From: Ophiosphaerella korrae
Taxonomy: Eukaryota > Ascomycota > Dothideomycetes > Pleosporales > Phaeosphaeriaceae
Length of the DNA stretch: 64,000 nt
NCBI GenBank assembly: GCA_028456385.1
Contig: JALNQF010000144.1
Location: 1 to 64,000, forward strand
Direction of reading: 5' to 3'
The translations under genes were made by a program, and so were the position numbers. Position 1 is the stretch's first letter. Each line of letters opens with the position of its first letter. The notes beneath the pieces are model-generated. The model ran no database searches and was not told the DNA's origin. It saw nothing but the letters and a program-made list of their open reading frames with translations. Of this stretch, positions 1 through 64,000 are shown piece after piece.

Positions 1-77
1 TAAGTTTGTAATGTTAGTAAGTTGCAAACTTACTAACATTAGTGCGAAAATAAGAGATATAAGGGATAACTCCCTTA
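1..77. repeat. Dispersed repeat with a 14-bp hairpin; second copy at 43402-43457
   Basis: Positions 10-40 form a perfect inverted repeat, AATGTTAGTAAGTT / AACTTACTAACATT, around a 3-base loop. Positions 21-77 resemble 43402-43457, sharing the ACTTACTAACATT block and the AGAGATATAAGGG / TAACTCCCTTA block, mostly with transition differences. It is probably part of an LTR or of another element fused to the Gypsy remnant. The family was not identified. Confidence 0.5.
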
Positions 78-3000
78 CAATAATATATATCTATTGTACT
101 TATTTCTATAGTATTCTATATATTCTTATAGTACTTCTATTACTAGTTACCTTACTTTTAGGATATATTAGTCTATTAGTAATCTATCTAATATTTTGTT
201 AATACCTTAATATCTATATACTAGTAATTTATAGAATTATTATATAAATTCTCTTTATATTCTTTTTAGAATATATATTCTTCTATAGGCTTCTATAATT
301 CCTTCTTAAATCTTAAGCTTTTTTATTTCTTTAGAAGCTTTCTCTATTTCCTTCTAGATCTATTTATCTAGCTTACTATTTTTCCTTTTAAGTGTTGTAG
401 CTACCTTAAGTATATTTAAGACTAAATATTCTTCTTTATTCTTAACTAGAACTATACTAGTAGCGTTTACTTCTTCTTATAAGTCTAGTCTTCTACTTAA
501 GGCGTTTATAAACTAATTGTCTTTGCCCTTAGTATATATTATTTCTATATTAAATATTAATAGAAACTCCTACTATCTTATATAGTATTATAATAAGTTC
601 TTATTTATTATAAATCTTATAAGATTCTTATAGTCTATATAGACTCTTGTCTAGTGTTTTACTTTTTATAAATATACTCTCTATTACTTAAATACTTTAT
701 AGACTACTAGTATTTCTTTGTTATAGATTAGGTAGTTAAGTTCTACTAGCTTTATTTTCTTAGAGAAGTACTTAACTAAGTATTCTTGTTTTGTATATTA
801 GTCTTCTTGTATTAGTGCTATTCTATAGACTAAATTAGATGCGTCTATTTTTACTATTACTAGTAAGTCTAGGTTATATATTCTAATAACTAGATTTTCT
901 ACAAATCTTTACTTAATTTAGCTAAATACTTCTTTGTATTCCTTTATCTATCTAAATAGCGTATCTTTTTTTATAAGGTTTATTAGTAGTTCTATTATTT
1001 TTAACTAATTAATTATTAACTTTCTATAGAAGTTTGCTAGTCTATAAAATTATTGTATTTCCTATAAGTTCTTAGGTATTAGCTATTCCTAGATTACTTT
1101 AATCTTATTTAAGTTAATCCTAATTTTTCCTAGTTCTATAATAAATCCTAAGAAGTCTATTTCTTTTATATAGAATTTGCATTTCCTTATTTTAAAAATT
1201 AGTTTATTTTCTACTAGCTTTTCTAGTACTTTATATATATATTATATATATTCTTCCTCTATCTTAGAGAATATAAGGATGTTGTCTAGGTAGGTAAATA
1301 TAAATACGTCTAAGTACTCCCTTAGTACTATATTAATTCTTTCTTGAAACGCTACTAGTACGTTTGTAAGTCTAAATAGTATAACTAAATATTTGTATAG
1401 TCTATACTATTTTCTAAATATAGTTTTCTATTTATCTCCTTTCTTAATTCTAATCTAATAGTATGCGTTTTAGATATCTAGTTTTGTAAAGATTTGTACT
1501 TTTTATAGCCTATCTTGTATTTTATTAATTTATAGTAAGAGGTACTAGTTCTTATTTATAATTGCGTTTGTCTTTCTAAAATCTACGTAAGGTTATTTCT
1601 TATCTATCTCTTTTTTATCTACGAATATAAGTCTATATACTACTAAGGATTTAGATTCTTATATCTATCCTTTCTTAACTATATTCTATATAAATACTCG
1701 TTTAATCTTTAATTCTTTTTCTGTTTTTCTATATACTAGGCTCTATCTTATGTCTTTTCTTTTTTCTAGTTCTATTACTAAATCCTATAATTAATATTCT
1801 AAGAGGTAGTTATTAGGTTCTATAAGTTATTTTTCTAATTTCTTATATTTTTCTAGGAACTATCCTTTTTATATATTTATATTAGCTTTTAGTATATCTT
1901 TTTTAGAGTAACTAATTTTCCCTATTCTTTAATTAATCCTTAGGTTAGTTAATTATAACTATAGTATACCTAATATTACGTCTTATTTGTTATTAATTGT
2001 TATTATGTCTATAACTATATTCTTAATTTCTAATCTTTCTAACTTTAATATTAAAGGTATTGTTTTAAACTTAATAAGTTCTTAGAATAGTTTTCTTTTA
2101 ATTATACTTAGTTGTTAGGGGTACTTCTTTATTATATAACGCATTCCTTATCCTTCTATAAACTTCTTAGATATAAAGTTCTTTATAGCTCTACTATTAA
2201 TTATAATTTATACTCTCTATCTTTAGTATATACCTGTTTTTATAACGTGTAGGCCTATTATACCTTCTAGCTTTTCTTGCTTAGGTCTTTCTTTAAATTA
2301 TCTATTCTTTTAAGGCTATTATCTTGTTTTACGCTTATAATTCTTATATTTTAGATATTTATTATATATACACTTGTACTATAGTCTTTCTTTTACGTAT
2401 TCTTTTAATATCTTAAGTCTTTGTCTAATTAATATATATTCTTTGTTAGGAATCTAAATTATTTCTTATCCTTTAATTTCTTTCTTTAGGATTACTCTTA
2501 TATAGTTACGTCCTCTTTTTAGCTATATATAATTTTGTACTTTCTTATCTCTATATAGGTAATAGTGTGTATTTAGATATAATACCTATACGATTTCTAG
2601 ATATACTAGATATTCTAGGTCTATTCTTTTATTATCCCCTACCTAGTACCTATCTATACTAAGTCTTGTTATTATTAAGATATAGTATATTACTAGTACT
2701 TATAGTATATAGGCTTTACTAATCTATTACGTTTTTCTTATAAGATACTACTACTCTCTTTATATAAGTATTCTTCCTACTATAACTATATATTATTCTA
2801 TCTAGTCTTAGAATATTATAAACTTTATTACCTTAAGATTACGTTCTTTCTAGTCTTTGTATACTTCCTCTATACTTATAACTAGTAAGTATTTCTAAAT
2901 AAATTTCTAATTTTTATTCTATTCTAATATATCTATTATTATATAGCTATTGTAACTATATATATTTAACTAAGTATACTCTATATCTTTTACGTTAATT

Positions 3001-4450
3001 TACTTCTTATCTCCTTACTATCCTTTAGAGGAGACCGTAGTAGTCTCTTTATCTAGTACTAGTCCTTTAGCCTAGATTAATAGGGTCTAGGGCTCTTCCT
3101 CTTCTAGATCTTCTATTAGTAGGTCTATTACGTGTACTACTTCTTTTAGCTACGTTTTTATTCTTTTTTCTTTTATTATAGCTACTCTATACTTCTATAA
3201 GAACTATACTACTCCTTACTTACTAGAAAGATATATATAGTAGTTATTATTGTAATAAAAGGTCTAATAGAGTATTGTATATTATACTTCTTTACTCCTA
3301 GCTACTTTCTTTTAAGGTTTAGCCTATACTTTTAGTACTTCCTTTCTTTATTTAGTTATCTTTAACTAAGATTCTTTATCTTTTTTAGAATTCTTACTTT
3401 TGTAGTCCTTTATAAAGTATCCTAGTTTTCTATATTTATAATATACTATATCTTTCTTTTGTTTTAAATAGTAGTTCTTTATATAGTAGCATAGTTTACT
3501 ATAGTTAAAGTACGTAAAGTCTTTATTCTTTTTCTTCTTTCTATCCTTATTAGCGTTAAAGACTATAGGGTCTCCTTTATTATAGTTCTAGGTAGATCCT
3601 CTATACTTGTTTTTCTTCTATTCTTAAAGGTTATTGTCTATTTATATTACTTATTACTTTAGGGCTTCTAGTATTCTTAGTTTTTCTATATAGATTATTT
3701 TATATCGTATTTTTAAATTTAGTCCTTGTTTAAATTGTAATATTAGAAATAGCTTATTCTATTCTATATTTTGTAATAGTTATTTAAACTATAATACGTA
3801 CTTAGGAATACTCTTGTTTTATATAAGCTTTTCTAGCCTTTCTTTAGCTTATTAGGTAATATCTATATCTTTAAATACTACTCTTATTCGTCTAGTAAAG
3901 TATTCGTAACTTCTAAAGATAGCTCTTGTCTTATCTTTCTAGTTTATTACTACGTATATTGTATAGTCTATCTAGTAGGGTTTAAACTATCTTATTACGT
4001 CTCCTTTAAGATACATTCTAATATATATTACCTTCTTATCTTCTCTATTAAAGTATAGTACCTATATATTAATCTAGAGTTGTACTAAGACTATAAAAGG
4101 TCTTAGGTTTTCTCTTATTCTATTAAACTTCCTAAGTATAGGTATTTTTAGTAGTTTCTTTATCGCGCTTATCTCTAAATATTGCGTAATTAACTCTATC
4201 TAGTTCTATCCTTTAATAATAGCTTTAATTTAGGCTTTGTTCTATTTTGTATATTCCTAGAGTTCCTTGTTTTAGGTTTCTAATACGTTGATTACTATCT
4301 TTATATCTTCTTTGTTAGAGATTAAGTTGTTTAGATAATCTTTAAATTACTTCTATATTATATTGTCTAATTTGTAGCTACTTATAGGTGCCTTAGCTCT
4401 TTACTTAGTTAAACTTTCTACTATCGTGTTAGCTAGGCTATGCGCTACTT
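1..4450 (-). mobile_element. RIP-degraded Ty3/Gypsy retrotransposon, cut by the left window edge
   Basis: Read on the minus strand, the order right to left is gag, zinc knuckle, reverse transcriptase, RNase H, with the integrase expected beyond position 1. The zinc knuckle (3396-3443) reads YYKYRKLGYFIKDYKS, which is a CCHC box whose cysteines and histidine have become tyrosines. The reverse transcriptase active site YLDD has become YLDN at 1281-1292, followed by KCKFYIKEIDFLGFII near 1130-1190. RNase H shows SKKIKLVELNYLIYNKE near 700-780. Every frame is full of TAA/TAG stops, and every altered codon fits C-to-T or G-to-A change, as RIP produces. No LTR pair could be delimited. The element cannot encode a working polyprotein. 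Confidence 0.85.
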
Positions 4451-4717
4451 ACGCTTCGCTTCTCGCAATAACTAAATTAGTAAGGTGTAATAGGGTTACT
4501 AGGGTCGACTTCCTTATAACCCTCTCTAGGGTATTAGTAGATTAAGAGTTAATAATAAAAGCTTATTTTATAATTAGTAATAACTATAAATAATAGTTAA
4601 TTTGTATATACAATGTTAAGTATTAGCGTTCTAGGTTAGAGATTAGATTACTAATACTATCCTAATAATACGTATCCTATTAACTATATACCTTTGTTAA
4701 TCTATCTATACAACACT

Positions 4718-4820
4718 ATAGATTACTACTAATCTATTTATACGTAACTATAGATTTCCTTATTCTATTTATATATTATTATAGATTACTACTAATCTAT
4801 TTGTACGTAATTATAGATTA
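4718..4820. repeat. Two-copy direct repeat, 40 bp each, spaced 63 bp
   Basis: The blocks at 4718-4757 and 4781-4820 are about 93% identical. Each begins ATAGATTACTACTAATC and continues with a TACGTAA core. The differences are transitions or T/A changes at the block end. The repeat lies in TA-rich sequence between the Gypsy gag end and the Copia element, possibly within a decayed Gypsy LTR or leader. No coding content was seen. Confidence 0.5.
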
Positions 4821-5150
4821 CTATTACGTGTCCTAGTTATAAGTAGTTTCCTAGTTAAGGTTATTACCCCGCTCGTCCTATACTTCGTTAGTATCTAAAT
4901 TAGGACTAATTAGTTCTATCTTAGTTTCTCTTGTTATATCTATAATAACTTTACTATTATTTTATAACTTTAAAAGAGTAGAAACTTATATAGTTACTAT
5001 AATTATCTCTATATCTATAAAATATTAATTTAAGTTTATATAAACTTTCTTTTATAGCTATAAAAGTTTTAAAGCTTTAAGTTAACTATAAAGTCTTTTA
5101 TTTTTTACTTTAAATACTACTATATATATATTTACTACTATAAGTACTTT

Positions 5151-5329
5151 TGTTAGATAGAAGGTGTTAAGGTAATAGGATAGGTAATAAACCTACTAAG
5201 AAAAGCGTAAGGGCCCCTATCTAAACTTAGATAAAGACGCTACGCATACTCTAAATAGACAAGATAGAATATAAGATAAGACGATAATAATAACTATTAA
5301 TACTCTATAATATCTTATCTAATCTAATA
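5151..5329 (+). repeat. 5' LTR of the Copia element
   Basis: It matches 10259-10437 over its whole length. The differences are single bases, nearly all transitions. It is preceded by the target duplication ACTTT. Confidence 0.92.
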
Positions 5330-8300
5330 ATTAAGAGTCTTACTACCTCTATTACAAGTACTAGAACAAGTAAAAATAGCGCTAAACTAGAACTAGAGGG
5401 ACGCGATAGTTATTCTTACTAACTTAAGTAACTAGATCTTATAGTACTAACAACTTAAGATAAAGTACTAATCCTAAGGTATATAGCTACTAGTAAACCT
5501 AGAAGGAGCGTAGCTCTAACAAATACGACTAAAGGTCCTACTACCTCTAGACGTCTTGTAATACAAACTAGTACTTAGCGTAGTAAGCTCCTTAGTAATA
5601 TTATTATATATAGCTTAAGCTAGAAGATAAGAAATAACGTAGGACACTATAGAAGTCCTAATAGTAATATCTTAAATACCTACAATCTTAATCTAAATAT
5701 TAGACCTATTAGATAAGAGACAAGAGGTATATAAAGAAGATTACAAAGATTATAAGCTCTACCTTAAATTATATAAAATACTAGAAAGAAACTATTAAGA
5801 GGAAAATAACAAACTCTCTAAGATAGTTAAATATATCTTTATAATAGTAACCTTATACTTGTAGCTTAGCTACTATACTAAAAATAGAATACTCTGTAAT
5901 TAGATAATAGCTCTCTAAGATATAGTTAGAGTAGACGTTAATAAAGAATAAGTATAAGTACAAGAAAGATACTATACTACCTTTAGACCTATACGCTCTA
6001 CTATAAACTAGGAGATATAGCTAAGTAAATATAATTAGGTAGTAACTTAAGCTAAAACCCTTAAGGTAGCTAAGGTTATACAAATACAAGCCTTAATAGA
6101 CAACTTCCTAGGCTCTATATCTAAAATAGTATTAACCTAGACTATAAGGTTCTAAGGGCTAGGATATAACAAAAAAGCTATAAATAAGAAAAAGATAATA
6201 AAACTCTTCTATAATTATATAAGCCTTTATTATCTATTAAGAGAGAAGCTAAAGAGCGCCTTTGTAGTAAGAAACTTATATATAGTAAGTAGTAAATCTA
6301 ACTTAAATATATAAAGGGACGCCTTAAGTGTAGAAATAAGAGCGCTATCTAATAACTATAATTAAAGCTAGGGAAACCTAAGGTAATTAAATAAACGAAA
6401 GATAGATAGTTAAAGTACTAGAACTAAGTAGTTCCTAGAGAGGAATATAGTAAAAGCTAGAGATATATATCCTACTTATAAATAGTATTACAAGATATCT
6501 AACTACTACTATATAAATATAGCTAAGGTACTAAAATAGTTTAAGCTAAATTAAGGCGTTACAAGACTAGTATAGTACAAACTTAAATATAATATAAGCT
6601 TATAATAACTAGTTTAAGAGATATCTTAAGAGACTAAGCAACTTAGACTTATAACAATATTATTATAGTTAAGTATACCCTATATTAAAACCTTGTAGAC
6701 ACTAGATACTCCTACTAAATAACTTAATAGGCGCAAGATATCTAGACTTAATAAGAGTATAATAAACGTAGTATTTAATATAAGTAATTAAGGATATCTA
6801 TTAAAAGATTTATTTATCCTAGATTCTAGTACAACTACGTATATCTATAATAATCTCGTAAGAATAAAGTATATACGCCTACTAGTAATAGGAGACTTTA
6901 TATAGACTAGAAATATAAAGGTTCTAATATAAAGATATAGAACTGTAATTATAGTTATTAAAGGGCTACAAGGGAGATAAACACTCTACCTAAACAACGT
7001 AGTATAGTTACTAGATTTCTTATATAGCCTAATATTATTTAAGCTACTTTAAAGTTAAGGTATATAGTAAGAAAACTAAGAAGACTTAACTAGCCTTAGA
7101 CAAGAGAATAGTACAATTATAACTACCTTATTAGAATAGTATAGCTAATAGGTTATTAAAACCCTAGTAGAGCTAACTACAGCCTTCTATATACGCATAA
7201 ATTAATCTAAGAGATATTTATAGCAAATAACTATAGTAATATAGTATAAACGCCTAGGTTACCCTAGACCTATAGCTATTAAACACTTTTTACAATAATC
7301 TAAGGAAGTAAAGATTATTAGTATTACTATAGTATAGTACAACGCCTATAGTATATTAAAATTAAAATACTAAATACGTAAAGTACTATAACTAAATAAT
7401 AAAGGTCCTAGTAAAAGAATTACTATTAACTTCTATAAATACAAAGTAAGTAGCTTTATAAAAGAGAGAAGCTAAATACTTATTACTTATTAATACTCCT
7501 AATATATATAAGATTTCTACTTTAAAGATAATAGACTAGTATACTCTATTATATAACTACTTAGTCTCTTTATTTAATTTATAAAGAAGTAATTTAATAT
7601 TATAGTTAAAGTAATTAAGATAGATAATAAAATTATTACTATTAAGTAAGAAGTTAAAAGATAGTGCACGTCCCTATCTATTAGACTTAAGCCTTCTACT
7701 CTAGATATATAAGCATAGAATAGAGGAGCTAAACGCTTAAAGAGTATAATAAAAGAAAAGGTATGTACAATTTAACTAAACGTAAACCTTCTATAGGATC
7801 TCTAGCTAGAAATTACTAGAGTAGTAGTATACCTATATAATCAAACGCTAAATTATCTAAATAAGTAGAAATCGCCCTACAAAGTATTTTTTACGCGCGT
7901 AGTAGCTATAAATAGTATAGTTACTAGACTCTAAAGACTAAATTAAGCTTACCTAAGAGTATATAGATATAAAGCCTATGCTATAATAGATAATACTTAT
8001 AGAGGAAAGTCTAGGCTATAATAGTTAGATCTAAAAGCCTAGATTAGATACTTAGTAAGCTATTAGTTAATAAATATCTACTATATCTAGATCCTATCTA
8101 TAGCTAAAGTAATTAGTACCTAAGACGTAGTGTTTAATAAAGAAATAGTATTTAATAAGAAGATAGAAGAACTAATAGTAAACCTTAAGTATAATATATT
8201 AGAGGAAATTATAGACTAGACTAGAATAGTTAAGCTACTAAGTACTCTAAACTTATAACTAGAAACTAAAACGTTCTATAAGGACGATACAACGCAAGAA

Positions 8301-10258
8301 GACGCTCCTTAAAGGTAATAGCCTATCTACTACTAAGGTAGAAAAGTTATAGAGGTATATTTATCTCTACCTCTAACTCTACTACTAGCAGCCTTCCTCG
8401 TTTAGAAAGAGCTAACTAAAGATAAGAAGATAAACCTATCTACCTAAGCGATATTAAAGACTATCCTATAGGTAGCTACCTTTATAGTAGGTACTAAGTT
8501 AGGATATATTAGTTAATATAAGGGTAAGCTAATTAATAAAGCCTAGCTAAAAAGACTAATAGTAAAAGAGATTAAACTATAACGTAACTAGCTACTACTA
8601 CTACTAACAATATACTTAAAATTAGAGGAATACTCTCTCTATAAGATATTTAAGGAAGCTAAAAAAATATACCTTAAAAGCTATAAGTAAATAAAGTCCT
8701 AGACTAAGCTTTAAGTAAGACTAGTTAAGAAAGTAAAATATTAGATCCTAGACTATATATAAGTCTACACATACAAACTTAATAAGTACTACTACTTTAT
8801 TAAGTATAAGGTAAGGATTATAGTAAGAGGAGACTAACAACGTAATATTACTTCCTAAGATACGTACGTAGTAATACTAGTAAGATAATTGTTTAGGCTA
8901 CTTATAGCTATTACTACTAAATATAACCTTAAACTAAAGTAATATAACGTTACTAATACCTTTATATATACTATAATTAATTAGGAAATCTATATAAAGA
9001 TACTATAAGGGTACTAGAAGCCTAGTATACTACTTAAGGTATAGAAAGTACTTTATAGCTTATAAATATCGCTATTACTCTAGTAGAAAGAGTTTATAGT
9101 AATATTAGCTTAACTTAGATTTAAATAGATCTCTTAGAAACTATACTATATAATTAAAGATAGGGTAATTATCTTCTTCTATATAGATAATATTATTATT
9201 ACGTACTATTTAAAGTAATAATAAGAAGTAATAAAAGCTATTAAGCTAATTAAGGAAAAATACCTATATATAGGTAGAGACAACTTATAATAGTTTCTTA
9301 GGATAGAAGTAATATAAGACTATAACTAGAAATTAATATAACTTTCTTAAGCTGCCTATATTAATAAAATTAGTTAGCTTATAGATTAATAAGATCTCTA
9401 ACATAATATACTTATAGTAAGTATTAAGCTTAAGCCTAGAGATAGACTAGTAGAGCTAGCTAAGATTAATAAGTACTAGTAAAAGATTAGCTCTTTACTA
9501 TTTGTAGTAGTTACTACTTAACTTAATATAGCGTTTGCAATATTAAGACTTACTTACGTTCTAGTTAACCTAAGTATAGATTACTAAGAAGTAGCTAACT
9601 AAGTACTCCTCTACCTTAAGTAGACAAAAGCCCTAGCCTTTAAGCTTAGCAAAGGAGAAAGCCTTAAGGTAGCTAGTAATACGTTATTTGTAAATAATAC
9701 GCTTAACTAAAAAAGCTTATAAGGATACGTAATTAAGCTCTTTAGTAGTCTTATCGCCTAAAGAGTAAGTAAACAAGATATAGTTACTACGTTAATAATA
9801 GAAGTAGAATTACTTGCTTTATTATAAGTAGCTAAAGAGGCAATATTTACGTTGTAATTACTAAAGGAGCTCTAAGTAATATTAAGCGATCTAATTATTA
9901 TAATTAAATATAATAACACCTAGACTATTTAGCTAGTAAATAAGGACGTTGCTAAGCTTTAAACTAAGCCCTAGTACGTTAATATATACAATTACTAGCT
10001 ACAATAAGAAGTTAACTAAAAGATAATTAAGGTAGAGTACGTTCTATCTAATAATATAATTGTAGATAGGTTTATAAAAGTACTACTAGCTAATAAATAG
10101 GCTAGTTTCTTTAATTAATTAGGACTTGTTAAGCGCAAAGAAGCTCTACTAAAAGAAGCTAAACTTAAATTATTATAGAAGTAGCTAGAGGGCCTAATTA
10201 TATAAGCTAATTAACTAGACTATATAGCTTACAATACTACTTCTAAGCTAAGGGGGTG

Positions 10259-10437
10259 TATTAGATAGAAGGTGTTAAGGTAATAGGATAGGTAATAAAC
10301 CTACTAAGAAAGGCGTAGGGGCCCCTATCTAAACTTAGATAAAGACGCTACGTACACTCTAAATAGATAAGATAGAATACAAGATAAGATAATAATAACA
10401 ACTATTAATACTCTATAATATCTTATCTAATCTAATA
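10259..10437 (+). repeat. 3' LTR of the Copia element
   Basis: It partners the LTR at 5151-5329 and has the same length of 179 bp. Its first dinucleotide is TA where the left copy keeps TG. It is followed by the target duplication ACTTT at 10438-10442. Confidence 0.92.
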
Positions 10438-10442
10438 ACTTT

Positions 10443-11900
10443 ACTTACTTTTTTAAAGAGCTAGTAAGCTTTATAACTAATACTTTTATTTTTATAAAGC
10501 TTTTCTAAGCTATAAAAAGATTATAAAAACTATAAAGAGTAAAGAAGTATAAAGAGCGTAAGGTAAAAAGCTCTAGGGTACGCTTAGTACTATTAATAAG
10601 CTTTACTAGGCTAAGTAACTAGTATAGCTAGCTCTATTAGCTAGTATATTTTCTAGTATCTAACTTAGTATAACTTTAAGTAAGTTTAAAGAAGTTTAAA
10701 TAATAATAACTAGTATATATATTATATACTACTATAATAGCTTAACTAGCTATTAGCTTCTTTTTATCTAGTTTAGTTTCGTAGTATACTATTCTTTATA
10801 AGAAGTAGCCCTTAATAAGTTAAAGCTAATTTAGATATAGTAGTATAATAAGTCTTTAAGTTACTTAAAATAAGTTAACTACTTAGTTAATATTTAATAA
10901 ATAGATACTTATAGTAGCTTATTCTACTTATATAATTCTCTTAGTAAGAGTAGCTTCTTAAGCTTTATAGTAAGATATAATAAAGTACTTTTTTTTAATA
11001 AGTACTATATTATTATAGTAAAATAGTACTTAGATTTACTATTAGTAAAACTTCTTTATAACTAAGAAGACTAAAAAGTCTAGAGGCTATAAGATATATA
11101 AAGAATAAGTAAGTAGAAATAAAAGTTAAACTTTATTCTACTTATAGGCCTATAGAAATTTAATATTAATATAGCTACTATAGCTATCTAAAATAAGTAT
11201 CTTTTAATAATTATCTAGAGGCGCTATATTAAGTAGAAATACGCGTCTTAACTACTTAGTACTTATTATATTAGATATCTATCTATTCTTAGAGGTTATA
11301 TAAAGCTAGTTAGGAATTATTATAAGAAACTAAGTACTCTATAGGTTCTTCTCTCTAAATATAACTAAATTATATAGTTTCTTACCTATAGCTAATATAT
11401 ACTTAATTATTAATACTTACTTATAGTTCTCTAGTAACTAATAGTAAGCTTTCCTCTTCTAGCTACTTATAAGTACTCTAGTATTTATATATATACCTAA
11501 GGCCTTCTTAGTCTTATTTATATTCTATATATCTTTAGCTCTTATACTTAGCCTTATATAAGTACTCTTAAAAAACTTAAGAAACGTATATATCTATTTT
11601 TATATTACTCCCTTAGCTTATATAGCTTCTATTTTTCTACTTATAATTAATATAATGTGTAGGTTATACTTAATAAAGAAGGATAGCTAATACTTACCTA
11701 TAAGATTATTATCTCTATTTATTCTTATAATTTAATTTACTATTTCTTAAGCGCGAGCGTGTAAGAGAAGAAAAGTACGTACGTCCTCTTTAAGGATCTA
11801 TTGTACAAGAAACTCTTCTTAGTCTAGAGTTAATTACTACTAGTATACGTAGCTAGTTTAGTTATTCTATATACTGCGTATACGCGTAGAGAGCGTAGCT
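10443..11900 (-). pseudogene. RIP-degraded Fot1/pogo-type DDE transposase
   Basis: On the minus strand around 10980-11230 the translation reads PLDNY-KILILDSYSSYINIKFL-AYK, then a short stop-containing stretch and LLTYSLYIL-PLDFLVF. This matches the LDxxxSHI ... LPxHSSHxLQPLD signature of the DDE_1/Tigger-pogo transposase catalytic core, with H to Y and Q to stop changes typical of RIP. Surrounding sequence is TA-rich and stop-filled. The terminal inverted repeats were not found, so the limits are approximate. The Copia element lies immediately beside it. Confidence 0.65.
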
Positions 11901-11964
11901 CAAGGGATATTGTACGCCTTTGTAGTAGCTCTTTAACTTGAAAAAACACTAGTATTAAGATTAT

Positions 11965-12463
11965 GTCGCAAGTGCGTATTAGTATATATGCCGGTCCAGG
12001 CAGTAGAATGCCGAGCTTGAGTGAGCTCGGGCTCCTATTTTGCTGCGCAACAGTTATGAGCCCAGTTCGCGCGGTGTCTTCTGCGCAAGCAACTTCTGGA
12101 CGGTTGATTACTGCGGTGGGTGGCCACAACAGGCATCGCCGGCGTGTTATTCGCTTGAACCTACCTCTTATCGAGCAGCTATGAGAACATAGCTCCAAAT
12201 AAAGTAGCAGAGCGGCACGATTAGGTCATTGGCGCTGCGCCGGCCTTCAAGGCCCCGCGCCGGATCCACAGGGCACGAGGTGACGTACCAGCCTTAATGG
12301 CTCCTTGCCAGCTCCATGTAGCCCGCCCCCCAGCTCCATGTAGCTGACATACTGCCCCGGCATATAGGGGGTGCGTCGCAAGTGCGTATTAGTATATATA
12401 CCGGTCCAGGCAGCAGAATACCGAGCTTGAGTGAGCTCGGGCTCCTATTTTGCCGCGCCACAG
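11965..12463. repeat. Small element bounded by 89-bp direct repeats
   Basis: Positions 11965-12053 and 12375-12463 are near-identical (five differences, four of them transitions). Both contain GTCGCAAGTGCGTATTAG at the start and a GAGCTTGAGTGAGCTCGGGCTC-type inverted core. The 321-bp interior is GC-rich, unlike the RIPed flank, and holds a tandem duplication of CCAGCTCCATGTAGC near 12308-12347. Terminal direct repeats on a half-kilobase element suggest a TRIM-like LTR derivative or a duplicated subtelomere-like module. No protein is supported. Confidence 0.5.
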
Positions 12464-12614
12464 ATTACTAATAGCTACTTGTATAGACTCTTTATAGTTG
12501 TCTATTTTAGTAGGGTAGTTGTTGAGATAACACGATTTTCAGATAGGTGGCTAGTTTCTGAGGGGTGGCTCGAAACCCTAGGTAGCTCGGAACCCTGTTA
12601 GCTAGCTTAGCTTC

Positions 12615-13000
12615 GGGTGGTAAATGGGTTGGGGTTGGGTTACCCCGCGATTTTATCTTGCAATAGCTATAACTCTATTAATCCTAGACTGCACGAGACA
12701 AAAGGTAGCTTAAATTAAACCGCTAAGGTAACTGAAACTGTTTTTAATATAAAGTTTTCTTATAGCTTTTATAGTTCTAGAGTTATTAGCTGTAAAAGGC
12801 TAAAACATCGCCAAGAGGCAACCCAAACCGTTTTTAGCGAATATCTTTAGAACTAGAAAAGCTATAAGAAATATTTCTACACAAAGGTTATTGGGGTAAC
12901 TTCTAGGTTTCGTTTAAGCTATAAACCACCTAATTTGGACTAGTATTCGCGGAGTTATTCGGGTTTGAAAATGACAGGGGGCCGACACCATTTACCACCC
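12615..13000. mobile_element. Palindromic MITE-like element
   Basis: The ends are an inverted repeat, GGGTGGTAAATGG at 12615-12627 and CCATTTACCACCC at 12988-13000. The centre is a second, imperfect palindrome: a CTTATAGCTTTTATAGTTCTAGAG block near 12750-12780 faces its complement near 12840-12870. Short GCTAGCTTA-like sequence flanks both sides. With no coding capacity and about 386 bp length it behaves like a non-autonomous DNA transposon. The parent family is unknown. Confidence 0.55.
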
Positions 13001-13513
13001 TACGCTAGCTTACTTACCTAGACTATATTGTGCAGTTAAAGGAGGAGTAGATGCCTAGCGCAGGATAAATGGAACGAAAAAGGAGCAGCAACTATAGGAG
13101 GTAACTATGTTAACAACCATTGCTTATGATAATTGAAGTAACTCCCGCACATCTCGCCGAATCGCCTTGCAAAATTTAATCAAATTCACCTTCTATAGTA
13201 CTAATTACCCCTGTTCTCAACCATGCCTGTTATACTTGCTTATACCTAAGTTATGCTATCCTTGATCTCTTGACTCTGGCGTCAACGATAAGGTATCTCT
13301 GCAGTTTTAGATTCTAGGTGACGTAGCCCCTGTCTCGTGCTTAGCCCCCATCACCAAATCGGAATTTTGCTCAACAAGTCAGTATGAAAAACGGGACTTG
13401 CAAAGACCAAAACGCAACTATAAATATAAACACGGAGATAGCGAATTGATTGCATTAAATGTTCAATGTTAATATTGGGATCTTGTTTCAATATTGATCC
13501 TCTTCGGCCGGGC
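13001..13513 (+). promoter_or_regulatory. Upstream region of the Zn2Cys6 regulator gene
   Basis: No gene is supported in these 513 bases. Composition returns to about half GC after the repeat island. A TTCGGCCGGGC sequence (13503-13513) abuts the start codon and shares the TCGGCCG core of the promoter motif described at 15774, but lacks its flanking half-sites. A TATA-like TATAAATATAAA stretch lies near 13417. Confidence 0.35.
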
Positions 13514-15706
13514 ATGCAAAAAATCCAGCGAAGACGATGCGTCACATCTTGTGTGCCTTGCTACCAAAAAAAGCAAAAGGTTGTCTTCTATTCCGTTCGT
13601 CGAGATATCTCTAACCAAGCGCTGCAACTAGTGTAATCGCCAGTATCCGTGCAACCACTGCACTCGAAGACGATGTCCGGAAAAATGCAGCTATGATACA
13701 GCCAACAGCACTAGCTCAACCTCGGACCAATATGAAGTCACCAGCCGACGAGACAGCATTGCCACAGGATTCTTTGAACAAGCCTCTTCGGTTAACCCTT
13801 GGGAACAACATTGCATTGTCATTCAGCAAAGCCAGGAGTTGAGTGTTACGGAAAAGATAAACACACCGCCTGAGGGTGTGGGCAGGGGGATCAGGTCGGT
13901 GGTGGAGGCCTTTGGATATATAGAGGAGAGTGAGACGAATCTATTGGCTATTATCCGCAATGTAAGCGCCCTTTGATGACCGACGGTGTCCCCGCTCAAA
14001 GAGACCAGTTCAGCCTACCAGAAGAAATAACCCCAAGCGATCCATGTCAGAAGCTATCTGAAGATGTGTTGGGAGAGATTCAGTATGTTTGGAAGCGGAT
14101 TCCAAGTCGTCCCATCATGGATTTCTTGACGCAGTATTACTTTGCTGAGATCACTTGGTACGTTCCCTGCTGCATTTCATCCGAAGCAACTACATTCCCT
14201 TATGTCCAAGCCAGGGTGTATAATTTGATTCATCCGCCCTGGTTCCTTCGCAAATATCAGGAATGGTGGGCCTTGAAAGAGCCCCGATCCATGGCAGATG
14301 TCGAGTTCGCAGCTCTGATCCTCCGAGTTTGCTCGTACACCACGCAATACCTACCTAGTCCCAGATATACTGTTGACAAAGTCAAGGGTATGCCGCTTTC
14401 CGACATTGGTAACGTCTGCGACGGCGTTAGCAACGATATTTCAGCCATTTGTGCTCGGGTCAACCCCAAAGGCTCATTTATTCGTGTACTTCACCAAGCT
14501 CACCATGCTCTTACATGTGTCTCAAAGGGAAACCTTGGGTCTTTCGGGACTTTACTTCACGAGAGCATCCGAACCGCCCATGCCATTGGGCTCCACAAGC
14601 CATCTGCAGCGTCTACGCACCATCCGGATGAGATAGAGAAGGAAATGTGGCGCAGAACATTTTTTAATCTATACACCCTTGATAGGTACCTGAAAAATTC
14701 CGTAGAGAATCTTTCGACTTCATCTAACAATTGCTCTAGTCTACACTCAAGTCGTACGGGTACCCTGCCATTGCTACCTAGTCAAATCCACGAAGATGCA
14801 GTCCCACGCATGCGTCTTCCGGCCGATATTGACGTTCCACACTCACCTGATGTCTTCTTGCACCGCAAATTAGCGACGCAGCTTTGGAACTTTTGGCGCA
14901 CCATTTTCCTCCCCGGAGAGCCAGAACACGACAGTCTCCGGGCACAAGAGCGATACGTGAAGTTATGTGAGGAGTTTTTGCCAACAATCCCCGATGTATT
15001 CGCACCGGAACCAAACCGTGAATTTGACGAGCGAATAACTTGCATTCCTCTGCAGAGACAGAGGTTTTATATCCAGTTGTATCATGTTATTTGCAGGAAC
15101 TTCGCAGGCGTTCTGTCCCAGGAACCTGCGAGTATCCGGTCTATACCAAGTTACAAGCAAATTCTGCTGAGGCCTCAGCAGAGACTGGTGGCTGCCGCAG
15201 CATTGAAAGTCATGCAGTGTGTTCTTGAAATTCACTATTTGATGGGAAGTGCTCAGGTTCGACTTCCCGCCCTCATTATACACTCATTTGATGCAGGTGT
15301 GCGTTTAGCGTGTCTCTGCCTCATACCAGACTTTCCGCCGGAGTGGGATGAGTCGTTCTCGACGATGAAAGACCCTCTAATGCCAATAATGGCTACTGTA
15401 ACTCGTGGAAAATGCCTCCAGGCGTCAATGAAGGCTCTGAGCTTGTTGCAGCTTCTTTCTGATGTTAGCGTATTGGCCGAAGCTGGTGCATGCGCGCTCT
15501 CGCGAGTCATTGAAAAAGCAACCAAACAAGGAGAATTGGCAACAGAAAAGGAGCATGCAGTGGGGGCAGAGGTGTCCATGGAGATTCCAGTAGAGTGGGC
15601 GGATCTCATGGGCATGGAGCAATGTGATCCTAGCTCGGTCTGGATGCAAGCAGGGGAGTCTGTGTTTCCAGTCGACTCCTTCGATAATAATGACAGGTCT
15701 TACTAA
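13514..15706 (+). CDS. Zn2Cys6 fungal-specific transcription factor
   Basis: This is a DNA-binding regulator of the Gal4-type zinc cluster family with a fungal_trans middle domain. The proposed exons are 13514-13579, 13632-13961, 14009-14157, 14215-14685 and 14740-15706, giving 660 residues. Splicing the first intron joins CVPCYQKKQK to C-NRQYP-CNHC-TRRRCPEK-C, a perfect CX2CX6CX5CX2CX8C cluster at residues 13-41. Introns 14158-14214 and 14686-14739 are multiples of three without stops, so they could be missed. Removing them restores the family-like runs EITWVYNLIHPPWFL and NLYTLDS, and the second contains a CTAAC branch site. The start MQKIQRRRC is the only Met in frame ahead of the cluster. 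The regulator lies immediately before the P450 in the same orientation and is the natural candidate to control it. The target is inferred. Confidence 0.85.
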
Positions 15707-15773
15707 TGTTGGTTGCGTTTCTGGGTACATAAGCCCTTGTAGTGATTATGTTTGAGACATACATGCTTCCGAA

Positions 15774-15801
15774 CCGATATTAGTCGGCCGATATCTATCG
15801 G
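15774..15801. promoter_or_regulatory. 28-bp dyad operator-like site in the P450 promoter
   Basis: The sequence has the form CCGA-TATTAG-TCGGCCGA-TATCTA-TCGG, so two CCGA/TCGG half-sites are symmetrically spaced by 6 bases around a central palindrome TCGGCCGA. It starts 240 bp upstream of the P450 start codon. CGG/CCG half-sites are what Zn2Cys6 dimers recognise. The same architecture recurs at 23313-23340 and in part at 25744-25761. Confidence 0.7.
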
Positions 15802-16013
15802 AAAGCAGCAGCAGCAGGAATTCGCTAATGTGCAAAATCTTAGCTTGAGACCTTGATTACGCAGAGCCAATTTAAATCACTGATCGTTTCGTTTCAACGT
15901 AGCATACTGCAATGTACTACACGTCTTATTTATGTCTCTTGTTCTTCTGCAAGAAAAGGGAATTCGTCTAGTAACTAGGATACATATTTCTCCCATTCAT
16001 TGTTTAATTCAAG

Positions 16014-17799
16014 ATGACATTGCTTGACTTGTGGGATCGTGCGCCTCACGGAATGGTCTGGAGCATTGGAATAGTTCTGAGTAGTCTTGGTGCCTGGTTC
16101 CTCTATCAATCTTTGCTTCCCAAGCCAATTCCCGGGATTCCATACAATGTGGAGGCGACGAAGCGTTTGTTCGGGGATGCTCCCGATATGGCTCGCGAGA
16201 TCAAAAATACGGGTGGCGAATTTAACGCATGGATGGCGAAACAAGTGGTGAAACTGAATTCGCCTGTGTGTCAGATATTTGTCCGACCTTTTTCAAAGCC
16301 TTGGGTACTTGTGGCAGACTTTCGCGAAGCCGAAGATATTCTGATGCGGCGAGCGGAGTTTGATAAGCCAAGTTTCCTCATTGACGGAATGTTGAGCTTA
16401 GGTGACTTCGCAGCAAGATTCAAAACAAACGAAGCATTCAGAGTGCGCCGGCATTTGAAGCATGATTTGATGACACCGACTTTTCTACACGGTTTCATTG
16501 GTCCTCATGTACACACGACTGGCTTACAGCTGCTTAGGGTCATGGAACAGAAGATCGAGCTTGCTGCTGGGAGACCTTTCAGCATAAAAAAAGACTATGA
16601 GAATGCTGCCCTTGATATTGTGACACACTACGAGTTTGGCGACACCATCAATATCTCGGCACTTGGACCAACCGTGGAGTTATTTGACCGAATAACGCCC
16701 CAAGAAGTGCCAACAGGATCATTGGATGAGCCAGTTCAATTTCCTCACCCTGAACTCGATTCATTCCTAATAGCGGTGGATCAGGCACCTCTTGTGCTTG
16801 AAAAGACGACAAATTCCTGGGCTCCGCATTTAAGTCATTGGATGTGGACTCACCAGAGCTGGTATAAGAAGACATTCGATCACAAATCAAAAGATATTCC
16901 AGTCCTTATTTCAAAGGCTGTCGAAAACGTTCACAACGGGCACGTCAACTCTGCACTTGAACATGTTATTATGCGGGAGGCTGCGCTAGCGAAAAAAGAA
17001 GGCAGATCACCACGTTATGGTGAGAAATGGTTAATTGATGAGGTAAATCAGAGGCCTAGATTATTACAGATGAATACTTACTAAAGCCGCACCCTAGGCC
17101 TTTGGAGACTTGGTTGCAAGTCATCACACAAATTCCGGAGCTATGAGCTGGATATCCAAATACCTAACAGGCCATCCCCTTGTTCAATCAAAGCTGCGCG
17201 CACATCTATATTCCGAAATTTCAGATGCGGCAACGGAGAAGCGACTACCCACCTTCGAGGAGATAAGGCGGGCAAAGGTTCCGTATTTTGAAGCTGTCAT
17301 GGCAGAAGTGCAACGCCTCACCCCCTTTAGCATGGTGCGTGAGGCCACATGCGATACAGAAATCCTCGGTCACAAGATTCCAAAGGGGTGCCAAGTCTTC
17401 ATGGTTAATGGAGGGCCGGGGTATCTGTCACCGTCCTTGCCTGTGAATGAGGACCTTAGAAGTCCGACTTGCCGAGGAGCAAAGAGCAGGGGTACTTGGG
17501 ATGAGAAGAAGGACATGTTGCTCTTTGACCCAGAGCGCTGGCTCGTCAAGACGGCAGACGGTCAAATGGAATTTAATGGTGTGGCAGGACCACAGCTTGG
17601 ATTTGGAGCAGGGGTAAGGCAATGCTGGGGAAGAAGGATGGCACAGCTACAAGTGAAGATTATTGTGGTTCTGATGGTTTGGAGTTTTGAATTTCTCGAA
17701 ATTCCTGAATCTCTTGGTGGTTATGCTGGTCGTGATGGAATCTCGCGCCAGCCACAGAAAGTCTTTGTCAGGCTGAGAAAGTTGGCGAATTTTGATTAG
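16014..17799 (+). CDS. Cytochrome P450 monooxygenase
   Basis: This is a membrane-anchored haem monooxygenase of 576 residues, with exons 16014-17042 and 17098-17799 and a 55-bp phase-0 intron. An N-terminal membrane anchor (about residues 14-34) is followed by a proline-rich hinge PKPIPGIP. The I-helix reads AFGDLVASHHTNSG directly across the splice junction. ExxR is EVQR (413-416), PERW is at 488-491, and the haem loop is FGAGVRQCWG with the ligand Cys519. All the hallmarks of a working enzyme are present. The substrate is unknown. It follows the Zn2Cys6 regulator, and its promoter carries the 28-bp dyad shared with the MFS/dioxygenase pair. Electron supply would come from a P450 reductase encoded elsewhere. 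Confidence 0.93.
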
Positions 17800-18055
17800 A
17801 ATCCGTGACCACCGCGTGCACGGCCCGGGCGCGTGCATGAAAAACACCACTTCTATCATATCGGTTTTCATACTTTTGAGCTACAACCAGATGGTATTAT
17901 GGTGAGATATTTTGGTAGAGAGGCGTAGTAGCTATACAGAAAGATTCCACAGCTTTAGATTTAATTTGTATAACATTGTGGTTACCGTATAGTGCTGCCA
18001 CTGCGCGAGGCCTGGTAGGGCTCCTCCTCCACCACTGGATTATCATCAACTACAA

Positions 18056-18660
18056 CTACCTTAGTAGCTTTCCATTCCGAAGTTGTTTTTGGAGCTGTTT
18101 CTCAGCCTGTTTCTCCTTCCGTTCGATAGCCGTCTCCTCCCTCGCTACTGATCTCATAATACGCCTCTGCTCAAGCTCCTCTGCCTTCTGAAGCTTCTGC
18201 TGTTCGCGGAACTTCTTGGCTTCATCTTTTTGGTGCTGTTGAGCCTCATCCTCAAACTGCTGTTGAAGTCGACGATCTCTAGCCTTAGCTACCTTCTTAG
18301 GTGAATAGAAATAGGCATCACCGTGGTAATCAGTAGGGGGATCAAGAAGGAGAAGCTGCCCACGTTCTCGACGCTTCTTCTCATTTGCCCAAGCTGATTT
18401 ACTCGGTATTCAAGCAGATCAGCTCGAATTACAGTTGCCTGTATCTATCGATCAATTTTCTTAGAGTTTTTCCTCGCCTCTTCACTATGTACCTCTTTCA
18501 TAGCCTCTCTCATTGGTGTTTTAGCTTTCTACTAGTCCTTAGCAGTCAGTATAGAGTTAGAAGGGCCACTGAAGAAGGCTTACTATCCTTTTTCTCCTTT
18601 CTATGGAATCGATCGAGGATAACGTCAGGGTTGAATGGAGAGAGTTATCAGATTTGAGGG
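18056..18660 (-). pseudogene. C-terminal fragment of a pogo/Tigger transposase
   Basis: On the minus strand an open stretch ends with TAG at 18056-18058. It begins around 18397 with SAWANEKKRRERGQLLLLDPP, then FYSPKKVAKARDRRLQQQFEDE and a long Glu/Lys/Gln-rich coiled coil (EAKKFREQQKLQKAEELEQRR). This is the usual tail of fungal pogo-family transposases. Upstream (18400-18660) the frame continues as KAKTPMREAMKEVHSEEARKNSKKIDR with interrupting stops. The DDE core is missing. Unlike the neighbouring Fot1 copy, this fragment is not strongly TA-biased. Confidence 0.6.
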
Positions 18661-19302
18661 GGTTATTGCAGGTTGATAATGGAGGTTGATAAAAAGGCTT
18701 TTTCGTAACGGCCATGTAAGAGCCTTGTTGGAGGTGGATACTGCAGCTTTCAGAAAAGCCTTATTTCAGATTGATGACGTACCGAGGTGGACGGGCGCAA
18801 CGCCCGCTCCGAACGCCAAAGTAGCAACTAAACATGAGGCTACAGAGCCACGTATAATAGCTATTGCTGCAATATTTTCTGGAGTTGAGCTCTATAGGCC
18901 TTGGTTGATATATATAGCTATCTATATTTAACTGGCAGCTTGATTACTCGGCTATGACGTGACTAAGATAGCGGCAGAGCTACTGCAGCACCTAATGCCT
19001 CTCTATGACGTTGAGGCTGCCAGAAGCTCTCTTTTTTGAGTCTACCTGAGTAGATACCTTGAGGCTGCTCCTCCTACGCTTCTAGGCAGCTTTAAGAGCT
19101 TGTTTAAGTTATTGTTAAGTCCTATAAGTAGCTATTCTAGAGGCCTGTTCTGCTACTTTCTTAGCCCTCTTATTCTTACGTGGTACTCGAGCTACTACTC
19201 TTACTATACGCTGCTACTAAAGTGCCTAAAGCTTAGCCTACTTCTACTCCTCTCGTGTACAAGCTCTCTTAGCTTTCTAGAGTTTCTACTACTCCTCTTC
19301 TA
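18661..19302. other. Unassigned stretch between two transposon remnants
   Basis: No gene can be supported. The plus strand holds an open stretch at 18686-18931 with no recognisable motif. The remainder (18930-19302) drifts from mixed to TA-rich composition up to the TIR of the Fot1-like element. It may be older transposon debris. Confidence 0.3.
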
Positions 19303-21096
19303 ACGTGAAAGATTACTGAGCCGGTCAGATCACTAAGCCGGTCACTTTTTCTTGGTATTACGAACACTACCTCTACACCGCTATATCTTAACAACCTAAT
19401 AAAATTATGTCTAAGTAAGAAGGTAGAGTTAAGCTTGCCCTTTAAGCCTTAGCATCTAGCTAATTTTAAAGCTAGCGACGCGCTGCTAAGGCTTTTAACG
19501 TCTGTTAATAGTAGCTCTCTAACTAGCTTAGAGGAATCGCCCTACGCGCAACTACACAACCTAGCTACTAGAAACTAACTATAACTAAAGAGTAAACAAT
19601 TATCTAATATATTCTTAACCTTAACTAATAAGGATTTCTACCCTAGCTCTATAAAGTAGTAGATATAGCTAATAAACTACTTACTATATAAGGTAGAGAG
19701 CCTATAAGTAAGAAGTAGGCTATACGCTTTATAGCGCGTTTAGACAAGCTAAAAATAGCTTTTAATTAAGTAAAGGATTACTAAAGAATACTCTAAGAGG
19801 ATCCTAAAGTTATTAGTAGGTAGTTTAAGCTTATAGAAGAGACTAAGGCCTAGTATAGAGTAGTAGATAAAAACGTCTATAACTTTAATAAAACTAGCTT
19901 TTAGATAAAAGTAATTAAGTCTATAAAAGTTATTATAAGCTTAGAGAAGTATTAATAACTTACTCTTAATTAGGGTAGTAATTATAAGTAAGTTATAGTA
20001 ATATAGGGTGTCTATATAGTAGAGTACGTAATCTTACTATTTATTATCTATAAAAGATATATCTATATCTCTACTTAGGATAAAGAGATAGGTATACTAA
20101 TTAATTAGAAGCTTTTAGTCTTAGAGAATAGCTAGATAACTAATATACTTAGCTTAGAGTAGTTAAAGTACTTTAACGTGTATATAAAGTTACGTTAAGT
20201 AAGAGTATACTAGCTACTTTAACTAAGATTTTAAAGACTACTACTTTAAAAATAAAATTCTAACTCTTTATATACTTACTTATTTATTATATATTTTCTA
20301 GCTACTTAATATAGTATACTTCTTACTACTAAAGTATAAGTACTCTAAATTCGTATAAGACTTAGTATAAAAACGCGTCTTTTATATTAATAAAGAAGGC
20401 TTTTTTCTAGCTTTTAGAGACGCGTTTTTTAATATATTTACTAAGTAGAACTATAAGAAGGCTTTTAAAGCTTTAGGACTTATTTCTCTAAATACGTAGT
20501 AAGTACTAGATTACCTTAATATACGTATTTGTACTTTACTAGGACTCCTACTACTAGAAACGCTATAGTAGTTAAAGACTCTAAGTAATACGCACAAATT
20601 TAAGTCTTAGTTAAAGCTCTTAAGTAGCTTTTTCTATTACTTACTTACTACTATATAAAGCTTCCTTTACTAGCTTATTAAGGGTACTAAATTAATACTA
20701 TATAAAAGAGCTTAAAGATTAATTAGAGGTAATAACTAAGTAAAAGTTAAGTAAAAGAAAGTAAATTTAGCATAGTAGGACTATAGAGTATAGAAAGACG
20801 TTAACGTAGGTAGCTGTAGAGGCATTAATAGCTACGTAGAAGGGTAAAAAAGCTTGTAGTAGGAGTAACTATAAAAGGGCTTAGCTAGGTTAACAGCGCT
20901 GTAGGAACTATAGGAAGACTAGGCACAACGCGCGAACGTGCTAGGAAGATAAAGAGATTTCTGAATTATATAGTAGTGTTATAGTAGTAGGGGGTACTAA
21001 GTAAAGTTTGTTATTAACCCCTAAAGAGGTGGTGTTCGTAATGCCAAGAAAAAGTAACCGGCTCAGTGATCTAATCGGCTCAGTAATCTTTCACGT
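19303..21096 (+). mobile_element. Complete Fot1/pogo-like DNA transposon, RIP-inactivated
   Basis: The 1794-bp element is bounded by 72-bp terminal inverted repeats (19303-19374 and 21025-21096) starting ACGTGAAAGATTACTGAGCC. They differ at 6 positions, all transitions. A TA dinucleotide flanks each end, the expected target duplication. Each TIR contains two copies of a CTGAGCCGG-type subrepeat. Inside, from the ATG at 19407, the plus strand reads as a Fot1-type transposase with stops. An N-terminal helix-turn-helix region (EGRVKLAL, RRAAKAFNV, LRGIALRATTQ) is followed by ITKEQTIIQYILNLN, REPIS, FNKTSFQIKVI and a decayed DDE tail. All damage is TA-directed. Confidence 0.9.
19407..20930 (+). 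pseudogene. Fot1-type transposase, stop-riddled
   Basis: Translation of the frame starting at 19407 shows the HTH_psq/CENP-B-like DNA-binding region, then EDPKVISRQFKLIEETKA and VVDKNVYNFNKTSFQ, and a decayed LQPLD-like stretch (LLNIVYF) near 20290. Later segments such as RVFYINKEGFFLAFRDAFFNIFTK remain readable. More than a dozen TAA/TAG stops interrupt it, most of them derivable from CAA/CAG/TGG by RIP transitions. The downstream limit is approximate. Confidence 0.75.
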
Positions 21097-21373
21097 TACT
21101 AGTTATAGCCTTTATATTACTTGTATTAATATAACTATATATTATTTAAGTTTTGTTGTTATATAAAGGAATTAAGCGTTATAGCGTCCGCGGCATCACA
21201 CGGGGTCTATCTTGGTAAGCCTGATCTCGACAGTTTCTTCAGTTGTCTGCTAGATCAAGGTCTGAATCACACAATTCGAAAATATGCTGAACGTAAATAC
21301 AACCGCGACTTTGTTTCAAAACTTCCGACGCTACCAGTCCAATTCTTGTTGCCTTGTTGAAGCTTCCTATAAA
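21097..21373. other. Short spacer and 3' flank of the MFS gene
   Basis: This holds 277 bases between the right TA of the Fot1-like element and the MFS stop codon. It begins TA-rich and becomes ordinary coding-flank sequence by about 21180. It presumably holds the MFS 3' UTR. No other feature was seen. Confidence 0.3.
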
Positions 21374-23043
21374 TCATCTATCTTGGTTATCCGACGCACC
21401 TTTCAACTCTCGCTCCTCCCGCCATTTCGGACCTTTACGAACCAAGAGATAGATAAATGGTGAAAACAACGTCAATAGTCCTCCTACTAGAGTGAAACAC
21501 CATCCGAATCCTATAGCGTCTACTAGTACCTTGACTATAGCGGAGCCGCCTGCAGAAAGAAGACATCGTACAAGATTGTTAGCTGCGATGGCAGTTGCTG
21601 GAGATCGCGGATAAAGATCGACAATTAGAGTGTTGAGGACGCTATGAGCACCGACAAGGCCAAGGCCAACGAAGAACAACATAACAAGAGACACTGAGAG
21701 GGAAGTCTCGGCCTCGAGAGCCCAACCATATCCTATTAGAGCAGAAGTGCCTACGGCAATGGCTGGCGCAGCCAGCTGAAGACGGCAGAGCTCGATCGGG
21801 AAGTGGCGGATGTCATCGCCGCGTTGTTTATCTATGATAAAGCCGGTCTGGACTGCAATGCGACTGTAGTTCCAATCAAGAAGACGCCCCTGTGCGACTG
21901 CAGACAGGCAGCAAGCTACTCCGTATGGAAGATAACAGAGGCCAACTTGCAGCTGATTGAGGCCGTATATATTGACCAAGCTTGTTGATAGAATAGTTAG
22001 GGCCATAAAGATAGAGGTAAATAGGATACCATTGAGTAAAAGAAGGATTGACATGTCTTTTTGTGAGCAGATACGCAATGTCTTGACTGGGTTAGGCCAG
22101 CGAACATTTCTGGCTGGTCTCGGTGAGTTTGGGTCAGCCTGATCAGTGTCTTTCTGTTGCAGCCAATCAATAAGTGTCTTGTTCCACCCTTCCGGTGGAA
22201 CTGAGCCGTTGCCGACGACGTTTCTACAAGTCTCCGGAACGAACAAGGCATAAGGCACAAGCCAAGCGGCGGTAAATGTGAAGCAGAACCAAAAGACTGC
22301 TCTCCATGAAAAATACTCGGAGAGGACACCCCCAAGTAGTAGACCAATACCAGGACCAGCTGTCATGCCAATGCCAGCGATTCCTATGTATGTGCCTCTT
22401 TCTGCTGTCTTGAAATTTTCATTATTAGAGTGGATTTTTGGGGGCGAACCTATACACTCACAGAGGAAACATCCGCTACCACGGCGTAACACAAAGCCAG
22501 CGTACCGCTTGTTCCTAAGCTCTGGACACAGCGGAGAACCAGGAGGGCGGCATAGTCTGTTTGCAAAGCTAAGCCAACGTTGGCCCCTAAAGAAATGGCG
22601 AACGAAAAGATAAAGGCCGGTCGTCTGCCAGCAGTGTCTCCGAAATCGCCAACAAACATTGGTGCCACGGACTGCACAAGTTGGAAGGACGTAATGCTCA
22701 AGTTAATGAGGCTCACGGATTTTCCCAAATCGCGCGATATGGGCTCTAATGCCGGAAAGTAGATATTTAGCGAGAGGGGAGAGATAAAACTTGAGCAAGT
22801 AACCATTACTATGACCCAAAGCTTCGTCTTGCGCGAAAAAGCACAATAACTGGTGTTAGTGCTCGGCTGCTGCCTTGCTTCGCTTTCAGCCAATCTGCTC
22901 ACTTGATCGGCACCTTCATGATTCGATATCACCTCCATCTCATCTAGTTCTAAACTAGTGCGGAATCTTTTTACGTTGGTTCTGGATAAATCTCGAGGCG
23001 CCGTCGATTGGATCAAAGAGCTTAATTGATCTTGCGTCGTCAT
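21374..23043 (-). CDS. MFS drug:H+ antiporter-type transporter (DHA1, Qdr-like)
   Basis: This is a plasma-membrane secondary transporter of 538 residues. The exons on the minus strand are 22462-23043 and 21374-22408, with a 53-bp phase-0 intron (GTGAGT...CAAG) that joins VVADVSS to TAERGTYIG. A hydrophilic N-tail of about 65 residues precedes twelve predicted membrane segments. The loop 2-3 signature reads GDFGDTAGRRP, and the segment-4 arginine region reads LVLRCVQSLGTSG. The central loop holds DWLQQK-D and the second half has WNYSRIA-QTGFIIDKQRGDD-RHFPIE and LYPRSPATAIAANNLVRCLL, all typical of the Qdr/citrate-exporter branch. It is divergently transcribed from the dioxygenase at 23550 across a 506-bp shared promoter carrying the 28-bp dyad. 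Export of a toxic substrate or product is a plausible but unproven role. Confidence 0.9.
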
Positions 23044-23549
23044 AACGTGAAATGATTGCTCTAAGAGTGAGCCTGAGTGTTGGAGATTGTAGAATTAGAC
23101 AGGATGTATCCCACTTGCGTGGGTTATTGATCAGTAGAGGTGGCCAAGCCCGAACTTTCACTTCAGTACAATGCCTAGGCTGCTATCTTGCCTAAATAGC
23201 ACGGAAATGGCCAGTACAGAGGTTCTTCGCTAAGATTTCTAAGTGGTATATTAAGCCGCCCGTGTCTAGCATCCTGGCCAAAATCGTGACGGAAAAGCTT
23301 CCAGAGAGCCAGCCGATAAGTTTCGGCCGACAGCAGTCGGCCGCTTTTACCCCAGGGCAACAGGCGAAATGGCCTTGTTTTCATTATTATCATCATCCAA
23401 TGACAAGATAGCGGTGGGAGTGTGGTGTGCTTGAAAATCTATATAATTACCGATATGGATGGCAAGCGAGGGAGAGACATAACGGTCCGTAGCACATCGC
23501 GACGCAACAAAGCACCAATTTTGAACACTCAAAGGTCATCTGAAACTCC
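23044..23549. promoter_or_regulatory. Bidirectional promoter between MFS transporter and dioxygenase
   Basis: These 506 bases separate two divergent start codons and contain no supported gene. The dyad at 23313-23340 sits near the middle, 270 bp from the MFS start and 210 bp from the dioxygenase start. It could therefore serve both directions. Confidence 0.6.
23313..23340. promoter_or_regulatory. 28-bp dyad operator-like site, MFS/dioxygenase promoter
   Basis: The sequence has the form CCGA-TAAGTT-TCGGCCGA-CAGCAG-TCGG, the same half-site arrangement as at 15774-15801 but with different spacers. The following CCG extends the right half into a perfect 8-bp inverted repeat, CGGCCGAC/GTCGGCCG, with a 4-base loop (23324-23343). 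Conserved half-sites with variable spacers are what a protein-binding site would show. Confidence 0.7.
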
Positions 23550-24789
23550 ATGGCGACATCTTCTATCAACAATGGAAGCCTCATTGAAGCAGGGGTTAAG
23601 ACACACCAACCACTACAGCTCTCCGGGGCTCTTGATATCTACGAATCAAATGACATGACCCCAGCAATTGGCCGCGAATTCCCAAAGGCCAACTTGGTAG
23701 AATGGCTCAATGCTAAAGATTCCGATAAACTACTTAGAGACCTCGCTATAACTAGTACGACTCTGCCAAAGCTCAAATGTTCTGCTGCTAACCCAACTTG
23801 TAGTTTCTCAGCGAGGGGTAGTAGTTTTTCGCAATCAGAATGATCTGACAAACGATCTCCAAAAGAACTTGATTGTTCGTCTTGGTGAACTAACCGGTAC
23901 CCCCAAGACTTCAACTCTTCATATTCACCCTGTGCGTAACGATGCCAGGAAACTTGGGGGAATGGATCCCGAGATCAGTACCATCAGTTCGGTGCAGACC
24001 AAAAGTATTTACAACAAAATTGACGAGGATCGAGCTACCGTGAAGAAGGCCAATGGGGAGGGCTGGCACTCCGACATTGCCTATGAGCCTGTACCAGCAT
24101 CGTACACTTCTCTTCGGCTCAGTGAGCTCCCAACCACTGGGGGTGGTGAGTTTCCCTTACCGGTGCTCGCTATGAAATGCTGTTTGATAATCCATAACTA
24201 GACACACTCTGGGCTTCTGGATACGAAGTCTACGATCGGATCAGCAAGCCTTATCAAAAATTCCTAGAAACACTCACAGTCACTTTCCACCAGCCATTCT
24301 TTAGGGAGATGGCGATGAAAGGGGGTTTTGAAATGCACGAGGGGCCAAGAGGAGCCAAAGAGAATATTGGTACAGAGCTCAAAGCCATCCACCCTGTTAT
24401 ACGCACTAATCCAGTCACGGGTTGGAAAAGTGTTTTTGCAGTTGGGCCAGCAGCTGAGAGAATCAACGGTGTTACTGAGGAAGAGAGTAAACTTCTACTA
24501 GACTGGTTACTGAGTTTGGTTTGGCGCAATCATGACCTTCAAGTCCGTTTGAAATGGAATAATAAGAATGATATTGGTGAGTCCTTCTTCCTAATTCAAT
24601 AGTATCCATAGCTGATTATGATTAGCAATCTGGGATAACCGTAGCGTCTTTCACTCCGCTACATTTGATTATCTTGGCTACGGTGAACGCTTTGGTAACC
24701 GCGCTGTGGGTATGGGTGAGAAGGCATTCTTTGACACTAAGAGTGTCTCAAGAAGAGAGTCGCTTGGTCTGCCGCGTATGAATACCTAA
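23550..24789 (+). CDS. TfdA/taurine-type Fe(II)/2-oxoglutarate dioxygenase
   Basis: This is a cytosolic oxygenase that couples 2-oxoglutarate decarboxylation to substrate hydroxylation. Fungal relatives act on sulfonates (Jlp1) or aromatic ethers. Exons are 23550-23754, 23804-24145, 24202-24576 and 24626-24789, giving 361 residues. Introns of 49, 56 and 49 bp all have GT...AG ends. Joins restore LAIT-ISQRGVVVFRNQ, TTGG-DTLWASGYEVYD and NND-IAIWDNRSVFHSAT-like runs. The metal triad is complete: His157 and Asp159 in WHSD, His317 in SVFHSAT. Arg329 in GERFGNR is placed to bind the 2-oxoglutarate carboxylate. Length is normal for the family. It is divergent from the MFS gene and shares its dyad-bearing promoter. 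The substrate is not deducible. Confidence 0.92.
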
Positions 24790-24832
24790 AATAAATGAGA
24801 AGAGCGTATCAATCATTTAGTGCGCGTGACAT

Positions 24833-25249
24833 TTGACATGTTATGAAGCTTCCTCGCTCTTAATTCAGCCCAAAACGTGGTATCTATCAATCTACTCCCG
24901 ACATCGCGTTGCTAACCCATATTTTCGGATTTACTTAGCCATAATCACTGTTTTCATGGCACTCGAAAACAACGAATTCCCTATAGGAATCGACAACAAC
25001 ACAATGCTATTCGTACCCAGCCGCACATATCAAGATAACAGTCTTATAAGTATTAATGATGGCAATTGGTACAGCCTCACTCTCCCGTTTCTTCTGTCAA
25101 ACCATGGCAATGGGTTTAAAGCACGTTGTAATGAGGAAGCACTCGTTATGGTCATAGCTGGGGGAGACGTAGATGTTTTACTCGGTGTTTGTGACAGGAA
25201 GGGCGTAGGATTTCGTGGCTCCCTGGTAAGAGGGTGTTGTCTGCACTGA
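24833..25249 (+). CDS. Hypothetical 138-residue open frame
   Basis: This is an uninterrupted frame starting 43 bp after the dioxygenase stop. The central part (MALENNEFPIGIDNNTMLF, then SRTYQDNSLISINDGNW) looks protein-like rather than random, and the C-terminal VMVIAGGDVDVLLGVCDRK is hydrophobic then basic. I recognise no family. It could be a remnant of a longer gene, since the first 45 residues have no comparable quality. Expression is doubtful. Confidence 0.25.
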   Translation: MTCYEASSLLIQPKTWYLSIYSRHRVANPYFRIYLAIITVFMALENNEFPIGIDNNTMLFVPSRTYQDNSLISINDGNWYSLTLPFLLSNHGNGFKARCNEEALVMVIAGGDVDVLLGVCDRKGVGFRGSLVRGCCLH

Positions 25250-26065
25250 TAGGAAGCCGGTTGCGGGCGGGAACAGATTTGTGAAGCATACCCCCTTGGG
25301 TGTGCGAAGGTACAAGAAACGTAGCGGACCAATAATGCTTAATTAACAAGCCGGTACAACATGTGAACTCCACCTTTAGTAAATTCAAATAATGCTACAC
25401 GAACTTCTACAAAGCGAAGGGCAATTCTGGTACGTCTATTATCTGCTAATCACCGAGTGCTACTAAGTAGCTAGTGATTGCTCGCTTGCTGTTGGTTAAT
25501 TGACAGGTTTCTCATGTTCTTCGTACCTTTACGCACACAGCGGGTTTTCTTTTTAGGGCTTTACCTAAAGAGATATTCGACACATATAGCGATGCGGGGT
25601 GTCTGGGGTTAGTATTCGGCTGGGCGGCCAAATGTTGCCGTTTTTGTAGCATACCCGCTTCCCAATAAAGCACGACAAAGGGACGTTCAGGTGGGGCCCT
25701 TGCCTAGCCTGCCAAGGCGTCAAGATCTCGGATTGGCAAAGTCTCGGCCGATGTTGATCGGCTTAGACCGGCGATGAGGCAGGAGGTACTCTAGGTCCAT
25801 AGCTGGAATGGATCCGCAAAGTCCCGGCCGAAGCGAACCCTCGAGGGTGAGCAAGGCTTTTTTAAGGGCAAACTTATAGCGCTATATTCATGTATCCGCG
25901 GGGTAGGTAAGACACTAGCATTGAAAACGTAAGCTCTCAACAACTCCCGCGAATTCCAAGACGCGCCCACAGACATTACAAAAGCCTAGAAAATCGGCTT
26001 CGACAATACTCAGCTTACCCTACCAAGCTTCTGTGACATCTCCCTACGCTCTCTCTATGTTTGCC
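25250..26065 (+). promoter_or_regulatory. Upstream region of the intradiol dioxygenase gene
   Basis: No gene is supported. Besides the 18-bp TCGGCCGA-N6-TCGG site at 25744-25761, a further CGGCCGA core occurs at 25826-25832. The region is otherwise ordinary. Confidence 0.4.
25744..25761. promoter_or_regulatory. 18-bp half of the dyad motif, intradiol dioxygenase promoter
   Basis: The sequence TCGGCCGA-TGTTGA-TCGG matches the right 18 bases of the sites at 15774-15801 and 23313-23340. It agrees at 15 of 18 positions with the P450 site. The left CCGA half-site, expected at 25734-25737, is absent (TGGC). It starts 322 bp upstream of the start codon. Confidence 0.6.
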
Positions 26066-27274
26066 ATGCGTATCCTCTCACTTGCCACGACACTGGCAGC
26101 AGTTGTGGTGGCACATCCAGGTGAGAACTACAATGAAGAGCTCCTGGAACGTCAATCATTCCAAGCCAATATCGAACCATCTTCTTTAAGCCACTGCGCC
26201 GAAACTTTCAAGGTGCGTGGTGTGACTGAGCGTAGCACCAAGCGACGTACTGCAACGTTAGAGGCTGCCCGTCAAAAGAGTCAGTTTAGACACCATATTT
26301 TGGCAAGAATAGTTTCTGAATCGAGTACAGGAAAAATTAAGAAGCGTGATCTCGATGAGGCCTCTAATACTGTCTATAACACAACCGAGTACGGTTACGT
26401 ACAAGCTACCAGCCCAGATGCATTATTTCCTGGTAATAGGTCCTGCATTCTCAAGCCAGAACTTCCAACCGGCCCTCTCTGTAAGCTTTAATATAAGGGT
26501 TTCTCTAAGCTGGCCCTCAAGTTCTAACTGCTTACAGATGTCAGTGGCGAAAACATTCGCAAGAGCCTCAAAGAGGACCAGGCGGGTGTTGATCTCTTAC
26601 TGGACTACCAAATCATTAATGTAGACACCTGTGAGCCTGTGCCCCTTCTCTATATTGATATCTGGCACTGCAATTCGACTGGTGTCTACGCGGGCGTTAT
26701 TAGCCCAGGCAATGGAGATATCAATGATACTTCCAACCTCGAAAAGACATGGGGCCGTGGTATCCAGCCAACCGATGGTGATGGCGTTGCTCAATTCGAA
26801 ACCATTTTCCCAGGTCATTATACCGGACGCGCGACCCATATCCACATACTCGTTCATGCTAATCCTACGGTTTATGAGAATGCGACACTCGGTAATGAAG
26901 TTTACAGCAGCTATATTGGCCAGACGTACTTCGAACAGAGCCTGATCGATAACATTGAGAAACTAAGCCCCTATATTAAAAATCAGCAGCCTCGTACGAA
27001 AAATTCAGATGATATCCTCCTTAAGCAAGAAGCTACTACTGGTTCAGATCCTATTTTAGAGTGGACCTTGTTAGGAAATACTATCGAAGAAGGCATTTTT
27101 GGATGGTTCTCTTTCGGGATAAATGTAACAAAAACCGTTAAGGTTACCCCCCCTGTATTTAGATACAAGGATGGTGGTCACATCAACTCTCAACGTAGCT
27201 CCGCTATTTCTAGCAGTGCATTCTTGAGAAGCGATTCTACGACCGGACAGCCTAAAAGTACGGGTGCGACTTAG
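26066..27274 (+). CDS. Secreted intradiol ring-cleavage dioxygenase-like protein
   Basis: The family splits catechol-type rings between the two hydroxyl-bearing carbons using non-haem Fe(III). The proposed exons are 26066-26480 and 26538-27274 (57-bp intron), giving 383 residues. I chose the Met at 26066 because MRILSLATTLAAVVVAHP is a clean signal peptide. Upstream in-frame Mets at 26033 and 26057 would bury it. The iron ligands are visible: Tyr139 (GPLYVSGENIR, formed across the splice), Tyr189 (WHCNSTGVYAG), His239 and His241 (GRATHIHI). The C-terminal 80 residues are Ser/Thr-rich and low in homology-like features. Extracellular members may act on lignin- or plant-derived catechols. The promoter shares part of the cluster motif. 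Confidence 0.9.
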
Positions 27275-28085
27275 GGAGTCTTCCATTGGGTACGAAGATG
27301 ATATATGTGATTGAGTCCTCCCATATATGGCGGCTCGGCTGTCTCTAGAGCTCAAAACCTTATAATGCCACATATCACCCCAGATTTACAAGTCCGCCTG
27401 TGATAGGCGTACTAGCCCACTAAATCAGACCTCAATTTGAGACCTCCCACCCTCCCACCAGCCATTAGTAAAGATGTGAACAGAAGTAAAATAAGAGTCC
27501 GCCACTACGCGTCTACCAAAACACGCATTATCATTGGATACCAGTCACATATACGTCTCATTGCAGAACGATAATCAACAGCGAGAAATTAAGATCTTAG
27601 GGTTTCTAGCATAGTCTCAGGTGCCTTTGCTGCGGGTCGATTAAGAACGCTACCGAAGATATGCCTTCCCACAAATCGTATCTCGTTTCTTTGTGTCAGC
27701 TTCAATCTGTATGCGAAAATTCTTCCATTATTATCCTTCTAGATCGTACACCAACGTATCAAGCTATCGACGATGTTCTCAAGTTGAAAAGAACTTCTGA
27801 AATAATCTCATAAGCTTCTGTAGTTGCGCCTGATTGCTCTTACTTTTAACTTACACATCAGACGTATTTCTTTCTCCTAACGGTGTAACTTAAGTAGTTA
27901 GATACTTATAGCTATCTTAGTAAGTAAAAGGTAGTATAAGTACTAGAAAATTAGAACTACCTTACTAGGATTAATTAGGTATGTGTGCGCACGAGTATAG
28001 GCCTTCTTACCTAACAAATTATATAACTACTAAACACAAGATCTCTTGAATTATAGGTAAACTACGATTGTAGCTTACCTAGGGA
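27275..28085. other. Intergenic, turning into TA-rich transposon debris
   Basis: No gene was found. Positions 27275-27870 are of normal composition. From about 27880 the sequence becomes TA-rich with stop-rich frames, resembling the decayed 3' interior of an LTR element that ends in the purine run GGGAG just before 28087. Confidence 0.35.
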
Positions 28086-28086
28086 G

Positions 28087-28760
28087 TGTATTGCAAGAAA
28101 TTAATAATCCTTGTAAGGGATCAACGATCTTTAGCACAATGCGAAGCTCTACAACTGGAGCTAAGATTAGATAAGCACGGAACTTAAATAGAATAGGAGG
28201 AACTAAAAGATCTAGTGATCTCACGTAGATATATAAACTATCTCTTTTGTAGTTACTTAGAATCAATGATTATCTCCTATTCATTCCTAAGCTCACGATC
28301 TCACAACAGAATCTGTTGATTAGCTCGTTGAGCTAGCGCGGCGATCTGATTGGCTTAGCTCACTAGCGCGACGATCGCCAAGCCGCCAATCCCGCCGCAG
28401 CTGAAAGATCGCAGCCTCGGCCCTCACGAAGAAAGGAATCGAACAAAGGATCTCACATGCTAGGAGATGGACTACGTCAGCACAACTGATACAACAAAGA
28501 AACCAGCACCTCAACAGAAGGAGTGCTGAGGATCCGGCTCGCCGCTGTCTCGAGAGACCCAGCCGAGACGGCCGCAGCGTAGATACATAGATAGAGCGCA
28601 GGGCCAGAGATAGACAAGACAGAACAATCAATCCACTCAATTCTTACTCCGGTTCACATCCATCAATTTGTGACCTTCAAATCTGACAACTATTCGTTAT
28701 CCCTTCACTATCTCCTGTGGCCTATGGCAAGTATTATTGTCTTCTAGCTACCTCCTAACA
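28087..28760 (+). repeat. Putative 3' LTR of a truncated Copia-like element
   Basis: The stretch begins TGTATTGCAAGAAATT after a short purine run and ends CTCCTAACA, so it has TG...CA ends. Its last 71 bases (28690-28760) recur at 43331-43401, and the similarity stops exactly at the TAACA end in both places, as expected for an LTR border. A palindrome CAACAGA-A-TCTGTTG lies at about 28306-28320. No matching target duplication or second LTR was seen nearby, so the left half is only inferred. Confidence 0.4.
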
Positions 28761-28761
28761 A
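28690..28761 (+). repeat. 72-bp dispersed repeat, copy 1
   Basis: It aligns without gaps to 43331-43402 with about ten differences, all C/T or G/A transitions. This points to independent RIP or deamination of two copies of one element end. Confidence 0.7.
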
Positions 28762-29129
28762 ATCTATAATATGTCCACAATAGATTAACGGATTACCTTA
28801 ATATATATCCAACGTAGAGTTCCTAGATAGAAAATTTGTTGCTAAGAATAGTTCTTTACATTATTATTGCGCCTAACTAAAGTCTATTTGACTGAAGCCT
28901 TGTCTGCACTCCAACCCGCTGTTGCCCTTCCCCTCTAACTAATAATAAAATGTATTCCCTCTACTATGTTCAGCTAATTAGTATAGGGCGAAGCCTACGT
29001 TTAACAGTTAGAGGTTAATAGATCCTAAAGCGCATATTTAATTACTGCTACTAACTACTCCCTTACTAAGTGAGGTTATAGAGATTAGGACCTAGTTAGG
29101 CTACTACCAATAAGGAGTGGATCTTAACC
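28762..29129. other. Intergenic, 3' of the GH106-like gene
   Basis: These 368 bases of fairly TA-rich sequence have no open frame of interest. They probably include the 3' UTR of the minus-strand gene at their right end. Confidence 0.3.
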
Positions 29130-32100
29130 CTAAGGTAAAGTAACTAAAACTTTTCTAAAGGCTTTAAGCTCCACGGGCCCAATAAGTCCAAACTCCTGCC
29201 AATTCTCGTTGGTGTAGTATGATGGGGTTTTTGGACCATAGCCGATACTCAAGACATGCTCGAGATTTGCTTTGACAGCATTGAAAAGCGATGTAGTTAC
29301 CTGTACCTCCATGAAGTTGCTACCATTTACGATAAGGTCAGAAACGTCTACTACGGGATTCGTCAGGTCGATAGCTGGAACTTGTTTACCATTCAACCAT
29401 GCCTTCATCGTATGAAGAATAGGCCCGAAGTCTACTAGAATGGCTGTCGAATTGTCCATTGATATCTCAAAGTGCGTACGGTATGTACCTATGCCACTAG
29501 CGTGCTCAATTTGAGGAATTTCTGTCCAGGGCGCTAGATGATCTAGCATTCCTATATTGATGGATGTGATGTTGGCTTTAAGTGAGGCATGATCGAGGGC
29601 AGGCCCATGGACTTCTACTGTGAGATTCCAGGAACCTAAATTTATGATTGCTGCACATGGCGTGTTGCCCTCCGGAAGGACAATGTTCGTGCCATTGCTT
29701 AAAGTCACCCTGGCAGTCGAGTTGTCGGAAACCAATGCCTCCAGGCTTTCGTGTTCCGTAAAATAAACCGTCTTCACGTTAGGGGAATGGTCTACCACAT
29801 GTTCTTTTTGTCGTGCTTTGGAAGCAGCCATGAATGCAATTATTGTTGTTTGATTCGACCGTAAATTAATCTCCATATTAACGGACGTAGAATCCCTTTT
29901 AAAGACTGCCAATGGAAGTTGAGATCCAGCCCAAGAGTCCAAGGCGTATGGTGCAAGATCCTCACTGACAGAGAAAGTAATATTAAACACGCCATCAGCG
30001 CCCTGGTTGTACAAGAAGACATGATCCGAGTGTGATTTGGTGTCAGTCGTCCAGAAGGTATAGAGACCCAACGCGTTAGAAGCAACATCTATCTGAGCAC
30101 GAGCAAGTACCCCATCTGCAGCAAGTATAGACGCTGAGAAACTCTCGGGGCCAACGACGCGCACGACATCGTATCCCAAGAGCTCATTAATGTTTTCCGA
30201 GACCTGTTGCTGTCCGGTTATCCCAACTGTGATATTCGGAATCGTACCCACAATATAGATGGGCAGTCCATTTCGTGCAAATTCTAACAATGCTGCAGAC
30301 GCATCTGGCGTAATTTGTGTTTGTTGGTAAATGACCAAAGCCCGGAACGCAGGCCCCTCAGGAGCGAGAACCCCATCAACAACCAGAGCTTGCTCAGATA
30401 TTAGGTTTTTCGCACTTAAGTATTCGAGTGTATATCCTTGTGTGCGTTAGCTAGACCGTCGAATATATTGTTCATCTAGCTCACCGTGTTTGTTAATATC
30501 GGATCCAGGATAAATATCCCTAAATTTGTATGGAATCTCAAAGTAGTAGAAAGCAAGATCCACCTTGGGCACGCCGGATTGCATCGTCATGCTGTTCCTT
30601 GCCGAGTACGTGAAGAGGTCGTCAAGATGCTGCCACGCCGGCTGCCGATGATTCCACATTTCCGTGTATTCATACTGGAAAGGCGTATAGCCAGGCCATG
30701 TGGTTTTAAAATATCCACCACTGTAGGCATAGCCATGGATGACCATCGTGTTCACGCCCGCCGCATAAGATTGATCAAGAAGGGCCTTCAATCTAGGGAT
30801 GCGAAGCTTGTAAGCTCCACCCAGTACTGCGCCAACCTCCGTCGAAATAACGTTTCGGCCTGCTAGATGAGCCGCGCCTGTGAATTGCCGATAAAGATCA
30901 ATATTTTCGGCAAAGCCAAGGGATTCAAGTTCTGGTACTTGCACATGCGATACGGCTTCCGCCTGTCTAGTGTTAGAGTCTCCTTCTAATCGGTGGTCTA
31001 GGCACTCCCAAACGGAAGATGAACGAGGGGATTGCTAGTTGGCACCGAAAGACTTACCATGTCGACCGGCATGTTATACGCCGGTTGGTTAGACAGTTGA
31101 ACTCCCCTGGATGATGCCCATTTGTTGTAATGTTCCACATAATCTATATAACCTTGACTAAGCGCGGTCTTGTAGTCCTGCACGTAGGGGCCCCCATTTG
31201 TGATAGACTCGCCAAGCGTATAGGTGATGTTGTACGGTGGGAGGTACCCACCCCATGCATTTGTCGCATGGAACAGAATGGGCAGATATAGAATGATACT
31301 GTATCCGTGACGCTCTTCGAACAGAGCAAAAAGATCAGACGTCCATGGAAGAGCGGCTTGCATCTCCATACTATCCTCCCAGACTCAAATAGCATGTTAG
31401 TTCAAGTGTAGAAACGAGTAATGCGACACTTACCATATCCGCCAACTTCTCTCACAAGCGTAGCTATACCGACCTCAGACAGAATCTGCTGATCCCAGAA
31501 ATCTGTCATTTTTTTGGCACCGCTGGCACTCCAGTGGTCCACGATCCATGAGCCATTGCCTAACGCTGTCGTGGCGTTCGAAACCGACACACAACTTCGC
31601 TGGTTCGTGTAACGCTCGTAGAAAGCGAATATAATCCATGTTCCATTGCTCTCAGGAGCAGTCCATGTCAGGCTACCCTTGTCTGTGACATTAGTCAGAT
31701 CGACCAAGGAGTTTTCGTCCAGAGCAGACGCGTAGAAAAATTCAGCGACTAGTCTTTCGGAAACAATCCTTGCAGCAACCACAGCTACTAGCTCGTTCGA
31801 TCCCCACGGCTCTGCGGTATTCATAAAACCCACCAGTTGGTTGAAGTTAACGTTAGGCTCGGGAAGTTTGCCGGAGAAAGTTGCTCCAGATTGAATCGTC
31901 GTGTTTCCGTACACGAGCTGTTTGGCTAGGCCGGGGGTCTCTACGGCTGATGGTACACCGGCTCCTTGGTTCCCACCAAAGGCGAAGTCAAATGCCAAAT
32001 TCAGTGCAGCTGATGCATTCAAAGCAGCATGAAACAGTTTGTTGAAGGCGTCTGTGCCGAAGCCATAGATAGACCAGTCAGTCACGGCAGGGCCCAAGCC

Positions 32101-32385
32101 GTAGTTGTAAAAAGGAAGGAACTCGAGGCCACCAGCTCCTACGGCCGCGATCTGGCGAATGTCATCCTGAACGGAACCGTGGGTGACAGATGCGTCGGGC
32201 AGCCTACCACCGTCAGCTTAGACTAACAGAAAAGCGTGGGATACAGACCAGTATCGGAATTTTGGGCGGTACTGAATGGGCGGGTCCTTGAAGTGTGCAG
32301 TCGCAACTGTTGGCTCGCCGCCGCTCATTGCAAGCACCTGAGCTACTGGCGTCAATGAGGCAAAAAGGTAGTGCATGCGCTTCAT
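29130..32385 (-). CDS. Secreted GH106-like alpha-L-rhamnosidase
   Basis: This is a predicted extracellular enzyme releasing L-rhamnose from pectin side chains or plant glycosides. Five minus-strand exons (32249-32385, 31434-32203, 31058-31383, 30485-30962, 29130-30436) sum to 3018 bp in frame, giving 1005 residues. Introns are 45, 50, 95 and 48 bp. Joins restore FRYW-LPDASVTHGSV, GGYV-WEDSMEMQ, PVDM-AEAVSHVQVPELESLGF and NKHG-YTLEYLSAKNL, consistent with the Glyco_hydro_106 family layout. The start Met at 32385 leads a signal peptide, MKRMHYLFASLTPVAQVLA. The core holds AGAGGLEFLPFYNYGLGP, ISTEVGAVLGGAYKL and GVNTMVIHGYAYSG. The C-terminal third is beta-rich. It is divergent from the Zn2Cys6 gene at 33052. 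The 95-bp intron has more than one possible acceptor. Confidence 0.85.
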
Positions 32386-33051
32386 TGCTCAACTGCAGCC
32401 TAGCATCTAGCACTTGAGTTGCTGGCGCGAGAAATGGTATGGCACAGGTCCGTCTTTTATCCTCATGTGCTTGTTGTATGCGGGATATCATTCCGCTCAG
32501 CACAGCCTGTGCAGGGTAGGCGTTGTGATATTCGTCATTACCTCAAGCTACCTGGGCAGAGACGTTTCTTTCAGTATGGAGTCCGTGGAAGCACTCGGCG
32601 TCACTGGTCCTGGCAGATGGACCTTGCACATGCCAAGGGCAGCGCTTCCTCAGCTTCCACAAACGGACTGCTAGTGTGAGGTGCGCATGGATCTCCACGA
32701 GTTGCGATCTGCCAGCGTCGGGGGACGCCTAAAGGAGCGCCCCCTGTTTCCCTTTGTCCAATCGCTGGTCCACCTATACGCAGCGTCTACGAATACGACT
32801 TTACCTGACCCGGCGGCTGGATCTAATGCAAGCAAGAATCAAGGATAATGCTCGCATCAGATCGCTGGGCATTCATCCTCCTCGAGCCAGCCAAATCAAT
32901 TCATGACAGCGGAGCAAGGTGTGCTGCAGGATGCAAATATCCGACGCCCGAACCGCATCGGCCCGACTTGGCCTTGTGTGATCGGTTCCGATCCTCCGAA
33001 CTTTCGTTTAAGCTTCGTATTCGCATTTCTCGACTGGACCTCTCTACTCCC
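32386..33051. promoter_or_regulatory. Divergent promoter between GH106-like gene and second regulator
   Basis: These 666 bases lie between two divergent starts. Open stretches exist on both strands but none resembles a protein. The CCGA-N6-TCGGCCGA motif of the first cluster is absent. The arrangement suggests that the regulator controls the rhamnosidase, which is an inference from position. Confidence 0.4.
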
Positions 33052-34344
33052 ATGCGCTTCAACAGCGGCCAACGTTTTGCTGTCATGATGAACAATACTC
33101 CGACGACACGTGGTACTCCAAATTCTGCTGATAGCGATGCAAATGGTCAACCTCATACCCACTCATCCTACAAGGATACTCTCGCCGAGAAGGTGAAGAG
33201 ACGATCGCATCGGAAATCGCGCTTTGGTTGCAAGAGCTGTAAAATCCGGAGAATCAAGGTAATGCTCAACACCATCCGATCAGTGTAGCAACCTAATTAT
33301 TAGAAGTGCGACGAAAGAAGACCAGAATGCACCAACTGCCAGCATCGGCAAATTCGTTGCAACTTTGCCACGAACCCCACGCCCAGCCCTTCACATACGC
33401 CGAGCGCGGAGCCAAGTGCAAGCCCTGACGAAACGTCACCGACGTCAAGTGACCTAAGCCTAGCAGAGATGGAGTTGATGTACCATTGGACAACATCAAC
33501 CGCCAAGACGCTATCTGCACACAGTGCGGGGGCGATATTCTGGCAAACAAATGTTACAGAGATGGGCTTGACATATCATCATATACTCCATCTAATTCTT
33601 GCTATCACAGCGCTTCATCTAGCTTATTGTCGTCCAGCTCGCCATGATGAGTATACCGCCAAAAGCAATCAGCACTTCGCAAAGGCCATCCCGGCGGTGA
33701 CCTCCGAGCTCTCCCAGCTCAATGAGCGCAATTGCGATGCCGTATTACTCTCTGTCGAGCTAATATCTTTCATCGGCTGGGCACGTGGTCCTCAGCCCGG
33801 AGAATTTCTCGCATTTGGTGCAAATCAACGGTCAGAATGGTTGATAATGTTCCGTGGTATCCGTACCACGATGGAAAGTTTAGACTACGACGCCTTTACG
33901 AAGTCTTATACGCTGCAAATGCGCATGCGAGGCAAGCTATCACGGCACAGCACACATCCCGCGTTCGAACAGCCGCTCGCCGACCTGCGAGAGTATATCC
34001 AATATGTTAGCTCCCCTAGTCACCTTGCTTCAAATCTCTCCGCGCTGGAACTTCTTCTGGAATGCTACGGAAACCGCTACAATGGTATTGATAGTGAGTA
34101 CCACACCGTCTTTACTTGGCTCTTTAAGATGGAGGAAGAATTTCTAGAAGCAATGCAGAGAGGTGACGCGATACCTTTGGTATTGTATGCGTATTTTGCG
34201 GTCCTACTAAACGACATGGAGGATTTTTGGTATATGAAGGGGTGGACGATACATGTGCTTAGTGGTATCTGGGGAAAACTGAGAGACGAGGATAAGGGAT
34301 ATCTAAGGTGGCCGATTAGCATTGTGGGATGGATACCTCCTTGA
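33052..34344 (+). CDS. Zn2Cys6 transcription factor (UPC2-like branch)
   Basis: This is a zinc-cluster regulator of 414 residues with exons 33052-33258 and 33307-34344. The cluster spans the splice: CKSCKIRRIK in exon 1 meets C-DERRPE-C-TN-C in exon 2. Using acceptor TAG at 33301-33303 would insert an extra Lys and give CX7C, while AAG at 33304-33306 restores the canonical CX6C, so the second is preferred. A basic stretch KVKRRSHRKSRFG precedes the cluster. Ser/Pro-rich linker and the helical segment SEWLIMFRGIRTTMESL follow, as in sterol-uptake-type regulators. Met 33052 is chosen over upstream starts that give a Cys-rich, unconserved leader. Met 33085 is also possible. Confidence 0.85.
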
Positions 34345-34549
34345 GACGCTGGTATCCTTTAGGTATCTTCGTTGCTCGCAATGTGTTCTTGCATGCTCCT
34401 TTACTACTTCCTACTGGTGAGAAGCCTCGCTTGATTTCAGGATAATCAATAGTAGGTATTTTGTTTGAACTGCATATAATCGCACCGAACATAGAAAGAA
34501 GTCTTATTTTGTTCCTATATACTTCGGACTTTGGCCACTAACTTCGCCA
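34345..34549. other. Convergent 3' spacer
   Basis: About 200 bases lie between the stop of the regulator and the tail of the minus-strand GT28 remnant. No feature was seen. Confidence 0.3.
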
Positions 34550-35912
34550 CTAAAGAGTTCCCGGTGGAGGATTGTAGCGCTCAAAACTTGCGAGTTTCCC
34601 GGCCCTGACTATGTCCGTGATAGTGTTCTTTCTGAGGCTCTTCATGCTCTTGTAAATTCCTTGCGCAGGATATGCGAACAACCCGAACATTGCTGTGGCA
34701 TTCCTTAGCATTAATTTCAATGTGAACACATCTGGATGTCACTCACCAGTGCTGGTGACCAGCAGTATGTGAAGGGTACCTTCAACCAGTCGATAAGATC
34801 TGGGCCCATGCTCGCATGGATAGGTTCCAAATGTAGGTCCTTCACTCGCCATCCATTAATAACATCACCTAACCTAGATGGTAATGTTAACTCATTGTAT
34901 GCCGCCAGTTTCATCGTTGCCATAATGCGACACATAATAGAGTACTAAGTGGACGGAACACTTACCCCTGCCAAGTCATCATGTTGACAATACCATAGCT
35001 ATAATAGTTCGCCTGCGTCTGTTTTATATCCGCAGCTTTCACATTTGTGAGCGGATGTGGAAACGCATCCGTTGGCGTCCATGGCATTGTGAACATCATA
35101 TGCACAGGAATACCCAAAGCCTGCGCACAGTGCACGTGTGCAAAAGATGGAGGATTCGCGATGATGGCGTTTGCAATGAACGGTTCATGCGAGATAGGGT
35201 CTGGAAAGACGCAAGAACTCCAACAGCCTCGCAACATCTCATAAATCATACGCCGTTTCCGTGGAATGTCCCCTCCTTTCAAAGAATCGAGGGATGGTAG
35301 TAAGCCAGGATTACGCACCATGTACTAAACCGCAATAGGTAAGAATGCAGGGTCGCACGTGACATTGACGCACGCACTTACAGACATCAAGTCCTCTGGG
35401 TCGCCGCCAATAGGATAGAACTCTAAACCCGACTTTCGCACGAATTCTGCGAAAACTTCATGAGTTGCCAACCGTACACGATGCCCGTATCGTTGGAGAG
35501 CGGTTCCCAGGGCGATAAACGGCTGCACATCTCCTCTGCTGCCAACCACCTGTATAGCGATGTTTAGTGGTGGACATCGTCCAGGAGGTTGAACCTCTGG
35601 CTCTGCCACCACCAGCTGGTGTATACGTAGCGACTTAGTCAACTCAGCAGGGGCTGAGGATGCAAAACTGATATCCAGTGTCCCATCAGCTATGATGCAG
35701 AGTTAGTGCTGTGCATGAAGCGGAAAGTGCGATCTGATACCCTTCAGTGTACAAGAGCTCTCAAGGATAGCGCTGGAAGAGTGCAGTTCATAGGGCGGAG
35801 GTTCATCCCAAGCAATGCACATCTCATCTAAGGAAGATTGCGTGTGTTTGGAAGTCGCGGCATCCATGGCAGAGGTCCACGAATCGGTTGCTCGAATATA
35901 TGGTGTTAGCAA
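34550..35912 (-). pseudogene. GT28 sterol-glucosyltransferase-like gene lacking its donor-binding half
   Basis: Minus-strand exons 35741-35912, 35382-35689, 34966-35324 and 34747-34873 join in frame (introns 51, 57 and 92 bp). They encode the N-terminal GT-B domain: PPPYELHSS leader, [70 protein letters not shown], and WQG-LGDVINGWRVKDL up to PFTYCWSPAL. In intact relatives about 250 residues of UDP-sugar binding domain with an HHGGxGT-type motif follow. Here the sequence passes at once into a short stretch (34550-34704) reading ATAMFGLFAYPAQGIYKSMKSLRK, which is the tail usually found after that domain. The tail is also out of frame if spliced at the obvious sites. The gene has therefore lost its catalytic centre by internal deletion and is probably non-functional. 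Confidence 0.8.
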
Positions 35913-36338
35913 AAAGTTTGAAATGCTCTGTGACAGCCTCTTATAGAGTTCTTTGAGGGTGGAATGAATGCCGATCGAAGTGAAGGCCCGATTAGGGCCA
36001 GGCTAGCAACGTGCTAATTTCTACTGCGGCTTAGCTCGTATCGCATGAAGCGGACGTGTAACGCCAGCCTGTTAGTGTGCCAAATACGATAATAGCGAAT
36101 ACGACAATAGCGAATGCGTCGAATGTGAAGAAAGGCTGAAAACGGTGTCCTCGATCTTGAATGACGCTGTGCTCCTCGAAACATTCTCGGAGATTAAATC
36201 ATTTGGCTCCTGGGCGGAGCACAGCCCATATTTCTTTTACAAAAGGTCTACTATGGCCTGGTCGAACTCTTCTAACCTCCCTTCCCTTATCTCTTTCGCT
36301 TCGTCTAGTCGATTCTCGTCAAATACTAGGACCATAAA
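35913..36338. promoter_or_regulatory. Promoter region of the GH78 gene
   Basis: These 426 bases lie between the divergent GT28 remnant and the rhamnosidase. A 15-bp tandem repeat (36083-36127) lies about 210-255 bp upstream of the start codon. No other gene is supported. Confidence 0.4.
36083..36127 (+). repeat. 15-bp tandem repeat, three units
   Basis: The units are AATACGATAATAGCG, AATACGACAATAGCG and a diverged third, AATGCGTCGAATGTG. The first two differ by one transition. Their position in the rhamnosidase promoter allows a regulatory role, but simple slippage would look the same. Confidence 0.6.
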
Positions 36339-38857
36339 ATGAAATTCTCTAAACCAGCTTCGTTGGCTTGTCTGATAGCCGCTGAAACCGCAGCAGTACA
36401 CACCTTCCAACCACGACAGCCTGTGCGACAATACAGTCTACAATACCCGGCAAATTACAGTCTGGCGCCGATAGTTGGGCCAAACGGTACCGTCACCATC
36501 AAAGGGGCAACTACGGCTCCAGGTGTGGTAGTACTTGACTATGGAGCCAATGTCGAGGGTCACCCCACTTTCCAAGTCCTCTCTGCTATTGGTGACACGT
36601 CTGGACTAGAGATCACATATAGCGAGTCTAAAGCGGTACTGGACAGTTTCCACATGGTAAATGTTCCGCTGCAAGCGCTTGAACCCTACACTAACCCCTA
36701 TTATAGAGCGACGGACCACTCGCTTTAGCCGCAGCTATGGACACCTACAGAGTCAATCAGTATAATATCACCGGACCCTTAATGCACACAAATCGACTCA
36801 TCCAAGGAGGTTTCAGATACCAGAAACTCAACCTCTCCACAGCCGGCGAATTGATTTTGCAGAACATAGGTGTGAAGCACACAATCCCAACTACACCTCT
36901 TGATCGGCTCCCAGGATACTTCGAGACCTCAGATGAGGACCTGAATCGAATCTGGAAGGTCGGAGCGAGAACTATTCAATTGAATGACATTCCTGCGAAT
37001 TCCATTCCTCCGTTCTGGCAGGTCTCAGCTGATGGATCCTTGGTTGAAAGTCAAGCGCCTCAAGTGCTATCAGGCAGCATCGCTGCTACGTTGACACAGT
37101 ACCAGCTTGCGTTTGAAGTCAAACCCATTGTAAAAGGACTAGGGTTCTCTGTCCTCGCTGACACCCTCAACTCTGGGATCTATATCTTTTGCAATATTGC
37201 TAATTCGTCGATTTCGGCACACTTCGGACCTACCGAGGATACTATTCCGCTTGCTTTCGCAACGCTGCCGCGTAATATAACCCTCGGTGCGTGGCATAAA
37301 GTGGAGGCAACCGTAAATATGACCAACATTGCTGTTTCCATCAACAAGGTCCCAGTTTTACAATTCTCGCAGACTTCTGCCTTTGCCGGATCGTTCGGAT
37401 TGGGCGCGTCGTTCGGCCACTCTGCCATTTTCCGTAATCTTTCTGCTACGACCTTGACAGGAGAATCAATCTATTCAGCAACTCTGACCGACGAGACTTT
37501 CTTCTCTAACTTCCTTATTGGGACAAACCCCAGGGACACTACAGTTGACGGCTCAAAACGCGACCGCATTACGTATGCAGGCGATCTCGATATTGCCCTA
37601 GTATCCTCACTGGCGAGCACGAATGGCGTCAGCTATATTAAAGGCACGCTCGATCTTCTCGGTTCCTTTCAATTAAGCCCAGGATTCTTCGCACCCACGG
37701 CAAAGATTCAACAAGAACCGCTTTCCACACCCGTTGATGCCAACATTACTGGTCTGATTGGCTACTCTTTCAACCTCCTTACCGCAGCTGCAAACTTTTA
37801 TAAGCGCACCGGCGACACCGATATGCCAAAGAAGTGGGCACCTAAAGTTGTGCGCATGCTAGACTGGGCACACTCACAAGTTCTGCCTGAAAGTGGGCTA
37901 TTAAACATCAGCAACGCTATCTTCAGTGGCGACTGGAATTATTATGATGCACCGCAGACTGGTGTTGTCTCTAAGTTTAATATGGTATACGCATATGCGC
38001 TCCAGGAATGCATCAGTCTTCTCGCGGATGGTGGCATTGACACAGAGCCATACCTTTTGCGACTTGAATCTCTGCGAACAGCGATTGATAACAACCTCTG
38101 GTCGAATGAACTCAACGCGTACTACCTTTCACAATCCATCAAGGATGGCTTCGGACAAGACTCAAATGCTTTAGCCATACTTGCTGGTGTGACCACATCC
38201 AACCATACTTCAACTAGCGTTCTGAGTACGCTCCAGCAACTTTTCACACCCGTGGGTCCTCTTGCCTTTTCGCGTAGAACTATTCAATCCGGGTTTGCGG
38301 AGTTTATTAGCCCCTATGCATCTGCCTATCACTTGCGCGCCGCACTTGAGAACAAAGATAGTGGGACTGCCATGAATTTACTGAAGAGCCTATGGGCGCC
38401 AATGGCTGACCCTAAAGGAGCCAACTACACCGGGTGCTTTTGGGAGACGCTGGATGCAACCGGTGCGCCTGCACTTGGTAGGACGACTAGTCTCTGCCAT
38501 GCGTGGGCCGCAGGTCCGACTGGAGAGCTTAGTGAGTACGTCTTAGGAGTGAAGGCTGTAGCTCCAGGTTATAGCGAGTGGCGAGTCGCTCCAGTGACCC
38601 TTGGCCTAGAGTGGGCCAGTGGCAGATTCCCTGTACCAGGGGGTGAGATCTCTGTTGCTTGGAATGCCACAAGGAGCGTAATTACCAAGTTGGAGCTGAC
38701 GAGCCCTCCCGGGACCACGGGTACGGTGGTCGTGCCTTTACCAAACCAAGATGAATTATTGGGAGGAACTTTCGAGATTAATGGACGGAAAGTGGACGGA
38801 AAGGGAACGTTCCCTGTCATAGGAGGAGAACCTTTTGTTCTAACGTATGACCTCTGA
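36339..38857 (+). CDS. Secreted GH78 alpha-L-rhamnosidase
   Basis: This is a predicted extracellular inverting rhamnosidase of 822 residues with exons 36339-36656 and 36707-38857 (50-bp intron). The join LDSFHM-SDGPLALAAAMDTYRVN restores the family sequence. A signal peptide (MKFSKPASLACLIAAETAAVHT) starts the protein. The N-terminal beta domains are followed by a laminin-G-like insert (about 235-360), then the (alpha/alpha)6 barrel. The signature DGSKRDR begins at Asp387 and Asp392 is conserved. GCFWETLD contributes Glu686, the presumed partner carboxylate. A C-terminal beta domain ends at VIGGEPFVLTYDL. Both catalytic acids are intact. It is the second rhamnosidase-type gene within 10 kb, so rhamnose-bearing pectin or flavonoid glycosides are the likely substrates. 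Confidence 0.92.
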
Positions 38858-39848
38858 TCTTTGGATCCTGTTTACGCCTTTTGCTGGACGCACCGATATC
38901 TAGACTAGACTCGCATACGCTTTGTTCTGACCTTGCCGATTCTTTGCTTTAGAGTAACCGAAAATGAAAAGTTCCTGTGAAATAAGTAACGGACCAATAA
39001 AGCTCGAGTTTCCTCCATAGACATGCTTGCGGTTCACTTCCAAGTTCTTGAGGTCATGGGGTAACGAGATCTAGAAAGCCTCTTCAGAAGCATTGGAATG
39101 GCCATTCCATAAGCATGTACCCAAAATCATGGCCGGCAAAACAAGACAATGTGAGAACGGGGAACTTGCACTCACACAGCCAAGGCATGTCAATCAAGCA
39201 TATATTTAGCTAGCAAGGCGCTGCCGTTGCTGTGTCATATGCGACAGCGTCTCTGACTTTTACCCGACCGCTTGAAAAAGTGCTTTGGCGGCACATTTAG
39301 TCGAGTCAAGTCCGGCGCTTTTGCGTATTATACTGGAGAATATGAATCGTCAAACCATTAAAGTCTTTACTTTGCTAGCGCCATAGCATGCTTGAAATTA
39401 CCCCCTTCCAGATGTCCTGGGCTCCCGGTATAAAATTGGTGGCCGTCGTCGCCGGGAAGGTTAGTTACAGGATCAGCTATCCGTGCGCGTTTCCGACGCA
39501 CAGCCCCGATATTGACTAGGTGAAATCTGGCGCCCGTAGATATGGCTTGGAGCTTAACGTAGCTATTACAACCTTAGCCTAGCGCTATTTCTATGGCATC
39601 CCCGGCTAACCCATGGTTAGATGACATGCAGCCTGTATTACGGTGCCTCTTCTTGGTTAGGCCCATGGTATCCTTGGCAAACCCATGGTTAGATGACATG
39701 CAGCCTGGCCTGGTTCATGACCCGCTGAGCCGCGGCTCCCTCCCAATTAGGCAGAGCTTTACCTATTCGGGGTTGCCGGGGAAATGGCTTACCCCGATCG
39801 CGTCCTGCATAGCATGTATCAACAGCCTCGCTCCTATTGTTTGGCCCC
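38858..39848. other. Intergenic region, 991 bp
   Basis: No gene is supported. A 28-bp sequence containing CATGGTTAGATGACATGCAG occurs twice, at 39608-39635 and 39680-39707. The rest shows nothing that I recognise. The promoter of the downstream gene lies at its right end. Confidence 0.4.
39608..39707 (+). repeat. 28-bp direct repeat, two copies 72 bp apart
   Basis: The copies at 39608-39635 and 39680-39707 are identical over 28 bases, and the sequence just before them is also partly alike. This suggests a recent 72-bp tandem duplication whose remaining part has diverged. No function is implied. Confidence 0.6.
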
Positions 39849-41359
39849 ATGGCTTCTTCCTCCTCCCTCTCCTCACGCTCCCTCGATCGAATTCAAGGCT
39901 GGCTGCGCGCCTCTCCCGATCCAGCACTTACTGCATCGCCGTTCTGCCCACCGACTCCCCCAAAATCGCCAGCAGCCACAGCTCCACAATCCCTGAAGCG
40001 ACCCCGCGATGGCTCGCCGTGCGACATGGATGACGGCAATTCCGTGCGCAGCTCCAGCCCAGGTAAAAGACGGCGCAAAGAGGACGACTCTTTCCCTGGA
40101 CAAAGTCTCTCGCGCACCGTCTTGACTGCAACGGGCAGCACAAAGCGAACTTCCAGCCCAAGTCGCCATCTTACAGAGCTGCGGACCGCTCGACCTTCCA
40201 TTTCGCTCTCCCCCATTACTATGCCTCCTAAGCCACTGTCGGACGATGCCATGACACGCTTGGGGCGGTTAAGGAGGCGATTGGGCAGTGCTCTCAAGGG
40301 TGGCTATATTCCAGGAGGTCTGAAGGACGCGATTGAGCAAGACTCGGATTTCCGTCTGTCCGTATCCATGGAGCCCATTGACGAAGAGGCCTTCGATCAT
40401 AGGGATAAGCGTACGCTGGCCGACTTTGCGCTCCTCGACACCCTGCAACAGGTGAAGAAGATATTCCAGGGCGCTACTCTCTGCACACAGTTTGGAAGAG
40501 ACGAGGATGCATGGTGCTTCAGCGTCGTCTGGCCGCTTATTGAGCTTGCTATCAAGCTTCACGGCAAGGACAAGTGGCGGCCTGAGAGCGTGTAAGTCTT
40601 ACCCTTCCCGTATGCATTCGCCGCTAAACTCGCAGGCAATCCCAAAGCATAAACCCCCTGTACCTCTCCCGCATACCTGACCCCTCCACTCCAAGCAAGG
40701 AGCGCCATCTCTTCCGCAAAACCGATTTCTGCTTCTCGTACTCGTACCTCGATCCGCGTTTCCGCGCACTATACAACCAGCTGGAGGAAGTCAATGCAAT
40801 AAATGTTTCCCATACGACGGACAATTTTACCTCGCGTGCCATCCTCTTTTCGGGGATCGAGGTAAAGCCAGAGAATGGCGACCAGAAAGAGGCCGAGCTA
40901 CAGATGGGCATCTGGATGGCGGCGAGCTTGCGGAAGAAGATGGAGTTGGCGAGGAGAGCTTTTTCTGGGACTTTGGTATCGGAAAGCGAGCCTGTGTCTA
41001 ATGCTGGAGTCAGTCATGGTTCGAAAGAGACTCAAAATCCCGATATCAATGCAGACGACCCTTCCATCACAGCCCTCCTCGAACCCGCCCTCACCATCGT
41101 CGGCCACGAGCACAAAATCTACTACGCCTACCCATCCTCTACCACTGGGGACATCACGATCCTCGGACCAGACGAAAAGTTCACAAATTTGTCAACTCAC
41201 TCTGTCCAAGGCATCTTCAAACTCATAAGCTTTTATGCTACCATCTTGGATTATGGGTACCGAGCGGAAGTGGATAGTGGGCAAGAAGGTGATGGAGGAC
41301 TATGGAGCGACTATTTAGAGAAGGTCATTAAGGAAGTTGGCAGCGACACTTATCGATGA
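39849..41359 (+). CDS. PD-(D/E)XK nuclease-like fold protein
   Basis: The protein has 488 residues, with exons 39849-40591 and 40636-41359 and a 44-bp intron whose removal restores WRPESV-QSQSINP. The first 120 residues are low-complexity, rich in Ser, Pro and basic residues, and hold the nuclear-localisation-like patch GKRRRKED. The second half contains AWCFSVVWPLIELAIKLHG, then RKTDFCFSY with Asp278, and FSGIEVKPENGDQKEAELQMGIWMA with Glu323-Val-Lys325. This D...ExK layout is the PD-(D/E)XK active site as seen in a fungal family of nuclease-like proteins without a known role. Family assignment comes from my memory of that motif arrangement. Whether it cuts nucleic acid is unknown. The start ATG is 12 bases inside a longer non-ATG frame. 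Confidence 0.8.
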
Positions 41360-42589
41360 GGTAAAGAAAGAGATCTGGAGCTGGTTCAGATGATATGAAT
41401 TCATGAATCACTGGTCTATCAGCCACGAATGTCCCAAAGGGACTTTTCGCACGCTAGACAGGCTTTTTGATCTGCTCATCATGGTGTGTCGCAAACCCGC
41501 CAAACACAAACACCCGCAGCTCAAAATGCGCCCAAACACCTCTCTGGCTCACCCGCAATGAATCATCAGCACCATAAGCCCTGACCGCTCTCCCCGCCTA
41601 ATCACCGCTCTACCGGACTGTTTCCGCTGCCCTACTTGCCGTTCGCACCGAAATCATCGCTCGGTATGCAGCAGATGATATACCGTCCTGATCACCTAGT
41701 ATAAAGTGCACCGATCAAATGGTGCTAATTTACGGCATTAAATTTCATGGCAATCGGCGCACTTTATAGTCATAACTTCGTGCACGATTAGAATTATTCT
41801 TCCCGGTGTTTTGGGCTTCCATTCATCGCACAGGTCCTGGCGGGCAATGTCGCATGATGAGAGCACAGAAAATCTCGCAAAAATAAAGTTCTATGGGTGA
41901 GGAGGACAAGATTAATAAGTACATGAGAACTTCTTTGTGTACTGTACATGGTCGATTCCTTGCATTAAAGCGCTACGGAATGTGGTGTTCCCGTGGGGAA
42001 GCGATGGCTGCAGGAGGATCGACACCTCCACTCTCGCATGAAGTCTGTTCTTCAGCAGGCAGGAAGGGCCTAGACACCCTCATCATCGCGGTGAGCCAAA
42101 GTCTACTCGGGACAATTCAGCTCAATACAAATACACCGGCGCTTCTTTTGTTCAGCATGGATATCCGTAAAATGATCATCGGATTTCCAAGACACCATGT
42201 CCATTTCTTGTCTTCAGAGGTTACAGTGTTACATGCCGATCATGGGTAGGGCCTGGCTAGCCATGGGTCCCGTATTGGCTCCCCCCTTTCCTGAGATCCG
42301 ATCTGATCGCTTGGCGCTCATCCGCCACAAGTAGCGATAATCAACCTCTTCTTTCTCATCCGCGCCACAATAAAATTAACGCGCCTCACGCAACCCTATA
42401 GCCGTTGCGGGTCGGCCCTCCCCCTTGCTACAAGGGGGCTACATAAACGGACTGACCCGAGGGTGGCAAAACATCAGTGCGTACGCCCGTGTAGAGAAGA
42501 TTCGAGATACTATACCAGAATTCGTTATCTAAATACTATAAAGCCAAGGTATTTTATCTTACTTGGCGTTAGCTAGGTCATCTGCGGCA
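41360..42589. other. Intergenic region with repeat fragments
   Basis: No convincing gene was found. An open frame at 41893-42249 has no recognisable motif. Positions 41699-41769 hold a hairpin-like inverted repeat. A strong hairpin, CCCCCTTG-CTA-CAAGGGGG, lies near 42420-42439. Confidence 0.35.
41699..41769. repeat. Inverted repeat, 17-bp arms, MITE-like
   Basis: The arm GTATAAAGTGCACCGAT (41699-41715) faces ATCGGCGCACTTTATAG (41753-41769), with near-complete complementarity and TA-containing ends. It spans 71 bp in total. It may be a minimal Tc1/mariner-type MITE or a transcription-related hairpin. Confidence 0.45.
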
Positions 42590-42662
42590 ATGCCTGCAAC
42601 ACCAAATCGTTGGCTAAGTTACAAGGAACGCGTTAAAATCCATACGTTAGTAGAACTTAGAT
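42590..42662 (+). pseudogene. N-terminal fragment of a Tc1/mariner-like transposase
   Basis: From the ATG at 42590 the frame reads MPATPNRWLSYKERVKIHTLVELR and then meets a stop. The RxxxYKERVKIHTLxELG pattern resembles the helix-turn-helix start of fungal Tc1-like transposases. The sequence then changes into GC-rich repeat beginning GGTGTTGCGAGATGCGAG. This is a short fragment and family recognition is tentative. Confidence 0.35.
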
Positions 42663-43330
42663 AAAAGGTGTTGCGAGATGCGAGCTCAGGAATGAGTGGG
42701 AGATGATCATTGATCGAAGAGCTATCTGAGCTGAGCTACTTATATACACAGTGGAGCAGCTCGCTTACTGCTGCGAGCTTACCTGAATTGTATGGAGCAG
42801 AGCCCTAACTTGCGACACACACCCTAGGTGAGCTGCGCAGTAGAGCTTTTCAGTAGGTTTCGTAGCAGTTATCTAAACTTAGTTAGAACTACTTTTACCT
42901 ACAACTCTATTTGTTTTAAGCTCGTGCGCGCGCGCTAAGCACTTGTGCGTTGCGCGTAGTATACTTAGAGTTTTCTAGCCTTGTAAACTCTTTAGTAACT
43001 ATTAATATAGCTATTATAAGTTGTTGTTTTTAAAGCTTTGTAGATCTATCCTAAGCTTCCTATCTTGTTTTCTTATTAGTAATTGTTATACTAACGCGTT
43101 TTTGTAGAGTAAAGCTAAGAAAGTGTAACGAAGGTTCTCAGAACACTCGAGACTCTTGTGAACTCTGGTACGAGTTGGGGGCGGGGCTGATACACCAAAG
43201 GTCATGACGTTGTATAGTTGTAGTCCAAAGCGGGGCAGATGCGCTACACAGGCGCATAAAAAGCTCGACACTTGCGAAAGGAGGAGAGCAAGCATTATTC
43301 TCTCTTAGATACTAGTAGTACTGTTGAATA
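42663..43330. other. Repeat debris, possible solo LTR at its start
   Basis: From about 42669 the sequence TGTTGCGAGATGCGAG runs to TTGCGACACA near 42828. Its TG...CA ends have inverted-complementary character, as in a short solo LTR. No target duplication is visible. The remainder to 43330 is mixed and partly TA-rich, with no gene. Confidence 0.3.
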
Positions 43331-43402
43331 CTATCTGTCATCCCTTCACTATCTCTTGTAGCCTACGGCAAGTACTATTGTCTTCCAGCTACCTCTTAAC
43401 AG
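43331..43402 (+). repeat. 72-bp dispersed repeat, copy 2
   Basis: This is the partner of 28690-28761, ungapped, with transition-only differences. It is immediately followed by the repeat shared with the left window end. Confidence 0.7.
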
Positions 43403-43457
43403 TTGTAAACTTACTAACATTGGCGCAAAGTGAGAGATATAAGGGTTAACTCCCTTA
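43402..43457 (+). repeat. Dispersed repeat, second copy of 21-77
   Basis: It starts GTTGTAAACTTACTAACATT and runs through AGAGATATAAGGG to TAACTCCCTTA, matching 21-77 with mostly transition differences. It adjoins the 72-bp repeat, so two element ends meet here. Confidence 0.6.
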
Positions 43458-43951
43458 TACTAACCTAATCTACGCCTCTACGTAACTTCGCTATCGTTTT
43501 ATCTATAGTATTGAGGGCCACTCTAGAACTCCTCTAGAGGTCTATTACTGCGACCCCTTACGCTAAGTTTCTATAGTATAGAGGGCGTAATAGTATAGAG
43601 TCTAGTATAATGTATTAGATATATAAATAAGAAGTCTAGAACATCTAGTGCAATGCGTCCGATACACAAAAATACTGTCTACGGAATAATACCTAGGGGT
43701 TAAGGGTTTTTCAACGCTTACGTGCCGTTGCTATCGACTAATAATGGCAGGAGAGATTATAGTCTTAGTTGCCGATGTGGACCGGCGACTGGAATAGATT
43801 AGCTACAACAGAGTCGAACGAATACAAACATGACGAATATATCTTAGATTGGCAAAGTAAACTAAGGAGTCTTAGGGCGAAAGAACGTCTAGTATTACGT
43901 TCTATCTCCATAGCGCTAGCTTCCTGGCTCTGGATTCTGTTTATCTTCGTC
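43458..43951. other. Repeat-derived spacer and 3' flank of the HET-TPR gene
   Basis: The left part contains several short palindromes (for example TCTAGAACTCCTCTAGA near 43520) and TA-rich sequence. The right part is ordinary. No gene is supported. Open frames here overlap the end of the HET-TPR gene on the other strand. Confidence 0.3.
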
Positions 43952-46900
43952 TTAATTCCCATCTTCCTCGTCGCTGCCGTCGCTGCCATCGCTGTCACTA
44001 TCACTACCCCACATGTCGTAACGGTCCATGTTACGTTTTGCATGCCTCCGATCTGTCATGCCCATGATTATCACAGCGTTATCTGCACCGTGACCCTTTT
44101 CCAGAGCCTCACGCTTGCGTTTTTGCAGCTCTTTAGCTTCGTCAGATCTTGTGTCTTTGACGTATTGTTCGATGAGTAGGTCCATGATGCGAATTATTTT
44201 CGGGTGGCCAGGGGTCAGCGTCTTGCAGTATTCTTCAAGAGCGCCTTCAAGCAGCTCCTCTCCTTCGTCGGCGTCATAGTCGTTGGCCAAGAGCAGCTCA
44301 CCCAACAGAGCGGATGCCTCCAAGCTCAGCGGGGCGTCCGGGCCAAGGCACTCGATCAAGCCGTCCCTCGCTTTTCGGATCATATCCTCTGCCCTCTTAC
44401 CGTGCTCGTGCTCGTCGCTTTGGTGATCTCCATCGTCTATGTTTCTTTGGTCGAACTTCAGATTCCCAAGGCGTAACATTGCCTCGAACACCTTAGCATC
44501 GCCTTGTGCAAACTTGAGCTTCAACTTTTTGAGAGCGCCTAGAATGATTTCCTCGGCATTTTCATACCTTGCCTGTTGCCTATACACTTCCCCAAGCTTG
44601 ATGCGTGCATCAAGAGTTAGGAGTCCGTTAGCGCCCTCAGTCTCTGTGAATCCGTCAATGGCACGCTTGTACATCTTCTCTGCGGTATTAAAATTCTCTA
44701 TGCCACCAACAGCTGCACAAACTTTAGCTGTGTCCATAGCAGCTTTCAAGGTGGCTTGGTCGTTTTTGTCCTTGAGCACAACCTGGAATGAATGAAATGC
44801 CTTGGCATACATTTCCTTGGCATTACTGAATTTCCCCTGTTCGAGGTACACGGCTCCTAAGGCTTGCGCTGCCTTGGCCGTTGATCGGCTGTCTTGACCG
44901 TTTACCTTTTGAAAGCCTTTGTATGCGCGATTACAGAACGCTTCGGCATCTTGGAACTTCCTTTGGGTCAGGTACAAGGATCCTAGGTCACGCGCAATCT
45001 TGAGTGTGCTGGTGTGGAATGCTCCCTGAACAGCTTCGAAGCCCTTCAATGCCCCACCAAGAGTCCTTTCAGCTTCTTCTGTCCTTTTCTGTAGGCTATA
45101 GTGGTATCCAAGCATCTGTTCTGCCTGTAAATACCTAATGTCCTTAGGCCCACCCAAGAATAGAAAACCCTTTGAACATTCTAGCAGGAGGGCTTCTGCA
45201 TAAACCAGATTTTTTTGCTCCGCATAGAACTGGCCCAAGAAGAACAGAGTATCGCACACATCTATATCATGTACACCAGGTTGCGGTGCTAGACACTGCA
45301 GAACTTCGGTGCATAACTGCAGTGTCGTTGGAATGTCCTTTTGCGCACATATTCTACTTAAGCCCAGTGCAGCACGAACAGTTAATCGGTGGTTTGGTCC
45401 CATGGTGTTCTCGAAACCGATCTTGGCTATCCGGAAGAGTTCCTCCGCTTTATCGTACTGTGGTGGCCGTTTGGAGAGGTAATTCTGCGCTAGATCAGAC
45501 AGCGCTGCGAGTGTCAATGGGTGTTGCGAGCCAAGTTTCGAAGAAAATCCATTTTTGGCCTTCTCTAGCAGCGTCTGGGCTTCGTCAAACTTATGCCGTA
45601 GTGTAAGTAAAACTCCGAGATGGTGAATTGCGAGCAGCGTCATCATATGCTGGGTTCTAGCCGTACTGCCATCAACCGGATCGAGTAGTGCCTCAAATCC
45701 CTTCACGGCGCGCCTTAGCTGTTCCTCAGCTTCTAGGTATTTGCTGCAATTCGAGTAGTTAATGCCCAGGTTCACAGCCGTTATCATGTTCAAGACATGG
45801 GTCTTTTTATATAGGTTGTCGAATCTCCTTAGAGCTGTCTCGTAGACATGGGATGCCGCATCGTCGCGTCTCTGCTTCTCTTCATGTGGCTGATTGAGTC
45901 GCAACCCCCAATCTTCGGCGAAAACTTCAATTTGGTCGAGTGGTGTGCCAAACTTTTTCAGTGCCTTGCAGTAGGTCTTAGTAGCGTAGTCAAATCGGTG
46001 TTCATCTGCGTATAGAAGGGTCAGGTCTGCAATGGTATCGAGTTCCAACCTGTACCAATCATCGGTTTTGTCTATGGAATTATGGTTGTTTGGCTTATCT
46101 CGATTCCCTTGTGTGGCAGGTCTATTGTTCACAGAAGGGATTTCGCTATCTTTGATCCCCTCAGCTCTCTGGCCCGGCTGGTTTGTTAATCCTCTAGTGG
46201 TTCCCAGACCAGAATCCCCGGGTCTTTTCGACTGCCCAGACCTGTTTGTCTTCCTCATCTGCCTTCGGACGATCTTTTCATTACATTTTCTCCACACCAC
46301 ATCTAGCAATTCTTTTGCATTGGCGAAAAGATCTTCCGCTTCTTTCGGCCTCTTCTCGGCTTGCCTCTGTCGTCCCAATTTCGCATACACTCTGCTCAAG
46401 GCGTACTGAGCTCTAAGGTAGTCCAAAGGCTCCTCCAACTTGCTTAATGACTCATAGCCGGTAGCTGCAATCTTGTACATCTCAATCGCTTCGTGCAACA
46501 TGTGGTTTTCGACGTAGACATCGCCCAACATCTTGATGCGGTCAAAGGTGAATTCGTTATCCTTCCCAAGATCTTCGACTAGGCTCTTCTTTCGTGCGGC
46601 AGTCAACTCGACCTTCTGCTTGACGAGGTGCTGCACAGCTCTCTTCTTTTTGTTTTCGATAGCCATGAAGAGGTGCTCTGGGCCGAGTCCACCCCGACCC
46701 GGGGCTGGTTCTGCTTCGCCCATAGCACTTAGACGGTTGTAGCATAGAGCTGTTTCACTCCCATGCCATGCCTCGCCGCAGCTGGTTGGAACAGAACCGA
46801 TCACCTCCTCGTCAGATGACTGAATGTAGTCTAAGAGCTCCGGCATGTTCTCGTTCTCAGATTCATTCCCAGCTCCAGCTTCACTGCTCGTACCATCGAG

Positions 46901-49294
46901 CATATCAATCAGCTCTAATGCCTTTCTTGCGCGCATTTTGCTTGTACCACTGTCGTCTCCTCCAATCCGGACAAGGTATTTCCCATAGGTATCGAAGTCA
47001 TCGTATTCTTTCTTAAGGGTCGACTCATTGTAATCCTCTGTCACAGCGCCCACATAACGGCATTCCAAAAGCGAGTCATTGCGGACTACCATAAAAGGCA
47101 CAACTAGGAGTGCCGGGTCGTTGGGATCCTGGGAATGCCTTAAAAGGAGACAGTGTTTCCAGTGACGAAGGGCGTTATTGATATGCACTGTTGCGACAAC
47201 GTTGTTTTCGAAGGGTTTTATCTTTTTCTGGTTTATTTCGAGTCGCTTCAACTTACGACACCACCAATAACCTTTGACGGAGCCACCCTCATCGATATCC
47301 AGCAGCGCTGTTTTTTTGGCACCAGCGCTCCCTTTCATGTCTAAGGATAGATCCACTGGCATCTCATCCAGTACGGCAGGGCACCATGAGAAACCCCCGA
47401 AGTCGGACATTGTCGGCTTGCCATGGAACAAGCAATTATATGGGATCTTGCCTACGTATTTAAGAATATCGCAGACTATGACACTCTCCCCCCTCTTGAA
47501 ATCGCAGTTGGGTACGCCAGCAAGCAGACCAGCAATAACTGTTCTATCGCGCACCCACGACGTACTCCGAGGTGTAAGAATGGCGAGAAGGTCGGCAACA
47601 TTGTCAATTGGTCGGCGCAAGCGTTGTATCAGGGATGTCGCCAACCAGTGTGCGCGAGAAACAGTTGCCGGTCCTGAGGCCAAGATATCTTTATCGAGAT
47701 CCTTGATTAGAGGTGCGCCGCCTTTGGGGTCTTTAAAAAGCACCGCGACCCTATTAGACATGGATAACTCCAGAGCCGTCCACCCTCGCGTGAACCAAGT
47801 CGAAAGGACAAGGGCAAGGCATGGGCTGCCGTCATCTCTCCATTCGAAGTTAATAAGGTAGTTGTCATGAACGATAGTATACTTTGCGTGGGCGTAATTC
47901 CAGTGCATTTTGTTGAGGGCTTTACTGCGGGCACTTTCTTCTTGAGGGATAGATAAAGCATCCCACCACACCGCTTTACAACCAAGCCTCCTTCCTAAGC
48001 CGGCAAAGAATTCGAAGAGGCACCTGTTAACAGTTCCAGGTTTCTTAGCACCAACACCAGTGCCATCAGACCAGACGTGGGAAATGGCTATATACTCATC
48101 ATTCGGCATGCTAAGGCGAGTGCCAGCGTACAACCAGGAGGTGCTCTTCCCAAGCTCTAGAGCAGTTTCGAGTAAATCAACGGGGTATGTCACTTGTTGG
48201 CAGTCCTTGCGTTCTTGTGAGCCCTTTTCTCCACATTTGTGAAGCTGTCCAACTAATTCACTGTTCATATGGGCCCCTTGACATTTACCTGGTGGGCAGT
48301 CTTCGTGATCCTCTTGAAGGAATGACTTGTGAGCTTTAATAGTCTCTATGATATCCGGTAGATCGCTTTGCTTGCGATCACTAACGTTGACTAGATTCCA
48401 GAGGCGGTGCTTGCATATTTTCAACTGCCGGACACTGAATAAAGCACTCTCAATAGCTGGCACGGCGACTCGGGATGGTATAAACCGGTGACCCCATACT
48501 CCGAACTTTTTGGGGCCGATGCCCATCTCGGCTTGAATTTTGGTCATCCAATAGATAACGTTCGAGACACTGACCAGATCCACTGATCTGCCGGGATTCT
48601 CGTCCAAGAATGGAAGAAAGCGAGCCTGATGTTCCTTCGCCATCACGCAATGCTTTAGAACAATGGAGCAGGCAGAAGCGGCTTTGGCAAGATGGGTGTG
48701 GGCTTGGGACAACTTTTGCTCGTAACTCATGGCGGATTGACAGGACATGGAAACGAGCGCCCAGTCTCGGAATCTAGGCCAGTTGCATTTGGGGGCAGCA
48801 AGGGCCATAGCCTCCTTTTTCGCAAGGCAAGCCGGATTGACGCAGTCACGGATCTTTGCCTGGATGCAAACTTGAGCAAGTTGAGACAGAAGTCCCATGT
48901 TTGATCCCATCAGCCTAAAATCTCGATCCCGCAGCCACAAGCCATTTCGAAGATAAGAATTCGCGCAGCTATTGTCACGGCTATATGGAGAATCTCGTTC
49001 AAATGAAGGGAGGGTCAGGCAGTCCTGGAAGCGAATTCTAATAAGGGGTATGGTGGGTTCTCTCTGTTTGGGGTTTTCCTTCTCAGAATCCTCATCTCCA
49101 GAGCCCCAGCTGTCATCCCCAGATAGCCCTTCATCATCGCTAACATCGGAATAATCATCGTCATTGCCGGAGCCGGAGTCAGATTCGACTAATAACGAGT
49201 GGTACGAGTATGCCTGGGCAATTCCCACAATGCTAGACTCCCCAACCGTGAGCTGCAAATGTACGCTGTCAGATTTCCATGCCATGAAATACAC
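43952..49294 (-). CDS. HET-domain protein with C-terminal TPR array
   Basis: This is a single 5343-bp exon encoding 1780 residues. An acidic Ser/Asp/Glu-rich N-terminal tract (about 38-75) is followed by a long helical region. A HET-type core follows: YIAISHVWSDG (401-411), VWWDALSIPQEES with MHWNYAHAKYTIVHD (442-477) and WFTRGWTALEL (500-510). This order and spacing is that of the heterokaryon-incompatibility domain. From about residue 925 to 1720 there are tandem kinesin-light-chain-type TPRs, for example LGSLYLTQRKFQDAEAFCNRAYKGF and LGAVYLEQGKFSNAKEMYAKAF. The C-terminus is again acidic. I saw no P-loop NB-ARC or NACHT motif between the two halves. Such proteins are thought to trigger cell death on non-self contact. 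The partner is unknown. Met 49285 is an alternative start. Confidence 0.9.
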   Translation of the reverse strand: MYFMAWKSDSVHLQLTVGESSIVGIAQAYSYHSLLVESDSGSGNDDDYSDVSDDEGLSGDDSWGSGDEDSEKENPKQREPTIPLIRIRFQDCLTLPSFERDSPYSRDNSCANSYLRNGLWLRDRDFRLMGSNMGLLSQLAQVCIQAKIRDCVNPACLAKKEAMALAAPKCNWPRFRDWALVSMSCQSAMSYEQKLSQAHTHLAKAASACSIVLKHCVMAKEHQARFLPFLDENPGRSVDLVSVSNVIYWMTKIQAEMGIGPKKFGVWGHRFIPSRVAVPAIESALFSVRQLKICKHRLWNLVNVSDRKQSDLPDIIETIKAHKSFLQEDHEDCPPGKCQGAHMNSELVGQLHKCGEKGSQERKDCQQVTYPVDLLETALELGKSTSWLYAGTRLSMPNDEYIAISHVWSDGTGVGAKKPGTVNRCLFEFFAGLGRRLGCKAVWWDALSIPQEESARSKALNKMHWNYAHAKYTIVHDNYLINFEWRDDGSPCLALVLSTWFTRGWTALELSMSNRVAVLFKDPKGGAPLIKDLDKDILASGPATVSRAHWLATSLIQRLRRPIDNVADLLAILTPRSTSWVRDRTVIAGLLAGVPNCDFKRGESVIVCDILKYVGKIPYNCLFHGKPTMSDFGGFSWCPAVLDEMPVDLSLDMKGSAGAKKTALLDIDEGGSVKGYWWCRKLKRLEINQKKIKPFENNVVATVHINNALRHWKHCLLLRHSQDPNDPALLVVPFMVVRNDSLLECRYVGAVTEDYNESTLKKEYDDFDTYGKYLVRIGGDDSGTSKMRARKALELIDMLDGTSSEAGAGNESENENMPELLDYIQSSDEEVIGSVPTSCGEAWHGSETALCYNRLSAMGEAEPAPGRGGLGPEHLFMAIENKKKRAVQHLVKQKVELTAARKKSLVEDLGKDNEFTFDRIKMLGDVYVENHMLHEAIEMYKIAATGYESLSKLEEPLDYLRAQYALSRVYAKLGRQRQAEKRPKEAEDLFANAKELLDVVWRKCNEKIVRRQMRKTNRSGQSKRPGDSGLGTTRGLTNQPGQRAEGIKDSEIPSVNNRPATQGNRDKPNNHNSIDKTDDWYRLELDTIADLTLLYADEHRFDYATKTYCKALKKFGTPLDQIEVFAEDWGLRLNQPHEEKQRRDDAASHVYETALRRFDNLYKKTHVLNMITAVNLGINYSNCSKYLEAEEQLRRAVKGFEALLDPVDGSTARTQHMMTLLAIHHLGVLLTLRHKFDEAQTLLEKAKNGFSSKLGSQHPLTLAALSDLAQNYLSKRPPQYDKAEELFRIAKIGFENTMGPNHRLTVRAALGLSRICAQKDIPTTLQLCTEVLQCLAPQPGVHDIDVCDTLFFLGQFYAEQKNLVYAEALLLECSKGFLFLGGPKDIRYLQAEQMLGYHYSLQKRTEEAERTLGGALKGFEAVQGAFHTSTLKIARDLGSLYLTQRKFQDAEAFCNRAYKGFQKVNGQDSRSTAKAAQALGAVYLEQGKFSNAKEMYAKAFHSFQVVLKDKNDQATLKAAMDTAKVCAAVGGIENFNTAEKMYKRAIDGFTETEGANGLLTLDARIKLGEVYRQQARYENAEEIILGALKKLKLKFAQGDAKVFEAMLRLGNLKFDQRNIDDGDHQSDEHEHGKRAEDMIRKARDGLIECLGPDAPLSLEASALLGELLLANDYDADEGEELLEGALEEYCKTLTPGHPKIIRIMDLLIEQYVKDTRSDEAKELQKRKREALEKGHGADNAVIIMGMTDRRHAKRNMDRYDMWGSDSDSDGSDGSDEEDGN

Positions 49295-49884
49295 AGGGGC
49301 TAAGACTTACAGAGGACATGGTCTTTACCACGAAAATGTTGAAAATGCTTTGAGGCTAAGACTGCGGCAAATAGACGTGTCTAATTCAGTTTTATGGAGG
49401 GGTTGGTCTTTCAGTAGAAGGCACACCTACTTAGTAGTTGTTTCTAGTGCTGACGAGTGTTGAAGGCCAGGCTGACGCGGTGTGTTGAAGCCGGCTTAAC
49501 GCCCAATACCAAACCCACGCACGGCCCCTCGCTTTTCCCTAACACCATCGACCAATAAACATACAACCAACTAAAAGCCCTATTTTTCGCACATCCAATA
49601 ATCAAGCCGATTGGAGGGAATCTACACAGCTGAAGAGATTGCATTAACCGGTGAAAGAGCACCCTAGTTTTGGTGCATGAATCCCTGCCGCTTTGGCCGG
49701 GGATTCCGTTTGGTGGGGCTCACAGCGTGGCATAGCAGGGCATCGTTTTCGAGACCTCTTTGGGTCCCATCCAAGCAGACTTTGCTTTTTCTGATTATCA
49801 GCCTCGCGACTTGTTATGCAACAGAGTGCAATCCTCACAGCCTCAGCATACACCGCCCTCAGGACTTGCTAAGGCCGGTGAGCC
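49295..49884. promoter_or_regulatory. Upstream region of the HET-TPR gene
   Basis: No separate gene is supported. A possible donor, ATGTCCTCT-GTAAGT, lies on the minus strand near 49320. It would place an upstream mini-exon before the HET-TPR frame, but I could not find an acceptor that keeps the frame. Confidence 0.3.
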
Positions 49885-50643
49885 ACTAGAGCCCTATATC
49901 ATTACCGGTCCAGCCAGAGGATAATAAGGCAAAGAATGCTGTATGGATCCAGATTAAAGTCTTGTAACCAGATGTCCTGTGTAGCTCCAGAAATAGCCTG
50001 ATAGATGAGAGCTGGCGTAAGAGCTGTACCGTCGGCGGAATACACGCCAGTATAGTAATCTGCTCCCGATTGCCATCTTAGAGGAATACTATGCTCTCAT
50101 TAGAGGCTTACATTGACCTACTGAATATCCTCTTCATCCTAGAGAGTATGCCAATTACGAAGCCCTTCTCATCTATATTTTACATGTGCTGAGGCTCTAT
50201 TCCGTATTCCTCAATTTTCCAGTGCAGGAGCTCGAATTATAGTGTATATTTCAAGACATAATCAGCCAGGTAGCGTTTGCAGTCAATACCGGAGTCCTAG
50301 TGTGAGCCTAGATGGAGGCGGTGGTGCTGGACGATGCGATGAGCCTAGCACTTTCCAACTGGTTGCTTTGCGGTCTCTGACGCGAAATTTTGTATCATTT
50401 GCCTTGTAGGTGGTAGCCCTCGTGCCCAAAGTACTTCTATATACTGAACAAGCTTTGATTCTTGTGTAGTGTTGAGATTGCGGTCTTTATCGATCTACTC
50501 CTCCTGGCTGCCCCGCACGCCAGATGCATCCTTGATAGCGTTGATCAATTAACGCCAAACTTCCTCGCAGTCGCAACGTAGTTAATAGAGTCTGCTAGGC
50601 TTAGCGACTCTAAGGCCGCCGGAATTGGGTCAATAGCTGCCAT
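49885..50643 (-). pseudogene. Pogo/Tigger-type transposase, N-terminal to central fragment
   Basis: The minus-strand start ATG is at 50641-50643. The frame reads MAAIDPIPAALESLSL and YVATARKFGVN-STLSR (HTH_psq), and later EYGIEPQHM-NIDEKGFVIGIL, RMKRIFSR and DGNREQITILACI, ending near SGWTGNDIG. These are hallmarks of the fungal pogo transposase, whose YNMDEKGF segment carries the first catalytic Asp. At least five stops interrupt it. The last DDE residue and the tail are missing beyond about 49885. Confidence 0.75.
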
Positions 50644-50774
50644 ACTGAGGGAGTAAACGAGAGGGGAAAATTGAGATGATGGGGCGGAGGGGGTGCTAGG
50701 TGAGGACGAGCGCTAGCCGATCCGATAAGATACGGGATACCACACTTCGAGCGGAGACCGAGGAGTAGACCATC

Positions 50775-52347
50775 ATGGCCATCCGACCTATCCGCACCGA
50801 CACGCTCCGCTTGATGTCGTTCATGGGGACTAGGATTCCAAATTATGCGATTATCTCACATACTTAGGACGGTGGAGGAATCTCCTTCTAAGAGGTGGTG
50901 GCCATCAGCAAGGACCCAGGTCAACCAGCGGGGGGGGGAAATTGCCAAAGCTTGCCAAAAAGCTTCCAGGCATGGCTTTGACTATATGTGGGTTGACACT
51001 TGCTGTATTGATAAGACGAGTAGCTCCGAATTGAGCGAAGCTATCAATTCCATGTATAAATGGTATCGGAAAGCCGACATTTGCATTACTCTGCTCGCCG
51101 ACTTCAACGCGGACTCTGCCGCTTGCAAGATTACTCGGCCAAAATGTAGGTGGTTCACAAGGGGCTGATGTCTTCAAGAATTCGTCGCCCAACGGAATTT
51201 GGAGTTCTTCGATGCCAACTGGGATCACGTTGGCCCAAAGGCAAGCCTAGCATCTCTTATCTCAAAAATCACTCGAATAGGTGAGCGGGTCATAATCGAC
51301 AATAGTCTGATAGGTTTTATCCCAGTGGCGCGCAGAACGTCTTGGGCTGCTGAGAGAAATACAACCCGAGAAGAAGACATAGTGTACTGCCTACTGGGGA
51401 TTTTTGACGTCAAAATGTATGGAAAGGGCCTCAGGGCCTATATGCGATAGTAGGGGGAAATCACCAAAACGTCCAATGACCTTTCCATTTTTGCGCTTAT
51501 CCATAGATCTACAAGCCAAGCTCCCAGCTCTGCTTCCGGCTTATCGCAGCCTTACTGTGACCTCTTTGCCACATCGCCGAGGGTTTTCATGAAATGTGGA
51601 AATTTAGTAAATACAGGAGCGGATATCCACTGGAATGATGCGTTTGCTTTGACCAACAAGGAACTTTACTTTCGGCAAGCTCGGTTTCAGACTAACATCC
51701 AATACGGTTCATATAGTATGCCCCTGCACTGTAAGCCCTTGGAGTTCGAAACCATTAGAATGCATCTTCGAAAAGTGGGCCCTCGTCCCCTTGCAAGGTA
51801 CGAAGACTACCATTCTGCCAGCACTATAAATGAGATGGACCCGGAAGGTTCCGATACCGACTATACAGAGATCGAGGAGGCATATATCATCACGAAAATA
51901 ACACCTACACGACAGCTCCAGCTCGAACGAGCAGATGAATACGCGATTCGTGCCCTGCCCTGCGATTTCAATTTATCTAGAGCCCTTCAAGTGATTAGAC
52001 GTGCGCCCTCAAGCGAACGCTGGGATGCTGCACGGATGCAATTCCTCACCAAAGGAGAGAAACTACTTGGAGGTTACTGGAAGCTATTTCCAAACCTCAT
52101 GCGACGGGATATTGGAGCAAAGAACAACGACAAAGCTCCATCGGGTCACTGTTTTCTGGTGTGTGGAACTGAACACCCTGAATACCCTCCAAATCCCCGA
52201 GCCTGGGTGCGTCTGTATTCGCAAGCAGAGTGGAGAAGGCTTGAAGCGCAACTGGGGATAATAACTCAGCTGGATTATGCGACAAGCCATTCGAATATCG
52301 GCTTCACAAGTGACCAAATTACGCTGGAAAATGGCTCAATGAGGTAA
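50775..52347 (+). pseudogene. HET-domain gene inactivated by stops and a frameshift
   Basis: The start MAIRPIRTDTLRLMSF leads to NYAIISHT, where the Trp of SHTW is a TAG (50865-50867). A run of G near 50930-50938 shifts frame into GFDYMWVDTCCIDKTSSSELSEAINSMYKWY. RWFTRG-W then ends at a TGA (51166-51168), followed by two stops at about 51448-51453 after SWAAERN-TREEDIVYCLLGIFDVKMYG. Downstream a frame of 252 residues (51589-52347) remains open and represents the C-terminal region of the same HET-E-type family. The Trp-to-stop changes fit G-to-A transitions. The gene once encoded a typical HET effector of about 520 residues. Confidence 0.85.
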
Positions 52348-53208
52348 CGATAATTACTGCGGTCATCAAGTTAGCTACTGGAGAGGGGATACCGCGTTTT
52401 AAGCTGGGGCTCGATTTCGAAGAGCCTGAGCGTAGGTTACGATAGCCGCGAGTGAGGCTCGGTCTCCCGCAGTCTGCCAGCCAAGAATGAAAACAAGAAG
52501 GCGGCCGTCATTTCTCCTCCACTTAACACTGTGATCAGGATAGGAGATAAAGAGAGTATACAAACCTGAGAGAGAGCATATATATGTTGAAATTCCATCC
52601 TTAACCTGCTTGTATCTGCCCGTACCCTTGACGAGCACTTGCAGATGGCTTACTCTGTGTTGATCTAGGCGAAATTGTTCGTGTTCTCAATAACTGCTGG
52701 GCTTCAAGGACTTTTACACTTTGTTTTCTTGTGCGGCCTTTTGCTGGTGCTGGTGACTGAACCGGAGGTGGTGGTGTTGTGGGTACGTGTCTCAGAGTTG
52801 AGGCTGCCTTTGGAGCTCCGGGCCTCTCGGCAGTTTGCCACAAGGGCCGCCTTGCAGACCATTTGGGAGTGGGGCTGAAAAATTTACAGCTTGCCCTCAG
52901 CTTGCCCTATGTTCTCCTCCCTAACATTGATCCAAATCGAAATCCACTTTAGGGTCGAAACTATCTCAGTTTCTTGCCTCCTCGAGGCTCGTAAGCAAAT
53001 AAGGCAAATGTTAAGTCAAATCTTGATTCAATTCTTAGACTAAGCATTAAAGCTACTTCAAACGGCTAGTAAGGAGGCATATCTTGTATACCCTACCTAC
53101 ACAGACTTAAACTCACGTACCAACCTTGGAACGTTCTCAACACTCTTTGCAAGGCTGCCTTCTCTATCAAATTCAAAGCGACAAGTTTCTAGAAGGCGCT
53201 GAACCAAC
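52348..53208. other. Intergenic region, 861 bp
   Basis: No supported gene was found. A minus-strand open frame (52601-52843) is Pro/Thr-rich with basic residues (AKGRTRKQSVKV) and resembles a disordered linker, but it has no recognised domain and no clear gene context. Confidence 0.3.
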
Positions 53209-55002
53209 TCAATATAGCACAACAATTGGCTTAGTGATGGCCACCCTCTTCTCGACCGGTATATCGTTCTCTATGATGCGGTACTTCTTGATCACGGCAC
53301 CAAAAACTGTAAGCGCAACATTGCGCTCGCTAGCAGAAGTCTCCCCGTTCAGGAAAGGCCCTGTTACCTGCACCGCATTGGCGTCGACTACGGACCGACT
53401 CGCGCCTTTGGTGTCCAACTGCTCCCATGAATAGTTTTGACTACTACGTAGCAGCAATGCGCATGCGACGGCCTTGTAACACACCCGCTTTACCGCGGCG
53501 TTGGCAGCAGGGGTGATGTTACGGGAGGAAAACAAGGACTTCTTGATCTGATCTGCGAGTTCTTTCGCGACTTGCGATTCCGGTCCATCCTCCCGTTTGA
53601 GGTGCTCGTTCTGGGCGATCCGCACCGTCTGGATCAGCCAACGGGTTGCTTCTGTTTTGCTTCCTGGGTAGGTACGTTAGGCCTGAGATTCTAGGAGTAA
53701 GTAGGGAAGCAGAGGTAACAAACCCTTAAAACTTTCGCTCGTCAGCCAATCCTCGGCTTTGACTAGCCCCCGCTCGACCTCCTCGTCGTCTAAGGCAAAG
53801 AACCTCGATCTGAACAGCCTTTCATAGATGATGTTGGATATTCGCCATCGAAACCATGGATCAATCATCGCCGACAATTGTTTTGTCCTCGCCGCCACCA
53901 CCGCCCACGGCTCGCTCTGGAAATCCTTTATTGGCCCTGTATTTCCAAGGTATTTGTACACCAGGTCGTGGATGGCGTGATCCAGCTCATTGAAGCCTTG
54001 GGTAACATCGGCGTCTGAGATCTCGAACTCGCGGCCCGTCGGGACATGTCTGCGCGCCCGGGAAGGGGACTCCGCGGGTGCTGGGGCAACTTGGCCCTCT
54101 ATACGGGATGATTTTAGGTTCGCTGTCCCATTCTGTGTAGCAGCGATCGCAGCTTCTTCTTGTTCCTGTTTCCACTTATACAAAGGCTGCAAGTGAGAGC
54201 GCCCAAATTCGGCAAATTGTTGCTGCAACACCTTGTCCAGGTGGTTAAACTGCTTCTGCAGGGCGTCATTGACGTGTCGTAGAAGAGAGTCCTGTTGCTG
54301 CGCAAAGAGCTTCTGTAGGATATCATCGAGGCTCCCGATTAACCGCCTCTCGCTGAGGACGTCTGCACCTTTAGTAGTTCGCTGCAGCTGTGGGGATAGA
54401 CACCCTGCGTCACCCTCAGGTCTCGGCATGCCAGTCGGAGATTTATTCACCTCAAATGCGTCTTTATGTTGTTTGTCTTTGCTTTCAGACGTGTTGACCT
54501 TCTTAACTGACTTGGGAGGATCTGGCTGCGCCCCAGTAGAGGCTTCCCCGCCGGGCTGCTGTTGCGGTTGCTGTTGCGGCGGTTGTAGCGGTGATGGGGA
54601 TGGTAACGGCTGGGAGCTCCCCTCCCCCGGCCTTTTAGATAGACGCTGTACCTCGTTCTTGAGTATCTCAATAATAGCCTCCAATTCCTTCACTGTATGC
54701 TCCTGCTGCTCGACTCGGATTTTGAGACTATCGATCGTCTTAACTAGCTGTGAGAATCCTTCCTTAGAGAATGGAATGCTGCTAGTAGCAGTACTATTAT
54801 GCTGACTAGATGAGGTATTGATAGGCGTGTTCTTGTTGGTGGCAGCTGTGGCCGTATTGCCAGAGGGTCTCTGTGTTGGCGCCTGGCTGGAGCTAGTTCT
54901 GGAACTCGAGAGCTCTTCTTGACGAGCAGGCGCTGTGTTAGATCCTACCCCTATCGTAGCACTATTGCTAGATCCGCTGCGGTGATTTCCCGGTCCTGAC
55001 AT
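53209..55002 (-). pseudogene. Coiled-coil fungal protein interrupted by one stop codon
   Basis: One minus-strand frame of 598 codons is broken only by a TAA at 53677-53679. Before it lie 441 residues: a Ser/Thr/Gln-rich disordered head, a coiled coil (IDSLKIRVEQQEHTVKELEAI), a Pro/Gln tract, a second helical stretch with LFAQQQDSLLRHVNDALQKQF, and a folded part ending DEEVERGLVKAEDWLTSESFKGLLPLLPYLLLESQA. After it the same frame goes on as RTYPGSKTEATRW, LIQTVRIAQNEHLK, and ends at VVLY, with protein-like quality. A CAA-to-TAA transition would explain the stop. I do not recognise the family. A 441-residue truncated product remains possible. Confidence 0.6.
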
Positions 55003-55938
55003 ACTCGTAGCAATATATTGGTTTGCCAGTCCTCTATCGCTCTCTTCGCCGCGAGAGGTCTAGTGAAAAGATTTCGCAGCAGTTGATACAATCTTTTGCT
55101 CGACAATAGACCCTAGATTCTTAGAGTCATAAACTAAGAATTCGAAGAAAACTTACAGTTAGAATTTCGAGGAGGGGACGTTAGTACACTATGGAGGCTC
55201 AAGGCTGCGGACAGCAGCCGTGTTATGGGCGCTGTATAATTGCTTTGGGAAGGGTGGCTTACTCACATATTTAGTGCTAAACTAACCGACGGCTTAGCAA
55301 CAAATGCATTGTCAAGCTAACTATCACCAGCTTGAGCAGAAAGCCTGCGAATCACATTGAAGAAGACACCGGTGAGATCGCCGGTGAGGACGCGGTGATG
55401 CCGACCTCCGAAGTCATCCCACCTAGCAGCTACCTCGGCAGCCCCCTCTGCAGCCACTCAGCAGCCACTCAGCAGCCGTCTCAGCGAAATGCTCGCCTCA
55501 CATATACGGCTGAAACCACGGGAAATTCACACAGCTATTTTGTTGTGATAAGGCAGCGTAGCTCCTACTATCCTATTGGGTGCATGGCCTTGTTGGAAAT
55601 GAGAGAGGGCTTCTTAGCCAATAGTGAAAACTCTCTCTAACTGCTTGAGTACTAGGTATAACCGGCGTACGCCAAATTTTACAGTACGTGAGAAGAATCG
55701 AGTTTATGCTTTGATGCAGCGGCCACATTGCGGCCCAACTGCATATTCCGAGTGACGTGGGCTTGAGTTGAACAATGAGGCCAGCCTGCTGCGTTGTTCA
55801 AGTATTTAACACAGCCTTGCAGGGGTAGTAGCCATGCTCCATATATATTAAGTACATTGGGAATACGTGTGAAAATACAACACCCTCTAGTAAGATAGTA
55901 TACATCATTCACACATTCATCTTCTGCCTGAGGCTAAT
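55003..55938. promoter_or_regulatory. Divergent upstream region of the coiled-coil and Hsp70-like genes
   Basis: These 936 bases lie between divergent starts. A short CAGCCACT tandem (about 55450-55480) and open frames without features are all that is visible. No gene is supported. Confidence 0.35.
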
Positions 55939-58547
55939 ATGGCGTCTGCGAACTCACCTACAGTCGGCAAGATATTGCTACCGTATATTGGGACAGTGCC
56001 TGCCGCATTGTCGGGTAACATAGCTGGGCACGCTAGCTCAGAGAAGCTGATTATCGCCATTGACTTTGGCACGACATTCACCGGGTATGTTTAGCCTTTT
56101 GTCATTCTTGGATCCTAAAACTGCAATGATACCAATGCTGATTTTCTGTTGCTTAAACATAGCGTTGCATACGGCCTTTCGTCCGATCCGTCAAATATTA
56201 CCGTTATCACGGAATGGCCCGGCACTGTGGTGCAAGGCAGGAACGACACAGTCAAGATCCCGTCTATTATCAAATATGGCATATCCAAGGACGGGTCGGA
56301 GCCCACCAGCTTCGATTGGGGCTACAAGATAGGCGCCAGGGATACCCGCGTGATCCGTGGTATTAAGCTAGCTATCGACCCTGAAAAGCGCGATGCTACC
56401 TATGGAGTGGAGGAGGATGCTGTTCACCGCCACGAGGATATGATCGCAGAAGAAGCCGCCCGGCTCGACAAGACCACGATTAACATGATTTCCGACTACC
56501 TTAGGGTGGTGTATGAACATGCGCTGGCAAAGATCCGTGAAATGGAATACGCTCCGCACATCGATAAACTAACCAAGCAGTTTGTGCTGACTGTGCCCGC
56601 CATTTGGACTGACCGAGCGAAGACCGCGACACTCAATGTAAGTCAACTTTTCGCCGCCTATATCTCTCTATTAGTAGTATTTCATCGCCCTGGAGACTAA
56701 ATCGTATTTTTAGGCAGCGCGAGCCGCTCACAAAGACATACTGGTCGGCCCTGAAAACTTGATCACCGAACCTGAGGCGGCAGCCCTGTATGCATCTCAA
56801 GCCTTCAACAAGAGGGGTCTACAAGTATGTATCTATACCCAGCTCCTCAAAGAAAGCAAAAGGAAATCCCTCGAAAGGAGATTAAGAGGATGTGAAGGCA
56901 CCGTGTGGATTAGACATCCTGAGCTAATAGATTGTTGGCTATAGAAAGGTAATGCCTTTTTGCTCTGCGACGCAGGCGGCGGCACTGTCGATTTGATATC
57001 CTATCAAGTCAGTGCTGTCGAGCCAAGACTACGGTTGAAGGAGCTTGTTTCCGCTTCCGGTCAGTTACTTCCTTCGTTTCCTTGCCTCTCTTGGTAGAGA
57101 TTTTTATACACTTACTTATCAGCGATGCATGCGTTTAGGCGGTAGAGTCGGCTCTATAATGATCAATAACGGCTTTGAGAGATACCTGCGCAAGATCTTG
57201 GGCGACGAACTATTCACCAAGTTGAAGGCAGCTGGGGACGGCGCAGCCTTCAACTCCATCATGAATGACTTTGAGTTCAGGATCAAGCCGAGGTTCTCGT
57301 CGGCCGAGGAGTGGGATGAATTGGACATGAACAACATCATCTCGTTTCCGGGCATTTTGGTCCCTGACTCTCCGGAAAACAACATACGAGGGAATGTTTT
57401 GACCGTCAAGGGGTATTTAACCATCACGCTTCGCTTGCTACTACTTTATCCTAACCTCGTACTAGGAGTGTATTGGATGAGATTTTCAATCCTCTGGTGA
57501 CCAAAACAGAGACTCTTGTCCAAGCACAGCTTCGTGAAATCAAGCTGAAATTAGGTGGAAGATCTGCTGAGGTAAGAACCAGATTTTCTTCGAATCATAT
57601 TGACTGGCTAAATCATACGCTAATGGGTGTCTACCAGATGGTCTTCCTTGTGGGAGGGTTCGGGGCTAGCCCCTACTTGAAGAGGCGAATACAGGCCTTG
57701 GTGGGCGATATTCATGTCATACAACCCCGCGATGCGTAAGTAGTAACTACCCGTACGAATATTATAACCAACGAGAACTAATGTGATCTGTCTTTAGTTG
57801 GTCGGCTATTGTAAGGTAAGGTTCGAGGCACGACCTCTATAATACCCGCAAACAGGAACCCCGTGCTCACATTATCATTTCAGAGGAGCTGTTATGAGCT
57901 GTATGCCCCGAACTGTTCGTGTTACAGCGAACATCGCACCCCAGCATCTCGGAGTCAGAGCCAAGATGCCCTACATAGCGCACGAGGTGACTGATGAAGG
58001 GGCTGCAGCTTACAAATTCATGGATCCCTACGAGGAGATTGAGAGAATCATGAAAATGAATTGGTTTATCCTGAAGGAAAGAACACGAATTTCATCTGTT
58101 TCTTCTTATCCATTAACTTTTCGAAATAGGACACAGAGTTGAATCGTGACACAAAAATCCGCTTCGCCTTTTACCGAGACATTCCCTTCGATTACAAGCC
58201 TCAAGATTTGAAATTTGAGACGGATTTAGATGCGTCTGACGCGGAATGTGCACCCACGTACCCATGGCAAGGTATGTAAATTTACTATGCTTATCTGTCG
58301 ATAACATCGGTACACCAGTCTGTCCTTCAACTCATGCTTACTGTGCATAGGTGTAACCCGGAAGTGCGGACTATCGTTTGACCTTTCTTCCCTATCCAAG
58401 GACCAGCTAACTGAGAAGACGAAAAAAGATGGCACAAAGTACTACAAGGTTGACTACGACTTAGTAGTTACTGTTCTATCAGCTATGATGACCTTTTCGG
58501 CAGAACGCAATGGAGTTCAGTATGGGAGTGTTGAAGTAGATTATTAA
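55939..58547 (+). CDS. Hsp70-like (HSPA12-type) actin-fold ATPase
   Basis: Eleven exons (55939-56084, 56163-56637, 56714-56824, 56945-57059, 57139-57412, 57466-57571, 57638-57735, 57798-57815, 57884-58076, 58130-58271, 58351-58547) sum to 1875 bp, giving 624 residues. Phosphate-1 is IAIDFGTTFTGVAYG (Asp42), phosphate-2 CDAGGGTVDL (253-261), and the adenosine motif VFLVGGFGASPYL starts at residue 411. The divergent fungal Hsp70 relatives of this type lack the DnaK substrate domain, as here. Exon 8 is only 18 bp, and its inclusion restores WSAIVRGAV. The junction after 58076 lacks a GT donor (AAG-GAAAGA), although phase and acceptor fit. If it is not spliced, translation ends at 58140, losing about 110 C-terminal residues. 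Function in this locus is unknown. Confidence 0.75.
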
Positions 58548-58787
58548 TCACCTACATCCTCCCAGAAACTTGGTATATCTGAAGAGAGTTCGAAGAAGTG
58601 TCTACGACACCGCCTAAGGAATAAGGGAGCAGGTCAATTATCCATGGGTTAAGCGAGGTGGTGATGGCGCCAAACCATCAGAACGCAGCTCTACTCTACT
58701 ACAGCAAATAACCAAAAAGATACACATAATTAATAACGTTAATTATCTATATATTGTCCTGCTTCTTCAACTGAAGCAACTAAGCAA
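58548..58787. other. Spacer between Hsp70-like gene and next pseudogene
   Basis: These 240 bases have no coding features. They presumably hold the 3' UTR and the start of the downstream promoter. Confidence 0.3.
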
Positions 58788-60430
58788 ATGCCCTTGATTG
58801 AAATCTATTACGTGATCGACTTTGAGATGAACGAGCCCACCGTGAGCGGGGAAAGACCGCCTGGGCAATGCTGGCACAAACATGTTCTGAAATCCCACGA
58901 TGGTGAGTGGGTACCCCATTTTGACCAAGAGTGAGCCCGGACTGGGGCTTGAGATGCCTCTCAACATGATCGCTGGTATGGCTGGGTCGGAGCGAGCCAA
59001 CAGATTCGATGGGAAATTGTTCATCAAAGGCTTTTCAGCGATGTTGATCGCAACGAGGATCACCGGAGACCTATTCATCTGGCATTACCTTTACAACAGC
59101 GACAGCGAACGACTCTCCTATTCTGACCATTCTCTTCATAACGGCGACGATATCGGCTCTCTCCAATTGGATAAGGCTCGACACCTGGTAGGTTGGTGCT
59201 CAGACTGTACATACAGTGCTGGTAAGTCCCACCCACCGAACTCAAGGAGCGGCAGATGCTCGATATGACGTCGGTGGGACAGGCTTCCCGCGTCCCCATG
59301 CTAGCTGCCTTCTCGAAAAGGTGTCTATAACTAGGGAAAGTTCATCACAGGCGGAGCGACATTTGCGATCAGCGTTAGGGATACTCCACCGCATGTTACC
59401 CGAAATGGATATATTCCAAAGCTCAGGTGGATTGCCACCAAACGTGTTGTTCTGTGGGACGAAGAAGAAAAAAGTAGCTGGCCTGTTAATGGTATCAGCG
59501 CATTACTCCACCTGGTGCGCGCCTCATTCCAATTTTACGTAGTGACGATTTCCCTACTTCATTCCTATTTAACCTTAGCAAAATGTGGAACGGGTCCGAA
59601 CACAAGCCAAATTCCGCCATCAAAGTTCTCATAGACGAAGACAATAGGGGACTTGAGATCTATCCCAATAAGATCGAGCTGTTCGAAGAAGAAGAAGAAG
59701 AAGAAGAAGAGGAAAAGGCAACATCGCGGAAAGAAGCTGACACCGAAAAATCAAAGGCCAAAAAGAAGAAGAGAGGTTCCTATCTCTTGAGGATCTTGTG
59801 GAGCAACATTACCACATTTTGGAGCAGATCATGGACCATCATGCACACTTGGTTGGTCAGAATGGGATGGACTTGAAGGTCAGGTTGCGAAGGCACCTAG
59901 AAGGGTGGGTTTTGTTGAGCTAGCCACGTATCACGACCCTTACTCACGCGTTGCTACCCTTCAGGCACTTGGATACGGCTGGGTAGACTTCGTCCGCTGC
60001 AATTACTCTGTTCGGTCGTGGGTTTGGCGACATAATTCAGCCTATCGAGTTCGACGGCATGTGCCCCAATTGGACAAGTCTCCCAAGGCATAAGTATTAC
60101 CTAGCTGCAAGTGTTTTTGACTTGAATATCATCAAAAAGTTTGGCGACCAGTGGGCGGACCCTCTCAAGACTGTTCATGATCTTTTGTGGCATTGCTCTG
60201 GAGCTCTCGTTACACCATGTCGATGTCAGGGGAACGGCATCCGTTGAAAGATTAGGGGAGCTTTCAGGCGCCACCATGATCCGGTTCAAGTTTTCTACTG
60301 TACTAGGTCGCGTCAGAATTTGCCTATAAAAGGACCCGATAGGCTGGGAGACAAGGGAACTGTTGTCTTTGGGCACAATGTTGCACGGGAATATCGATGG
60401 AAAGAGAAGGGGGAAGAAGGCATAAAGGAT
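58788..60430 (+). pseudogene. Frameshifted member of an uncharacterised fungal protein family
   Basis: The ATG at 58788 opens MPLIEIYYVIDFEMNEPTVSG ending at a TGA (58932-58934). Homologous-looking sequence continues in other frames: GLEMPLNMIAGMAG and ITGDLFIWHYLYNSDSERLSY (58900-59220), GKFITGGATFAISVRDTPPHV (about 59338-59400), VVLWDEEEK and NGISALLHLVRASF, NSAIKVLIDEDNRGLEIYPN (59607-59670). A GAA-repeat tract coding poly-Glu follows (59687-59714), then LVEQHYHILEQIMDHHAHLVGQ, ELATYHDPYSRVATLQALGYGWVDFVR, and GFGDIIQPIEFDGMCPNW to about 60130. The blocks are in several frames, with stops between. I recall this block order from long hypothetical proteins in Pezizomycotina, without a known function. 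This copy appears dead. Confidence 0.65.
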
Positions 60431-61787
60431 CACTGCACAGGCAACCATCAGAGGATTCCACACAATCGTGGGTGTGATTGTGCGGGCAGAAGCAGGTCTA
60501 GTCCCCATGGAGCAGAGACTGCACAACCAAGTGATTGCTTTCTAGGTGTCGATGAAAAACTCAGTCGGTCGCATCCGCACCGGATGCGTAAGTGGCAGCG
60601 GCTGTGCACCAAAGCACCGGTCGCCGCTAATGCGGATTGCAGAGATGTGGAGGGTGTCCAAAGAGGCGGGATGCTGGAGGCGAAGCCGTACACATGCCCG
60701 CCATGAAGAGCCAGGCCTGAGGTGGTGCTATGCGAGGGAAGAGAGCAGGTAAGAGGTATTATCGAGGACTATGAACTACTCAGCAGCAATCACCTAAAAG
60801 CAGCAATCACCTAAAGCGTCAGGCTTTACATAGCGACCTTAGACGGGACAGAAACGGGATCAACGATTTCAGCGAAAAAAATAGGGAGGTTGGTGCAAAA
60901 GAAGCCAGAATCCGGAAGGCATTTGGACTGAAAACACTTAGCTATACGCAGGAGCAAGACCGCTCCATCGCATGCCTATACCTTCCAACAAACCGCGAAG
61001 TAGAATATCGGCGATCGGAGATAGAGTAGGCACATTGATGGCATTATGATGTGTGAAGGGTCATAACAGGGATCGAGGACGGCGGAGGCGTGACTAAGAC
61101 GCGACTAGCTTCTGTATCCTGTTAGATAATGCGCTAAATAGATACTTACGTTTCAAGGGTGTGGGTGGCAATATAGGTGCTAATGAGCGTGTCACTCGAG
61201 GTACCTCTACATGTACGTCAGCAGTCAGCCCAGCTAATCAGTGGATACCAAGAGTATCTAGCACAACTCCGATAGGATCAGATCTGGGAATCCCCCTGCA
61301 CCCCACAGGGATCCGCAGCGGAAGCTAGACCATATACATGAAGCGATAGTAGAAGCGGCGCTCATTTTGCCAAGCACTATACTCACCTGCCAAAGTACTA
61401 GCGAGCCTTTCGTCTAGACAATAGCGTACAGGATCAATATTGAACCTTCCCATCTCACAATGCAACATCGAAATACCATAAGTAGAGGCATTTCACCTCC
61501 ACATAGTGCACGGCTCCCCCTTCCTGCTCAAGGCAGCATAGTTTGCACGCTAACTGAGCTGGTCCTCTCGCTCATTCCCAGCGCTTTTTTTTTTTTGTTG
61601 GGCTCTGTTGCCTTTACAAGCTTTTACCGGAGCCGCAACAACTCCTCCAAATCGCTTCCTTTTATCAAGGTGTCTGAGTTCCCAAACCAGCGCTCACCGG
61701 GCATGGCGGCGCATGAGTTATACAAGTGGAGCATAGCATTGCTCTACAGTGGCCACTGGAAGCCGCGAGATAGGCTAGCAAACCCCA
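60431..61787. other. Intergenic region without supported genes
   Basis: Several open frames overlap on both strands but none has recognisable motifs. A short direct repeat (AGCAGCAATCACCTAAA twice) lies at about 60783-60815. A run of 12 T residues interrupts an open frame near 61586-61597. Confidence 0.3.
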
Positions 61788-62369
61788 CTAAGATGACTTC
61801 GCTGTAGGCTCTGACGGTAGCGTTATAAGCGTCCGAGGATTGGGATACGTTGGCACTCTTGTCCCGGTATGATCCACGATATATGGCGATCTCATATCCC
61901 ATCCATTAAGATTATGCTCCCTCGCGACAGTGGCGTTGACTTCCTTGTTGAATTCCAGCGCTGCTAATTTGGCCACCGAATATCGCCTGCCGTAGTCGAT
62001 GAGCACAACAGGCAACCTAGCCTCGTGGTGAGCGGTTAAGGGGTCGTACGTATTATTATAGACGCCGGAAGCGCATACGTCCAGCCTGTCCCATTTCTCA
62101 ACTACGGGGAGCCTCGTGTGGCTGTCTTGAACGGATATATCGAGCGTAGAGCAAGCGGCTTTGACTATCTCATCGCATGTGTGGGAATATAAGGGTGATT
62201 TGGTGCGGACGAAGACGGCAATTCGGGTAGGTTCGCGAAGCTTGACGAGCTCTCGGATGGCCTGCAGCGATCCTGCCAGTAGGCCGAGCATATCGAAGGC
62301 TGCCAAAGTGTGCCTTTGGCACGGGTATCGACTAATCTTGCTTATGTAAGTCGGCTCTCCCTGCGCCAT
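61788..62369 (-). CDS. Hypothetical 193-residue protein
   Basis: This is an uninterrupted minus-strand frame. The composition is protein-like: an alternating alpha/beta pattern with LRELVKLREPTRIAVFVRTKS, RLPVVLIDYGRRYSVAKLAALEFNKE and WDMRSPYIVDHTGTRVPTYPNPRT. The short hydrophobic segment FDMLGLLAGSLQAIREL near the start is too weak for a membrane anchor. I cannot assign a family. It may be the C-terminal part of a longer gene whose upstream exon is not seen, or a decayed copy. It lies between two pseudogenes of the decaying immunity-type locus. Confidence 0.4.
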   Translation of the reverse strand: MAQGEPTYISKISRYPCQRHTLAAFDMLGLLAGSLQAIRELVKLREPTRIAVFVRTKSPLYSHTCDEIVKAACSTLDISVQDSHTRLPVVEKWDRLDVCASGVYNNTYDPLTAHHEARLPVVLIDYGRRYSVAKLAALEFNKEVNATVAREHNLNGWDMRSPYIVDHTGTRVPTYPNPRTLITLPSEPTAKSS

Positions 62370-62934
62370 TATAGCCTCGGCACTGGTTCAAAAGGCCCAA
62401 ACCCAATTTGGTCTGAACCAAGCAACAAACTCGAAAGTTTGAGGCAACACAACGAGCTTAGTCGCTATCAGGTGGAGAAGGGTATCTGCACGATGCACAT
62501 AACCCCTCCCTCACTATAGTCTAACCCTAGTCACCAACACCTCTGAATAGAAAAAACTAGCATTCATATACGTTCAAGTCGTCGAAGCTCCTTTGTAAAT
62601 TGAGACGGGCATATGCAGGTAAAAGCTACGAGCCCGTGATACTTTTTGAGCTTCTACCACTGTCTTCTCGCACCGGCTTTGTGCCCTAGATCTGCCCATC
62701 GCCAACTTAGCGTCCATCTGTTCGGCGTAGCCATGACTGTATACTACCCCACTTTGTCCCTCCAGCCCCTCTTTAGGCATTTTCATGAACGTATTCTTTT
62801 CTTTGAATTTGTTACGAATATATTTCTCTTAGCTGCTTGAGAAGCTATGGCTAGTAGAAAGCGTCTCGCGACGTCTCGCGACCAACACAGAACAGCCGAC
62901 TGCTACTCCCGGTCGCGCCCCGTCGATCTCGCCT
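62370..62934. other. Intergenic, upstream of the PNP-like pseudogene
   Basis: No gene is supported in these 565 bases. An ATG at about 62847 begins a short basic frame that ends before the PNP-like domain. It could be a former start of that gene, joined by a lost intron. Confidence 0.3.
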
Positions 62935-63989
62935 TCTGCTAATACAACGCAATGCATACCCTCAAACCCCTATAGCTTTACGAAGGAGAGTTATGCTGTG
63001 GGATGGATATGTGCTTTAGAGGTTGAACTAGCGGTGTCCCAAGCAACGCTGGACGATGAGCATCCAGACTTTCCACAGTTTGAGAGCGATTCGAATACCT
63101 ATACTCTCGGACGGATTGGATAGCATAAGGTTGTTCTGGGTTGCCCTCTAGCAGGCACAACTGGCACAAGCGCTGCGGCTACCGCGGCAATTAACTGACT
63201 TCGCAGCTTTCCTAAAATTCGTTTCGGCTTGTTGGTAGGCGTCGGAGATGGAGCACCAAGCCTGCCCAGCGATGATCCGCATAAAGACCTCCGTCTCGGG
63301 GATGTAGCAGTTAGCAACCCAGAAGGCAATTATAGTAAGGGAGGATTTCATTCAGCCGGAAATATCTAGACTTACAGAATTCATAGGTAGTATCCTACAC
63401 TATGACTTCGGCAAAACGACCAATGAAGGCAAATTCATTCAGACAGGCTCATTGAACAAGCCGCTTACAGTGCTAAGGACTGGGGTTTCGAAACTACGGG
63501 GCACAGCATCGGAGAAAGGGAATCGCAATTCGTAGATACATTGATAATATGCTTCAGTCAAACCCAAAGATGCAGCAGGACTTTGATCACCAAGGCTCCG
63601 AACACGATCAACTATTCCAAGCGAATTACGATCACAAAGACGGTGAAAGAAGTTGTAAAATTTGTGACAAGAGAACCTTATTGCATCAAAAATCTCGCAT
63701 AAAGTATGATCCTATCATCCACTACGGTCCCATTAGCTCGGCAAATCAGGTTTTGAGGCACGGTGCAACCCGAGAGAAGCTTCGACAAGAGAAGGGCATA
63801 CTGTGTTTTGGGATAGAGGCCGCAGGACTGATGGACAGTTTCCCATGCCTCATCATACGAGGGGTTTGCGACTATTCTAACACTCATAAGGACAAGCGCT
63901 GGCAACCTTATGCCAAGGAACTTGAAATTATACCGGTAATCCAGGTAACATCAACAAAGGAGGCGACCGAAATCGTAAAGCTTGGTTAG
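62935..63989 (+). pseudogene. Nucleoside-phosphorylase-like (PNP_UDP) domain, broken, near right edge
   Basis: The sequence PSNPYSFTKESYAVGWICALEVELA, then TLDDEHPDFP and NTYTLGRIG, opens a PNP_UDP_1 domain as found at the N-terminus of many fungal NLRs. TAG and TGA stops follow (after RIG at about 63121 and within AIN-LRSFPKIRFGLLVGVG near 63197). The frame then shifts through LRLGDVAVSNPEGN, ILHYDFGKTTNEGKF and GSLNKPLTVLRTGVSKL. It shifts again into an open stretch from 63549 with SNPKMQQDFDHQGSEHDQLF, VLRHGATREKLRQEKGILCFGIEAAGLMDSFPCLIIRGVCDYSNTHKD-RWQPYAKEL. The last frame ends with a stop at 63987-63989, before the window end. A nucleotide-binding and repeat domain, if ever present, would lie beyond the window. 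Confidence 0.8.
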
Positions 63990-64000
63990 TTTAGATATAG

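Follow-up and report, generated by a model that had tools for sequence, protein, structure and literature searches.

The 28-bp motif CCGA-N6-TCGGCCGA-N6-TCGG is likely to be the cis-operator of a single, roughly 45-kb polyketide cluster, which is split by transposons and whose own Zn2Cys6 protein would read the site. We favour this interpretation because the full sites are confined to the cluster, because the two contigs carrying its halves (C46 and C51) adjoin, and because homologues of its polyketide synthase (PKS) and cytochrome P450 share contigs; the sites, their spacing, their confinement, the contig junction and the PKS-P450 co-location in other fungi are what the analysis itself shows. 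The window, i.e. the whole stretch of DNA that was analysed, corresponds to positions 1-64000 of contig C51; introns, AT-rich islands and gene families point to a fungal genome. A sequence-only reading of it had proposed a single regulon across a transposon island. This proposal is supported and can be extended, since a third site, on C46, falls in a PKS cluster that forms the other side of the island; that the genes form a biosynthetic cluster was absent from the earlier reading. Pathway-specific Zn2Cys6 operators are an established kind of element in fungal biosynthetic clusters, and the present analysis puts forward a candidate regulator for a polyketide pathway, together with its 28-bp candidate target.

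Operator sites in the window

Both 28-bp sites of the sequence-only reading proved to be exact, the first at 15774-15801 in the P450 promoter and the second at 23313-23340 in the divergent promoter of an MFS transporter and a TauD/TfdA-family dioxygenase. The second site is followed by a fifth half-site (CCG, 23341-23343), which creates a second CGGCCG at 23338. The right part of the motif, said to recur at 25744-25761 in the promoter of an intradiol ring-cleavage dioxygenase, is present there as a partial site; the whole (25734-25761, operator A) has three half-sites, with TCGGCCGA-N6-TCGG intact and the left arm absent. Another three-half-site operator (B), of the form CCG-N8-CGGCCGA, lies in the same promoter at 25814-25831. 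Operators A and B have GCAAAGTC-Y-CGGCCGA in common, are identical at 15 of 16 bases and are 80 bp apart. With up to 3 mismatches, the full pattern was found three times in the window, where 100 shuffles gave an expectation of 0.06; operator A is the third match and has 3 mismatches, and the window contains no full copy beyond the two exact sites, as had been claimed. Distances from site to ATG are 213 bp for the P450 (ATG 16014), 210 bp for TauD, 270 bp for MFS and 296 bp for the intradiol dioxygenase, so that these four window genes span 210-296 bp, within the 210-320 bp originally given.

The single unit CCGA-N6-TCGG occurs six times in the window (0.41 expected), the sixth being located at 32948-32961, near rhamnosidase and second-regulator frames. 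The statement that the rhamnosidase promoters lack the motif is correct for the full operator, but not for the single unit. A lone CGGCCG core (13505-13510) lies 3 bp 5' of the ATG of the window's Zn2Cys6 regulator gene and might conceivably serve in its autoregulation. This core, the fifth half-site at 23341-23343 and operator B had gone unnoticed in the sequence-only reading.

The cluster and its putative regulator

The genome scan proposed with the sequence-only reading (63.03 Mb, 974 contigs) allowed up to one mismatch and detected three copies of the full operator, none of which has a mismatch. Two are the window sites; the third, at C46:6199-6226, belongs to a cluster with a highly reducing polyketide synthase (HR-PKS) and lies in the promoter between a SnoaL-like gene and a GST gene, 320 bp before the ATG of the latter. 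The bare form CCG-N8-CGGCCG-N8-CGG was found at the same three places and no others. An operator read from two promoters had thus predicted, genome-wide, the missing half of the cluster.

The first 2.5 kb or so of contig C46 is AT-rich and is followed by a BBE/FAD oxidase (ATG 3291, plus strand), the SnoaL-like gene (ATG 5964, minus strand; a weak match of 20.3 bits, below the 24-bit cut-off), the GST (ATG 6546, plus strand), an O-methyltransferase (OMT; ATG 9142 or 9091, minus strand) and the HR-PKS (ATG 9663, plus strand). The second PKS frame (1,596 aa), whose relatives include full-length polyketide synthases, matched the DH, methyltransferase, KR, ACP and alcohol-dehydrogenase (ER-type) families; the first frame was read by eye as KS/AT. 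Further CGGCCG cores are located at 2997 and 3102, before BBE, and at 9270 and 9294, between OMT and PKS, and the region C46:9300-20000 contains none. In the window, the cluster comprises the regulator (13514-15706, plus strand), the P450 (16014-17799, plus strand), the MFS transporter (21374-23043, minus strand), the TauD dioxygenase (23550-24789, plus strand) and the intradiol dioxygenase (26057-27274, plus strand). The second frame of the P450 gene scored 98.9 bits with Pfam p450, and the first matched no Pfam family, yet had P450 homologues; the second frame of the intradiol dioxygenase matched Dioxygenase_C (33.9 bits). The order of genes along the joined locus would be HR-PKS, O-methyltransferase, GST, SnoaL-like gene and BBE-type oxidase on C46, then the transposon island, followed on C51 by the Zn2Cys6 regulator, P450, a 1.8-kb transposon, MFS, TauD dioxygenase and intradiol dioxygenase.

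The regulator encoded inside the cluster has the cysteine pattern CX2CX6CX5CX2CX8C, obtained when an inferred intron (13580-13631) is spliced out, and a Fungal_trans domain (31.7 bits, above the cut-off of 23), with a Zn_clus score just under the cut-off (19.7 vs 21 bits). Two relatives were found, in Monosporascus sp. mg162 and Thermothielavioides (34-35% identity), both on contigs other than those of the listed PKS and P450 homologues; the link between the regulator and the pathway therefore rests on its position here. A search for paralogues gave one weak match only, and comparison of the zinc cluster with solved structures gave weak matches, the best (E 0.008) being to a centromere-binding protein.

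The operator might instead be cluster-wide but bound by another regulator, either an unlinked Zn2Cys6 protein or the Fungal_trans_2 protein encoded on C46 (~30.8-32.4 kb), about 13 kb past the PKS, and the promoter of the C51 regulator itself holds only a lone core. However, C46:20001-40000, which includes the Fungal_trans_2 gene, has no TCGGCCGA, whereas the C51 regulator directly adjoins the P450 within the operator-marked stretch. We therefore regard another regulator as rather unlikely and retain the cluster's own Zn2Cys6 protein as the putative reader.

Contig junction and transposons

The LTR at C51:4486-4947 (plus strand) is paired with that at C46:1413-1874, for which it is the nearest scored copy (94%, the second-best copy reaching 92%; 40 of 3,730 candidates were scored), and the two point in the same direction if C46 and C51 are joined left end to left end. 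The segments C46:1 to ~1875 and C51:80 to ~4945 align to consecutive parts of the element in all five full-length copies, in which the gap between C46:1 and C51:80 is 335-336 bp (extrapolated from C51:88 in copy L042). The first 79 bases of C51 did not align to the element; if they belong in the gap, about 255 bp would be missing at the junction. The sequence ACTTT is present at both outer flanks of the pair (4948-4952 on C51), and matching 5-bp flanks were also found in four of the five reference copies, the exception being L038, the LTR end of which was extrapolated. No overlap was found between the C46 and C51 contig ends. Paired LTRs in the same orientation, at the spacing of the family and with a target site duplication, support C46 and C51 as neighbours, with a single LTR retrotransposon that would span both contig ends and within which the assembly would have broken the cluster. 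The LTR pair and the target duplication constitute a line of support for the join that is independent of the operator. Operators used in this way, as bar codes, could serve to stitch repeat-broken pathways together in draft fungal genomes. A second insertion (19301-21098), 1.8 kb long, mostly AT-rich and bounded by 74-nt terminal inverted repeats (92% complementary), separates the P450 and MFS genes.

The locus is repeat-rich, and the two near-identical intradiol sites may be a local duplication, as would be the case if the sites had spread within a repeat or transposon rather than through selection on regulation. However, the six-base spacers are not alike between any of the full operators, and scans for the flank and triplet forms revealed no site inside the listed element copies, so spread of this kind is very improbable.

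Genome-wide distribution and controls

The reversed pattern, taken as a control, was found at three places with up to one mismatch (exact and one-mismatch places counted together), which equals the real pattern. In the triplet form it exceeded it (4 places vs 3), and with up to 3 mismatches the control was again commoner (178 vs 107). The core of the control, GCCGGC, is commoner genome-wide than CGGCCG (10,258 vs 8,320). Because the reversed control matches or exceeds the raw count, the evidence lies in exactness, flank spacing and location. Scaling from the counts with up to 3 mismatches, about 0.006 exact sites would be expected from 99 places (107 minus 8 set aside for the cluster, only 6 of which can be listed), or 0.011 from the 178 of the control.

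All three full sites lie within the locus; the bare core is not confined to it, with 480 copies of TCGGCCGA (960 flanks) genome-wide. The two cluster stretches (29.45 kb) nevertheless hold seven of these cores (0.22 expected). TCGG lies at exactly N6 in 10 of the 960 flanks, 7 of them among the 14 that belong to the seven cluster cores and 3 among the 946 elsewhere (binomial P ~1e-14, for a pattern that was itself suggested by the window sites). At none of the remaining spacings between 0 and 26 bases was TCGG found more than once among the cluster cores. Without the two full window sites, 3 of 10 flanks have TCGG at N6, and the four C46 cores alone, unseen in the sequence-only reading, contribute 2 of 8, the two belonging to a single site. 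A coincidence, in which CG-rich palindromes arose by chance at the two window sites and once more on C46, is scarcely credible, given this flank test, the small number of exact sites expected and the location of the third site in the adjoining half of the same cluster, even though the raw counts equal those of the control. The spacing, the junction and the differing spacers led us to reject both chance and a transposon-borne origin.

The three single-flank matches outside the cluster (C125:9559, C490:130503 and C723:35558) correspond to a background rate. The match at C723:35558 falls within a 366-aa open frame and that at C490:130503 within frames of more than 100 aa; C125:9559 lies in a 102-aa frame beside a cytochrome-b5-like frame, a placement that is uncertain. 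Scatter through coding DNA at a chance rate, which according to the sequence-only reading would speak against a regulon, was therefore seen for these stray matches, but not for the full site. Four places have 2 mismatches (C125, C490:89358, C601 and C867) and about 7 would be expected by scaling; a wider regulon beyond the cluster was rejected, since these places are no more than chance. Comparison of the P450 promoter with plasmid records gave no match.

Promoter coverage and half-sites

CGGCCG is present in all seven promoter stretches of the ten cluster genes, and the full operator in three of the seven. These stretches (3,114 bp) contain 11 CGGCCG vs 0.41 expected from the genome-wide rate, their limits and those of the cluster having been set after the sites had been seen; four 400-bp stretches 5' of other open frames in the window contain none. 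The cluster stretches contain 13 CGGCCG in all, two of them outside promoters (14820, in the regulator's frame, and C46:5227). Counted at the cores and their N8 arms, half-sites number four in the P450 and SnoaL/GST promoters, five in the MFS/TauD promoter, six in the intradiol promoter (from its two three-half-site operators), two in that of the regulator, and four each in the BBE promoter (two cores, 105 bp apart) and the OMT/PKS promoter (two cores, 24 bp apart). Neither of these last two promoters has an exact outer arm to its cores. A total of at least four is thus reached in two ways, by one 28-bp operator or by two separate cores.

Within the cluster, the core occurs without arms but CCGA-N6-TCGG does not occur without the core, and for this reason we take the zero-gap palindrome as the probable primary element, to which the arms add, a view drawn from six promoters. 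The looser CCG-N8-CGG does stand alone, at C46:9348 (OMT/PKS promoter), C46:11797, window position 25257 and C46:2874 (417 bp before the ATG of BBE), which would also be compatible with binding to the everted pair as the unit.

Zn2Cys6 proteins commonly bind CGG half-sites. In the proposed mechanism, the operator core would be the palindrome TCGGCCGA, two CGG half-sites without a spacer, flanked by TCGG half-sites exactly six bases outside; the putative reader would be the cluster's Zn2Cys6 protein, which would activate the pathway. Which protein binds, how many do so and that binding activates are points that we infer from the arrangement of sites and genes. Since every promoter except that of the regulator has at least four half-sites, the simplest reading would be two dimers per promoter, jointly switching the pathway on. 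It is possible, though we hold it only tentatively, that the 28-bp site works as a genuine operator of four half-sites, on which two Zn2Cys6 dimers bind cooperatively next to each other, in a 14-bp register, with either an everted CCGA-N6-TCGG pair or the surroundings of the zero-gap core as the seat of each dimer. If so, the need for four half-sites would give a sharp all-or-none switch, which would have kept the pathway under one control despite its division by transposons. The operator thereby poses the question of how Zn2Cys6 proteins use four half-sites.

Comparison with known operators

The geometry of the operator matches none of the four compared, those of UaY/PPR1, GliZ, PDR-1/RhaR and TerR. 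The UaY/PPR1 site, TCGG-N6-CCGA, shares its half-sites and its six-base gap with the present operator, but is inverted, whereas here the pair is everted (CCGA-N6-TCGG) and doubled; at N6, TCGG was found in 7 of 14 core flanks and CCGA in none. The motif of yeast Rds1, CGGCCG, is a zero-gap palindrome like the core described here, but is not known to include outer half-sites.

The gliotoxin cluster resembles ours in having its own Zn2Cys6 protein, GliZ, with TCGG half-sites, the T before CGG being part of the site, and sites in the cluster promoters (PMC7022936). However, TCGG-N3-CCGA consists of two inverted half-sites with a 3-base gap, as opposed to a gapless core with outer half-sites at N6, and none of the 14 core flanks, to which this comparison was confined, has CCGA at N3. 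The PDR-1/RhaR site of pectin and rhamnose utilisation, TCGG-N11-CCGA, shares the TCGG half-site, the T being counted as part of the site by its authors (PMC5469009). Its inverted 11-base spacing is absent from the 14 flanks here (CCGA at N11 in 0 of 14 and at N12 in 1 of 14). TerR likewise regulates a polyketide cluster, that of terrein, from sites in the pathway promoters (TCGGHHWYHCGGH), and T before CGG favours high affinity, the sites are direct repeats with N5, inverted half-sites are not recognised, and the number of sites is suggested by the authors to matter to promoter strength (PMC4360782). Here, within the operator, to which this comparison was confined, direct spacing is CGG-N11-CGG rather than TCGG-N5-CGG. 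The present site was not found in the literature searched, which covered few subscription journals, and titles and the opening parts of abstracts on TCGGCCGA indicated no work on a zinc-cluster regulator.

Homologous clusters in other fungi

No product match for PFICI_00493 or for the cluster gene set was found in the parts of the literature available, including PMC8851701, nor did the neurosporin pathway, compared through the text of PMC9239088 and PMC11375781, match this cluster. Among the matches listed, the best PKS relatives have 53% identity or less. We compared the best 120 of 850 PKS homologues with the best 120 of 264 P450 homologues, matching contigs by identical size (one PKS row without a size was dropped), and 14 of the 119 PKS homologues had a contig of exactly the same size as that of a listed P450 homologue, the same organism being named on both sides in 8 of the 14 pairs. 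When sizes were shifted by 1-5 as a control, nine of ten shifts gave no match and the tenth gave one. For the longest contigs, co-location does not by itself show closeness; neighbouring locus numbers do, and they were seen in three pairs (DL767_007292/007290 of Monosporascus, PFICI_00493/00490 of Pestalotiopsis fici and FOVSG1_015283/015286 of Fusarium oxysporum).

Operator sites and the probable extent of the regulon

In the promoter of the intradiol dioxygenase gene, a 16-bp direct repeat (15/16 identical) was found at window positions 25736–25751 and 25816–25831, around both operators, suggesting that the site may have been duplicated locally. Downstream of the PKS gene, on the contig holding the HR-PKS half of the cluster (C46), an open frame at C46:19657–21360 (stretches L027:9657–10000 and L033:1–1360), which looks multicopper-oxidase-like from its sequence, has no TCGGCCGA nearby and is therefore probably outside the regulon.

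The region at window positions 29130–38857 is a rhamnose-related neighbourhood, in which GH106-type and GH78-type rhamnosidase frames adjoin a second regulator with a Fungal_trans_2 match and a zinc cluster under the cut-off; the full operator (CCGA-N6-core-N6-TCGG) is absent from this region. A single CCGA-N6-TCGG unit, with CCCGA after it, stands at 32948–32961 near the second regulator; its presence is consistent with chance, 0.41 such units being expected per window.

An operator copy with two mismatches was identified on contig C601 (129045–129072; L032:4546–4573), with both outer arms exact and the core GCGGCCAA; the number of two-mismatch copies was not above chance. With families judged by eye, its surroundings look like a catabolic neighbourhood. 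Another open frame, also assigned by eye to the Zn2Cys6 type, lies a few hundred bases downstream of this copy.

Mobile elements

The P450 and MFS genes are separated by an inserted, mostly AT-rich 1.8-kb element (window 19301–21098), which carries terminal inverted repeats of 74 nt (92% complementary) and a doubled 17-mer at both ends. At the assembly break, window positions 4486–4947 and L026:1413–1874, on C46, constitute an LTR pair of one AT-rich retrotransposon. Forty candidate copies of the repeat were scored, and the spacing from LTR to LTR was about 6.6 kb in five copies of the retrotransposon.
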